Assembly: GCF_037392515.1 (NCBI RefSeq)
Contig: NC_090280.1
Span: 19,964,618-20,028,617, forward strand
DNA length: 64,000 bases
Direction: 5' to 3'
Source: Haliotis asinina
Taxonomy: Eukaryota > Mollusca > Gastropoda > Lepetellida > Haliotidae
The number at the start of each line of letters is the position of its first letter. Position 1 is the stretch's first letter. Shown here piece by piece: positions 1 to 64,000 of this stretch. The notes below the pieces were generated by a model that saw only the letters and a list, made by a program, of their open reading frames with translations, did not search any database and was not told the DNA's origin. Both the position numbers and the translations under genes were made by a program.

Positions 1-1057
1 GACCCTCACTGGAAGGGCTATGCTCATCCAGCTTATTTCCGGAAACTTCACACAGAACACAGCGTCTTTATACTCTGCGAATAGAGCTGGACTGACCCTT
101 GGGAGAGACATCATGATAGATCTTAAAGGTCGGAGTAATGTGTGTTGTGGCATTTTGAAAGATTGTGGCAGTGTTAAACAAAGCCTTTACATTTCAAAAA
201 CTACTATTTTGTCTTATTATTGTACCAATGGCATAGAGTAACCAAACCTGGACACGGTAATATCCCATACGTGCCACACAAAATGTGTAACAATATTTAG
301 TATAGGTGAGGGTAAATGTCTTGTGTTCAGGGTAGATACGTTCTGCTCGTGTCGTGTCATTTGGTATGGGAACATGAAAGAGATCCTGCAGGCCTCAAAA
401 TCAAAATCAATGTATACAAACCGAAACTACACTGTTTTGTCAAGTCTAGGAAAAGGAGGCATTTTTAGGACTTCATTTGTTTTATAGTAATATCGTGTAT
501 TTTTCATATTTTTCAAGTTGTCAATCAAACACAAAAATACGCACAGTGAAATCGACAAATCTAACCATAATTTGTTAGTAATACAAACTACGTTGTCATA
601 CTACTGGAAACTAAATCAGCACTATGGTAAATTAAATGCGTCACTCTGACTCTTGCAAGCCCAAGAGTGACCACACTGGATGGATACATCTCAGCACAAA
701 AGTCAATTCCCTAACGACGTGGATGTTGCTGGTGATTTGGCAAGCTGCTATCTCAAGTTCCAATCTGCCTTCGCTCACAGCAAAACCATTACAGAAACTG
801 TTCACTATTCGCCAGATATTGCTAAACCAATACACCAAAGCGTTTTCACCACAAGCATCAATGCAGGCTATGTGAGCAATACGCAGCATGCATATCTACC
901 AGTCTGCATCAGTCTCAATGACAGGACCAGAAATCCTAAGCCATCAACAGTGCAACTGGGCTCATACCGCAAGCAAAACCACAATGAAGTTAAACGCCAT
1001 TTTGTCAAAACAGGAGGGCTAGTCAAAAGTGTCGTTGTTCCTGTCGGCAGTTTTTAA
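1..1057 (+). pseudogene. Decayed GH86-like hydrolase paralogue (copy 0), 5' end outside the window
   Basis: Bases 1-128 match exon 2 of the three intact genes (encoding D-P-H-x-K-G-Y-A...) and end at a GT donor. They are about 11 bp shorter than the intact exon and reach a TAG near base 83, so the exon is out of frame. An intron-like stretch follows (129 to about 650). Then an exon-3 remnant (about 660-1057) keeps the W-M-D-T-S-Q-H-K start and the K-T-G-G...V-G-S-F end, but the whole catalytic barrel is missing: about 970 bp are lost between V-D-V-A-G-D-L and A-S-C-Y-L-K-F. Two further deletions (about 100 bp and 6 bp) lie in the C-terminal domain. All three exon-3 deletions keep the frame, leaving 125 open codons (680-1057). 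The exon-2 damage and loss of catalytic residues argue for a pseudogene. Exon 1 would lie upstream of the window. Confidence 0.85.
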
Positions 1058-1430
1058 ACAAGTAGTCCTCGCTTGTACATGTTTGTACATAAAGAATGCA
1101 TTTTTTCTGTCCAATGTTGTCTTTTCTTTGTTGTTGTGGTACATCAATATTCGGCGGAATAGATCCGTCTTACAGTGGGTTTTACATTAGACATGAGATT
1201 GAACGGATGCGAAATATTGTACTTTGTATTACCACAGATATAGATTATGCTATGCCAGTTTTAACACGGACTCCTTCAAGTATCTGTAACAGATAGTCAT
1301 GTCACTGAGCTTGGTGATCTGTGACCGAAATACCGATGAAAGCTTTCTGCTGTATGATAACTATAGATTATGGCATGCCGCTTTTACCATGGACTCATTC
1401 AAAGCCCTGATTATTCCCCCGACCCGATTA
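1058..1430 (+). other. 3' flank of copy 0, duplicated downstream of copy 1
   Basis: No gene is visible here. The sequence after the copy 0 stop matches 6744-7010 and 7310-7420 (shared landmarks are TGTACATAAAGAAT, TTGAACGGATG, and GATGAAAGC...TATGATAACTATA). It therefore belongs to the duplicated unit of the gene array. No clean AATAAA signal could be assigned. Confidence 0.6.
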
Positions 1431-1498
1431 TTTACAGACCGCCGCCATATGGCTGGAATATTGCTGAGTGCGGCGTAGAACTAATTCACTCACTCACC
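1402..1498 (+). repeat. SINE-like repeat, 3' end only
   Basis: The stretch CGATTATTTACAGACCGCC, then CTGGAATATTGCTGAGTGCG and a TCACTCACTC tail, is the 3' third of a repeat seen in fuller form at 2846, 7955 and 43517 and in reverse at 23955 and 56206. Nothing recognisable lies between 1500 and 1720. Confidence 0.7.
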
Positions 1499-1721
1499 CT
1501 ACGACTGGTGTCCTCCCACTTCACCTAATTTTTACCCGTTAGGTACGGAACATTAATTTGGTGATATGGACATTTCATGGCTGGTTGATTACTCGGGATT
1601 AGGTGAAGGGGGTATGTAAGAGACCATATTTTGTGATCAGAGGGTTTTAGCAACCATGTCGGAGTAAAGGAATGGCACACTTCAGTGACAGAATAAATGA
1701 ATACATTTTATATATGATATA

Positions 1722-2523
1722 CAGTAGAACATGGATATAGCGAACACGGATATAGCGAACAAACGGATATAGCGAACAAATTTAAAAGTCCCGTCAATGG
1801 TCCCTTTATAATATCATTAAAATTATACGTGAATGACGAACTCGTGAGTAGCGAATTAACTGTTATAGCGAACTGATTTCCTGACCCCAAGCCCAAATAA
1901 CGACGTGAGTAGCGAACTCACTCAGTGTCAGCTCAGTGTCAACTCAGCGACTTAGCGGTATACATCAACCTTGTGGGCGGTGAATCAACATTGACTGATA
2001 CACAGATCTTCAGTTCGCTCTCGTCGCTATGGCAGGCAAGACCTACAGAAGACGAGATTGTGACGTCAGTCAGCCACCAGTTTGCCACGCCCACTGTCGC
2101 ACCTGCTCCCGACTCGGACAGTGAAGATGATGAACCTCGTCCGAAGCCATCATTTGCTGAGGCCAATGCAGCATCTGCGTCATCTGCTTGTGTGTGAAGG
2201 ATCAGACAATTCTACTTTTGACTCCCTAGCAGATGTATGTGCAGCAGTCAACAAAATGAAATCGGCAGGACGTGGCGTGCAGAGCAAAATTGTGGACTAT
2301 GTTAAACGCAGTTAAGTGTTATATTGTTAAAATTGTTGATGTTCTAGATAATGTATTTGAACAATGAAATCAGAATTTTAATGTCAATGTACAAGAATAA
2401 AAATATGTAGCCCATGTATATACGTGTCTCTTCATCTCTATAAGCAAACGTGAATAACGAACAACGGATACAGCGAACTAAATCCCTTGGTCCCTTGGAG
2501 TTCGTTATATCCGTGTTCTACTG
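1722..2523 (+). mobile_element. Non-autonomous pogo/Tigger-type DNA transposon
   Basis: Terminal inverted repeats begin CAGTAGAACATGGATATAGC and end as the near-perfect reverse complement (...GTTCTACTG). Both ends are flanked by TA (1720-1721 and 2524-2525), the pogo/Tc1-mariner target. Near the left end the phrase GGATATAGCGAACA is repeated three times, and the right end carries a related inverted copy. The interior holds only the C-terminal tail of a Tigger-like transposase: an acidic stretch (D-S-D-S-E-D-D-E) at about 2120 and S-T-F-D-S-L-A-D-V-C-A-A-V-N-K-M near 2208-2315, in different frames. The DDE core is absent, so the element could only have moved with a transposase supplied elsewhere. 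It sits between copy 0 and copy 1 of the hydrolase array. Confidence 0.85.
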
Positions 2524-2845
2524 TACATATATATCATACCTTCAGCTGATAAAATAACATTCCATCGTTGTCGCATGATTATACAAAAACATTGAATACC
2601 TGCATTTTTAAGAATATACCACTGACTGCCAAGGGATTACAATGTGCATAGATAAAAGTAACATTGATGATTTCAACAACAGTATTGTCTCAATTTCTTA
2701 ATAAAACAGCAAGCATACCTACTGAATCTAACACAAACAGTGCAGTACAATTCAACTCTTTTCTGCAAACCACATGGCGCTCTCACTCAAAGGAGAAAGG
2801 AAGCTTGATTGGAGAAAGTCTTTGCTCACTAATGCCCGTGAAGAT

Positions 2846-3072
2846 CCGGGATAAAATGTCTTCAGCAACCCATGCTTGCCACAAAAGGGGACTAATTGGA
2901 TCGGGTAGTCAGGCTCACACACATGTCATCGGTTAGCAATTGCGCAGGTCGATGCTCACCCTATTGATCACCGGATTGTCAAGTTCAGACTCGATTATTT
3001 ACAGACCGCCGCCACATAGCTAGCTGAAAGTTAGCTTAGTGCGGTGTAAACTAAACTAACTAACTAACTCAC
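2846..3072 (+). repeat. SINE-like repeat, nearly full length
   Basis: It starts near AAGATCCGGGATAAAATG, runs through the CATCGGTTAGCAATTGCGC and GACTCGATTATTTACAGACC landmarks, and ends in a degraded GTGCGGTGTAAACTAAACTA tail. The orthologous copy in the duplicated block lies at 43517-43740, so it was present before the copy 1/copy 3 duplication. Confidence 0.75.
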
Positions 3073-3506
3073 TTTGCTCATTGAAGTAACCAGTTCAACA
3101 CCGAAGGTTGGAAAACCGACCTAGAAGGCAATAGTCCCCAAACATCGTAAACATAGGCGTCATCTACGTATGGCACAAGAACTCAGTGTAATTGCAGTAA
3201 AAGAGTCTGGTTGACTGGTGCTCTTGATGTAGTTCTTCATTGTATGCAACTTTTGATTGGACTATCGACTTGTATACATTTAAAGAAGCACACAAGTAAA
3301 TTTCCGATTGTTGCAGCGGTAGCAATAGAGCAAAAGTATATGAACATCGGTTGAATAATAGCTAGGCTTTTTACTGTATGGCTTCGTGCAAATGTAATCT
3401 GATATGAAATTACCGTGTTTACCTGTCCTTGTAGTGTATGTGAATTGGCATAAGGCCTCGAAAAACATAGTGTGTGTATGGGTGTGGTGTATATGCGCAT
3501 GTGTTA

Positions 3507-3509
<3 letters not shown>

Positions 3510-3554
<45 letters not shown>
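3510..3554. repeat. (AC)n microsatellite
   Basis: An uninterrupted AC dinucleotide run lies about 230 bp upstream of the copy 1 start codon. Similar CA tracts precede the other family members (29765-29800, 47706-47741). Confidence 0.95.
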
Positions 3555-3556
<2 letters not shown>

Positions 3557-3704
3557 ACACTCAAAGCCATACACTTACCCACACAAACATAATACAAACT
3601 GAAATCAAACCAGGATTAACTATTTGGAATCAGATAAGAACCATGTACAAATGGCCCTTTCCCGTGCATAAATGTCAAAGTGAAAAACATAACCAGCACT
3701 TTCA

Positions 3705-3724
3705 GATAAACTCTGACCTGCATG
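3705..3724 (+). promoter_or_regulatory. Conserved upstream box of copy 1
   Basis: GATAAACTCTGACCTGCATG lies about 55-75 bp before the start codon and is retained upstream of copy 3 (identical, 53002), copy 2 (20454, one insertion and a few changes) and the exon-1 relic (29945). TGACCT is the reverse complement of a nuclear-receptor half-site. Conservation could reflect only recent duplication, so a regulatory role is a guess. Confidence 0.3.
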
Positions 3725-3778
3725 CTTTCCTCACCTGATATACAAGACGACTGGCGTCAATCTCACACTTCAGGAACC

Positions 3779-6617
3779 ATGTGGCTCTCAACAAGCAGTA
3801 TGTTACTATATGTGGCAGTCATGGTTCATATGCTGTGTAATGTCAGTGGTCAATATCAAGTGACCATCTATCCGGACTTCGTCATGAAAGGAGGAAGGAA
3901 GACGTTTGATCCTGATCGCTGGAATGGTCATATGGGGTTGGATAATCCCAATATCATCCCGGACGTGAAGAAAACTGGTGCCAGGTGTGGCCGCTGGAAC
4001 AAAGGTGATATGGTCGAAGGTGCCTTTGAGAAGGTAAGTGACGAATACTCCTTATAGAGCATGACATATTTACGTTATTACCTAACGCCTGATGTCATCG
4101 CTCATATTAAGTGACCCACTCACATTCCTCCAGTGGAACAGTTTCATTTTCAAGACTCCTTATTCCTTACACGTGTCACTATCCGGACGCATGGGTTTTG
4201 ATCCACAGGCAGTGGGATATTTCTATATTCCCATGCAAAACACTCTCATACTTGCACACACTGATAAAGAACATACTCACTTCAGCAGTCTAGCATACTA
4301 GTGTTACTTTAAGTCCAAAACAGTATTATCGACAACTAACCCAATTCATCAGACGCTAACGTATAACACTATAGCGTCGGCAAGGACGGATGTGCTGTAC
4401 TTCCATCTCAGCACACACTAATATATAAACACACTCAGGTAAGCACGCTCTCTTGCACAACACTCCCACGTCAACTCACTGTAATGCATGACCCATTCGC
4501 TTCCATGACAATTCAGTCTCATGTTAAACATATTGTCTTTAAAAAAACACCGATGCATAACACTCTAATGCTGATGTACATCACTGTCACGCCGCTCTGT
4601 GCAGGCACCAGAGGACCCTCACCGGAAGGGCTACGCAGATCCAGCTTACTTCCGGAATGCACACTTCACACAGAAAATCGTTTCTAAATACTCTGCAAAT
4701 AGAGCTGGATTTGGAAGGGCCCAAGGGAGAGACATCATGCTGGATCTTCAAGGTCAGATCAATGTACACTGTATATCTTTATAGCATTTTAAAGGAAAAA
4801 GTCAGTGTTCAAAACAGAATGTAACAATGCAAAATCTCACCCTTTCCCCTAATGTGCTTCAGCTCTGGGTCGGAGGTACGATTTCGCCTTAGCTTCCATA
4901 GGGATTTGATTTTGTATTTTCTAGATTGAAATAGATTTTATTTATGGGATTAAACGTCAAACTGTCAGTGATGGTTTAGACGGGATATATTGCTCACTTT
5001 CCGCTTGAATCATGAACAATTAAGCACAAAAATAACATAAATTCAAAGCCGATAGATCAGGCCATGATTTCTGTGCAATACTAATCGTCGTGCTGTCTGA
5101 AGCTGTTTCAACACGACAATTAATTAGATACGTTGATGTGTCTCTTTGAAGGCGAAACCTGGCCACACTGGATGGACACATCTCAGCACAAAGGGAAATT
5201 CCCTAACAACGTGGATGCTGCTGCTGATATGGCTGCCATGCTGCTCAAGGCCGTCCATGATGGGAGCAAAGGGGACGGGCCACTATACTATGAACCTATC
5301 AACGAAGTCGACGGTACGTGGAAGTACAACGTCAACTGGACACAAGTTATAGCCTTCTACAAGTCCGTCAATGCAAAAGTCAAGGCTACTTTACCACATG
5401 TGAAAGTTGGAGGTCCGGCATATTCTGGTGGCATTGCGGGGGTGGACAAACACGACTTCAAGGTCTGGGGAAACCTCATGGCGTTTATGGACATGGCCCT
5501 CAAGCACCTTGATTTCATCTCATTCCACCCTTTCAGTCATATGATAATCCATGGAGATTCGTATTACTTCCAAGGTCCCACTGAAGCCCGTTTTGTGGGC
5601 ATAATAGATCTAATTGAAAGTTATGCCCATTTGAAAACCGGTAAGGATGTCCCAATCATCTGTTCAGCCTATGGTTTGGGCGGAATATCAGGAGTCAACA
5701 TGGATAAAGCTAACCCAGTGATCGATTATGGATATGTCTACCTCCAGAATGCAGAACTCTTTACCATGCTGAATCACCGTGGAGTTGTCGACAGGGCTGT
5801 GGTATTCGTGGTTGGGCACAGCAATGCTTTTGGACAAAGCAGCATTAATTACAGTCTCCTCGACAAAAACAACCACGAGAGAACCCCAGCCGAGGCCTTC
5901 CACTTCTGGGAGGTGCTTTCAAAACGAATGACGTATCTCAGAACAGACAGTCAGTACCATGGAGCTGAGAGAGTTGTGGCATCTCACGCTTTGGTGGATC
6001 AAACGTCTAAAACGGTGGTACTTCTCCTGCAGAACTTTGACAAGAAGCCGACAAAAGTCAAAGTCCAGTTTGGTCATGGATGGATGAATCCGTCCACAGC
6101 AGTCATGTCGTGTGTCCACTTGAACGCCCAAAAGGTTACCGTACGAGACAAAGAATCAACGATTCATCTCAACAATGGTGTCGTCACTCTTCCCACTGGG
6201 GCAAGCTGCTATCTGAAGCTCCACTCTGCCTTCGATTTTGCTCACAGCAAGACCATCACAGAAACTGTTCACTATGGGCCAGATATTGCCAAACCAATAC
6301 ACCAAAACGTTGTCACCACAAGCATCAATGTGGGCCATCTGAGCAATGTCCAGTACGCGTATCTACGAGTCAGTGTTAGTCTCAGTGACAAGAACGGTAA
6401 TCCTAAGCCAACGTCGGTGCAGCTGAACAGCAAGTCTCTCACTTCGTTTTACTCCCTTCATCAGCAAAACAATGATCTCTACGAAACGGCGTGGACGACG
6501 ATGCAATACCTAGTTCCTGTCTCTTTGCTGAAGCAGAACCAAAATGAGGTGAAACTCCATTTTGCCAAAACAGGAGGACGCGTGTCAACTGTCGCTGCTG
6601 TTGTCGGGAGTATCTAA
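3779..6617 (+). CDS. Secreted clan GH-A glycoside hydrolase, GH86 (agarase/porphyranase)-like, copy 1
   Basis: Three exons: 3779-4033 (255 nt), 4605-4752 (148 nt) and 5152-6617 (1466 nt). Introns are GT-AG, of 571 and 399 bp, in phases 0 and 1. The product is 622 residues. The start M-W-L-S-T-S-S was chosen because all three copies share it and it opens a signal peptide (residues 1 to about 25, ending V-S-G-Q). Exon 2 encodes P-E-D-P-H-R-K-G-Y-A-D-P. The barrel carries W-P-H-W-M-D (138-143), Y-E-P-I-N-E-V-D with candidate acid/base Glu186 on strand 4, I-S-F-H-P-F (257-262) on strand 6, and I-I-C-S-A-Y-G on strand 7, where Ala307 occupies the usual nucleophile position. Two beta-rich regions follow (about 400-622). 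Family members cleave red-algal galactans, which fits a secreted digestive protein of a grazer. The GH86 label is from memory of motifs; clan GH-A is firmer. Loss of the nucleophile could mean a pseudo-enzyme or binding protein. Confidence 0.75.
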
Positions 6618-6725
6618 ACAGGCAGCTCATGCTTGTAAATTTAAAGGTATACATAAAGAATGCATCCAGTGCACAGTGTCTCTTTTAGTTCCAGGGTACG
6701 GTAGCCAAGATCATCAACAGATAAT

Positions 6726-7010
6726 GTTGTGGGAAGTTTATAAACAATCACTTCGTACTTGTACATTTATGTACATAAAGAATACACTGTACAGTGTCTG
6801 CTATAGTTCGTATTTATGGTACAGCCATCACCGTCACACCGAATCCCAAGGATTCACAATGAACCCACGCTTTTCACACTAGACAGGGCTTAGTAAACTT
6901 AGGTTGAACGGATGTGAAATATTGAAATACTGTCGAAGCACTTTACTTTAGGATAAATATAGAGGACTTTATGCAAGTTTTAACATGGGTTTGTTCAAGG
7001 ATTTGTAAGT
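6726..7010 (+). pseudogene. Relic 3' end of another hydrolase copy
   Basis: About 110 bp after the copy 1 stop, 6726-6743 reads V-V-G-S-L followed by TAA, the C-terminal end of this protein family. It is followed by a second 3' flank that matches the one after copy 0 (TGTACATAAAGAAT; TTGAACGGATG). Copy 1 therefore carries two 3' ends in series: its own, resembling those of copies 2 and 3, and one of the copy 0 type. This is the expected scar of unequal crossing-over in a tandem array. The related flank resumes at 7310-7420 after roughly 300 bp of unrelated sequence. Confidence 0.6.
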
Positions 7011-7950
7011 GATTATTATTATTATTTATTATTTCAGGATATCTATATAGCGTACCTAGTACATGCTCAAGGAGCTGGTATATGGTTCTCTCGATCATTG
7101 GATGTCAATCTCAACGTCTCATCGTATTATCAATCTCTACTCCCTGCTGAGCATAAAACTCTTGCTGCCACTAGGCGCACCGACTTTGTTTACTGAGCTT
7201 GATGACTCAGGGTACTCATTTTTTCTGCTGGGTGAACAGAGGGTGAGACCACATGCATCGTATATGCTTCGTTGTGGGGGTTGTGACCTGATTTGTGACC
7301 TGAGCGCTTTGCACAGGATATACTGATGAAAGCGTTTTGCTCTATGATAACTATAAATACGGCATGCCGGTTTTACCACGGGCTCATTCAAGACCCTGAT
7401 TATCCCCAAAACGAGGTGCTCAACATCATGAACATATCTTCTTATTTCCTGATTTCCCGGTAACTGAATCAATGCAACCTTCATACAGATAGTTCCATTG
7501 GTATTGTGTAAAGAGTGCAATAGCATAGTCAAGTAATAGTAGTAAGACCAAGTCAGACAGTCTCGCAGTCGCGTTCCTAAATCTCTTATGAAAAGATCAG
7601 TTGCTGAAGATCAGTTGTAATAACCACCACAACCTAATGACTTGAAGTTCGGTTGTTTTCCGTAAAGAAAAGTAAATCAATATGGTGTAATATGTGTGGG
7701 AGATACCATGACATTATAACATAGCAGTATTGAAAAGTAAGCCCGCTTCTCACCGGAAATGATCAAGGGTCGGAGGAATACAGGTAATGATTCTTTGTTT
7801 CTAGGTGACTGACAAGTAACCATTGGCAAAGCTATAAGTAAATGACCCCAACAAGAAAGGGAAAAATCTCTCCAAAAATATATATAACTCCTACTCTTTA
7901 TATAAAACCCAACCTGGATTTTGATTATTGTCTGGACCCGTGAATGTCTG
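7011..7950. other. Downstream flank of copy 1, no gene seen
   Basis: A short ATT run (about 7012-7032) and a piece homologous to 1330-1420 (7310-7420) can be recognised. The open frames of 131 and 143 codons on the minus strand have no recognisable domain, and one runs through a SINE-like repeat. I see no gene. Confidence 0.5.
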
Positions 7951-7954
7951 GGGT

Positions 7955-8199
7955 AGAATAGGCCTTCAGCAACCCATGCTTGCCATAGAAGGCGGCAATG
8001 CTTGTCGTAAGAGGCGACTAATGGGATCTGGTGGTCAGGTTCGCTGACTTGATTGACACATGTCATCGGTTCCCACTTGCGCAAATCGATGGTCATGCTG
8101 TTGATCACTGGATTGTCTGATCCAGACTCGATTATTTACATACCGCCGCCACATAGCTGCAATATTGCTGAGCGCGACGAAAACTAAACTCACTCACTA
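7955..8199 (+). repeat. SINE-like repeat, full-length-looking
   Basis: This is the best copy of the family in the window. It includes the segment CTTGTCGTAAGAGGCGACTA that is lost in some other copies, the CATCGGTTCCCA box, GACTCGATTATTTACATACC and a tail ending AACTAAACTCACTCAC. Its 3' end resembles the 3' end of the Nimb LINEs. Confidence 0.75.
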
Positions 8200-9240
8200 T
8201 TATTCTCGGCATTCTTCAGACATTACAGAAATCAATCATAAGTTATTGGACCGAATGAAACCGATTCTCGTTTATTGAGTCTACACAAGTCTTCGTCGGA
8301 AGAAAACATTGTGTTGTTCACACATATTGTGAACAGATGGTCTTCGTTTGCAAAAAAACGTCATCGTTGATAATGGTTTCAAAAGACTGCTCGAGTATCA
8401 AGGGATTGAACAGTTGTTGTGTAATACTAGGTACCAAGGGAAGCAACTGCTTAATGTTTACCCTGATATCTAGCCATGGGAGCAGGCAGTATTTAAGTTA
8501 CGTTGTGTGTTTGGGTGACTGTGACGGTCACTGAAAACAGTTCATGTGTTTGTGCAACATATTTATTTCATTTAAAATTTCAAAAGTCTTTTGTACCTGC
8601 CTGAATGGATGACTTAATTATATCTATTTTCACGGTCGAATGCAGAAGCCTTAATGAATATGCTACAAACAAAGACATTTTGAACTTTTTGGGAACTGTC
8701 ATAAAAAGGAATCTTTTGTTATAATTGAATGGGATTCTGATGTATACGTAATAGTAATGTTAGGCAGTCAAGGGAGTCGACGTCTTTTTCTAATACTATT
8801 CATGACTCTTTTAGGAATGACATGAGCATTGTTTTATGTTGAGTATTACTATGTGTAAGAAAAGATGACTCTAGTCAATTCATGAAGTCCATGTGAGTGT
8901 GAGTTTTGTGCTCTGGTGACGGATAGAATCACAGCCTTGGAAATTCTGAAGGAAGCAGAGCTGCGGATTTTAATTTGTGTCTACAATAATCTTTGGATAC
9001 TTTTAATTATCAACATATAAACAACCCCAATGCCGGAACGCAAGTGATTCAGATCACTGGGAATCTTGTCCCGAGGATGTTTAGAGATACCATAACCCAG
9101 CAGTACAAAGTCGTACGTGAAGACGTCCTCATCCTGTTAGAGAAGAAGGGCTAAATTTCTTTCTGGTGTCGCAGAATTTAGATAATTTGGATCATATTAG
9201 TAATACTGGTCAGGCCAACCTGTTGTTGTGCTTCAAAACA
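8200..9240. other. Intergenic stretch, nothing recognised
   Basis: AT-rich sequence without a convincing ORF, tandem repeat or structural RNA. Part of it (about 9050-9240) may be older, eroded retrotransposon sequence, but no motif supports this. Confidence 0.4.
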
Positions 9241-9249
9241 CTCTTAGTG

Positions 9250-9560
9250 GAAATCAAGGGAAAGTCTATTTCATATTATTCATTTTTTGAAAATAACTAT
9301 ATCCAAAAAGCGCATGATTTATTAGATGACACTAAACGTTAGAAACCAACTCATCAGACTGTAAGGAAATGGAAGAAAGAGGACAGAGGTGATTGGCAAA
9401 GCTAAAATGGAGGGAGTCAATTCGCTCAAGAGCTAAGTGGATAGACGAAGGGGAGAAAGTTAATTGGTTTTTGCAGATTAGAAAATAGGATTTTTTTAAA
9501 AGGGCATGTCTCGGATGGAGCTGAGATAGGGATCTGTTCTAGAGAGTACAAGCAAAATAG
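9250..9560 (+). mobile_element. L1-like LINE fragment
   Basis: Conceptual translation gives F-E-N-N-Y-I-Q-K-A-H-D-L-L-D-D, then R-A-K-W-I-D-E-G-E-K-V-N-W-F, then L-E-N-R-I-F-x-K-G-H-V-S-D-G. These are typical of the linker between endonuclease and reverse transcriptase in L1-group LINEs. Frames are interrupted. A second, diverged copy of the same fragment lies at the right edge of the window (63819-64000), so the 3' flanks of gene copies 1 and 3 both lead into it. Confidence 0.5.
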
Positions 9561-11006
9561 TCCCAAAGTCTTTTCAGGTAAGATCGTACTCTTCCAAGAA
9601 CATGTCGTAAAAGATTGTAATCTTGTGAAATAGTTAGCAATAAAGCAAGAGTTTAGTTTCAACTGTGGAGCAATTTTCTGCATTCACATGTATCTTTCTG
9701 CAAATGTAATGAAATATAAAATCCTTGTAGAATTGCTTTGAACTGATGTAAATGGTCATAACGCCCTTAATATAAAAAGAAAGAAGTACAGTGTTCCCAG
9801 AAATTATGGAGAAAATCTTTGGGTCTTTTTCTAATGATGCTAAGATGGAAAAAGGGCTTTCACTACGCACTAAGCATACTAAATAAGGGAGACAACTCTT
9901 GAAGGCTTAGAAGGCAGCTCATTACGTCAAGAGTTATATCCCTTGTCTGAGCAGACGGCTTCCTGTGTTGACATGGCAGAATTTACAGCAAGAGAGAAAA
10001 GAAACCTCATTCTAGATGATTGTGAAAGGGGTGAGGCTGATGCTAAAGTGTTAGCTTGTAGACATGGTATTCCTCTGTCTACAGTATACAGAACTTTGAA
10101 GAATATTCAAACAGGAACCGGGATAGAGCACAAAGCAGGGGCAGGTCGGCCTAGGAAATTCAGTCTTGTGGATCGCCGAAGACTTGGGCAGATTGTGAGT
10201 AGGGGCAAATTGAAAAGTGTTGAGAACATCAGAAATGAAATGATTAGCAGAGGAAGTCCTCAGGTATGCAATGAAACAGTTAGGCAGGAATTACAGAGAC
10301 TTAATTGGGTGAAAAAACGTGGCATTCCCTCGCCGTTGATGAAATATGCACAAAAGGTAAAACGTTTAAACTGGTGTCGGGCTCATGAAAATCAAGATTG
10401 GGATAATGTTTTCTTTTCGGATGAAAGTTCTGTTTGGCTTTTCCCTAATTGTGTGAAAATTTGGACCAAAGATACTGTCAAACCTATCTACCAGCGACCA
10501 AAACATAGCCCGAAGTTTCACATGTGGGGTGGCATATCGGCTCGCGGAGTGACGCCATTGTGTGTTTTCACGGGAAACTTGACAAAAGAAAGATACGTTG
10601 ACATTCTAAATGGTCACCTTCTTCCGACAGCACAAACATTGTATGAAGATGATTGGATTTTCCAGAATGATAGTGACCCAAAACACACTGCGCGCTACAC
10701 AAAACAGTGGTTGTCGGGCGAAAATGTTCAAGTTTTAGACGCCCTAACTTCACCTAGACGGGAGGTTGAATAGGCCCAATTCAATCAATCGGCTGGTCAC
10801 GCCAAGCCCTGTGCATGGTGAATACTTTTGCACGTAGTACTTTGATTATATGATCTTGGCTTTTTTGGCTTTCAATGTACAATTTTTTGTGTACTAATTT
10901 GGCTAGAGTCCCATGCCAGAAGGCGGTGGCTCATGGACCAATCTGGCAATATTAACCTCTGAATTCTGTGTTTCCTCAGAAATGTGTCGAGGGCGAACCA
11001 GCCTGG

Positions 11007-11008
<2 letters not shown>

Positions 11009-11039
<31 letters not shown>

Positions 11040-14000
11040 TATCCATTCAACTCAGTAGACAGATACACAAATAAATGATGCAACAGCACAAGTACATAAT
11101 AAGACAAAAGTTCATATGGATAAAAGTTATACATACTGGATATATGGCAGCAGTGGTGACCATTTTCTGTCAAATGGTAACATTTTATTATTCTTAGTAG
11201 CAATAAACTTTTCAGTTTTGAAAATATCACCCAGTATTTTTAGAAATGCATCCAGTGATAACTTGGTGTTTTTAATACTTGATACATGAATGTATTTTTT
11301 ACCAGCAAGAAGTATATGGTTCATTAAGTCAGTATTATTTCCACCAATTAAGACTGTATATTTTGTCAGGGTAAATGTTTCTGTTGTCTTATTGTCAATA
11401 TATTCTTTCAGTTTCAACCAGAATGTTTTCACACATTCACATTCCCAATAAATATGTATCAAATTTTCAGACACTAAGTTACAAAAAGAGCAAAGTTCAT
11501 CATCAACTAATTTCATTTTCAGTAATTCTTTTTTTGTGTATATAATATTATGAATAAATTTAAATTGAAAGTCAATCAATTTAGTATCTTTTGTGCATCT
11601 TCTATAATCTTTAAAAATATATTCCCATGGGATTACAGTGTCAAAGAGTTGTTGCCATTTTTCACATGTAGAAGGGAAAGTTTCAGTACTTATAAGCTTA
11701 TCATAGAAATATCTTGACCTCTTTGGTGCTGAAAGTAAACATATCAGTGGTGTGCTGAGATAGTGATTATGAACAATCAATAGATTATTTCTAATAGTAT
11801 CTTTCCATTTTCTTGGTATATTTGAAAGAACCTGGTAGTAATCAAGAACTGTGCCTTTGATTTTGTAAGTTTTCTTAAGTTCATTAAATGACAAAATACC
11901 TTGATCATTACACAAGTCTCTTATAGAGTGAATACCCTTAAAATACCAATGTCTTATAATAAAATTACTATTTTGGAATTGATGGTTGAACCAAAGGGGT
12001 TCAGATAAGATTTGATTAATATCTGTAAAATCAGTTTTATGTGTTCTATAAAATATTCCCCATGCTGCCAACACATCTTTCCAATAGGGATTAATTATTT
12101 TCACATAATTTTCAATGTTGGCTCCAAGCAGAAATATATCCTTGAATGGAAAGGTACTAGGGCTAGTGTTTTTATTTTGGAGATATTTATTTAATACTGA
12201 CAGTTTTAATGAGTTAATGAATACCTCTATATTAACCATTCTTAGTCCCCCTTCTTCATATTTTCTAATAAGTGTTGTTCGCTTTATCTTATCGCGCTTA
12301 TCATTCCAGATGAATTTATAAAATATATTGTTTAATTTATCAATGAATTCCTTTGGAGGATTTGGGAGTGAAGTGAATATATGCACTAATGATGAGAGTG
12401 CTAAAGTTTTAATAACCGTTATTTTCCCTATTAATGTCAAATTTCTTTTTCTCCAATTCCCAAGAGTTCTATTAATAATTTCTAGTCTTTTTCTTGTATT
12501 AATTACCCAAAGGTTATTCAACTTAGGATTAAGCTTTATTCCTAGTACATCAAAATCCCCACTGTGCCAATCAAGCTTAAGATCCTGACATAACATCATG
12601 TTACTACCTGCCATTGAGCCTATCCATATTGCTTTAGTCTTCTCTACGTTTATTTTTAAACCAGACATTTTGTAGAAATTATTTAGGGTGTCAATTGCTA
12701 TGCTTAAGCTTTCTTCACATCCATCAAGAAATAATTCAGTATCATCTGCATATTGTCCAATTTTATGTTCAGTATTATTCAACGTCATTCCTTTTATTGC
12801 ACTGTTGTTATGGATCATTGTTCCTAAAATTTCTGCCACTAAAAGGAATATGTAGGGAGAGACCGGGTCGCCTTGTCTACAGCCCCTTTCATTGTGAAAA
12901 AACTGAGATAGATGACCATTTTGTATAACACAAGATGTAGGATCATTGATTAATATTTTGATCCATTTTTCCATATTAGGTCCAAAGCCAAATTTTCCTA
13001 TTGTTAGAATTATAAATTCTTTAGAGACAGTGTCGAAAGCTTTTTCAAAGTCAATAAGTAACAACAGTCCCTTTTTACCCTGTAATTTTGCTTCAAACAT
13101 AATATCATATACCAGTCTAATGTTCTCACTAATACATCTTCCAGGGATAAAACCTGTCTGAGTTTCATGAATTAGTGTATTCAAAGTTTTTTTAATTCTA
13201 TTGGCTATACATGTACTGAGTATTTTATACACAGAATTTAGAAGGGAAATTGGGCGCCAGTTTTTTAACAACTGTCTATTTTTGTTAGCTTTTGGAATGC
13301 ATGTGATGACGCCTCTTTTGATTGTTGGACTTAACATATTTTGCCTGAATGTTTCTGATATATATCTACAAACCCAAATATGGAGATCTTTCCAGAAAAA
13401 TTTAAAGAATTCTATTGGGAAACCATCTATTCCTGGGCTTTTGTTATTTTTCATTGATTTAACAGCTTGTGTTATCTCATCTATTGTAATGTCACCCTCA
13501 AGAGTTTCAGCTTCAACAGTTGTTAGTTTTGGTGTAATAATATCATTGAATATCTCAATATATTTACTTGCTATTGTACCACCTGATGCATATAGATTTT
13601 CATAAAATTTTCTCTGCTCATATAGAATAGCCTTACCATCTGATATTACTTCTCCTTTATCATTAATGACACTATTCATAAGCTTACTGGCATAATTTCT
13701 GTTTTCGAGATGACAGAAATATTTGGTTGTTTTTTCTCCTTCCTCGTACCACTGAATTCTATTTCTTATTTGTATACCTCTTATTTCAGCTTCTTTTAAT
13801 TTTTCAAATTCTAGTTTACATTTGGATAGTTCAGCAAGTTTAGTTTCACACACTGTTTGGAAATTTTCTCTGATTTCTTCTTCCATTGCAGAGATTGTTT
13901 TTTCTAAATTTTTCATTTTTTCAGTCTTGATTTTTTTTAGGTAGGAAGAGAATGATATTGTTTTCCCCCTCACTTTCATCAAAAATGTTTCTAAAAACAA

Positions 14001-14191
14001 TGTGTCACTTATTTTAAGTTGTAATTTTGAGTCCTCAGTATGACCTAGTTCATCCTCAGTGCAGTTACAGTATCCTAATTTTGTTTCAAGAAGCATGTCC
14101 TTGACCATATTTACATAGTCTTGATTATATAGTAATGATGTATTTAATTTCCAGTATCCACCACCCCGTTCCTTATGAAGTTCACTGGAAA
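11009..14191 (-). mobile_element. 5'-truncated L1/Tx1-like LINE inside Nimb A
   Basis: On the minus strand the element ends in a 29-base poly(A), seen as T at 11009-11037. It is flanked by the target duplication AGCCTGGCATTT (11000-11011 and 14192-14203). The uninterrupted target can be read in Nimb C near 31738-31752. The body lacks the endonuclease and starts in the linker before the reverse transcriptase, as in 5'-truncated L1 insertions. It is the innermost of three nested insertions and therefore the youngest of them. Confidence 0.9.
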
Positions 14192-14201
14192 AGCCTGGCA
14201 T
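11127..14201 (-). CDS. L1/Tx1-like reverse transcriptase (endonuclease missing)
   Basis: The frame stays open for 1024 codons. The first few codons (M-P-G) come from the target site itself. The element's own sequence begins near G-G-G-Y-W-K-L-N-T-S-L-L, the L1 linker. A coiled-coil-like stretch follows (residues about 75-140), then R-I-Q-W-Y-E-E-G-E-K. The reverse transcriptase carries N-K-S-P-G-I-D-G-F-P, the motifs L-L-I-D-F-E-K-A-F-D and Q-G-D-P-V-S-P-Y, and the catalytic Y-A-D-D. The C-terminal domain has the L1-type G-G-L-R-M-V and a cysteine/histidine motif (C-S-F-C...H-I-Y-W-E-C). No stop occurs in more than 3 kb, which suggests a recent insertion. Without an endonuclease domain it cannot be an autonomous element. 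Confidence 0.85.
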   Translation of the reverse strand: MPGFSSELHKERGGGYWKLNTSLLYNQDYVNMVKDMLLETKLGYCNCTEDELGHTEDSKLQLKISDTLFLETFLMKVRGKTISFSSYLKKIKTEKMKNLEKTISAMEEEIRENFQTVCETKLAELSKCKLEFEKLKEAEIRGIQIRNRIQWYEEGEKTTKYFCHLENRNYASKLMNSVINDKGEVISDGKAILYEQRKFYENLYASGGTIASKYIEIFNDIITPKLTTVEAETLEGDITIDEITQAVKSMKNNKSPGIDGFPIEFFKFFWKDLHIWVCRYISETFRQNMLSPTIKRGVITCIPKANKNRQLLKNWRPISLLNSVYKILSTCIANRIKKTLNTLIHETQTGFIPGRCISENIRLVYDIMFEAKLQGKKGLLLLIDFEKAFDTVSKEFIILTIGKFGFGPNMEKWIKILINDPTSCVIQNGHLSQFFHNERGCRQGDPVSPYIFLLVAEILGTMIHNNSAIKGMTLNNTEHKIGQYADDTELFLDGCEESLSIAIDTLNNFYKMSGLKINVEKTKAIWIGSMAGSNMMLCQDLKLDWHSGDFDVLGIKLNPKLNNLWVINTRKRLEIINRTLGNWRKRNLTLIGKITVIKTLALSSLVHIFTSLPNPPKEFIDKLNNIFYKFIWNDKRDKIKRTTLIRKYEEGGLRMVNIEVFINSLKLSVLNKYLQNKNTSPSTFPFKDIFLLGANIENYVKIINPYWKDVLAAWGIFYRTHKTDFTDINQILSEPLWFNHQFQNSNFIIRHWYFKGIHSIRDLCNDQGILSFNELKKTYKIKGTVLDYYQVLSNIPRKWKDTIRNNLLIVHNHYLSTPLICLLSAPKRSRYFYDKLISTETFPSTCEKWQQLFDTVIPWEYIFKDYRRCTKDTKLIDFQFKFIHNIIYTKKELLKMKLVDDELCSFCNLVSENLIHIYWECECVKTFWLKLKEYIDNKTTETFTLTKYTVLIGGNNTDLMNHILLAGKKYIHVSSIKNTKLSLDAFLKILGDIFKTEKFIATKNNKMLPFDRKWSPLLPYIQYV

Positions 14202-14358
14202 TTGATCTGTTTGATTTAACAGCTTTTCAAGTTTTTATTGGCTGGAGTATAACATCCCTGTAGCCCTGGTGGAACAGACTGGTTTCCGCTGCAACACCGT
14301 CCTCGTTGACACTCCATGGTGGGTGGGGAGCAGGGTTGTCGAACACTTTTCCTACATA

Positions 14359-15370
14359 ATGGCTACCTCCATTCCTTCTGGTTCATCGATGAATAAACGC
14401 CGGTATGTTGAATCTTCGTCATCTGATGAAGGCTCATCTGACTTAGTTGACCTCGTGGCCGAGATTTATTGTCATCTCATCTGCTGATGAAAACCCTCTC
14501 ATGCTGAACCCCTTTGCTATTTCCAAGGGCATTCACGGTGTCTGTGGAGAAGTTAAGGATGTAACGCGACTTCGAAATGGCTCTCTGTTGGTGGAATGTG
14601 CGCGTAAGCAACAATCAGACAATCTGTTGAAATTAAAACAGTTTGTGAATACTCCCGTTGTTGCCTCTGTACACAGAACTCTGAATTCCTGTAGAGGCAT
14701 TGTCAGAGATAGGGCTCATTGTCTTTCTGACATGACTGAGGAGGACATTGTTACTGAGCTTCACAATCACGCTGTAAAGCAATTTTCAAAAAAGAAAGAC
14801 GATGGCACAACAATCAAGCTCAATACGTATGTGTTCACGTTTTCACATTCCGTCCTTCCAAAATCTGTAAAAGCTGGATATTTCAACATTGGGGTGGAGG
14901 TGTATGTTCCGTCTCCTCTCCGATGTTTCAAATGTCAAAAATTTGGTCATGGGGCCACGTTCTGCCGCAACAGCTCGGTATGTTCCCGTTGTGGTAGTGC
15001 ACACGAACTTTCTGAGTGTGCTAACTGTGATGGAGACCACTTAGCCTCATCTAAATCCTGTCCTTTTTATGAACGCGAGACAAAAATTCAACATATCAAA
15101 CACACTAACAATATCTCGTATTCTTCTGCAAGAAAGTTGGTACCCCTTTCTACCACTTCATCAAATTTATACTCAAATGCAGTCTCTTCTCGAGCTCTTA
15201 TTTCCAGACCTCCTATGACATCAAAATCATGTCAAACATCCTTATCTTGGGTCAATCAACAAGTCATAATCAGTGACAATATTCAGACTTCTCAGGTTCT
15301 GATTGATGTATCTACATCAACTTCTCAGACAGAGGCTGTAGCATCACTGCCGTCGGTAGATTTATCTTAG
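14359..15370 (+). pseudogene. Nimb A ORF1 (gag-like, zinc knuckle), damaged
   Basis: Same gene as the open ORF1 of copy C (31908-32996). Relative to copy C it has a one-base insertion near 14448 that shifts the frame, a short deletion near 14770 and an 18-bp deletion near 15020 that removes part of a knuckle. It also has an early TAG at 15368-15370. The knuckle C-F-K-C-Q-K-F-G-H-G-A-T-F-C is still readable. The product would bind the element RNA as a nucleic-acid chaperone. Confidence 0.85.
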
Positions 15371-15611
15371 CAGCACAATGTATCGCAGAGGAGAAATCAC
15401 AGAGTCAGAGTAAATCTTAAAAAAATGGCAAAAAGGAAAAGAAACAATCCAAAAGGACCAGAACCATCCAGCATTTGGAGGTGCCTTCCTCAGAGTCTTC
15501 CCCTATCACGGTTCACAACCAATTTGAACCTTTAGAGATGGAGGTCAATCCGTCACTCCCAGTTAGTGGAGCTAGACCCCACTCCAAATCACGAACTCCA
15601 ATTGAACCTCC

Positions 15612-18600
15612 ATGAGCCGCTCAACTAACATCATCCAGTAGAATTGTAGAGGACTAAGGAACAATTTTTGTTTTACAGTTACTGATACAGGACTTCAAAC
15701 CATCGGCATTTTGCTTGCAAGAAACCTATTGTAGAGACACTGACCTTATGGATATAAGGCAATATGATTCTTATAATTATTTTTCTCCTCCAGGACCTAG
15801 AGCTACAGGGGGTTCTTCAATTTTGGTGAGGCAGGGTGTTATACATAGCCCTGTCCCCCTGAATACACTACTTCAAGCTGTTGCTGTCAGGCTGACTTTG
15901 AATATTGTTTTCACTTTGTGCTCAATTTATGTATCACCGTCTTTTACTCTACAACAAACAGATATTCAGGCTCTTTATGACCAGCTCCCTAAGCCATGTA
16001 TCATTATGGGTGACTTTAACGGCCATAATCCACTTTGGGGTAGTTCTGATACAAACAGAAATGGGAGGATATTAGAAGATTTTCTTTCAAACAATGAACT
16101 ATGTCTATTCAACAATAATTCGAAAACGTACTTACATCCTGGTACAGGTACATATTCTTCTCTTGCTTTGTCACTCACTGATGCAGATCTCTTAAATGAA
16201 TTCGAATGGTCAGTTCACAATGATCTGTGTGGCAGTGATCATTTTCCGACCATTCTTCAGGCAATAGCTCCAGGTGATATCCCTCCATCCTCAAGATGGA
16301 ACTTCAGTAAAGCTAACTGGCCTTTGTTCAAACTACTTTGCAAGGACAAATTAATTCCTGATCGTTTTATTGATGATCCTGATTCAGTCCAATTATTCTC
16401 TGATGAGCTCAACAAAATAGCTGATGAATGTATTCCTAGGTACTCTATAAATCCACACATACGTAAACCATTGTTTACTAATGAATGCAAACAAGCTAGG
16501 AAAGCACGGAAAAAAGCTGAACATTATTTCCGCTGCCACCCAATGGTGCATAATTTAATTAAATAAACATAAAGTGTTAAATGCTAAAGCAAGGCGCACA
16601 TTTAAGCAAAACAAACGCCAGTCTTGGCAAAAATATGTTTCGAAAATAAATTCCCGAACGCCGATGTCCAAGGTATGGAACATGATCCAGAGAATAAAAG
16701 GTAAAGGTACCAAATCAACCATACATCATCTCAAAACTGGGGATCAGTTGTTAACAGATAATTCTGATATTGCAAACAAACTGGGAGAAACTCTTGCCCA
16801 ACACTCTTCCTCGTCTAATTATGTTCCCAAATTTCAAAAATATCAAAAACAGCAGGAAAAGAACAAAATCAATTTTCATTCAGATAATGGAGAAGATTAT
16901 AATGAAATATTTTCTATTCATGAGCTTCATACTGCTCTTGAACAATCTCACGATACTGCTACAGGAGCTGATAACATTCATTAGCAACTCTTGAAACACT
17001 TACCTGAATCCTGTTTAGAGACACTGTTGAATATTTTTGATGATATTTGGACATCTCGTAAATTTCCTCCATCCTGGCGTAAAGCCATTATTGTACCCAT
17101 ACCTAAGACGAAAGGGAAATATTTACAAACAGAGAAAGATAAACCTGGCCGTGACCATACAGATCCCTCTAATTATAGGCATATTTCCTTGACTAGCTGC
17201 GTTTGCAAAACCATGGAACGTATGGTCAATAACCGACTAACTTGGTACTTAGAATCTAATAATTTAATCACAAATATACAATGTGGTTTTCGTAAAAATC
17301 GCAGTACAATAAATCATTTAATTCGATTGGAATCATTTGTTAAGAACGCCATCATTAACAAGCAGCATGCAGTGTCAATCTTTTTTGATAAAAGCTTATG
17401 ATACGACATGGAAGCATGGCATTTTAAAAGATTTACATGATTTTGGTTTACGGGGTCGTTTGCCTCAGTTTATATCCGAGTTTTTAACTGACAGACAATT
17501 TCAGGTAAGCGTGGGTTCTACCCTGTCTGATCATTATACTCAGGACCAGGGCGTCCCAGAAGGCAGTATTTTGTCTGTCACACTCTTTAGTATTAAAATT
17601 AACAGTCTATCAAAGGTTTTAAATGATTCGATTGATGGATCACTCTTTGTTGATGATTTTAATATTTCTTGTCGTGGAAAAGATATGCATACTATTGAAC
17701 GACAACTACAGTTATGTTTAAATAAAATAGATAAATGGTGTCTCGAAAACGGCTTTAAATTTTCTAAATCCAAAACTAATTGTATACATTTCTGCCGCAT
17801 ATACAAACCACATAGAGACCCTGAAATATTTTTAAATGACACTCCCATCAAAGTTGTAAAGGAGGCAAAGTTCTTGGGTATACTTTTTGACTCCCATTTA
17901 ACTTTTCTTCCACACATTAAATACCCAAAAAATAAATGCTTGAAGGCACAAGATCTATTAAAAGTTGTTTCCAGTTCCAAGTGGGGAGGGGATCAGTCTA
18001 CCCTCCTACACCTGTATCGATCACTGGTTCGCTCGAAAATTGATTACGGCTCCATTGTGTATGGTGGAGCCTGCAAAAGCAACCTAAAAATATTAGATTC
18101 GGTCCATCATCAAGGTCTAAGACTCTGTCTTGGCTCCTTTCGAACTTCAACTGTTGACAGCCTGTATGTCGAGGCTGATGAACCATCTCTTGAACAGCGA
18201 CGTATAAAATTATCTTTACAGTATATAACAAAACAGCATTCGAATAAATCAAATCCTGCATATAACTGTGTTTTCAATCCTCTGTATGAAGATTTATACA
18301 ATAAGAAATCTTCTCTTGTTCCGCCTCTTAGTTTAAGAATGAAACCACTTATTACTGCCACCGGCATTGAGCTGGATAATATAGCTCCTTCCTGTCTTCT
18401 TTCTTCTCCTCCTTGGCAGTTGGTTAGGCCACAGGTTGACCTAACATTAACTACATTTAAAAAATCAGAAACTAATAAATTACAATACAAACAAGAATAT
18501 AATCAATTAAAACATAAATATAGCAGTTATAAATCCTCATTTACAGATGGGTCCAAGGACGGTGGTGCAGTAGCTGGTGCCACTGTCATTGGATCCAGAA

Positions 18601-19334
18601 CAATATCTTCTAGATTGCCCGACAACAGCTCTATTTTCACAGCTGAAGCTAACGCCATATTAACGGCTCTCAAATATATTCAAGGACATCCAAAACATAA
18701 CCAGTATATAATCTATTCGGACTCTCTTTCTTACCTTCAGGCTATTAAAAACACTGCTTGCAAACATCCATTTTTAATTGAAATTATTGAATTGCATAAT
18801 GAACTTGCTACTGGCCAATACGACATCGTCTTTTGTTGGTTACCCAGTCACGTTGGCATTTCTGGTAACACGATGGCTGATCTTGCTGCCAAGGCAGCAC
18901 TCAACAAATCTGTGACACCACTTCTAATTCCTTACACTGATTATAAAGCTACCATTAGATCGCATATCCGTGATCTGATGCAGAAGAAGTGGGACACCCA
19001 AGTGGGCATAAATAAATTACATGCAATAAAACCTTCTGTTGGTTATACCTACTTGGGTTGTCAGTCCAGATTTGAAGAGGTCATCATGCGGCGATGTCGT
19101 ATTGGCCACACGAGATATACTCATGAATACCTATTGAAAGGTGAGGATCCTCCGTTCTGCATCCCTTGTGATGAAATAATCACGGTCAAGCATGTCTTGC
19201 TTGACTGTGTCGAATATTCCATCACAAGGGATACCTATTTCAAATCACGAACAATGAAGGATCTTTTTGATAATATAAGTTCTCATTTAATCATTCAATT
19301 TTTACAAGAATTAGATTTGTTAAATGACTTGTAA
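15612..19334 (+). pseudogene. Nimb A ORF2 (endonuclease-RT-RNase H), damaged
   Basis: Endonuclease motifs G-D-F-N-G-H and S-D-H-F-P are visible. RT has S-L-F-V-D-D, RNase H has T-D-G-S-K-D-G-G, T-A-E-A-N-A, Y-S-D-S and S-H-V-G-I-S-G-N, and the C-terminus has C-R-I-G-H-T...C-I-P-C. From 17337 to the natural stop at 19334 the frame is open. Disabling changes include a TAG in the first conserved endonuclease motif (15642-15644), a frameshift near 16565 and a TAG at 16981-16983 (both shared with copy C), and a 5-bp deletion near 17390. A 12-residue insert (T-K-G-K-Y-L-Q-T-E-K-D-K) follows V-P-I-P-K at about 17113-17148. Confidence 0.85.
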
Positions 19335-20229
19335 ATAGATAAATATTTTAGTACTGGAAGTTTAAATTCGTAACTGTGCTTGTTAGTGGCTGTATCCTCG
19401 AGGGGGGTTAAAGTACTGTAAAATTATTGTCCTCCTGAGAGGGTACGTAAGTTCACAAACATTCAAAGTCAATTCAAACTGTCCATATTTTTAATCGTAG
19501 AATATGTGTCTTTTTAATATATGGCTAGATTTCCTAAATTGCTAACAACTGAAGGGCTGATGTAAATCCATCTAGGGTCCATGCAGGAAGCAAATGTACT
19601 GTAAGTCCCCATGGTCCCTAGTATGGTGATCTACCTTCAGATGTTGGTGATATATAGCCCGTATTTTATGTTGTATTGTCCAAATAGTGATATTAGTTTT
19701 AACTTTCTACACTAGTTTTAAATGATAACTGTGATATTCTAGTTATTTTACTGTCCTTTGACGACAGGTTTTTATAGTATATGCACATTTCATTTCAATA
19801 TCAAACATGTTCTCGTCACAATATCGCTGGAATACTGCCGATGTGACGTTAACTACGAACTCACTCGCTCACTCAAGTTTTAGACTGGCCCAGTTACAGC
19901 CCAGACCTAAACCCAATTGAGAATGTGTGGGGAGTCATGAGGAATAGAATAAACCAAAAGGGACTGAAAAATAGTGAAGATATGAAGGCCGAGGTGGTCC
20001 AATATTGGGATACCCTGTCACACGATTACCTACAAACTTTGATGGGTAGTGTGCCTAGGCGTATTCAGGCATGCATTGCTGAGCGAGGAGGTCTAACAAA
20101 GTACTAAAAAACTGAGACTGTAAAAGGATGATGTTTTAACATGTTTATGTAAGTAAAACGCCAGAAGTTAATAAAGGTAATGAGTTACATGACGCAACAT
20201 GATTCCCAATAATTTCTGGGAATACTATA

Positions 20230-20528
20230 TGTGTGTACCTGTGGTGCACAACATATAATTGTAGAAACACGCAACACATATACACACACATATAGTCCAT
20301 TCCTAGCAGGCGGGGGCAAATGACATGCTGTTGGTAACACCTAAAAAGACTAAAATGAAACCAGACCTAAATACTTGGAGACAGATTAGAACTATGTGCA
20401 AATGTCCCTTTCCCATGAACAAATGGTACAGTCAAAACAGACGAGTACTTTTAGATTAACCCTGACCTGACATGCGTTCTTCGGATAATAGATAGTACGA
20501 TCGTCCTGTATTTTACACTCCAGGAAGC
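20230..20528 (+). other. 5' flank of gene copy 2
   Basis: Homologous to the upstream flanks of copies 1 and 3 and of the exon-1 relic. Shared landmarks are a CA-rich tract, TTCCTAGCAGGCGGGGGCAA and ACATGCTGTTGGTAAC. It contains the conserved box at 20454. A TATA box could not be assigned. Confidence 0.6.
20454..20474 (+). promoter_or_regulatory. Conserved upstream box of copy 2
   Basis: GATTAACCCTGACCTGACAT is the copy 2 version of the box found 55-75 bp before the start codon in copies 1 and 3. The TGACCTG core is unchanged although the surrounding sequence has diverged. Confidence 0.3.
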
Positions 20529-23500
20529 ATGTGGCTCTCAACAAGCAGTGCGTTACTATGTGTGACAGTCCTGGTTTACATGTTATGTCTCGTCAGTGGT
20601 CAATATCAAGTGACCATCTATCCGGACTTCGTCATGAAAGGAGGAAGGAAGACATTTGACCCTGATCGCTGGAATGGTCATATGGGGCTGGATAATACGG
20701 ATGTCATCCAGTACGTGAAGAAAACTGGTGCCAGGAGCGGCCGCTGGAACAAAGGCGATACAGACAATGGTGCCTTTGTAAAGGTAACTGGTGCAGTCAT
20801 AATATATTGTATATGTTCTCGGGTAGCACAGGGCACCTGAAGTCATCACTGATATTATGTAATCCAGTCACACAGTATTCACAAATATTTTACCTTTTCT
20901 TCCAATCGAATATTATCGTTTTCAAGAGTCGTTAACCTGACGTAAACGTTTCTATACGTTAAAGTATAGGTTTGGGGTGACACACGTTCAACTCTGGTGA
21001 ACGCATTAGTTTTCATACATGCAGCGATTTGTTTCTGAACTCCCATGCGAAACACTCTCACGCTGGCAATGAATAATGTAAAACACGCACGCTTCAGTAT
21101 AGTCTAATACAATCATACTAACGTACAGCGCACTAAGGTTAGCTCATTACTATGCACAACGGACTCGGGTCAGCACACTCTGATACACAAAACAAGCTCT
21201 TCAGCACAGACAGATATGCATCCCTTCCTCCACAGCGCTGGGCCGTGGGGTATCCTAGTGCTTAAAGCGTTTGCTCTTCACGCCGAAGACACGGGTTCGA
21301 TTCGCCACACTGGTACAATGTGTGAAGCCCATTTCCTATATCCTCCGCCACTACAGCACATGCCGACTTACAACAAATCGGCACACCCTGATGAACAACG
21401 CACCTTAACACACGACAAATCTCACCACACACCGATGTATAAACACTCACGTTAACGCCAACCGAGGTACATCACTGTCATACTGCATTGTACAGGCACC
21501 AGAGGACCCCCACCGGAAGGGCTATGCCGATCCAGCTTACTTCCAGAATGCGCACTTCACTCAGAATATAGCTTCTAAATATTCTGCAAATAGAGATGGA
21601 TACGGGAGGACCCGTGGGAGAGAAATCATGATGGATCTTCGAGGTTAGAGTGTTCAACATGTCTTTTAACAGTGCAGTGACTAACATTCCCCTTAATATC
21701 GTAACTATGCCAAACACAAATAGAAATAATAGTTGATAGACAAGTTGATTATAACATGTAACGTGTTCAATATAGATGAAGATAAAGAAGGTCTTGTGGC
21801 CAGGGAACATAATCATCCTCTTATATTCAGTGTGTCTCTCAGACATCAAAATTGGTGAATGCAAATCTAGTCTAGTCTACATCGTTTTGGCAACTTTACA
21901 TTTCTGAAGTTTTAGCTCTTTGGCAAAGTTTTCCTCAGTTTCCAGTCGGATTTGATTACGTATATTTCCAGATACATATATCTAAACCACTATGACTGCA
22001 GTCATGGTACTAATGGTTTTTACGTTGTCTAAACGGGACATGGATAGCTGGGCAGCACACATTTTCTATCCTTTGAATCAAAGGCATTGGCCTGAAATTC
22101 AAAATCATAAATTCAGTGAGACAGATCTGGCCAAGATCTGTGAGCAATGCAAAACTGTTCCGTACAGTTTGAAACTTTTACAGCAGTTAATTGCATCCAT
22201 GTGTCTCTTTGAAGCTATGGACTGGCCACACTGGATGGACACATCTCAGCACAAAGGGAAATTCCCTAACAACGTGGATGCTGCTGCTGATATGGCTGCC
22301 ATGCTGCTCAAGGCTGTCCATGATGGAAGCAAAGGGGACGGGCCACTATACTATGAACCTATCAACGAAGTCGATGCTATGTGGAAATACGACGTCAGCT
22401 GGACACAAATTACAGCCTACCACAAGTCCGTCAATACAAAAGTCAAGGCTACTTTACCACATGTTAAAGTTGGAGGTCCGGCATATTCTGGTGGCATTTC
22501 GGGGGTGGACAAACATGACTTCAAGGTCTGGGGATATCTCAAGGAGTTTATGGACATGGCACTAGAGCACCTTGACTTTATCTCATTCCACCCTTTCAGT
22601 AATATGATAATCCATGGAGATTCGCATTACTTCCAAGGTCCCACTGAAGCCCGTTTTGTGGGCATAATAGATCTAATTGAAAGTTATGCCCATTTGAAAA
22701 CCGGTAAGGATATCCCAATCATCAGTTCAGCCTATGGTTTGGCCGAAATATCAGGAGTCAACATGCAGAAAGCTAACCCAGTGATCGATTATGGATATGT
22801 CTATCTCCAGAATGCAGAACTCTTTACCATGCTGAATCACCGTGGAGTTGTCGACAGGGCTGTGGTATTCCTGGTAGCGTTTGGCGATTATTTCGGACAA
22901 AGCAGCATTAATTACAGTATATTAGACAAAAACAACCACGAGAGGACCCCAGCCGAGGCCTTCCACTTCTGGGAGGTGCTTTCAAATCGAATGACATATC
23001 TCAGAACAGACAGTCAGTACCATGGAGCTGAGAGAGTTGTGGCATCTCACGCTTTGGTGGATCAAACGTCTAAAACGGTGGTACTTCTCTTGCATAACTT
23101 TGACAAGAAGCCAACAAAGGTCAAGGTTCAGTTTGGTCATGGATGGATGAATCCGTCCACAGCAGTCATGTCTTGTGTCCACTTGAACGCCCAAAAGGTT
23201 ACTGTCCGAGACAAAGAATCAACGATTCATCTCAACAATGGTGTCGTCACTCTTCCCACTGAAGCAAGCTGCTATCTCAAGTTCCACTCTTCCTTCGATT
23301 TTGCTCACAGCAAGACCGTCACAGAAACTATTCACTATGGGCCAGATATTGCTAAACCAATACGCCAAAACGTTGTCACCACAAGCTTCAATGCGGGCCA
23401 TCTCAGCAATGTCCAGTACGCGTATCTTCGAGTCAGTGTTAGTCTCAGTGACAAAAACGGTAACCCTAAACCAACATCGGTGCAGCTGAACGGCAAGTCT

Positions 23501-23680
23501 CTCACTTCGTTTTACTCCCTTCATCAACAAAATAAGGGCGATTACATAACCGCGTGGACGACTATCGAATATCATGTTCCAGTCTCGTGGTTGAAGCAGA
23601 ACCAAAATGAAGTTAAGCTCCAATTCGAAAAAACAGGCGGGCGAGTATCAACTGTTGCTGCTGTTGTCGGGAGTTTGTAA
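20529..23680 (+). CDS. Secreted clan GH-A glycoside hydrolase, GH86-like, copy 2
   Basis: Exons 20529-20783, 21496-21643 and 22215-23680 have the same lengths (255/148/1466 nt) and phases as copy 1. Introns are 712 and 571 bp and largely unlike those of copies 1 and 3; intron 1 contains a tRNA-derived SINE. The 622-residue product has a signal peptide (M-W-L-S-T-S-S-A-L-L...). It keeps the acid/base motif P-I-N-E-V-D and I-S-F-H-P-F, but has I-I-S-S-A-Y-G at strand 7 (Ala codon 22730-22732). Copy-specific changes cluster near the expected active-site face: A-M-D-W-P at the exon 2/3 junction and V-A-F-G-D-Y-F-G where copies 1 and 3 have V-G-H/Y-S-N-A-F-G. It is the most diverged of the three intact copies in the barrel. 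Its 3' end and flank are closest to copy 3. An in-frame extension upstream of exon 3 (from 21992) is intron, not coding. Confidence 0.75.
21237..21350 (+). repeat. tRNA-derived SINE, head part, in intron 1 of copy 2
   Basis: The sequence has a pol III B-box-like GGGTTCGATTCGC (about 21293-21305) preceded at about the right distance by an A-box-like TAGTGCTTAAAGCG. It continues into GTGTGAAGCCCATTTC, the SINE body. The 3' part is missing. The match at 24290-24362 looks like the 3' part of the same SINE type. Absent from copies 1 and 3. Confidence 0.6.
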
Positions 23681-23954
23681 ACTGGCAGTTCACGCTTGTA
23701 AATTTACAGATAAACATAAAAATGCATGCAGTGTTTGTTTTAGTTAAAGGGTACGGTTGCTATAACCATCAACAGATAATGGCTTCGACAGGCCAAGGTT
23801 TGCTAAATACAATGTTTCTTCACAATGCAATATATGAACCATCCCAAAAGACAATCACGATAACCGATATCTACGTTCCAGGTGTTCTTCCTAGAAGTTG
23901 TAAGGTGTGAGGGGTCCGACCTAATCACGTTTGGTGATAATGGGGCCACAACCC

Positions 23955-24215
23955 AGTGTTTCTCCTCAGTGAGTTAGTTAATGGTACGCCGTACTCAGCA
24001 ATATCCCTGCTTTATGGAGGCCATCTGTTAATAATCTAGTCTGGACGAGACAGATCCAGTGATCAACAACATGAGCATCGATCTGCGTTAGTGGTTCAAT
24101 TGGGATGGGATGTGTCAATCAAGTCTGACAACCTGATAACGTAAGTCGCCTCTTACGACAAGCATTGTCGTCTTGCAAGCATGCGTTTCTTAGGACCTAT
24201 TCTACCCCGGGTCGT
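23955..24215 (-). repeat. SINE-like repeat, reverse orientation
   Basis: Reverse complement of the repeat at 7955-8199 (CGCCGTACTCAGCAATATCC ... GTCGCCTCTTACGACAAGC). The same insertion is present after copy 3 (56206-56475), so it preceded the copy 2/copy 3 duplication. Confidence 0.75.
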
Positions 24216-24289
24216 TTCCAGTCCAACAAAACGACAGGGCAACCTACCGTAGCGATGCCCTACTTGGCATATGGGTACATTTTTACTGA

Positions 24290-24362
24290 AGCGCATTTCT
24301 GGTATCAGTCAGCCGTGATATTGCCTGAATAATACTAATAGCGGCGTAAAACCATACTCACT
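24290..24362 (+). repeat. SINE 3' end; empty site of the Nimb G insertion
   Basis: GCGCATTTCTGGTATC, then GCCGTGATATTGCC and AGCGGCGTAAAACCATACTC, is the 3' end of a tRNA-type SINE. In the copy 3 flank the same SINE is split by Nimb G with a 15-bp target duplication. Here the site is uninterrupted. Confidence 0.7.
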
Positions 24363-24619
24363 TACTGTTAGACAGTGTTGTGTTAAGCTATTTAAGACTC
24401 TTATGAGCAGTTATATAACACCCGAGTAAGGTATTGTGGTATGAACATACAATTTTCATTTGCACGATATATGGAGGACATGCTGCACGTCCAAGATGGA
24501 ACTTGCTCGGTGGGGTTCTGTGTTAACACGTGTCTGGTCTATAGGTAGGGCATATACCTTGGGTGTGGAGCTCGAATGACGAACCACTATACCAATAATC
24601 ATGGATTACCAAACCCCCT

Positions 24620-25521
24620 AACAAAAAAAACAAACGTCAACTGGAAAATGAGGATCAGGAACGACCCTCTACACAAATTGATCACTGGCCACTTTTTTGG
24701 GGTATCGAGACCCTTGACAAGACTCCTTTAAAATTAAATACCTTTGCAATTTCAAAAGGTACCTCTGGCATTGCAGGTGAGGTGAAAGATATCAAACGCT
24801 TGCGATCAGGTTCGCTGCTGATTGAATGTAGGAGAAAACAACAAGTTCCCAACCTGTTATCAACTGATATGTTTGTCGGAGTCCCGGTATTAGTTCTGCT
24901 CACAGAACACTGAATACAAGCAAAGGTATAGTTCGAGACCGTGAGTGTCTTCTAGCAGGCATGACTGAGCTCGATATAATGTCCGAGATGAGGAGATCAA
25001 AGAGTATCTTTCGTCAAACGTGTCACAACACGAAACAATAATGAGACTGTCCAAACCAATACATGTCTGTTTTCATTTTCACCCCCAACTCCCCGAAAGT
25101 CAATCAAAGCAGGTTACTGCAATCTGAATGTTGACTTATATATTCCAAATCCTCTGAGCTGCTTTAAGTGGCAAACGTACGGACATGGTGTTAATACTTG
25201 CACATTGTCTGTTACATGTGCTCAGTGTGCTGACAATACACATGTAACCGAAGATTGGGACAGTATTCACAAAAAATGTGCAAACTGTTCAGGAAATCAT
25301 TCGTCCTTTTCTAAGGAATGTCCCATTTGGAAAAGGCAAATAGAAATTAACAAAATCACATTTTCCAGGAACGTCAGTTTTGATGAAGCAACAAAGACTG
25401 TACAATCTACTGAGCACACTGAAACGTGCGCCTCTGTCACAAAAACATCTGAAACCTTATCAAAAGGTACAACTACGCCAGTCCTAACTTCGTCAAGCTC
25501 ATGTCAGACTGACCTGACATG
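24620..25521 (+). pseudogene. Nimb B ORF1 (gag-like), damaged
   Basis: Readable pieces include P-L-K-L-N-T-F-A-I-S-K-G-T near 24725, S-I-K-A-G-Y-C-N-L-N-V near 25100, and C-A-Q-C...C-A-N-C-S-G-N-H near 25215-25300. The last corresponds to the zinc knuckles, but the first knuckle has Trp in place of a Cys-proximal residue (F-K-W-Q-T-Y-G-H). Frames change at least twice. Confidence 0.7.
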
Positions 25522-25889
25522 AGTGAATTCAGATATTCCTCAGTCTATCTCTCCTGATGTTCCACAGTCTATCTCAGAATGGTCTACTCAGACAGATACA
25601 GCTCATTCTACGCAAAAAGATCGTATCTCCTTCGACTACAACTCATTCACAGTCTGATAGAAACGATAAACAAACTGTAAAATCGAAATTGAAGACAAGG
25701 CCAGAAACTTAGAAAACAAATCGAGCACCAAAGGGGTCAGATAATAAAATCAAAATGTTCAACAAGTTTGGATCACTCGAGGAATGGATGTATCAGATCA
25801 CGTCCATCCCAGGGCACATAGCTTGCCCTCAAAGAAAGTGCGGGGTAGATCCCCAATCAACCCACCCAAACGAGAAGGACTTCCAGAAC

Positions 25890-28800
25890 TATAGTACAGT
25901 GGAATTGTAGAGGATTAAAGACAAGTTTTAATGAGTTACATCTTTTAGTTCAAGACCTGGCACCATCAGTATTTTGTCTGCATTTGAAACAGACAGATAA
26001 TTTTAATCTACGTCCGTTCGATGCATTTCACTCTTTCTCACCTCCAGGCGACAGGTCCACTGCCAGATCTTCACTCTTTGTTCAGCAAAATGTTATTCAT
26101 AGTCCGCTAACACTTAAAACTAATATTCAAGCCGTTGCAGTGAGACTCACTCTTCATATTGCATTTACAATATGTTCGCTGTATATTCCGCCTGCTTTCA
26201 CACTTAACCTGTCTGATCTTCAAGCTCTCTATGATCAATCTCCGAAACCCTGCATTATAATGGGTGATCTTAATGACCATAATCCACTCTGGCGTGGTAC
26301 AAATACTAAAACTAAGGGTAAAACACTAATAAAACATTTTATTTCCAATAATGATTTGTGTATATACAATGATGGTTCGAGCACGCATTTGCATCCTGAA
26401 ACCGGTACCTACTCTTCTCTGGATTTATCCCTTGCAGACTCTACTGCCTTCAATGAGTTTGAATGGTCAGTCCACAATGACCTTTGTAAAAGTGATCACT
26501 TTCCAACCATACTATCAGAAATATTTCCAACTGATTCGTCATCTTACACAAGATGGAATTTTTCCAAAGCAGATTTCCAAAGCAGACTGCAAAAATGCTA
26601 GAAAAGCAAGGAAAAAGGCAGAGAAATATTTCCATTTCCGTCATCACCCATCTGTCCATAATTTATATAAATTTAAAATATTAAACGCGAAGGCACATCG
26701 TACCTTCAAGCAAAACAAACGCAATCTTGGAAAAACTATACTTCCAAAATAAATTTATGCACGCCTATGTCTAAGGTGTGGAACTTGCTCCAGAGAGTAC
26801 AAGGCAAAGGTTCAAAATCGGCCGTTCACCATCTTAAAATTGTAAAAAAAAATGGCGAAACTCGGGTGCAGCGGGTGATGACAACATACATTATCAGCTA
26901 CTGAAACATTTGCCTGGACCATGTCTGATGGCATTTTTAGACATATTTCACCAAATGTGGACGTCTGGCGAATTTCCTCCTTCTTGACGTAATGCCATTG
27001 TAGTCCCAATACCAAACCTGGCGGGGATCATACAGATCCGTCGAATTACAGGTCGATATCTCTTACTAGCTGTGTCTGTAAAACCATGGAACGTATGGTG
27101 AACAACAGATTAACTTGGTATCTTGAAAAAAACAATAAACTGGTCACAAATATTCAGTGTGGTTTCAGGACAAATCGTAGTACCATTGATCATTTGGTAC
27201 GTTTAGAATCCTTCGTTTAAAATGTTATAGTAAATAAACAACATGCTGTATCGATTTTCTTTGCTCTCGAGAAAGCTTATGATACGTCCTGGAAGCATGG
27301 CATTTTGAAGGATTTACATGATTTGGGGTTCAGAGGCTGTTAGCCTCTTTCCATATCAGAGTTTTTAAAAGACAGGCAATTTCAAGTCCGAGTGGGTTCA
27401 ACCCTGTTTGATCATTACAATCAGGATCAGGGTGTCCCTCAAGGCAGTATTTTGTCTGTCAATTAAAATCAACAGTTTATCCAGTGTTTTAAATGATTCA
27501 ATTGATGGATTACTCTTTGTGGATGATTTTCATATTTCCTGTCGTGGTAAAAATATGCATACTTTTGAAGGGCAATTACAGTTGTGTTTAAACAAAATAA
27601 ATAAATGGTGTCTTCAAAACGGTTTCAAATTTCTAAGTCTGAAACTAACTGTATACACTTTTGTAGAAAACATAAGCCGCATAAGGACCCTGAACTATCT
27701 TTAAAGTTGTAAAGGAGACCAAGGTCTTGGGTTTAATTTTCGATTCTCCTATAACCTTCTTACCGCACATTAAATCCCTTAAAGCTAAATGCCTGAAGGC
27801 ACTAGAGTTGTTGAAAGTTGTTTCCAACTCAAAGTGGGGAGGGGATCAAACTGCCCTCTTACACCAACATGGATCACAGGTCCGTTCAAAACTCGATTAC
27901 GGTTCCATCGTATATGGTGGAGCCTGCAAAAGCAACCTTAAACTTCTTGATTCTGTCGACCATAAAGGCTTAAGACTTTGTCTTGGGTCTTTCAGAACTT
28001 CACCTATTGACAGTCTTTACATTGAGACCGATGAACCATCACTTACACAATGTTGTATAAAATTATCCTTACAATACATTACTAACTCATACTGTAATGA
28101 ATCTAACCCTGCATATAACTGTGTGTTCAATCCACTTTATGAGGATTTGTACGACAAGAAGTGTTCTCTTGTTCCGCCTCTAGGGCACAGAATTAAACCC
28201 TTTCTTTCTTCGGCTGGCATTGAGCTGGAAAACAGCTCCCTCTCGTCTTCTTTCTTCTCCTCATTGGCAGTTGGTTAGACCACAAGGCGACCTAACATTA
28301 ACTTTATTTAAAAACTCAGAAATGAATTACAATATAAACAAGACTATAATCAATTAAAAACTAAATACAGCAATAACAAACCCTTATTTACAGATGGTTC
28401 CAAGGACGGTGGTGCAGTAGCTGGTGCCACTGTCATTGGATCCAGAACAATATCTTGTAGAATTCCTGATAACAGCTCTATTTTTACTGCAGAAGCAAAC
28501 ACCATATTGACATGTCCCAAATACATTCAAAGACACCCTAAACATAAACAGTCTATAATCTATTCCGACTCTCTTTCTTGCCTTCAGGCTATTAAAAATT
28601 TGTCTTGTAAACATCCACTTTTAATTGAAATTATTGAAATGTATAATGATCTTGCTACTGGCCAATACGACATCGTCTTCTGTTGGTTACCCCAGCCACG
28701 TTGGCGTTTCAGGGAATACACTGGCTGATTTTGCTGCCGAGGTAGCACTCAACAAATTTGTGACTCCACTTCTGATTCCATACTCAGACGATAAAACTGC

Positions 28801-29182
28801 CATTGGATCTTATATCCGTGATCTGATGCAAAAGAAATGGGACACCCAGGTAGGTATCAATAAATTACATGACATAAAACCTTACATTGGTTAAACCCAC
28901 TTGGGTTGTCAGTCCAGATTTGAAGAGGTCATCTTACGATGATGCCATATTGGCCATACAAGGTATACACGTGCACACTTGTTGAAAGGTGAAGATCCTC
29001 CGTTTTGCACCCCTTGTCATGGGAGAACCACGGTCAAGCATATCCTGCTTGACTGCGTTGAATTCTCCACCATAAGGGATAAATATTTCAATGTAAAAAC
29101 ACTTTCAAATCTTTTTTTCGCAGTTAATACTCATCTAATTATTGGATATGTAAAGGATATTGATTTCCTTGTTGAATTGTAA
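25890..29182 (+). pseudogene. Nimb B ORF2 (endonuclease-RT-RNase H), damaged
   Basis: Starts near V-Q-W-N-C-R-G-L-K and contains G-D-L-N-D-H-N-P-L-W and S-D-H-F-P (endonuclease), L-L-F-V-D-D-F (RT), T-D-G-S-K-D-G-G and Y-S-D-S (RNase H), and K-G-E-D-P-P-F-C-T-P-C near the end. It ends L-V-E-L at a TAA (29180-29182). About 50 codons are deleted after the endonuclease (near 26570), another segment near 26850, and there are several frameshifts and stops. Confidence 0.8.
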
Positions 29183-29189
29183 TTGATAT

Positions 29190-29620
29190 TGTTACGAGTG
29201 TGCATTTTCTGTATATTTTGTTATTAATTCAGTAATAATTATTATCGGGTCACAATGTTTGGTGTTTTGAATAATAAATATGGTGGGGTCGCATTTCGTA
29301 CGAGAGATGATCCGCCATTTTTAGGATTCAGGTTTTCCAGGAATTATCTGACCTGGACCTCCTGTTTGTTTACTTCTGGGAGACATTGTTTCGAAAACAT
29401 TCTACAGTGTTGGCGATGGCCGTAGGTGCTCGTACTTTCACGAAATGACTGAATATGTGTATATAAAGGCTAGTGGCCGTGTTGTGAGTGACACAGATGC
29501 ACATTCATTCACTGGAGTTATATTGCCATCGTTTTATCCGTCAACGAATGATCTACTACTGTCAGACCACTCACTGTGTTCATTCTGCACAAACCAGGAC
29601 AAAGTCAAGTCTAAAACATT
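29190..29620 (+). mobile_element. LTR fragment (same family as 63159-63818)
   Basis: Begins TGTTACGAGTGTGCATTTTC and aligns over about 370 bp with the solo LTR at the right end of the window, including a TATA-like GTATATAAAGGCT (about 29459-29471). The right end is lost at the (TA)n microsatellite. A fossil without internal coding sequence. LTR assignment rests on the TG...CA ends and TATA box of the longer copy. Confidence 0.45.
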
Positions 29621-29621
29621 C

Positions 29622-29624
<3 letters not shown>

Positions 29625-29692
<68 letters not shown>
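29625..29692. repeat. (TA)n microsatellite
   Basis: About 34 uninterrupted TA units. The open frames through it are artefacts of the repeat. Confidence 0.97.
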
Positions 29693-29695
<3 letters not shown>

Positions 29696-29764
29696 TGTTT
29701 TGTATGTGTGTATAAAAAGAGACGCACTAAAACATACACAACATACTCGCAGATAGAAACACAC

Positions 29765-29800
29765 AACACACACACACACACACTTACACACACACACACA
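29765..29800. repeat. (AC)n microsatellite
   Basis: An imperfect CA run upstream of the exon-1 relic, at the position where copies 1 and 3 also carry CA repeats. Confidence 0.85.
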
Positions 29801-29944
29801 CATTTAGTTTCTGTTAATATAAAGGTCGGTTCCTAACAGACATGAGCAAACGACATGTTGTTAATACCATAAATACATGCAGTCAGGTCAAGGCTATGTA
29901 CAAATGTCTTTTTCTCATGCATCAGAAACACAACAAGAGCTTTT

Positions 29945-30122
29945 GATAAACCTTGACCTGCCTATGTTCCTCACCAAATACACATCACGATCGTCCTCTA
30001 TTTTACACTCAGGGAAACGTGGCTCTCAACAAGCAGTGTGTTACTACAGGTTTCAGTCCTTGTTTACACGTTATGTCAGTGGTCAAGATCAAGTGACCAT
30101 CTTTCTGGACTTCGTCATCAAG
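29945..30122 (+). pseudogene. Exon-1 relic of a hydrolase copy with its 5' flank
   Basis: The conserved upstream box (29945-29966) is followed by TTTACACTC and a degraded exon 1 (30018-30122). This matches W-L-S-T-S-S, the signal peptide, the S-G-Q segment and D-F-V, but the ATG is lost (GAAACGTGG versus ACCATGTGG) and the frame shifts inside the signal peptide. Homology stops at 30122. No exon 2 or 3 follows. The flank from about 29820 also aligns with the upstream flanks of copies 2 and 3. Confidence 0.8.
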
Positions 30123-30560
30123 GTTACTAACCGTTCGTTCTTTTTTTTTAGGCCATCGGGCCATGTACATCGTGAACATTAACATATAATAATATAGTGA
30201 TAGTGACAATGATTACGCATTGCGGAGAGACAAACAATGTTTAACATATTTTGCTATATTTAGAATAATTTCGTGATCTTTACTGCATACTAATAATTTA
30301 TATGAATAATTATAAGTAGTGGGGTTATCAGAAAATCAAGATGGTATATAGTTAGCCTTTATCAGATTATACACAAAGAAAACGTGTAGACTACTTCAAC
30401 TACCTTACCATTACAATTCTTACTGAAACATATGCGTTTATCAATGTCATGCTTACGGCCAATATTTGTTTGAATAGGCAACCCATCTAACCTAAACAAA
30501 AAGAAACATCTCTTCAACTCCCACCTTTTAATATTCATGATATAATATTCTGTATCAATC
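30123..30560. other. Intergenic stretch, nothing recognised
   Basis: AT-rich sequence between the exon-1 relic and the decayed LINE. No ORF, repeat or RNA could be supported. Confidence 0.4.
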
Positions 30561-30769
30561 ATGATTTTAACTGGAGATAATATTTCAAACTATCAGATGT
30601 ACATTACGTCAAAAATTACTTGTATCTTACATTCACATATTCGTTGCTTAAACTGCATTAAAAACATATCCACATTGCCAATATCCTGTAACAACCACAC
30701 ATCACCAAATCCTATGCGAAAAAGTACCTGTTTGTTTAATTCAAAAATAACTCTGCCTGTTATACCTAC

Positions 30770-31055
30770 TCAAATGGATAATCTGAGGATCGAAAACAAA
30801 GACTTGAAGAAAACATTAGCAGAAGTCAACGACCGACTCGAGGATCTAGAGACGCGAAGCGGAAGAAATAACCTGATATTTCATGGGATTGAAGGTGAAA
30901 CAGGTGAATCCTGGGAGGTGTCAGAAAGAAAGGTGAAAGATTTCATGAAACACGCTTTGAAGTTAGATGATGATTCCGTCAACAGCACTGTTATTGTACG
31001 AGCGCATCGCCTGAACCCACGCAAATCCGGTTCCCCAATAATTGCTAATTTCTAA
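30770..31055 (+). pseudogene. LINE ORF1-like fragment (coiled coil plus RRM-like)
   Basis: Reads Q-M-D-N-L-R-I-E-N-K-D-L-K-K-T-L, a coiled-coil pattern, followed by L-E-T-R-S-G-R-N-N-L-I-F-H-G-I, the hallmark of L1-type ORF1 RNA-binding proteins in many LINEs. It stops after A-H-R-L-N-P-R-K-S-G-S-P. No ATG at a sensible place; a fragment. Confidence 0.65.
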
Positions 31056-31907
31056 TCACTGGCTACAATTCAATTGTGTTCGTCCTAAGTTGCGTACCCG
31101 AGGTCGTTACAGACGTGGTGTTACTGTATTCGTAAGAGATGGTTTAGTCAGCAACAGCTTAATATGTAGACTGTATGACAGCTTCCATAAATGTTTTGCT
31201 CTTCTTCTCCACTCATCATTATTTTCATGGGACTCTGATATTATTTTGATCTTACCGTATTTATCTCCAGAAAAGGCACCCGTGGCGAGCCACCTCCTCG
31301 TGGTGGGTGCTGGGTAACGCTAAGTGCTCGCCAACCCCCCGTTGTGGACTCGGGGGCATATTTGGTTCACCAATCCGTTAGCCGTGGGTTGTGGCCCTGT
31401 GTCGGTGGAGGAGGGGATCCTGGTGGTTGAGGGTAACAGGGGCCTGCAACCGTGTCCCTGTTGCTCAACGCGCCACTTTGGCCCTAACTTCACCTAGACG
31501 GGAGGTTGAATAGGCCCAATTCAATCAATCGGCTGGTCACGCCAAGCCCTGTGCATGGTGAATACTTTTGCACGTAGTACTTTGATTATATGATATTGAC
31601 TTTTTTTGGCTTTCAATGTACAATTTTTTGTGTACTAATTTGGCTAGAGTCCCATGCCAGAAGGCGGTGGCTCATGGGCCAATCTGGCAATATTAACCTC
31701 TGAATTCTGTGTTTCTTCAGAAATGTGTCGAGGGCGAACCAGCCTGGCATTTGATCTGTTTGATTCAACAGCTTTTCAAGTTTTTATTGACTGGAGTATA
31801 ACATCCCTGTAGCCCTGGTGGAACAGACTGGTTTCCGCTGTAACACCGTCCTTGTTGACACTCCATGGTGGGTGGGGAGCAGGGTTGTCGAACACTTTTC
31901 CTACATA

Positions 31908-32996
31908 ATGGCTACCTCCATTCCTTCTGGTTCATCGAAGAATAAACGCCGGTATGTTGAATCTTCGTCATCTGATGAAGGCTCATCTGACTTAGTTGAC
32001 TCGTGGCCGAGATTTATTGTCATCTCATCTGCTGATGAAAACGCTCTCAAGTTGAACCCCTTTGCTATTTCCAAGGGCATTCACGGTGTCTGTGGAGAAG
32101 TTAAGGATGTAACGCGACTTCGAAATGGCTCTCTGTTGGTGGAATGTGCGCGTAAGCAACAATCAGACAATCTGTTGAAATTAAAACAGTTTGTGAATAC
32201 TCCCGTTGTTGCCTCTGTACACAGAACTCTGAATTCCTGTAGAGGCATTGTCAGAGATAGGGCTCATTGTCTTTCTGACATGACTGAGGAGGAAATTGTT
32301 ACTGAGCTTCACAATCAAGGGGTCATCTCTGTAAAGCGATTTTCCAAAAAGAAAGACGATGGCACAACAATCAAGCTCAATACGTATTTGTTCACGTTTT
32401 CACATTCCGTCCTTCCAAAATCTGTAAAAGCTGGATATTTCAACATTGGGGTGGGGGTGTATGTACCGTCTCCTCTCCGATGTTTCAAATGTCAAAAATT
32501 TGGTCATGGGGCCAAGTTCTGCCGCAACAGCTCGGTATGTTCCCGTTGTGGTAGTGCACACGAACTTTCTGAGTGTAGGAATGGCATTAAGTGTGCTAAC
32601 TGTGATGGAGACCACTTAGCCTCATCTAAATCCTGTCCTTTTCATGAACGCGTGACAAAAATTCAACATATCAAACACACTAACAATATCTCGTATTCTT
32701 CTGCAAGAAAGTTGGTACCCCTTTCTACCACTTCGTCAAATTTATACTCAAATGCAGTCTCTTCTCGAGCTCTTGTTTCCAGACCTCCTATGACATCAAA
32801 ATCATGTCAAGCATCCTTATCTTGGGTCAATCAACAAGTCATAATCAGTGACACTATTCAGACTTCTCAGGTTCTGATTGATGTATCTACATCAACTTCT
32901 CAGACAGAGGCTGTAGCATCACTGCCATCGGTAGATTTATCTTCGGCAGCACAATGTATCGCAGAGGAGAGATCACAGAGTCAGAGTAAATCTTAA
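31908..32996 (+). CDS. Nimb C ORF1, gag-like zinc-knuckle protein
   Basis: An open frame of 362 codons from M-A-T-S-I-P-S-G-S-S. The frame is also open upstream to a GTG at 31818, but the first ATG is at 31908. The N-terminal part is charged (K-N-K-R-R-Y-V-E-S-S-S-S-D-E-G). A conserved core follows (L-K-L-N-P-F-A-I-S-K-G), then S-V-K-A-G-Y-F-N-I-G-V. Three CCHC-type knuckles follow: C-F-K-C-Q-K-F-G-H-G-A-K-F-C, C-S-R-C-G-S-A-H-E-L-S-E-C and C-A-N-C-D-G-D-H. The C-terminal region is rich in Ser/Thr. This is the family's RNA-binding protein that coats the element RNA. It is the only fully open ORF1 of the Nimb family in this window. Confidence 0.85.
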   Translation: MATSIPSGSSKNKRRYVESSSSDEGSSDLVDSWPRFIVISSADENALKLNPFAISKGIHGVCGEVKDVTRLRNGSLLVECARKQQSDNLLKLKQFVNTPVVASVHRTLNSCRGIVRDRAHCLSDMTEEEIVTELHNQGVISVKRFSKKKDDGTTIKLNTYLFTFSHSVLPKSVKAGYFNIGVGVYVPSPLRCFKCQKFGHGAKFCRNSSVCSRCGSAHELSECRNGIKCANCDGDHLASSKSCPFHERVTKIQHIKHTNNISYSSARKLVPLSTTSSNLYSNAVSSRALVSRPPMTSKSCQASLSWVNQQVIISDTIQTSQVLIDVSTSTSQTEAVASLPSVDLSSAAQCIAEERSQSQSKS

Positions 32997-33187
32997 AAAA
33001 ATGGCAAAAAGGAAAAGAAACAATCCAAAAGGACCAGAACCATCCAGCATTTGGAGGTGCCTTCCTCAGAGTCTTCCCCTATCACGGTTCACAACCAATT
33101 TGAACCTTTAGAGATGGAGGTCAATCCGTCACTCCCAGTTAGTGGAGCTAGACCCCACTCCAAATCACGAACTCCAATTGAACCTCC

Positions 33188-36100
33188 ATGAGCCGCTCAA
33201 CTAACATCATCCAGTGGAATTGTAGAGGACTAAGGAACAATTTAAATGATTTACAGTTACTGATACAGGACTTCAAACCATCGGCATTTTGCTTGCAAGA
33301 AACCTATTTTAGAGACACTGACCTTATGGATATAAGGCAATATGATTCTTATAATTATGTTTCTCCTCCAGGACCTAGAGCTACAGGGGTTCTTCAATTT
33401 TGGTGAGGCAGGGTGTTATACATAGCCCTGTCCCCCTGAATACACTACTTCAAGCTGTTGCTGTCAGGCTGACTTTGAATATTGTTTTCACTTTGTGCTC
33501 AATTTATGTATCACCATCTTTTACTCTACAACAAACAGATATTCAGGCTCTTTATGACCAGCTCCCTAAGCCATGTATCATTATGGGTGACTTTAACGGC
33601 CATAATCCACTTTGGGGTAGTTCTGATACAAACAGAAATGGGAGGATATTAGAAGATTTTCTTTCAAACAATGAACTATGTCTATTCAACAATAATTCGA
33701 AAACGTACTTACATCCTGGTACAGGTACATATTCTTCTCTTGCTTTGTCACTCACTGATGCAGATCTCTTAAATGAATTCGAATGGTCAGTTCACAATGA
33801 TCTGTGTGGCAGTGATCATTTTCCGACCATTCTTCAGGCAATAGCTCCAGGTGATATCCCTCCATCCTCAAGATGGAACTTCAGTAAAGCTAACTGGCCT
33901 TTGTTCAAACTACTTTGCAAGGACAAATTAATTCCTGATCGTTTTATTGATGATCCTGATTCAGTCCAATTATTCTCTGATGAGCTCAACAAAATAGCTG
34001 ATGAATGTATTCCTAGGTCCTCTATAAATCCACACATACGTAAACCATTGTTTACTAATGAATGCAAACAAGCTAGGAAAGCACGGAAAAAAGCTGAACA
34101 TTATTTCCGCTGCCACCCAATGGTGCATAATTTAATTAAATAAACATAAAGTGTTAAATGCTAAAGCAAGGCGCACATTTAAGCAAAACAAACGCCAGTC
34201 TTGGCAAAAATATGTTTCGAAAATAAATTCCCGAACGCCGATGTCCAAGGTATGGAACATGATCCAGAGAATAAAAGGTAAAGGTACCAAATCAACCATA
34301 CATCATCTCAAAACTGGGGATCAGTTGTTAACAGATAATTCTGATATTGCAAACAAACTGGGAGAAACTCTTGCCCAACACTCTTCCTCGTCTAATTATG
34401 TTCCCAAATTTCAAAAATATCAAAAACAGCAGGAAAAGAACAAAATCAATTTTCATTCAGATAATGGAGAAGATTATAATGAAATATTTTCTATTCATGA
34501 GCTTCATACTGCTCTTGAACAATCTCACGATACTGCTACAGGAGCTGATAACATTCATTAGCAACTCTTGAAACACTTACCTGAATCCTGTTTAGAGACA
34601 CTGTTGAATATTTTTGATGATATTTGGACATCTCGTAAATTTCCTCCATCCTGGCGTAAAGCCATTATTGTACCCATACCTAAGACGAAAGGGAAATATT
34701 TACAAACAGAGAAAGATAAACCTGGCCGTGACCATACAGATCCCTCTAATTATAGGCATATTTCCTTGACTAGCTGCGTTTGCAAAACCATGGAACGTAT
34801 GGTCAATAACCGACTAACTTGGTACTTAGAGTCTAATAATTTAATCACAAATATACAATGTGGTTTTCGTAAAAACCGCAGTACCATAGATCATTTAATT
34901 CGATTGGAATCATTTGTTAAGAACGCCATCATTAACAAGCAGCATGCAGTGTCAATCTTTTTTGAATTAGAAAAAGCTTATGATACGACATGGAAGCATG
35001 GCATTTTAAAAGATTTACATGATTTTGGTTTACGGGGTCGTTTGCCTCAATTTATATCCGAGTTTTTAACTGACAGACAATTTCAGGTAAGCGTGGGTTC
35101 TACCCTGTCTGATCATTATACTCAGGACCAGGGCGTCCCACAAGGCAGTATTTTGTCTGTCACACTCTTTAGTATTAGAATTAACAGTCTATCAAAGGTT
35201 TTAAATGATTCGATTGATGGATCACTTTTTGTGGATGATTTTAATATTTCTTGTCGTGGAAAAAATATGCATACTATTGAACGACAACTGCAGTTATGTT
35301 TAAATAAAATAGATAAATGGGGTCTCGAAAACGGCTTTAAATTTTCTAAATCCAAAACTAATTGTATACATTTTTGCCGCAAATACAAACCACATAGAGA
35401 CCCTGAAATATTTTTAAATGACACTCCCATCAAAGTTGTAGAGGAGGCAAAGTTCTTGGGTATACTTTTTGACTCCCATTTAACTTTTCTTCCACACATT
35501 AAATACCTAAAAAATAAATGCTTGAAGGCACAAGATCTATTAAAAGTTGTTTCCAGTTCCAAGTGGGGAGGGGATCAATCTACCCTCCTACACCTGTATC
35601 GATCACTGGTTCTCTCGAAACTTGATTACGGCTCCATTGTGTATGGTGGAGCCTGCAAAAGCAACCTAAAAATATTACATTCAGTCCATCATCAAGGTCT
35701 AAGACTCTGTCTTGGCTCCTTTCGAACTTCACCTGTTGACAGCCTGTATGTCGAGGCTGATGAACCATCTCTTGAACAGCGACGTATAAAATTAGCTTTA
35801 CAGTATATAACAAAACTGCATTCGAATAAGTCAAATCATGCATATAACTGTGTCTTCAATCCTCTGTATGAGGATTTATACAATAAGAAATCTTCTCTTG
35901 TTCCGCCTCTTGGTTTAAGAATGAAACCACTTATTACTGCCACCGGCATTGAGCTGGATAATATAGCTCCTTCCTGTCTTCTTTCTTCTCCTCCTTGGCA
36001 GTTGGTTAGGCCACAAGTTAGGCCACAACATTAACTACATTTAAAAAATCAGAAACTAATGAAATACAATACAAACAAGAATATAATCAATTAAAACATA

Positions 36101-36918
36101 AATATAGCAGTTATAAATCCTTATTTACAGATGGGTCCAAGGACGGTGGCGCAGTGGCTTGTGCCACTGTCATTGGATCCAGAACAATATCTTCTAGATT
36201 GTCCGACAACAGCTCTATTTTCACAGCTGAAGCTAACGCCATATTAACGGCTCTCAAATATATTCAAGGACATCCAAAACATAACCAGTATATAATCTAT
36301 TCCGACTCTCTTTCTTGCCTTCATGCTATTAAAAACACTTCTTGCAAACATCCACTTTTAATTGAAATTATTGAATTGCATAATGAACTTGCTACTGGCC
36401 AATACGACATCGTCTTTTGTTGGTTACCCAGCCATGTTGGCATTTCCGGTAACACGATGGCTGATCTTGCTGCTAAGGCAGCACTCGACAAATCTGTGAC
36501 ACCACTTCTTATTCCTTACACTGATTATAAAGCTACCATTAGATCGTATATCCGCGATCTGATGCAGGAGAAGTGGGACACCCAAGTGGGCATAAATAAA
36601 TTACATGCAATAAAACCTTCTGTTGGTTATACCTACTTGGGTTGTCAGTCCAGATTTGAAGAGGTCATCATGCGGCGATGTCGTATTGGCCACACGAGAT
36701 ATACTCATGAATACCTATTGAAAGGTGAGGATCCTCCGTTCTACATCCCTTGTGATGAAATAATCACGGTCAAGCATGTCTTGCTTGACTGTGTCGAATA
36801 TTCCATCACAAGGGATACCTATTTCAAATCACGAACAATGAAGGATCTTTTTGATAATATAAGTTCTCATTTAATCATTCAATTTTTAAAAGAATTAGAT
36901 TTGTTAAATGACTTGTAA
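33188..36918 (+). pseudogene. Nimb C ORF2 (endonuclease-RT-RNase H), damaged
   Basis: Starts M-S-R-S-T-N-I-I-Q-W-N-C-R-G-L-R, the normal endonuclease opening. A one-base loss in a G run near 33389 shifts the frame. A frameshift near 34142 and a TAG at 34558-34560 are the same changes found in copy A. RT is open from 34568 with F-E-L-E-K-A-Y-D, Q-G-V-P-Q-G-S-I-L and S-L-F-V-D-D. A rearranged spot near 36016 ends the frame before RNase H, which is open again from 36154 to the stop at 36918. It carries the same 12-residue insert after V-P-I-P-K (about 34690-34725) as copy A. Confidence 0.88.
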
Positions 36919-37471
36919 ATAGATAAATATTTTAGTACTGGAAGTTTAAAATCGTAACTGTGCTTGTTAGTGGCTGTCTCCTCGAGAGGGTGGTTAAAGT
37001 ACTGTAAAATTATTGTCCTCCTGAGAGGGTACGTAAGTCCACAAACATTCAAAGTCAATTCAAACTGTCCATATTTTTAATCGTAGAATATGTGTCTTTT
37101 TAATATACGGCTAGATTTCCTAAATTGCTAACAACTGAAGGGATGATGTAAATCCAGCTAGGGTCCATGCAGGAAGCAAATGTACAGTAAGTCCCCATGG
37201 TCCCTAGTATGGTGATCTACCTTCAGATGTTGGTGATATATAGCCCGTATTTTATGTTGTATTGTCCAAATAGTGATATTAGTTTTAACTTTCTACACTA
37301 GTTTTAAATGATAACTGTGATATTCTAGTTATTTTACTGTCCTTTGACGACAGGTTTTTATAGTATATGCACATTTCATTTCAATATCAAACATGTTCTC
37401 GTCATGATATGGCTGGAATACTGCCGATGTGACGTTAACTACGAACTCACTCACTCACTATCTCCAGAAAA

Positions 37472-39470
37472 CTCACCTACAGTAATAGTGACTATCATGG
37501 TATGACAGAACTGAGTGATTATCCGTTTACTATTGTTTGTGATTATCCTGACAAGAAGATCTTCCTAGCTGGCGACTTAAATGCTCACATGAAGGACTTT
37601 ATTGACTACATTCCTGATGACAATTTATATGTTGTATATGAATATTATCCATGTGATACTTTCGATACCCCAATATCAACTAAAGATATTCATGCTCATA
37701 ATAATTATGGCATTACGCTAGCAGAATTATGCCGCACATACAGCACCCACGCTTTAAATGGTCGACTGTTTCATGACACCAGCGGTGAATTTACGTGTAT
37801 AACTCATATGGGACCAGTCTTCTTGACTACATGCTAGCATCAACAACCCTTTTCCCCCATATTACTGATTTTGGAGTTGTAATTGAGGATAAATCATGCC
37901 ATTTTCCTGTTTACTGTACTTTGGATCTTGATATTGGTTTTTTGTCTGAACCAGTTAAAGAGAAGTATTCACCACAGAATGACATCCAAAATGATCTTTC
38001 TTAGTAAATGTCATACATAATGCAGAAAATCATACAAAGTTTACAAAGGTATTAGCACATTAAAATATTTTACACCGCCACCGTGGTGGGATAATGAATT
38101 AGAAAGAATTAAGCATGATAAATATGCAGGGACCATAACCATGACATTAACATTTACAAAAAATACCGTCCCACTTTCAAGCAGCTACTTAAGAAGACGA
38201 AAGGGAAATATTTACAAACAGAGAAGGATAAAATAATTGCAGCTAGATCTGACCCTGGACAGTTCTGGAAACTTATTAAACTTAATGGAATGTCCAGTTG
38301 CATTTCCCAACACATATATAACTTGTAAACAATGGTATGATCACTTCCAAACACTCACTGCAGACATCATTTGTTAACTCCAACACAGTCAACAGTCTAC
38401 CGACACTCAATCCTCTACAGGTACACTCAACCAGCCTATAACACAAGAGGAAGGTATGTCTCACATCAAACTGTTGGCAAACAATACGTCACCCGGACCA
38501 GATGATATTGAAAACGAATTTCTTAAAGTTTCTAAAGACTATATTACACATATTCTTACAAGATTATATAATCGCATACTCAATACATCATATATCCGTT
38601 ATTTAAATCAGGTAACAAATCAGATACAAACAACTACAGGGGCATTTCGCTCATTGACTCACTGTGTAAAGTATTCACTACAATACTGAACACTAGCTAT
38701 AGGCTGCAGACACGGTGTGATGAAAATAATGTGCTAGGTGACTTTCAAGCAGGTTTTAGACCTGGCTATTCTACAGTAGACCATATATTTACCCTTAATG
38801 CTATTGCAACAACATATTCATGCAAAAGAAATGGGATATTTTACTGTTTATATATTGACTTTTGTGAAGCATTTGACACTTTGAAACACCATATTCTCTT
38901 AAATGCTTTGAAACATGTTGGCGTGTCAGATAAATATTTCAGCATTGTATCATCCATGTACAGCAGTCGGTCAGCCTGTGTAAGAACAAGCACGGGTCTG
39001 TCTCAATCATTTCCATGTAACATCGGTACCCGTCCTCAAATGTTTATCATATTCATTAATCATTTATATACGTTACTGGAGGATGTGGGTGGCAGAGGGG
39101 TGTCTATTTCACACAATGTAAATGACTTGCCTTAATGTTTGCAGATGATGTTTCTGCTCTGGCAGGTAGTTGTAACCACCTACAGTTGAAGATACATGCT
39201 CTAGAACTATTTTGCAATAATACAGGTAAGTGGGTAAATGTGGAGAAAACTAAGGTTGTATTTAGACAGGGGGGGTCCACTTAGGTCTCATGAGAAATGG
39301 TACTACAAGGTTGATCCAATTGGAGTAGTTTCATTCAATCATTACTTAGATTTAACATTTACTCCGAAACCTGCCTGGAGTAAGGCGGAAACAGTACTAG
39401 CATCTCAGGCAATTAAGGCAATACTAGCAATTAATGGTTTCCAGAGGAAAGTTGGTAATATTTCCTGTTC
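37472..39470 (+). pseudogene. Endonuclease-RT part of the decayed LINE
   Basis: F-L-A-G-D-L-N-A-H (37560-37590) is the endonuclease Asp-Asn motif. Q-L-L-K-K-T-K-G-K-Y-L-Q-T-E-K-D-K (about 38180-38233) is the linker. N-T-S-P-G-P-D-D-I-E-N-E-F-L-K, F-R-P-G-Y-S-T-V-D-H-I-F and C-L-Y-I-D-F-C-E-A-F-D-T belong to RT. The F-A-D-D motif is near 39140, followed by N-V-E-K-T-K. Several frameshifts and stops. The linker is nearly identical to the insert in the RT of Nimb A and C. Confidence 0.75.
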
Positions 39471-39474
39471 AATG

Positions 39475-40564
39475 AGTGAGTGAATTAATATTTAACGCCC
39501 TATCGGCAATATTTCAGCCATATCGTGACGGGAACTTAGCACTGAAATGGAAAACACTAAATATCACATATATGAATATAAAACCAGCATGAAAAACTAA
39601 AACATTTTAATTAAAGAAGACAATACATTATAAAACTCGGGCTATAGATCGCCAACAACCGAAGGTAGATCACTATACTAGGGACCATGAGGACTTACAG
39701 TACCTTTGCTACCTTCATGGACCCTAGCTGGATTTACACCATTCCTTCAGCTGCTGGCGAGTGTACGAAATGCTAGCCAAATTTAAAATGACAAGAATAC
39801 TACGATTAAAAACCTGGTAGACTTAAATTTACATCAAATGTTTTGGGACTTACGTACCTCTCAGGAGGACAATAACTTTACAATACGTCAACCCCCTTTG
39901 AGGGTACAGCCACTAACAATACAAGTTACTAATCTAAGCTACAGAACATATTACTCAAGATTGAACCAAAAAATCAATTTCTTTTAAAAAATAAAAAACT
40001 AAATGAGAAGCAACAGTGGTAAAAAAGATACTTGATGATTTTGACATTGAAATATCTATCCCTTGTGTGAAGTGATAGATTCATGCCCTTATTCAACACA
40101 ATCAAGCAGAATATGCCTGACCGTAACTCTCTCATCACAAGGGATACAAAATGGAGGATCCTCACCTTTTAACATGAGTATATCTAGTGTGGCCAATACG
40201 ACATCGTCGTAAAATAACCACTCAAATATGGACTGACAACCGACGTAGGTATAACGAATGTAAGGTTGTATCTCATGTAATTTATTGATACCCACTAGGG
40301 TGTCCAACTTCTTTGCATCAGATCACGAATATGAGTGCTGCTTTAGCAGCAAGGTCAACCAATGTGCTACCAGAGATTCCTACATGGCTTGGTAACCAAC
40401 AGAAGATGATGTCATATGGGCCAGTGGCAAGATCATTACACAATTCAATAATTTCTATTAAAAGTGGATGTTTGCAACAAATAGTTTTAACAGCCTGAAG
40501 GCAAGAAAGAGTGTCGGAATAGATTATGTATTGTGTACGTTTAGGGTGTCTTCGAATATATTTA
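39475..40564 (-). mobile_element. Nimb LINE fragment D, 3' end
   Basis: On the minus strand: RNase H tail, the C-terminal segment (G-C-Q-S-I-F-E; K-G-E-D-P-P-F-C-I-P-C-D-E-R-V-T-V) and a 3' UTR ending ATTAATTCACTCACTC. 5'-truncated in RNase H. Its truncated end abuts the 3' end of fragment E. It interrupts or terminates the decayed LINE. No target duplication found. Confidence 0.8.
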
Positions 40565-41732
40565 AGTGAGTGAGTGAGTGAGTGAGTTAATATTTAACGG
40601 CACATCGACAGTATTGCAGCCATATCGTGACGAGAGCATTCTTAAAAAAGGAATCTATGTATATGATAAAAACCTGTCGACGACGGAGAGTAAAACAACT
40701 AGAATATCACAATAAGAAATAAAACTAGCGTGAAAAATTAAAACTAATATCCCTATTCAGACAATACAATATAAAAACAGGCTATATAGATCACCAACAA
40801 CTGAAGGTAGATCACCATACTAGGGGCCATGGGGACTTACAGTACTTCTGCTACCTGCATTGTCCCTAGCTGGATTTACACCATCCCCTCAGCTGCTGGT
40901 GACAGTATGCAAGATTAGCCACAAATTAAAATGACAGAAATACTATACTACGACTAAAAAATATGGAAGACTAAATTTGACTTCAAATGTTTTGGGACTT
41001 ACGTACCCTCCCAGGAGAACAATAATTTTGCAGTGCTTTAACCCCCTCGAGGATACAGCCACTAACACTCTAAGTTACGAATTCAAACTTCCAAGCATAA
41101 AATATTTATCTATTTACAATGCATTTAGTAAATCTAAGTCTTTTTAAAATGCAATAATTAAAAGACAGCTAACATTATTAAAAAGATCCTTCAAAGTTTG
41201 TGAAGTAAAATATTTATCCCTTGTGATGGAATATTCAACACAGTCAAGCAAAACATGCTTGATGTCAAGCAAAACATGACCAATGCGACATCGTCGCATA
41301 ATGACCTCCTCAAATCTGGACTGACAACCCCAGTAAGTATAACCAATGTAAGGTTTTATTTCATGTAATTTATTTATACCTCCCAGGGTATCCCACTTCT
41401 TCTGCATCAGATCACGGATATAAGATCTTATTGTAGCTTTATATATTCTTATTGTATCTGAGCATGGAATAAGAAGTGGTGTCACAGATTTGTTGAGTGC
41501 TGCCTTAGCAGCAAGATCGGCCATTGTGTTACCAGAAATGCCAACGTGACTACGTACCCAGCAAAGGACGATGTCGTATTGGCCAGTAGCAAGGTTATTG
41601 TACAATTCAATAATTTCAATTAAAAGTGGATGTTTACAAGAAATATTTTTAATAGCCTGAAGGCAGGAAAGAGAGTCTGAATAGATTATGTACTGTTTAT
41701 GTTTAGGGTGTCTTTGTATGTATTTAAGAGCA

Positions 41733-42055
41733 AGTTGTTTCAAAGGCATTTAGAAGTTGGAGGAATCAAACTACAAGTGCTTTATGGTTCAACTTCTTTA
41801 TTATACAAGGGCACAACGTTTCGAGACAGATTCTAGTCTCTTCTTCAGGTGAAGTGAGGGTAAAACTAAAGGGTTGTAGTATATATACACATAACAGTAG
41901 ACTGATAGCAATGGGTAACAAGATATCCAAACATCTTTACCTAATCAACACAAGCCTGCACATCAATCAGTTGAAGCCTGCACATAAGTTGAAGCCTGTA
42001 CATCTATCAATCGAAGCCTGTACATCAATTAATAGAAACCTGTATATCTTGTTAG
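41733..42055. mobile_element. Insertion inside Nimb E, possibly Penelope-like
   Basis: The Nimb E homology is interrupted by about 320 bp containing TTATACAAGGGCACAACGTT followed by TCTTCTTCAGGTG. This resembles the 'ACGTTTCG...CTTCTTCAGG' terminal region I associate with Penelope-like elements. No coding sequence is present. Part of the RNase H/connection region is missing at the insertion, so a deletion accompanied it. Confidence 0.35.
41953..42050. repeat. Short degenerate tandem repeat (GAAGCCTGYACATC)
   Basis: The phrase AAGCCTGCACATCAATCA recurs about five times with unit length near 18-24 bp (CAAGCCTGCACATC, GAAGCCTGCACATA, GAAGCCTGTACATC twice, GAAACCTGTATATC). It lies within the foreign segment of Nimb E. 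Confidence 0.7.
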
Positions 42056-43253
42056 CCGCAAGAAATGGCTTAATTCTGAGCCCAAGAGGCGGAACAAGGG
42101 AAGACTTTTTGTGATACAAATCCTCATAGAGAGGATTAGAGACACAATTAAATGCGGGGTTAGACTCATTAGAAGGTAATTTTGTAATGTATTGTAAAGA
42201 TAGTTTTATACGACGTAAGTTGAGAGAAGGCTCATCAGCTTCGACGCATAGACTGTCGATAGGAGAGGTTCTAGAAGAACCGAGACAAAGTCTTAGGCCT
42301 TGGTGGTGCACAGGATCAAGTAGTTTTAGGTTGCTTTGACAAGCTCCACCATATACGATGGAACCGTAATCAAGTTTAGATCGGACCAGTGATCTATATA
42401 AGTGAAGAAGGGTATTTTGATCCCCTCCCCATTTTGAATTTGAAACAACCTTTAATAAATCGAATGTCTTCAGGCATTTGGCTTCAAGGAATTTAATATG
42501 CGTCAAAAAGGTCAAATGTGAGTGGAAAATAAGGCCCAAGAATGTGGCCTCCTTGACCACTTTGATTCCGGTACAACTTAGAAATAGTTCTGATTCTTTA
42601 TGGGGTTTGTATTTACGACAGAAGTGTATAAAATTGGTTTTCAAAACACCATTTATCTATTTTGTTTAAACACAACTGTAGTTGCCGTTCAATAGTATGC
42701 ATATTTTTACCACGGCACGAAATATTAAAATCATCCACAAATAAAGATCCATCTATTAAATCGTTTAAAACTGTTGATAAACTGTTGATCTTGATGCTAA
42801 AAAGTGTGACTGACAAAATACTGCCTTGTGAAACACCCTGATCCTGATTGTAATGATCAGACAGGGTAGAACCCACGCGGACTTGAAATTGTCTGTTATT
42901 TAAAAAGTTGGCTGTGAATTGAGGCAAACGACCTCGCAAGCCGAAATCATGTAAATTTCTTAAAATGCCGTATTTCCAGGTTGTGTCATATGCTTTCTCA
43001 AGATCAAAAAAGATAGACACAGCATGTTGTTTATTAATCAGCGCATTTTTCACAAATGATTCTAAACGCACTAAGTAATCCACTGTACTTCTGTTGTTAA
43101 GGAAACCACATTGTATGTCTGCGATAAGGTTATTTGTTTCCAAGTACCAAACTAGTCGATTATTTATCATGCGTTCCATGGTCTTGCAAACACAGCTAGT
43201 TAGTGAAATAGGTCGATATGATCCGTATGATCACGTCCAGGTTTAGGTATTGG

Positions 43254-43264
43254 TACTACTGCTG

Positions 43265-43320
<56 letters not shown>
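43254..43320. repeat. (TAC)n microsatellite
   Basis: About 20 CTA/TAC units at the 5' border of Nimb E. Immediately after it, the duplicated upstream block of gene copy 3 begins. Confidence 0.95.
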
Positions 43321-43321
<1 letters not shown>

Positions 43322-43808
43322 TAACATTGATGATTTCAACAACAGTGTTGTGTCAAAGTCTTAACACAGCAGCAAGCATACCCACTGAATCTAACACAAA
43401 CAGTGCAGTACAAATTCAACACTTTTCTGCAGACCACAAACCCTGACACATGGCGTTCTCCCTCAAAAGAGAAAGGAAGCTTGACCATAGAAAGACTTTG
43501 CTAAGTAATGCCTGCGAAGATCCGGGATAGAATATGTCTTCAGCACCACACGCTTGCCACAAAAAGCGGCCAACTGGATCGGGTTTTCGGGCTCGCACAC
43601 GTCATCGGTTCCCAATTGCGCAGGTCGATGCTCACGCTATTGATCACCGAGTTGTCTGATTCAGACTCGATTATTTACAGACCACCGCCATATAGCTGGA
43701 ATATCGCTGAGTGCGGCGTAAAACTAAACTACCTAACTCACTTTGCTCATTGAAGTAACCAGTTTAACACCGAAGGCTGGAAAACCAACCTAGAAGACAC
43801 TACTCCCC
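43321..43808 (+). repeat. Upstream block of copy 3, first part (paralogue of 2657-3150)
   Basis: Aligns with the upstream block of copy 1, including the same SINE-like repeat and the CTCATTGAAGTAACCAGT stretch. Homology breaks off at CCCCAAACACCAT and resumes at 45297. Confidence 0.8.
43517..43740 (+). repeat. SINE-like repeat
   Basis: Paralogous to the insertion at 2846-3072. The 3' end ATAGCTGGAATATCGCTGAG, then GTGCGGCGTAAAACTAAACT, is better preserved here. Confidence 0.75.
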
Positions 43809-44313
43809 AAACACCATATGTAGGCTTCAACGAGACTGTACTTGCATCAATATAATACATTATTTTGGGAAGATACCTAACGTATGATTCATTTATAACT
43901 ATATCACTTTTCACAATATCTGAAAACTCATACTGCATTTCAAATGACCATACTTTATTGAATAAACTAAAGAATAAAATCAGCAACTGTACTTATAAAA
44001 GTTGTCTAATGTACATTGTAGTTTACTAATGCCAACTTGTTTGCGCAATCACTTAATGCAAGTAAAGCGACATCTTGGTTTTTTGTCACCTCGAACTTCA
44101 CGTGGTTCACATGATGTTTAATGCTAAAATATTTTCATCACAGGTTCCATAATTTACGTGAAGGTAGTTATATTTTGCGTAATACGTTTAGAATAGCATC
44201 AATTTACCCAAAACGTTTCTCTAAAAGAAAATATGTCGTTTACGAAGATTTTCCCATTCGATCGGATGGGTTGCGGGTATGATTTTCGCCAGTCATGATC
44301 CTTATAGTAGACT

Positions 44314-44800
44314 GTGAGTGAGTTATAATTTAATGTCACATCGGCAATATTTCAGCCATATCATGACGAGAACAAACATGGTTATACAGAATATGTAGAT
44401 ATTATAAAAAAACCCGTCGTCAAAGTACAGCAAAATGACTAGAGTATCACAATTCGAATTTATAAATTGCCGCTGGCGATTGTAGGAAAATGTAGCCGAA
44501 TTTAAAAGGACAAAAATACCACGTTTAAAATATTGGTAAGTTTAAATTTTACTTTGAATATTTTGGGGACTTACGTACCCTTTCAATGGGACAATAATTT
44601 TACGCTACTTTAACCGCCTTTGAGAGTACAGCCACTAACAATCGCAGTTGACAATTCACACCACCGTGTTTAAAATATCAACGTTTTATTTACAAAACAT
44701 GATATTCAAACTTTGTCTAATGATTCTATTTCCTTTATTGTTCTGACATTAAAATATTTTTCCCTTGTGATAGCAAAGTCAATACAGACAGGTATAGCAG
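44314..44800 (-). mobile_element. Nimb LINE fragment F, 3' UTR
   Basis: On the plus strand it begins GTGAGTGAGTTATAATTTAA, the reverse complement of the Nimb 3' end, and continues through the 3' UTR landmarks (GGGACTTACGTACCC, ACAGCCACTAACAATC) into a trace of ORF2 end (CCCTTGTGATAGC). It is part of the 1.5 kb inserted between the two halves of the copy 3 upstream block. From 44800 to 45170 I recognise nothing. Confidence 0.75.
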
Positions 44801-45296
44801 ACTGTGGCTAGAAAGCGTCATTGGAAACCAATCTTTAACCAATAAAATCGCTTCTTACAACTTTGAAAATACTTTTCGTAAAGGAGTACAGTGTTGATGT
44901 TCAGAGCTTTCGAATGATACTCGACACCAAGGAAAACGGGGGGCATTTCACACGGTTGTGTGACGTTACCGAGTGGAAAACCACTGATATCGGGAAATAG
45001 ACAACCATACCTATTTAATAATTAATATGTTTTATAATAAGTTTACGATTATTTAAAATGAACAAAAAGGATAAGGCCACATATGAAAATGGAAAGCATT
45101 CTTTCGTGGTTTTTTCTGGACATTTTAAATGTGAAAGCTTGCACTTTTATTACAAATTAAATTATTTAAGTTGTAGTTGTCTAATTTCAACGATGTGATG
45201 AAAATAGATTTCCTGTTAATAAACAGTAGCATTAGAGCTTATAAGTGGTGTATGACATGTAGTAGAAATAATGTTTTACAAGCTGATATTTACCTT

Positions 45297-45690
45297 GACA
45301 AACATGGGCGTCATCTATGTATGACACAAGAGTCTCTGAGGACTCAGTGTCATAGCAGTAAAAGCCTCTGTTTGACTGTTGTTGTTGTAGTTCATTGTAT
45401 ATAACTCTTGATTGGGCTGTCGACTTGTATACATTTAATGAAGTACACAGGTAAATTTCTGATTCTTGCAGACGTAGCAATAGAGCAAGAGTACACATCG
45501 GCTGAATGACAGGTTGTACTAACAGATGGTTTCGTGTAAATGTAATCTGGTATGAGGTTTTCGTGTTCATCTGTCCTTGTAGAAGGAACTTCAATGTATG
45601 TGAATTGGCATGAGGTCTCGAAAACATAAAGTGTGTGTATGGGCGTATTGTATATGCGCATGTGTTCATACACACACACATGTGGCCAAG
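45297..45690 (+). repeat. Upstream block of copy 3, second part (paralogue of about 3160-3540)
   Basis: Shares GGGCGTCATCTATGTATG, TTCATTGTATATAACTCTTG-like phrases and the ATATGCGCATGTGTT-CA repeat junction with the region upstream of copy 1. Homology ends at the CA repeat at about 45680. The remaining part lies on the far side of the insertions, at 47706 and after 52790. Confidence 0.75.
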
Positions 45691-45821
45691 TCATGTTTTT
45701 GATCATTATTAGTTTCATAGTTTATATGTTTCAATGTTAAGTACTTGTATATAGTTAATACAGTGAAAAGGTGTCAGCTTTTATGTGTACAAATACATTA
45801 TAACAACCCCTCTCAGTTATA

Positions 45822-46600
45822 ATAATAATAATAATAATAATAATGCACATTTATAATGCGCCTTTTCCACGCCCTTAGGTATGCTCAAAGCGCTACAGAA
45901 ATAAATAGAAATATGTACAAAGATGAAGATGGGTTAAATTATGTGAAGTATACTGAGAAAAGGTGGGTTTTCAGTTTTGCTTTGAAACTGTCAAAACTTT
46001 TAGAGTCTTTGATATCACATGGAAGAGCATTCCAGAGGACTGGTGCTGTGTAGGAGAAGCTGCGGTGTCCGAAAGATTTCAGTCTGTAGGTGGGTATCAC
46101 AAGAATATTCTGAGAGTTGGAACGGAGGGTGCGGGCTGGTACATATGGGTGAAGCAGGTTAGACAGGTAGGAAGGGGCCAAGCCACGAAGACATTTATAT
46201 GTCAGGCAGAGTATTTTGAAGTCAATTCTTGCTTTGACTGGTAGCCAGTGGAGTTCTTTCAGGATAGGAGTGATGTGGGCACATTTGGAAGTTCTACTGA
46301 TAATGCGGGCAGAGGTGTTTTGTATCCTCTGCAGTTTAACAGCCAGATTGGAGTTAATGCCAGAAAGAACACTGTTGCAATAGTCTAGCCTGGATGTTAC
46401 CAGAGCTCGAACCAGGGCTTGAGTTGCTGCAGAAGTCAAGTACTGGCGAATGTTGCTGATCGACCGGAGATGGAAGAAGCATACTTTGCTCACTTGGTTG
46501 ACATGGGCATTGAACGTCAAAGAAGAATCAATGTGAACGCCAAGATTCCTCACAACATCTGATGGGCAGATATCCGCATCGGCAACTTTGAGGTACAGTT
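45822..46600 (-). mobile_element. CR1/L2-like LINE, 3' end
   Basis: On the minus strand the frame from about 46553 to 45939 reads H-I-D-S-S-L-T-F-N-A-H-V, then R-L-D-Y-C-N-S-V-L-S-G, L-Q-R-I-Q-N-T-S-A-R-I-I, H-I-T-P-I-L-K-E-L-H-W-L-P-V and V-L-W-N-A-L-P. This is the highly characteristic C-terminal RT region of CR1/L2-group LINEs, ending shortly before the 3' terminus. The element ends in an (ATT)n tract, seen as AAT at 45822-45844, as is usual for this group. It is 5'-truncated. The C-terminal 204 codons are open. Confidence 0.85.
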
Positions 46601-46937
46601 AAATGTATCTTTGCATCCACATTCACTCCAATTAACAATAGTGACTCTACTGGGTCAGGTCAGCTTCTGACCCATGCGCTTTCACTCTGCACATGCTTCT
46701 TTCTGTCTCAGTTTCTCTGGTCAGCTTGCCACCTATTGTCTGCTAAGTTTTAAGGTTTGTGTCACACAGAGCTTGTTGGCAGTCAACAAAGATCATAAAA
46801 AGAGGAGGATCAGTTCACTATATTGGGTGTTTGTAGGAGTTAATGAGGAGTTTATCAGGTTAGTACATATATTGTATATGTATTTATCATATTGTATATA
46901 GTGTACTCCTTACGGAAGTGTTATATTGACGCTTCCG

Positions 46938-47018
46938 TGTATAACTAAATGTATCTATTGTATAACTAAATGTATCTATTGTATAACTAAATGTATCTAT
47001 TGTATACCTAAATGTATC
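46938..47018. repeat. 21-bp tandem repeat, about four units
   Basis: The unit GTATAACTAAATGTATCTATT is repeated directly; the last unit carries one change and is incomplete. No spacers, so not a CRISPR-type array. Confidence 0.9.
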
Positions 47019-47705
47019 ACCATGTTCCCAACTATCAGTACCGTCGGTTGGATGAGTATGTGAAGTGAAATTTATCTAAATTACGTCATTGAATATAAAT
47101 TACATATTTACATTAAATATGGCCTCTACCAGGCTAAAACTAACTAGACAAAATTAACAGATGGTGTGAATGTGATATGAAATGGTGAGGGTAGATGTGA
47201 GATTTGTTGATATCATGACGTATCTTATATACCATTATTAGTATTATCAAGGTTGTACTTTAATTTTCTTAGAATGATCTTCGAGAACACGACTGCATGA
47301 GAGGTCGTAGTCACTCATTGCCACACAGTGGTAAGTGTACCTCACAGGACCTTATAAGTATTAAACTTCATGCATTTTCCTCAGGTATATGTGTAAAATA
47401 CTTATGGATTATCCTAAATGATTTATGTATGTATGAATAGTTTTCATGTTGTTATTATATTTTGAAATGTATTTGTGCTAGTGCAGTATCAGGGCTAGTT
47501 ATATCCCGTTAATAAATGGAATATGCAATACTTCTATATGTATGCCATGTTATGAATGCTACGCTCAAATATGTAGTGACATGTATGCATGTTTTTCAGG
47601 GTCACCTCAACTGTTCATTTTAATTGAAACAAACGGCTGTCAACAATGACCACAAGTAGCGTTGTGTGTGTGCACCCCACCACCAACATTATCAATCTAC
47701 CCGCT

Positions 47706-47706
47706 A

Positions 47707-47741
<35 letters not shown>
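47706..47741. repeat. (AC)n microsatellite
   Basis: A CA run equivalent to the one upstream of copy 1. It marks where the copy 3 5' flank resumes before the copia insertion. Confidence 0.92.
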
Positions 47742-47745
<4 letters not shown>

Positions 47746-47763
47746 AAGACACACGCTTACCCA

Positions 47764-47925
47764 TGTTAATCTGCCTCTACGATAACCAACACTGTATTAA
47801 TTCACGTACACCTTTTGCCTCTCTTGTCATCTGTGTACAGGCTCACTCGAGACCACCCAGCAATTACCCATAAGCCCCATAGATAGGATGTAACATGCGC
47901 AGAGCAGTATTCATAGCAGACGACA
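47764..47925 (-). repeat. 3' LTR of the copia element
   Basis: 162 bp, starting TGTTAATCTGCCTC and ending GCAGACGACA on the plus strand. Same length as the other LTR. Confidence 0.88.
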
Positions 47926-50900
47926 CCAACATTCATTATAATGTCCTTTTTGTGGTGTGAATTAAGATAAATGAATTAAACATGCAAATATTAAACTTGA
48001 CGCTGTTTTTCTGATTTTAAAATTTGTTAAGAAACATTCCCACATTCAACATATATACATCACAGTTGAAGCACTACAGTTTGTAGCACATTCAAGAGTT
48101 GGAGACCAAATGCTGATCTCTTCGTCATGCTGTTAGCTAATTGTTCATGTCCAGGAACCCACTTCACAGCGCTGACTTCTTTACTCTGAAGACACTGTTG
48201 AACAGCAGCTATATCCAGCCTCAAACGCCTGTCATCGACAAGCTTAGTGGAATGGATGGCCTCCACTACACTCTTGTTATCCACATATGCACACACATGT
48301 ATCATATCACTAACGCCAGACACTTCTTCCAGCATTTTTCGCATATAAACAGCTTCCTCTAGACCCTCCTGAAGACAGAGTTTCAGCTGCAATCGTGGAT
48401 CTCACTACTCTTTTGATCTTCCCTGCGTGCCAAGCTAAGGGACAACACCAATTGTTTTCACCAAGAAGAAGCACAATGTAGGCACCTACACTACCTACTC
48501 CATCACACACATTAGCATGTGCCGCATCAGTGAACACAACTATCTTCCAGCTTTGCTTCATTTTCTTTCAGCTTTCTGATCACCTTAATTGCTCTCAACA
48601 AGTCTTCTACTGTACCCTTCTTGAACTGAGAACTGAACTTGGTGCTGAGATCAATCATTTCAGAAGCAATAATTAATGTCAGGACGACAACCTTGCACAA
48701 CCCAGTTGAGTCTACCATCCATTTGTCTCAATAATGTATGTTCCTTCACAGTTAGACTTTCAGCTTTTTGTGATTTTCTTTCAGGTGACACATTATCGAA
48801 CTCTAAATTTTGCACATAATCATTCTGATCTAACACAACAGCACCTGGATTCTGTGTGATCTGAAAACCAACATATTTGAATTGTCCACTCTCCATCTTT
48901 CCAGCTTTGAAATACTCAACTAACTGTGCTATGATGTTGTCAAAACGAGGTTGTTCACAGTGTAAGAAATCATCAACATGACAAGCAACCAATCCTGAAA
49001 GACATCCACCATATTTTATGTAAAACAATGCTGGGTCATATACTGACTGAATACATCCCAACTGCGGTAGGCAATCTCTCACACTCTGGTAAAACTGTCT
49101 TGCAGCATCATTCAGTCCATACTTCCACTGTTTGTCATCAGCTACATTCGCGTCCTTTGGGGGGATAATATACACATCTCTGTCTAAAACTTTTCCTTGG
49201 GGAAATGCAGACTTGATGTATGTGGTCTTGATGTCATGTTTTGCCATGCTGCAAGAGTTAAAAAACATTCGTAATGCACTCTTACTGACAGTTGGCGAGT
49301 CTCTATCAATGGCTTCCTCAAATCCCCTAGCCACTAGAGTCGCTTTAACTCTGTCACCCTTCTGACATATTATCCATCGAGTGGAAATACAAGACTGGCC
49401 ACAATTTTGAACTTCTTCGTGTGTATCAAATTCTCGTAAACGTCCAAGATCTTCACATTTCGCCTTCACACAATCAATCTCATCATGTCTGGATCTTGGA
49501 ATAGTCACCACGTTAACATCATGTACTATCACTTTCATCCAGTCATGCACTTTGTCAAGGTTCACACTTGTCACAGATTCTCCATCACCTGCACATATGT
49601 TGAACACATTCTTTTATCGCCCAGACACTTTGCCTCCTCTACTAACAACTGTTGCCACAATCCAATTATCTTCTGGAGTATCTTTGAACTGTATCTTGTC
49701 ACCTTTCTTCAAATTAATTTTGATTCCTTTGGCTCCATCCAAGTTTGTTGTTTCATCTGTCATGCTGTCGGGTGCCTGTACGTTAGTCTCATCATTCGAC
49801 ATGTCTCCTGCAATCATTTCTAAAAGCTGCATGTCAAGTCGGTCCTTTTCAAATCTATGTCCTCTTACACTATTCTGCTGCAGCTGGTTCTCTCTCTCTC
49901 TCTCTCTCATTAGTGTTTCCATCACACTTAAATTCCAGTCCTGATTTTATCAGTCTATTTGGTGACACTCTAACAAACACCCCGCCATGTCGAACAAATA
50001 CAACTTTTCCATCTTGGAACACAGCCTTGCCTGGACCTAACCACTTTTCACTGCCATCACGTTTGTAATACACCAAATCACCATGATGGTATATTTCCTC
50101 CGACGCCCTAATTTTGCAACGCAGAGCTCTTCGGATCCTTTCATTTGCCTCTGAGGCAATATATACTTTCCTCGCTGCATGCAATGCATTCATACGTTCA
50201 GCAAATGACTCACTTCTTGTCACACCATCTAGTGCTGGGACGGTTTCACTCATGATGTTTCGCAAGTTTGGATTGTTCCCAAACACCAGTTGGTAGCTAC
50301 TGAAACCATGCCACATTTGCCAAGCATTACGAGCCATATTCGCCCAACACAGGAGTATATCAAGAGGTGTTTCTGGACACTGATCCTCCATTCTAGCAAG
50401 CATCATATCTGTCACTGAGTGGATTCTCTCACATAGTCCATTTTGAAATGGACTTTCCGCAGCAGTTGTGTGGACCCGGATGTTCTGTATACTAGCCACC
50501 TCTCTTATTTCCTTGGCATTCAACTCCCCTCCATTGTCTCTCAGGATACTTTGTATCACTCCAAATCCAGCTCCTACCCACTGTGTCATAATCTTATCAA
50601 TCACTTCGCTTGGTGTTTTCCGAGTAATGAAGACAGACACAGTTAATCTAGATCACATGTCCACTAAATGCAAAATCCACCCATTTCCCCACTTCCTTAA
50701 GTCCATAGCAACTGTCTAAATGAATTGTGATGTCACTGGTAGTGCAACAGCAGGTCTGGTTGGTGTTCTTGTGTAGACCTCTTGTGACACCGCTCATAAA
50801 TTGCATCAACAGTGTCCCAGAACTCTTCTCTCCAAACCCCTGCATCCTTAAGAAGGGCCACAAGCTTTCTCTGTGGAGGATGAGCAAATTGGCTGTGTAA

Positions 50901-52628
50901 CTTCAAAAGAGTCTTGCACCGTTTGTCTTTATCGAGTGTGTGAAGCAATTAGTATTTGCTCATTCTTGTCAATTGGAATGCAGTAGTGACCCGATGACGT
51001 ATAATTCAGATTCACTTTCTGTCCAATAATTTCTGCTGTATCATTCCCAAGATCCAACTTGATGAGTGCCTCCTTCATAGCATGTATTGATAATAGTAAT
51101 GGTATATCAGATTCAGCAACATCTGTCCTGATACTTATGGCTTTTCCAGCCTTCACAGCAGGTATTTCATAACGTCCCAGTTACTTCAGCATCTCACCAC
51201 TTCCAAACTTGAACACTTTTACACCATTGCACACTGTCACTTTTTCTTTGGCAACATGATCCAGAGATTCTACGTATCCATTAAGCCATGTTCTGCCACA
51301 CACTGTACTCGAACATACACTGTCCAAAACTGCACATGATCTAGCATCATTGCCTAATTGAGCCAAACCTTCCTTGATACTTCCAGTGAACAGCACCACA
51401 TGTTCTGTTGTCTGTACTGGTTCATTCTCAGTATAATTATTTCTTGATGACATGTTTTCATAGCTGTGCAATTAGATGTCGGAATGAACCACATGCAAGA
51501 CACGTTAAAGTTCTGCCATTTGCACCAACGGGATTCATAGCTCGATCTGACTGTCCATGACCTCTCCAAGTACTTCCTCTTCGTCTGCCATTACCAAATC
51601 CTCTTGGTCTGAAACATCTGCCACGAGATCTCCCAGATTGATTAAAATATGTTTCTTCTTCTTGAGCCAGGAAGGCCGGTTCCACCTTGATATTCGCAAA
51701 TGCTGCCGAGCTTGCACCACCACCTGCCTGCTGACCGAAGGATTTCTTCAGTGAAACCTTAGCTTGATCATACAGATCTTCCGTTTTAGTATAGTCCATG
51801 CCTGTCATGACCAGCATTTCATTCTTCTTTGCTTATCTTTGCACGTTTGAGTAACTTGAAAGCAAGAATCTCTTGTGGAAGACTCATTCCCTTTCTCAAA
51901 ATCTTGTTGTATCTTTGATCAAATTTTGAAATGACTTCATTAATTGACTGTCCAGATTCAACTTCAAAGTCCTCAAAATTCTCAAATTTATCCAAACTGT
52001 CTGCCAAGTCATCTTTCCCCAAATGTTTATTCAAAAACGTCAACAAAGTATCGAAACCTTCTTCTTCCTTCAACTCAGCAGGATTGATGTTATCAAACAC
52101 GTTCTCACGTGTACCAGTCTCGTTCTCAGGCAGGGACAGAGCTAGTACAATACCTTGTTTCTCTTTCTTCCTGCCATGACTTCCCCCATCACTTCCCGCC
52201 ATGCCAGCAGTTCCTGCTTGTAACGCTCGTAGCTCTTACTGAGGCTGAAATCCGGAGGGTTGACTCTCACAGCCATGGTACAAAACGTTCGACGTCTGTG
52301 CACTAAATATACCTTGTCCCGCTACCAAGGCAAGTTTTCGATCATGTAAACAATGGAATAACTTCTTTCAACTACAGAGTTAATTGTTCAGATTGATAAT
52401 TATCGCTTTCAATGAACATGTCACTATGCAATTGAATGGGCCCCAACGGAATATCCACTCATCACATCATTTATTAGGAAAATGCAACTGAATGTACAGC
52501 GCACTTGTCCAACATCAGGGTCAAAGTTCAATCAGTAACTTCAAACTTCATATGGTGTAACTCACAGGATGTACGGTCAATACGTTTGCCACAATGATTA
52601 GAATATGTAAACCACGCTCTGCTACCAC

Positions 52629-52790
52629 TGTTAATCTGCCTCTATGATAACCGACAACGTATTTATTCACGTACGCCTTTTATCTCTCTTGTCATCTGTG
52701 TACACGTTCACTCGCGTCCACCTGGGAATTACCCATAAGACCCATAGATAGGATGTAACATGCGCAGTGCAGGATTCATGGCAGACGACA
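52629..52790 (-). repeat. 5' LTR of the copia element
   Basis: 162 bp, with the same ends as the left LTR. The tRNA-primer site abuts its inner edge (52606-52628). Confidence 0.88.
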
Positions 52791-53075
52791 GCCGCACAAA
52801 CACACAAATACACATTTAATTCTTTAAAATATACGTGGTCGGTTCCTAACACACAGGAGCAAACGACATGTTGTTTATAAACCCTAATACAAACTGAAAT
52901 CAAATCTGGCTGAAATATTTGGAATGAGATAGGATCATTTGTACATAGTGATCCTTTCTCGTGCATAGATGTCAAATCGAAAACCATAACCAGCACTTTC
53001 AGATAAACTCTGACCTGCATGCCTTCCTTACCTGATATACAGGACGACTGGCGTCAATCTCACACGCCAGGAACC
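52791..53075 (+). other. Proximal 5' flank of gene copy 3
   Basis: Homologous to 3580-3778 upstream of copy 1, and, with GGTCGGTTCCTAAC...AACGACATGTTGTT, to the flank of the exon-1 relic (29824). It is all that remains of the upstream region next to the gene; the rest is displaced beyond the copia element. Confidence 0.65.
53002..53021 (+). promoter_or_regulatory. Conserved upstream box of copy 3
   Basis: GATAAACTCTGACCTGCATG, identical to the box of copy 1, at the same distance from the start codon. Confidence 0.3.
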
Positions 53076-55912
53076 ATGTGGCTCTCAACAAGCAGTATGT
53101 TGCTATGTGTGGCAGTCATGGTGTATATGCTATGTAATGTCAGTGGTCAATATCAAGTGACCATCTATCCGGACTTCGTCATGAAAGGTGGAAGGAAGAC
53201 GTTTGATCCTGATCGCTGGAATGGTCATATGGGGTTGGATAATCCCAATATCATCCCGGACGTGAAGAAAACTGGTGCCAGGTGTGGCCGCTGGAACAAA
53301 GGTGATATGGTCGAAGGTGCCTTTGAGAAGGTAACTGGTGAAGTCTCCTGATAGAGCATGACATATTTACGTTATTACCTAACGCCTGATGTCATCGCTA
53401 ATGTTAAGTGACCCACTCACATTCCTCCAGTGGAACAGTTTCATTTTCAAGACTCCTTATTCCTTACACGAGTCACTAGCCGGACGCATGGGTTTTGATC
53501 CACAGGCAATGGGATATTTCTATATTCCCATGCAAAACACTCTCATACTTGCACACACTGATATAGAACATACTCACGTCAGCACAGTCTAGCATACTAA
53601 TGTTACTTTAAGTCCAGCACAGTATTACCGACAACTAACCCAATTCATCAGACGCTAAAGTATAACACTATAGCTTCGGCAAGGACGGATGTGCAGTACT
53701 TCCATCTCAGCACACACTAATATACACAGTCAGGTAAGCACGCTCTCTTGCACAACACTCCCACGTCAACTCACGGTAATGCATGACCCATTCGCTTCCA
53801 TGACAATTTAGTCTAATGTTAAACATATTGTCTTAAAAAAAACACCGACGCATAACACTCTAATTCTGATACCTTCTGATGTACAACACTGTCACTCCGC
53901 TTTGTGCAGGCACCAGAGGACCCTCACCGGAAGGGCTATGCAGATCCAGCTTACTTCCGGAATGCACACTTCACGCAGAAAATAGTTTCTAAATACTCTG
54001 CAAATAGAGCTGGATTTGGAAGGGCCCAAGGGAGAGACATCATGCTGGATCTTCAAGGTCAGATCAATGTATATCTTTATCGCATTATAAAAAAGGAAAA
54101 GGTCAGTGTTCAAAACAGAATGTAATAGAGCAAAATCTCACCCTTTCCCCTAATGTGCTTCAGTTCTAAGTCGGAGGTACGATTTCGTCTGAGCTTCCAT
54201 AGGGATTTGATTTTGTATCTTCTAGATTGAAAATAGATTTCATTTTTGGGATTAAACGTCAAATTGTCAGTGATGGTTATGCGTTATATATTTCTCACTT
54301 TCCGCTTGAATCATGAACAATTCAGCACAAAAACAACCTGAATTCAAAGTCGACAGATCTGATCTGTGAGCAATACTATTTGCCATACTGTCTGAAGCTG
54401 TGTCAACACGACAGTTAATTAGATACGTTGATGTGTCTCTTTGAAGGCGAAACCTGGCCACACTGGATGGCCACATCTCAGCACAAAGGGAAATTCCCTA
54501 ACAACGTGGATGCTGCTGCTGATATGGCTGCCATGCTGCTCAAGGCCATCCATGATGGGACCAAGGGGGACGAGCCACTATACTATGAACCCATCAACGA
54601 AGTCGACGGTACGTGGAAGTACAACGTTAACTGGACACAAGTTATAGCCTACCACAAGTCCGTCAATGCGAAAGTCAAGGCTACATTACCACATGTGAAA
54701 GTTGGAGGTCCGGCATATTCTGGTGGCATTTCGGGGGTGGACAAACACGACTTCAAGGTCTGGGGAAACCTCAAGGAGTTTATGGACATGGCCCTCAAGA
54801 ACCTTGACTTCATCTCATTCCACCCTTTCAGTAATATGATAATCCATGGAGAATCGCATTACTTCCAAGGTCCCACTGAAGCCCGCTTCGTGGGCATAAT
54901 AGATCTAATTGAAAGTTATGCCCATTTGAAAACCGGTAAGGATATTCCAATCATCTGTTCAGCCTATGGTTTGGCTAAAGTATCAGGAGTGAACATGGAG
55001 AAAGCTAACCCACTAATCGATTATGGATATGTCTACCTACAGAATGCAGAACTCTTTACCATGCTGAATCACCGTGGAGTTGTCGACAGAGCTGTGGTAT
55101 TCGTGGTTGGGTACAGCAATGCTTTTGGACAAAGCAGCATTAATTACAGTATATTAGACAAAAACAGCCACGAGAGGACCACAGCTGAGGCCTTCCACTT
55201 CTGGCAGGTCCTTTCAAAACGAATGACGTATCTAAGAACAGACAGTCAGTACCATGGAGCTGAGAGAGTTGTGGCATCTCACGCTTTGGTGGATCAAACG
55301 TCTAAAACGGTGGTACTTCTCCTGCATAACTTTGACAAGAAACCGACAAAGGTAAAGGTCCAGTTTGGTCATGGATGGATGAATCCGTCCACAGCGATCA
55401 TGTCCTGTGTCCACCTGAACGCCCAAAAGGTTACTGTACGAGACAAAGAATCAACAGTTCATCTCAACAATGGTGTTGTCACTCTTCCCACTGAGGCAAG
55501 CTGCTATTTAAAGTTCCACTCTTCCTTCGATTTTGCTCACAGCAAGACCATCACAGAAACTATTCACTATGGGCCAGATATTGCTAAACCAATACACCAA
55601 AACGTTGTCACCACAAGCTTCAATGCGGGCCATCTGAGCAATGTCCAGTACGCGTATCTACGAGTCAGCGTCAGTCTCAGTGACAAGAACGGTAACCCTA
55701 AACCAACATCGGTGCAGCTGAATGGCAAGTCTCTCACTTCGTATTACTCCCTTCATCAACAAAATAAGGATGATTACATAACCGCGTGGACGACTATGGA
55801 ATATCATGTTCCAGTCACTTTGCTAAAGCAGAACCAAAATGAAGTTAAGCTCCATTTTGCCAAAACAGGCGGACGAGTGTCAACTATCGCTGCTGTTGTC
55901 GGGAGAATCTGA
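53076..55912 (+). CDS. Secreted clan GH-A glycoside hydrolase, GH86-like, copy 3 (mosaic)
   Basis: Exons 53076-53330, 53910-54057 and 54447-55912 (255/148/1466 nt). Introns of 579 and 389 bp are nearly identical to those of copy 1. The 622-residue product keeps the signal peptide, W-P-H-W-M, P-I-N-E-V-D (acid/base Glu186) and I-S-F-H-P-F, and has I-I-C-S-A-Y-G with Ala at the expected nucleophile site (codon 54962-54964). From about residue 203 onward many diagnostic residues switch from copy 1 type to copy 2 type: Y-H-K-S-V, I-S-G-V-D, S-N-M-I-I-H-G, F-H-S-S-F-D-F, T-E-T-I-H-Y, D-Y-I-T-A-W-T-T. The 3' flank is also of copy 2 type. This makes the gene a recombinant. Unique changes include M-A-T-S for M-D-T-S and E-R-T-T-A-E-A-F for E-R-T-P-A-E-A-F. 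The frame is fully open, so it is probably expressed unless the copia insertion has removed distant control elements. Confidence 0.75.
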
Positions 55913-56581
55913 ACAGGCAGCTCATGCTTGTAGATTTAAAGGTATACATAAAGAATGCATGCAGTGCACAGTGTCTGGTTTAGTTAGAAGGTACAGTAAC
56001 CATCACCATCATCAGTTAATGCCTTCGAGAGGCCAACGCTCGCTAAATACAATCTTTCTTCCCAATGCAATATATGACCCATCCCAAAAGACAATCACGA
56101 TAACTGATATAGACGTTCTTACGGTTTTTCCATAACTTGTGAGGTATGAGGGTCCGACCTAATCGCATTTGGTGATAATGAAGCCGAAACCCAGTGTTTC
56201 TCCTCAGTGAGTTAGTTTAGTGTTACACCGTACTCAGCAATATTCTCGGCTGTATGGAGGCCGTCTGTAAATAATCTAGTCTGAACCAGACATATCCAGT
56301 GATCAACAGCATGAACATCGATCTGCACAATTGGGAACCAATTTTGATGGCAGGTGTCAACCACGTTAGCAAGTCTGACCACCGGATAATGTAAGTTGCC
56401 TCTTACGACTAGCATTGTCATCTTTTGTGGCAATCATGGGTTTCTGAAGTCCTATCTACCCCGGATCTTCAAGGGTCGTTTCCAGTGAGACGCTCTCAGT
56501 CCAACTTAACGACAGGGGCAACCTACTGTAGCGATTCCCTACTTGGCGTATAGGTACAATTTTTCCAAAGCGCATTTCTGT
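55913..56581 (+). other. 3' flank of copy 3, shared with copy 2
   Basis: Aligns with 23681-24301 throughout, including a reverse-oriented SINE. It ends at the Nimb G insertion. No gene seen. Confidence 0.7.
56206..56475 (-). repeat. SINE-like repeat, reverse orientation
   Basis: Paralogous to 23955-24215: TTACACCGTACTCAGCAATA ... GTTGCCTCTTACGACTAGC ... CTATCTACCCCGGATC. Confidence 0.75.
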
Positions 56582-57100
56582 GTGAGTGAGTGAATATTTA
56601 ACGTCACATCGGCAATGTTGCAGCTGTATGGTGACGCGAACGATTAATTATAACAATACAAATGAATTAATAGCACATACATTGTAAAACCCTGTCAACG
56701 AAGGACAGTAAAACTCACTAGAATATCACAGAGTAGAATATAAAACTAGTGAATAGACCTAAAACAATGTATCTATAGAGGACAGTACAATATAAAAATG
56801 AGCTATAGGTTGCCAACAACTGAAGGTAGATCACCATACTAAGGACCATGGGGACTTACAATACATTTGCTTCCTGCATGGACCCTAGTTGGATTTATAT
56901 CATCCCTTCAGCTGTTAGCAATTTCGACAAATCTAGCCATAAGGTAAAAACACATTTATTCTACGATAAAAAAGCTGGAAACTGAAATTTACTTCAAATG
57001 TTTTGGGACTTAAGTACCCTCTCAGGAGGACAATTATTTTACAGTACTTCAACCCCCTTTGAGGGCACAGCCACTAACTAATTTTAAAATATTTATCTAT

Positions 57101-60100
57101 TTACAGTTCAGTTAACAAATCTAATTCCTTTAAAAATGCAATGATTAAGTGAGGACTAATACTGATTAAAAGATCCTTCATAGTTTGTGAATTGAAATAC
57201 TGATCCCTAGTGATGGAATACTCAACACAGTCAAGCAAGATATGCTTGACTGTAATTCTTTCATCACAAGGGATGCAGAACAGAGGATATTCACCTTTCA
57301 AAAGGTATTCATGAGTATATCTCGTATGGCCAATACGACATCGCCGCAAAATGACCTCTTCAAATCTGGACTGACAACACAAGTGGGTATAACCAATATA
57401 AGGTTTTACTTCATGTACTTTTTATTTACACCCACTTGGATGTCCCACTTCTTTTGCATCATATCACGGATATACGCTCTAATTGTAGGTTTATAATCAG
57501 GGTATGGAATAAGAAGTGGTGTCACGATCGGTCATTGTGTTACGGAAATGCCTACATGGTTGGGTAACCAACAAAAGACGATGTCGTATTGGCCAGAAGC
57601 AAGATTATTATATAATTCAATTATTTCTATTAAAAGTGGATGTTTACATGACAGGTTTTTAGTTGCCTGGAGGCAAGAAAGAGAATCGGAATAGATAATA
57701 TACTGTGTATAGGATGTCTTTCAATATATTTAAGTGCCGTTAATATAGCGTTTGCTTCCGCTGTGAAAATAGAACTATTATCCGGTAATTTAAAAGATAT
57801 TGTTCTGGATCCAATGACAATTACACAAGCCACTGCGCCACCATCCTTGAACCCATCTGTAAATAAAGATTTGTATGCATTATAGTTACTTGTTAATTGA
57901 TTATATTCTTGTTTATATTGTAATTCATTTGTTTCTGACTTTTTAAACCTCGTCAGTGTTAGGTCAACTTCGGGTCTAACTAACTGCCAAAGAGGAGACG
58001 AAAGTAGACAGGAAGGAGATATATTGACTAGCTCAATGCCGCAAGCAAACAGAAAAGGTTTCACTCTAAGTCCCAGAGACGGAACAAGAGAAGACTTTTT
58101 ATGGTATAGATCCTCATAAAGAGGATTCAAAACACAGTTAAATGCAGGATTGGCCTCATTAGAATATACTTTTGTTATATGCTATGAGGAAAGTTTTAAA
58201 CGTCGTTGAGTAAGAGATGCTCATTGGCCTCGACGTAAAGACTGTCAATAGAAGAACTTTCAATTTAACTGAGACAAAATTGTAATTGCCTCTCTATTGT
58301 ATGCATATTTCCCCCTCTACAAGAAACATTAAAATCATCCACAAATGATGATCCATCTACTGAATCACTTAAAACCTTAGGAAGACTATTGATTTTAATG
58401 CTAAATAAAGTCACAGACAAAATACTGCCTTGTGGAACACCCTGATCTTGATGAAAGTAGCCTCGGAGGGTTGATGCCACACGTACTTGAAACTGTCTGT
58501 CATTTAAAAAATTAGATATAACCTGAGGCACGCGACCTCGCAACCCCAAAGAATGTAAATCTTTTAAAATACCATGCTTCCAAGTAGTATCATATCAGAT
58601 CAAACAAGATTGATACAGTAACTGCATTTTGGTTTTTAATGAAAGAATTTTTAACAAATGATTCCAAACGAACCAAGCGGTCAATTGTGCTTCGGATTTT
58701 ACGGAGACCACATTGTGTATCAGTAATCAGATCGTTGGTTTCCAAAAACCAAACTAAGCGATTATTTACCATTCGCTCCATGGCTTTGCAAACGCGGTTA
58801 GTTAAGGAAATAGGTCGGTAATTTGATGGATCTGTATGATCCCTCCCAGGCTTTGGAATAGGAACAACTATGGCTTTTCGCCCTGAAGGGGGAAAATGTT
58901 GCGTTGTCCAAATTTGGTCAAAAATGCCAAGTAACATTTCGAGACAAACAAATGTTTTAAGAGTTGGTAGTGGATATCATCAGGTCCTGTTGCAGTGTCG
59001 TGAGCCTGTGATAGCGCAGTATGAAGTTCATGTAATGAAAATACCTCATAATAATCTTCATCATTATCAGATTTAAAATTCACTGGTTTCTTCTCTTGGT
59101 GTGTTTGATATGTCTGGAATTTTGGATGATAATTTGAGGACGAATGTATAGCCAAAGTTTCATCCAACTTGTTTGCAATATCAGATTTTTCAGTTAGTAT
59201 GTTATTATCATTTTTGAGATGCTGAATACTACTGGATTTGCAACCCTTGCCTTTAATTCTTTGGATCATATTCCATACCCTTGACATAGGAGTACGGGAA
59301 TTTATTTTGGAAACGAAATTTATCCAAGTATGACGTTTAATGAGCTTAAACGTTCGTCGAGCTTTAGCGTAACTGAATTTTACATTATTTACGTTATGTA
59401 CAGTGGGATGAAGGCGAAAATATTTCACCGCTTTCTTCCTCTTTTTCCAAGCCTGTTTGCATTCATCATTAAACCATGATTTACGAATGTGCGGATTTAC
59501 AGAGGACTTAGGAATAGTTTCATCAGCTATATGTTTTAGTTTGTCCGAGAACATTTTAATTGGATCAGGTGTATCCATGAAAAGGTCTGGTTTAAGTTCC
59601 TTAAGGCAGCTGGTCTGAAATAATGGCCAATTGGCCTTTGAAAAAATCCATCTTGTTACAGGCGGATCATCGGAAGGGTTAATTGTTGTAAGTACTGTTG
59701 GAAAATGGTCACTACCACAAAGATCATTATGGACTGACCATTCAAATTCATGATAGACGTTTTAATCAGTAAGCGACAGGTCTAAGGAAGAGTATGTTCC
59801 CGTTGCAGGATGTAAATATGCGTCAGAGCCATCATTGAATATACATAAATTATTATCAGATATGAACCCTTCAAGAACTTTCCCTTTACTGTTGGTATCA
59901 GGACGTCCCCATGATGATACAGGGTTTCGGTAATTGGTCATACAAATCATGAAGATCATTCTGATGGAGAATGGAAGAAGGGGAGATATACAAGGAACAA
60001 AGAGTAAGGGTTATATGTAAAGTAAGACGAACAGCAACATCCTGAAGATTGGTTTTATGAGGAACAGGGCTATAAATAATACCATGTCCCACCAATATGG

Positions 60101-60299
60101 AAGATCCTCCAGTGGCTTTGTCACCAGGGGGTGAAAAAGAATGATAAGATTGGTATTTACGCAATTCGAACTTATCATTTTGTTTCAAGTACGTTTCTTG
60201 AAAACTAAATGCTGATTGTTGAAAATCTTGTGCTAGTAATTGTACTTTATTAAAATTAGTTCTAAGTCCTCTGCAGTTTCATTGGATTAAGGAGTTAAT
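57101..60299 (-). pseudogene. Nimb G ORF2 (endonuclease-RT-RNase H), damaged
   Basis: The conserved opening N-C-R-G-L-R-T-N is near 60270. Endonuclease is readable to 59700 (F-S-P-P-G-D-K-A-T-G-G-S-S-I-L-V; S-L-Y-I-S-P-S). The linker is at 59578-58868 (S-R-V-W-N-M-I-Q-R-I-K-G-K-G). RT reads V-V-P-I-P-K-P-G-R-D-H-T-D-P-S-N-Y-R-P-I and S-S-F-V-D-D. RNase H reads F-T-D-G-F-K-D-G-G, T-A-E-A-N-A. The C-terminus is C-R-I-G-H-T-R-Y-T-H, ending L-L-T-E-L at 57101. The RT thumb is partly deleted near 58260. At least eight breaks. Confidence 0.85.
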
Positions 60300-60541
60300 G
60301 TTCGTTTTATAGCAGGTGATAGTACTGGGGACCGAGGTTTCCCCTTCAGGGGCGAACTGCTTTTATTTCGCGCACGGTGATGAGGAGAGACGCCCATGTC
60401 TTCCAAGAGTTGAAATTTATTAAAGATTTGTACAGAGTCAGGTGATCCCTTTTGTACTCTATCGGATTTTTGTGTATAATCTACTTTATGAAAAGGATTT
60501 TTCACTACAGGAGATACTGTTTGTGAGTCTGTCTGGCAAGC

Positions 60542-61518
60542 TCATGTCGCATGATTCTTATCAACAGCAGAATCTGATGTACTTAAAGTATGTTTGTCAG
60601 CTTTAACCCAGGTGATACCTGTCTGACATGCATGTGACAGAACAGATTTAGCATGATGGCGAGCAACAACAGCAGAGTATGTTATACTTGATGACTGAGG
60701 CGAGGCTGCATTTACTAAACGTTTTGCCTCATGATAGGTGACATTCTTTTGAGTTTTGATTTTGATAGTTTCATATTCACGTTTCCAGATTTCACATGAC
60801 TTTGATGAAGACATATGGTCTCCAAGACAATTGACACATTTTTGGAGAAGACAAACAGTCAGAACCGTCATGATCTTCTTCACCACATCTGTAGCATGTT
60901 GCACGATTCCTGCAAGATTGGGCACCGTGACCAAACTTTTGACACTTGTAACAACGAAGTGGATTTGGAATATATTGCTCCACTTTGACATTACAATATC
61001 CAGCTTTGATATACTTTGGGTGTTTCGGTTGCGAAAAAGAAATCAAATAAGTGCTTGTATTCAAAGTTTCTCCATTTTCTTAAAAGTGAATCGTTTGACA
61101 TGAGTGACTCCTTGATTTTGTAGTTCAGTGGCGATTTCTGTTTCACTCATGTGGGCAAGCCATCTTTTTCCGTCTCTAGAGATGCCTTTGCTGCTGTTCA
61201 GAGACTTGTGTGGAGAAACAGATACTGCAGTATTTGCAAGCTGTTTTGTAGCTATGAGGGTAGCTGATTGTTTCGCTGTTTTACACTCTATGAGGAGAAA
61301 CCCAGATCTAATTGGAACAGCTTGGACATCACCAACCAGTCCATAAATTGCGTTTGATGTGGCAAATGGATTGAGTTTTAGAGGTTCGGCGTCAGTAGAA
61401 GATACAACCAAAACTCTACTCCGATACTCTATGTATCCGGTAATCTCTTTGTAGCACTGTCCTCATCAGAGGACAAACACTCATCTAGTGCTCGTTTATG
61501 TTTTTTGGGTTGAGCCAT
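60542..61518 (-). pseudogene. Nimb G ORF1 (gag-like), damaged
   Basis: ATG at 61518 (M-A-Q-P-K-K-H-K-R-A-L-D-E). Core L-K-L-N-P-F-A-T-S-N-A-I-Y-G, then Y-I-K-A-G-Y-C-N-V-K-V-E and knuckles C-Y-K-C-Q-K-F-G-H-G-A-Q-S-C and C-Y-R-C-G-E-E-D-H-D-G-S-D-C. Frameshifts near 61430, 61070 and 60850 split it. It ends near 60542. Confidence 0.8.
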
Positions 61519-62106
61519 GGTTAATAATAGAAAGTTCACCATCCCATCTCCCCACCCTCCACCGAGTATCTCTTGGACAATGCTATATACCAGTGGCTCC
61601 CCGACTGGCAGCACCAAGGATACTGAAATGGTATACTCCAGCAGAAGATTAATTCAAAATTAATCGATTCACCAGATTGGCCCATGAGCCACTGCCTTCT
61701 GGGCATAAGACTCTAGGCAAAGTTAATAACATGAGTTTTCAAATCTAAAAGTGTTATGTGAATGAAAAAGCCAAGGCCAAAATTGAAACAGTACTAAATC
61801 AAATCTGTGCAATTGCTAGTACATGAATAATCCACGCAAAGGGCTTGGCGTGACCAGCCGATCGGTCGAACGGGGCCCATTCGACCACCCGTCTAGGGCC
61901 AAAGTAGTGTATTGAGCAACAGGAACACGGCTACAGGCCCCTATTGTCCTCAACCACCAGGATCCCCTCCTCCGCCGACACAGGGCCACAACCCACCGTA
62001 AACGGGTTGGTGGACAAAATATCCCCCTGGGTCCACAACGGGGATGTCGGCGAGCTCGTAGCGTTAAGCAGCACCCACCCCCAGGAGGTGGCTCGCCACG
62101 GGTGCC

Positions 62107-62185
62107 CAAAGCGCATTTCTGGTATCCCTCTGCCGTAATCTAAATAATACTAATGACGGTGTAAAACCCTACATCACTCACTATT
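62107..62185 (+). repeat. SINE 3' end, right of Nimb G
   Basis: GCGCATTTCTGGTATCCCTC, then GACGGTGTAAAACCC and a CACTCACT tail. The continuation of the SINE interrupted by Nimb G; uninterrupted paralogue at 24290-24362. Confidence 0.7.
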
Positions 62186-63158
62186 AGACAATGTTGTGCT
62201 AAGCCACTCAAGACTTTTATGAGTAGTTACACCCGAGGAAGGTATTCTGGTATGAAAATACAAGTTTCATTTGCTCGGTATATGCAGCACATGTTGCACG
62301 TTCAAGATGGAATTTGCTTGGTGTGGTTCTGTGTTAACATGTGTCTGCTCTATAGACAGGTCACGTACCTAGTTCATCTCGCATCTGTGTATTGAGCGTT
62401 GGTAACAGAAGCAAAGAGGTTGTCCTCTTCTGAAACCAGAATGTGTGTCGTGAAATAACTGGATTGAACGATAGGAAACATGCAGGAAAACTAACCACTG
62501 GCATTTACTGTGTGACAATGGCCACTAAAGCCCGTAGAATTATCTCCCTTTAAGCGTCCATACAATCCAGGGAAGGCAAACACTACACAGTTCTTTGAGT
62601 CTGGGGTTACTGGTCTTCCTGAATGGTCAAAATCCAATATGGTGGCCACTCGGTGACTACGTATTTTAATAAGGTGTTGGTTTTAATGTCAGGTAAAGTC
62701 TCCAGCATTCACTAGAATACTTTTCTATGAATTTTATAAGCTGTTGTGTGCATTATCACAGATCTATTGTCAGGTTTTCCTGTTGAATTTCAGATTCCCA
62801 CAAAATTGGTGTATTATCGCTAATAATGAGAGACAGTTGGAAACTGTGACCACGTCTAATTGATGGGGAAACCTTCATGTGGAATGCGGTATCGTACAGA
62901 CAAACTACTGCATTTGGCCGTATAAAGGCGTTTTCCAACTGTGGTCAATGCTGTTAGTGTACGAGTCGGTTTGGCACACACTGGCTAGTCACCTAGGGGA
63001 GGAAACCACTCAGTTCAGATTTTACTCTCTGGAATTGCCAAATATGTTTTTCATTGTTTCGTTTTTCTCTTTAAGTCTGGACATGCGCAACGCCAAATGA
63101 GTTCCTGATCATATCATGTAGGTTTATCAAGCTCATGGAGAGATTCATTCAAGGCTTT
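62186..63158. other. 3' flank continuing from copy 3; no gene seen
   Basis: Up to about 62360 it aligns with the copy 2 flank (24365-24545: ACCCGAG...GTATTCTGGTATGAA; ATGTTGCACGTTCAAGATGG). The rest (62360-63158) holds no recognisable gene, repeat or RNA; the open frames up to 73 codons have no supported identity. Confidence 0.5.
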
Positions 63159-63818
63159 TGTTACGAGTGTGCATTTTCTGTATATTATTGTTAAGTAATA
63201 ATTGTTGTTTGGTCACAACATTTAGTGTTTTGAATAATAGCTATGATGGGTCGCATTTCGTTTTAATTGCTGGTCAACACTTTTTAGCATTCTGGTTTTC
63301 CGGAATTTATCTGCTCCTAGTTTTCGATGTTTACTTCCGGGATACTGTTTCGAGACCATTCAACAGTGTTGACGAGGTTCGTTTGTGCCCGAACTTTCGG
63401 GGAGAGACTTAGTAAATGTATATAAAGGCTGGTTGCCATGTGGAGGGTGACAATCACACTGACATTCATTCATATTTGCTGGAGTTACTGCCAACACTTG
63501 AAATCCCGTCAGCGCCTGAATCTACATTATCTGCTGTGGCAACAATCGCTGGGTTGACATTCTGCCATAGTTGATTTTCTCTCACACCAAGACTTTGATG
63601 AGTGCTATATTGTATTTTGTGACTCATTGACTTAGATTTTGTCTCTCTTAAATTGTACCTGAAATCTGCATTGTTATATTGACTTCTGACTTTGTATACC
63701 TTGTTCTCATTGCATAAGAACAGAATTTTGAACGTTTATGACTTGTCTTTGTTCTGTTTTGCTGGTTCACAAGGGGATTTCTTACATTGTTTGTCACAGT
63801 AAATTCTTAACCGTAACA
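63159..63818 (+). mobile_element. Probable solo LTR
   Basis: 660 bp beginning TGTTACGAGTG and ending CCGTAACA, so the ends form a short inverted repeat TGTTACG/CGTAACA. A TATA-like GTATATAAAGGCT lies about 260 bp in. A shorter copy starts at 29190. No internal region and no clear target duplication. A gypsy-type LTR is possible but unproven. A fossil. Confidence 0.45.
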
Positions 63819-64000
63819 ATTAGATAAACTAAACCTTTAGAAACTCATCAGACTGTAAGTGGAAGAAAAAAGGACAGAGGTAATTGACCAAGCCATCATG
63901 GCGGAAGTTATTATCCGCTCAAGATCTAAGTGGATATACGAAAGGGAGAACGTTAGTCGATGTTTTCCAGTTTAGAATGTAGGAAATTGTGAATAAGGGT
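63819..64000 (+). mobile_element. L1-like LINE fragment, running off the window
   Basis: Diverged copy of 9327-9510. Shared phrases are ACTCATCAGACTGTAAG, GGACAGAGGT and CGCTCAAGA-CTAAGTGGATA. Conceptual translation includes R-S-R-S-K-W-I-Y-E-R-E-N, the L1 linker. Continues beyond base 64000. Confidence 0.5.

Follow-up and report, generated by a model that had tools for sequence, protein, structure and literature searches.

Three open genes of Haliotis asinina raise the question of whether a glycoside hydrolase without its expected nucleophile is still an enzyme, is decaying or has been kept in another role. The genes lie in the window, i.e. the whole stretch of 64,000 nucleotides that was analysed (NCBI RefSeq assembly GCF_037392515.1, contig NC_090280.1, positions 19,964,618 to 20,028,617). 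Their family is similar to bacterial enzymes that cleave the sugars of red algae, and the key catalytic residue is lacking in one small branch. The initial annotation had described the whole family as a conserved pseudo-enzyme, or else as one that uses another carboxylate.

Gene models, GH86 homology and catalytic positions

The three copies were spliced through GT-AG introns from exons of 255, 148 and 1466 bases, each giving 622 residues and no internal stop (Table 1). Identity to copy 1 was 87% for copy 2 and 93% for copy 3. The N-terminus of copy 1 is hydrophobic and, judged by eye, signal-peptide-like; on this basis the proteins are probably secreted.

Table 1. Features of the GH86-like genes in the window (positions counted from its first nucleotide)
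Feature	Position	Strand	Remarks
Decayed copy	1..1057	+	parts of exon 2 and exon 3; about 317 internal residues gone, including strand 7; stop
Copy 1 exon 1	3779..4033	+	255 bases, GT donor; start of barrel with conserved Arg72
Copy 1 exon 2	4605..4752	+	148 bases
Copy 1 exon 3	5152..6617	+	1466 bases including stop; most of barrel, both catalytic positions, beta-sandwich, BPA_C domain
Copy 1 Glu186	5304..5306	+	acid/base position (N-E)
Copy 1 Ala307	5667..5669	+	codon GCC, nucleophile position
Copy 2 exon 1	20529..20783	+	
Copy 2 exon 2	21496..21643	+	
Copy 2 exon 3	22215..23680	+	
Copy 2 Ala307	22730..22732	+	codon GCC
Exon 1 relic only	30019..30191	+	
Copy 3 exon 1	53076..53330	+	
Copy 3 exon 2	53910..54057	+	
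Copy 3 exon 3	54447..55912	+	
Copy 3 Ala307	54962..54964	+	codon GCC

Homology to GH86 was found through the BPA_C domain (PF18040, 29.2 bits in copy 1, above the cut-off of 26.2) and through relatives in the PDB. The sandwich model PF18206 scored 18.8 bits in copy 1, below its cut-off of 27, and GH39 scored 14 bits (cut-off 26). Copy 1 alone was compared with PDB sequences using phmmer and matched 5ta0/5ta1 (E 2.3e-12), with no other match at E <= 1; a three-copy profile added weak matches only (E >= 0.7). The structure was predicted with pLDDT 75.4 and pTM 0.80 from an alignment that held 58 bacterial GH86 rows, which favours a match to GH86; a model from the three copies alone (pLDDT 32.8) was not used. 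The top seven Foldseek matches and the top five VIA-align matches were GH86 chains. Sequence and fold searches of the PDB both put GH86 first. Three sister barrels that carry the nucleophile Glu scored 24.9-27.3 bits with GH5 (cut-off 23.5) and 23.0-25.7 bits with GH39 (cut-off 26), as expected from the shared clan GH-A.

The whole predicted chain matches the GH86 beta-agarases and beta-porphyranases (BuGH86 5TA0/5TA1/5TA5, Aga86A_Wa 8H97 and BpGH86A 4AW7), with 18-21% identity in structural alignment. The barrel, the two beta-sandwich domains, the BPA_C domain and the acid/base N-E are shared with these enzymes. Unlike them, the window copies have Ala for the nucleophile Glu, Phe for the strand-6 Tyr, and introns.

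The Ala codon reported by the initial annotation was reproduced from the exon starts as residue 307 (GCC) in all three copies, and its strand-7 contexts were read as CSAYG, SSAYG and CSAYG in copies 1, 2 and 3. The acid/base Glu186 in N-E on strand 4 (motif INEV) and the strand-6 HPF were present as it had described. The alignment to characterised GH86 members that it had called for placed Ala307 opposite Glu322 of BuGH86, and the nucleophile position was assigned to Ala307 in the phmmer alignment and in two MAFFT alignments. Because these alignments agree and the predicted fold matches GH86, the correspondence is more than chance. The E322Q mutant of BuGH86, the GH86 agarase of Bacteroides uniformis, is reported to be inactive (PMC5849685).

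Bacterial homologues were used as a yardstick. From a bacterial genome scan, the best 80 of 131 relatives were kept (79 distinct loci) and five plasmid records were added, giving 84 rows, some of them near-identical. Columns 307 and 186 each held Glu in 83 of the 84 rows, the remaining row (L080, truncated to 198 residues) having a gap. The scan was not selective for Glu307, since the strand-7 motif was absent from its patterns. A pattern scan of viral contigs matched 26 stretches, none of which was a relative. When BuGH86 residues were mapped onto the plasmid gene L001, Thr82, Gln138 and Glu322 agreed and Met396 was Glu. The sugar-binding Gln138 lies opposite Glu, Met and Glu in copies 1, 2 and 3, and the sequences of the window copies give no clear sign that the residues with which bacterial GH86 enzymes bind sugar are retained. 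Many other bacteria-conserved columns also differ in these copies. They were rejected as Ala-specific changes because at most of them the Glu paralogues do not have the bacterial residue either.

The family in the same genome

PF18040 was found at 62 places in this genome and in 0 of 14 control genomes. The barrel query gave at least 114 places, some of which are fragments of one gene, and clusters of the family lie on C1, C3, C5, C6 and C15. All 59 PF18040 places outside the window were retrieved, and last exons of more than 400 residues were counted (52 outside and three inside, 55 in all). Residue 307 was Glu in 50 of them and Ala in five; these counts leave out six shorter exons unreadable at the site and 31 more unreadable places, mostly on C6. 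Glu is also present in L135, which with exactly 400 residues fell outside the count, and at five more places, of which one is on C6 and four are at C1:20.969-20.993 Mb; one of these five, L155, has a frame break soon after residue 307. Glu186 was retained in 50 of the 52 long last exons outside the window and fell in a gap in the other two. Most copies that were read keep both catalytic Glu residues, and the Glu paralogues are presumably active. Not all of them are intact: the domain match of L139 contains a stop, and in L121 the region of the acid/base residue is damaged.

The five Ala loci are the three window copies, L151 and L142. L151 (C1:19959859-19963534) lies upstream, with about 1.3 kb between the end of its domain match and the window start; its last exon is open, and exon 3 only was found in the surrounding stretch examined. 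The last exon of L142, on contig 3, is also open (44% identity). The Ala codon is GCC at four loci and GCT at one. A sequencing or assembly slip was rejected, as Ala is common to five separate loci on two contigs. Since most readable members keep Glu, loss of the nucleophile is confined to this group of five, and the description of the whole family as a conserved pseudo-enzyme does not hold as worded, with Glu in 50 of 55 long last exons and in all five further relatives.

In the literature searched on GH86, porphyranase or agarase in molluscs, abalone and invertebrates (titles and abstract openings), no animal GH86 was described. With BPA_C places and barrel matches in such numbers, this animal would have a surprisingly large set of genes directed at the galactans of red algae.

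Selection, possible decay and the search for another nucleophile

Whole coding sequences were compared by the NG86 method, with dN/dS of 0.067/0.225 for copies 1 and 2, 0.035/0.163 for copies 1 and 3, and 0.057/0.234 for copies 2 and 3. A branch-class codon model (357 codons, 10 genes; own implementation, fixed tree, one optimisation start per model) gave omega 0.316 for the Ala clade on C1 and 0.164 for its Glu sister cluster. For the Ala clade, neutrality (omega 1) was rejected with 2 delta lnL 64.6, and an equal omega for the two groups was rejected with 2 delta lnL 14.3. A deep-branch omega of 0.018 was discarded, its branch lengths being saturated. The argument of the initial annotation that the protein is still under selection was thus borne out by purifying selection. 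Gene conversion among the copies could bias the omega estimates. Between copy 2 and the other two copies, the introns (20784-21495 and 21644-22214 in copy 2) can be aligned only over brief stretches of about 68-74% identity, against an exon synonymous distance of only about 0.2, and exon-limited conversion is therefore suspected.

The clade might instead have been released from selection, its copies becoming pseudogenes. At least three relics lie in or beside the cluster: the decayed copy and the exon 1 relic of Table 1, and a relic with stops beside the cluster at C1:20031620-20032457. Omega in the Ala clade is double the value of the sister cluster, and this looser selection leaves room for slow decay. 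Set against this are the rejection of neutrality and the five open last exons, one of them on another contig. Of 125 exon-3 positions with at least 94% conservation across the Glu paralogues, the five Ala loci all retain 64; the 24 that are changed in all five weigh on the side of decay. Taken together, these data make ongoing decay unlikely.

A stricter set comprised 34 exon-3 positions with at least 90% conservation in each of two samples, 82 bacterial rows and the 50 Glu paralogues. Of these positions, four differ in every one of the five Ala loci: Tyr262Phe and Glu307Ala, which alone are in the barrel, and Gly542 (Ser, with one gap) and Arg545. Enzymes of clan GH-A have an H-x-Y on strand 6 whose Tyr makes contact with the nucleophile, and the losses of Tyr262 and Glu307 are thus plausibly coupled.

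The proteins could also still be enzymes, with another group as nucleophile or with direct attack by water (inverting), whether the substrate is unchanged or new. Such activity would be in keeping with the purifying selection and with the retention of Glu182, Asn185, Glu186 and His260 in all five loci and of Arg72 in copies 1-3, residues that an inactive protein could afford to lose. A search of exon 3 for a displaced nucleophile, among acids specific to the Ala loci, found none. The only acidic positions that the five loci share, and that none of the nearest readable Glu copies has, were Asp300, Asp467 and Asp547. None of the three is on the catalytic face of the model: Asp467 and Asp547 belong to the C-terminal domains, and Asp300 directly precedes strand 7 at the end that faces away from the active site. 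The use of another carboxylate, as the initial annotation had proposed, thus finds little support among the exon-3 candidates. Some room for an enzyme is left by three positions that are hard to place: Glu279, which all five Ala loci share with 46 of 50 Glu paralogues, and Asp372 and residue 377, which fall in a poorly modelled loop (357-380) after strand 8; Asp372, however, is also found in five sister copies that possess the Glu. With Tyr262 lost as well, retained catalysis appears improbable.

Origin of the Ala group and proposed role

A quick tree with 71 rows united the five Ala loci (SH-aLRT 97) and also set the 55 animal rows, as one group, against the 16 bacterial rows (support 100). 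A careful search with 31 rows, from which three motif regions had been removed, recovered the Ala group at 91/89 and joined it at 98/93 to the Glu cluster at C1:20.956-20.993 Mb (L141, L144, L152-L154). Ala is the derived state, since bacteria and the other animal copies have Glu, and a single loss of the nucleophile Glu would be the simplest account. That Ala arose twice, separately in the C1 cluster and on contig 3, is unlikely: one-group support is good and not decisive once the motif columns are removed (90% of 200 bootstrap trees), whereas the full quick tree unites the loci and both lineages carry Glu-Pro before I-N-E, H-P-F and Tyr262Phe. The donor of the animal family was not traceable, because the animal branch is long and the bacterial sample, the best 80 of 131 relatives, was assembled around one Microscilla enzyme.

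What stands of the pseudo-enzyme reading applies to the five-locus group, in which Ala replaces the nucleophile, Glu remains as acid/base and selection, as measured for the clade on C1, is purifying. We consider it probable (about two chances in three) that the three genes encode a GH86-derived, secreted, non-hydrolytic pseudo-enzyme with a binding or regulatory role. Against this reading stand the 24 shared exon-3 changes, the doubtful retention of sugar-binding residues and the looser selection. Retaining hydrolases of clan GH-A work through a glycosyl-enzyme intermediate, which would not form if the strand-7 carboxylate is gone, and the window proteins would therefore not cut. Binding or regulation is the probable function, as the key catalytic residue is lost and the branch is nevertheless kept by selection. 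The saccharide-binding cleft would be retained, and the proteins may act as galactan-binding (lectin-like) or regulatory partners beside catalytically intact paralogues, either by presenting substrate or as decoys that absorb inhibitors. More tentatively, they may form a stable non-catalytic branch of a large animal GH86 family, serving as secreted galactan lectins or as decoys or regulators of the active paralogues. Such a branch would be the counterpart of heparanase-2 in red-algal sugar digestion.

Heparanase-2 is a GH79 pseudo-enzyme of clan GH-A in which, according to the sections consulted, the nucleophile is replaced by Gly381, the acid/base Glu262 is kept and an active paralogue is present in the genome (PMC12406646). 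The catalytic pattern is that of the window copies, with a small residue for the nucleophile and a retained acid/base Glu. Heparanase-2 belongs to another GH family, and its binding and inhibitory functions are reported in that source, whereas here they are only inferred. Leaf-beetle GH28 proteins are described as herbivore multigene polysaccharide hydrolases with active and inactive members under purifying selection, the inactive ones having fitness effects (PMC6549527, sections consulted). The abalone family resembles them in this mixture, but GH28 acts on pectin and is not a clan GH-A barrel acting on galactans. Pseudo-enzymes of polysaccharide digestion are known in a few lineages.

The closest relatives of the Ala clade by tree, the Glu paralogues of the C1:20.956-20.993 Mb cluster, keep S-E-F/Y-G, N-E-P and H-S-Y and are under tighter selection. 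Both groups occur in one genome, so that they could be compared as pairs for binding, cutting and regulation. Between the window copies, long open frames (9883-10773; 11127-14234, minus strand; 14447-19334; 31791-36918) resemble, as judged by eye, a transposase and LINE-type reverse transcriptases.
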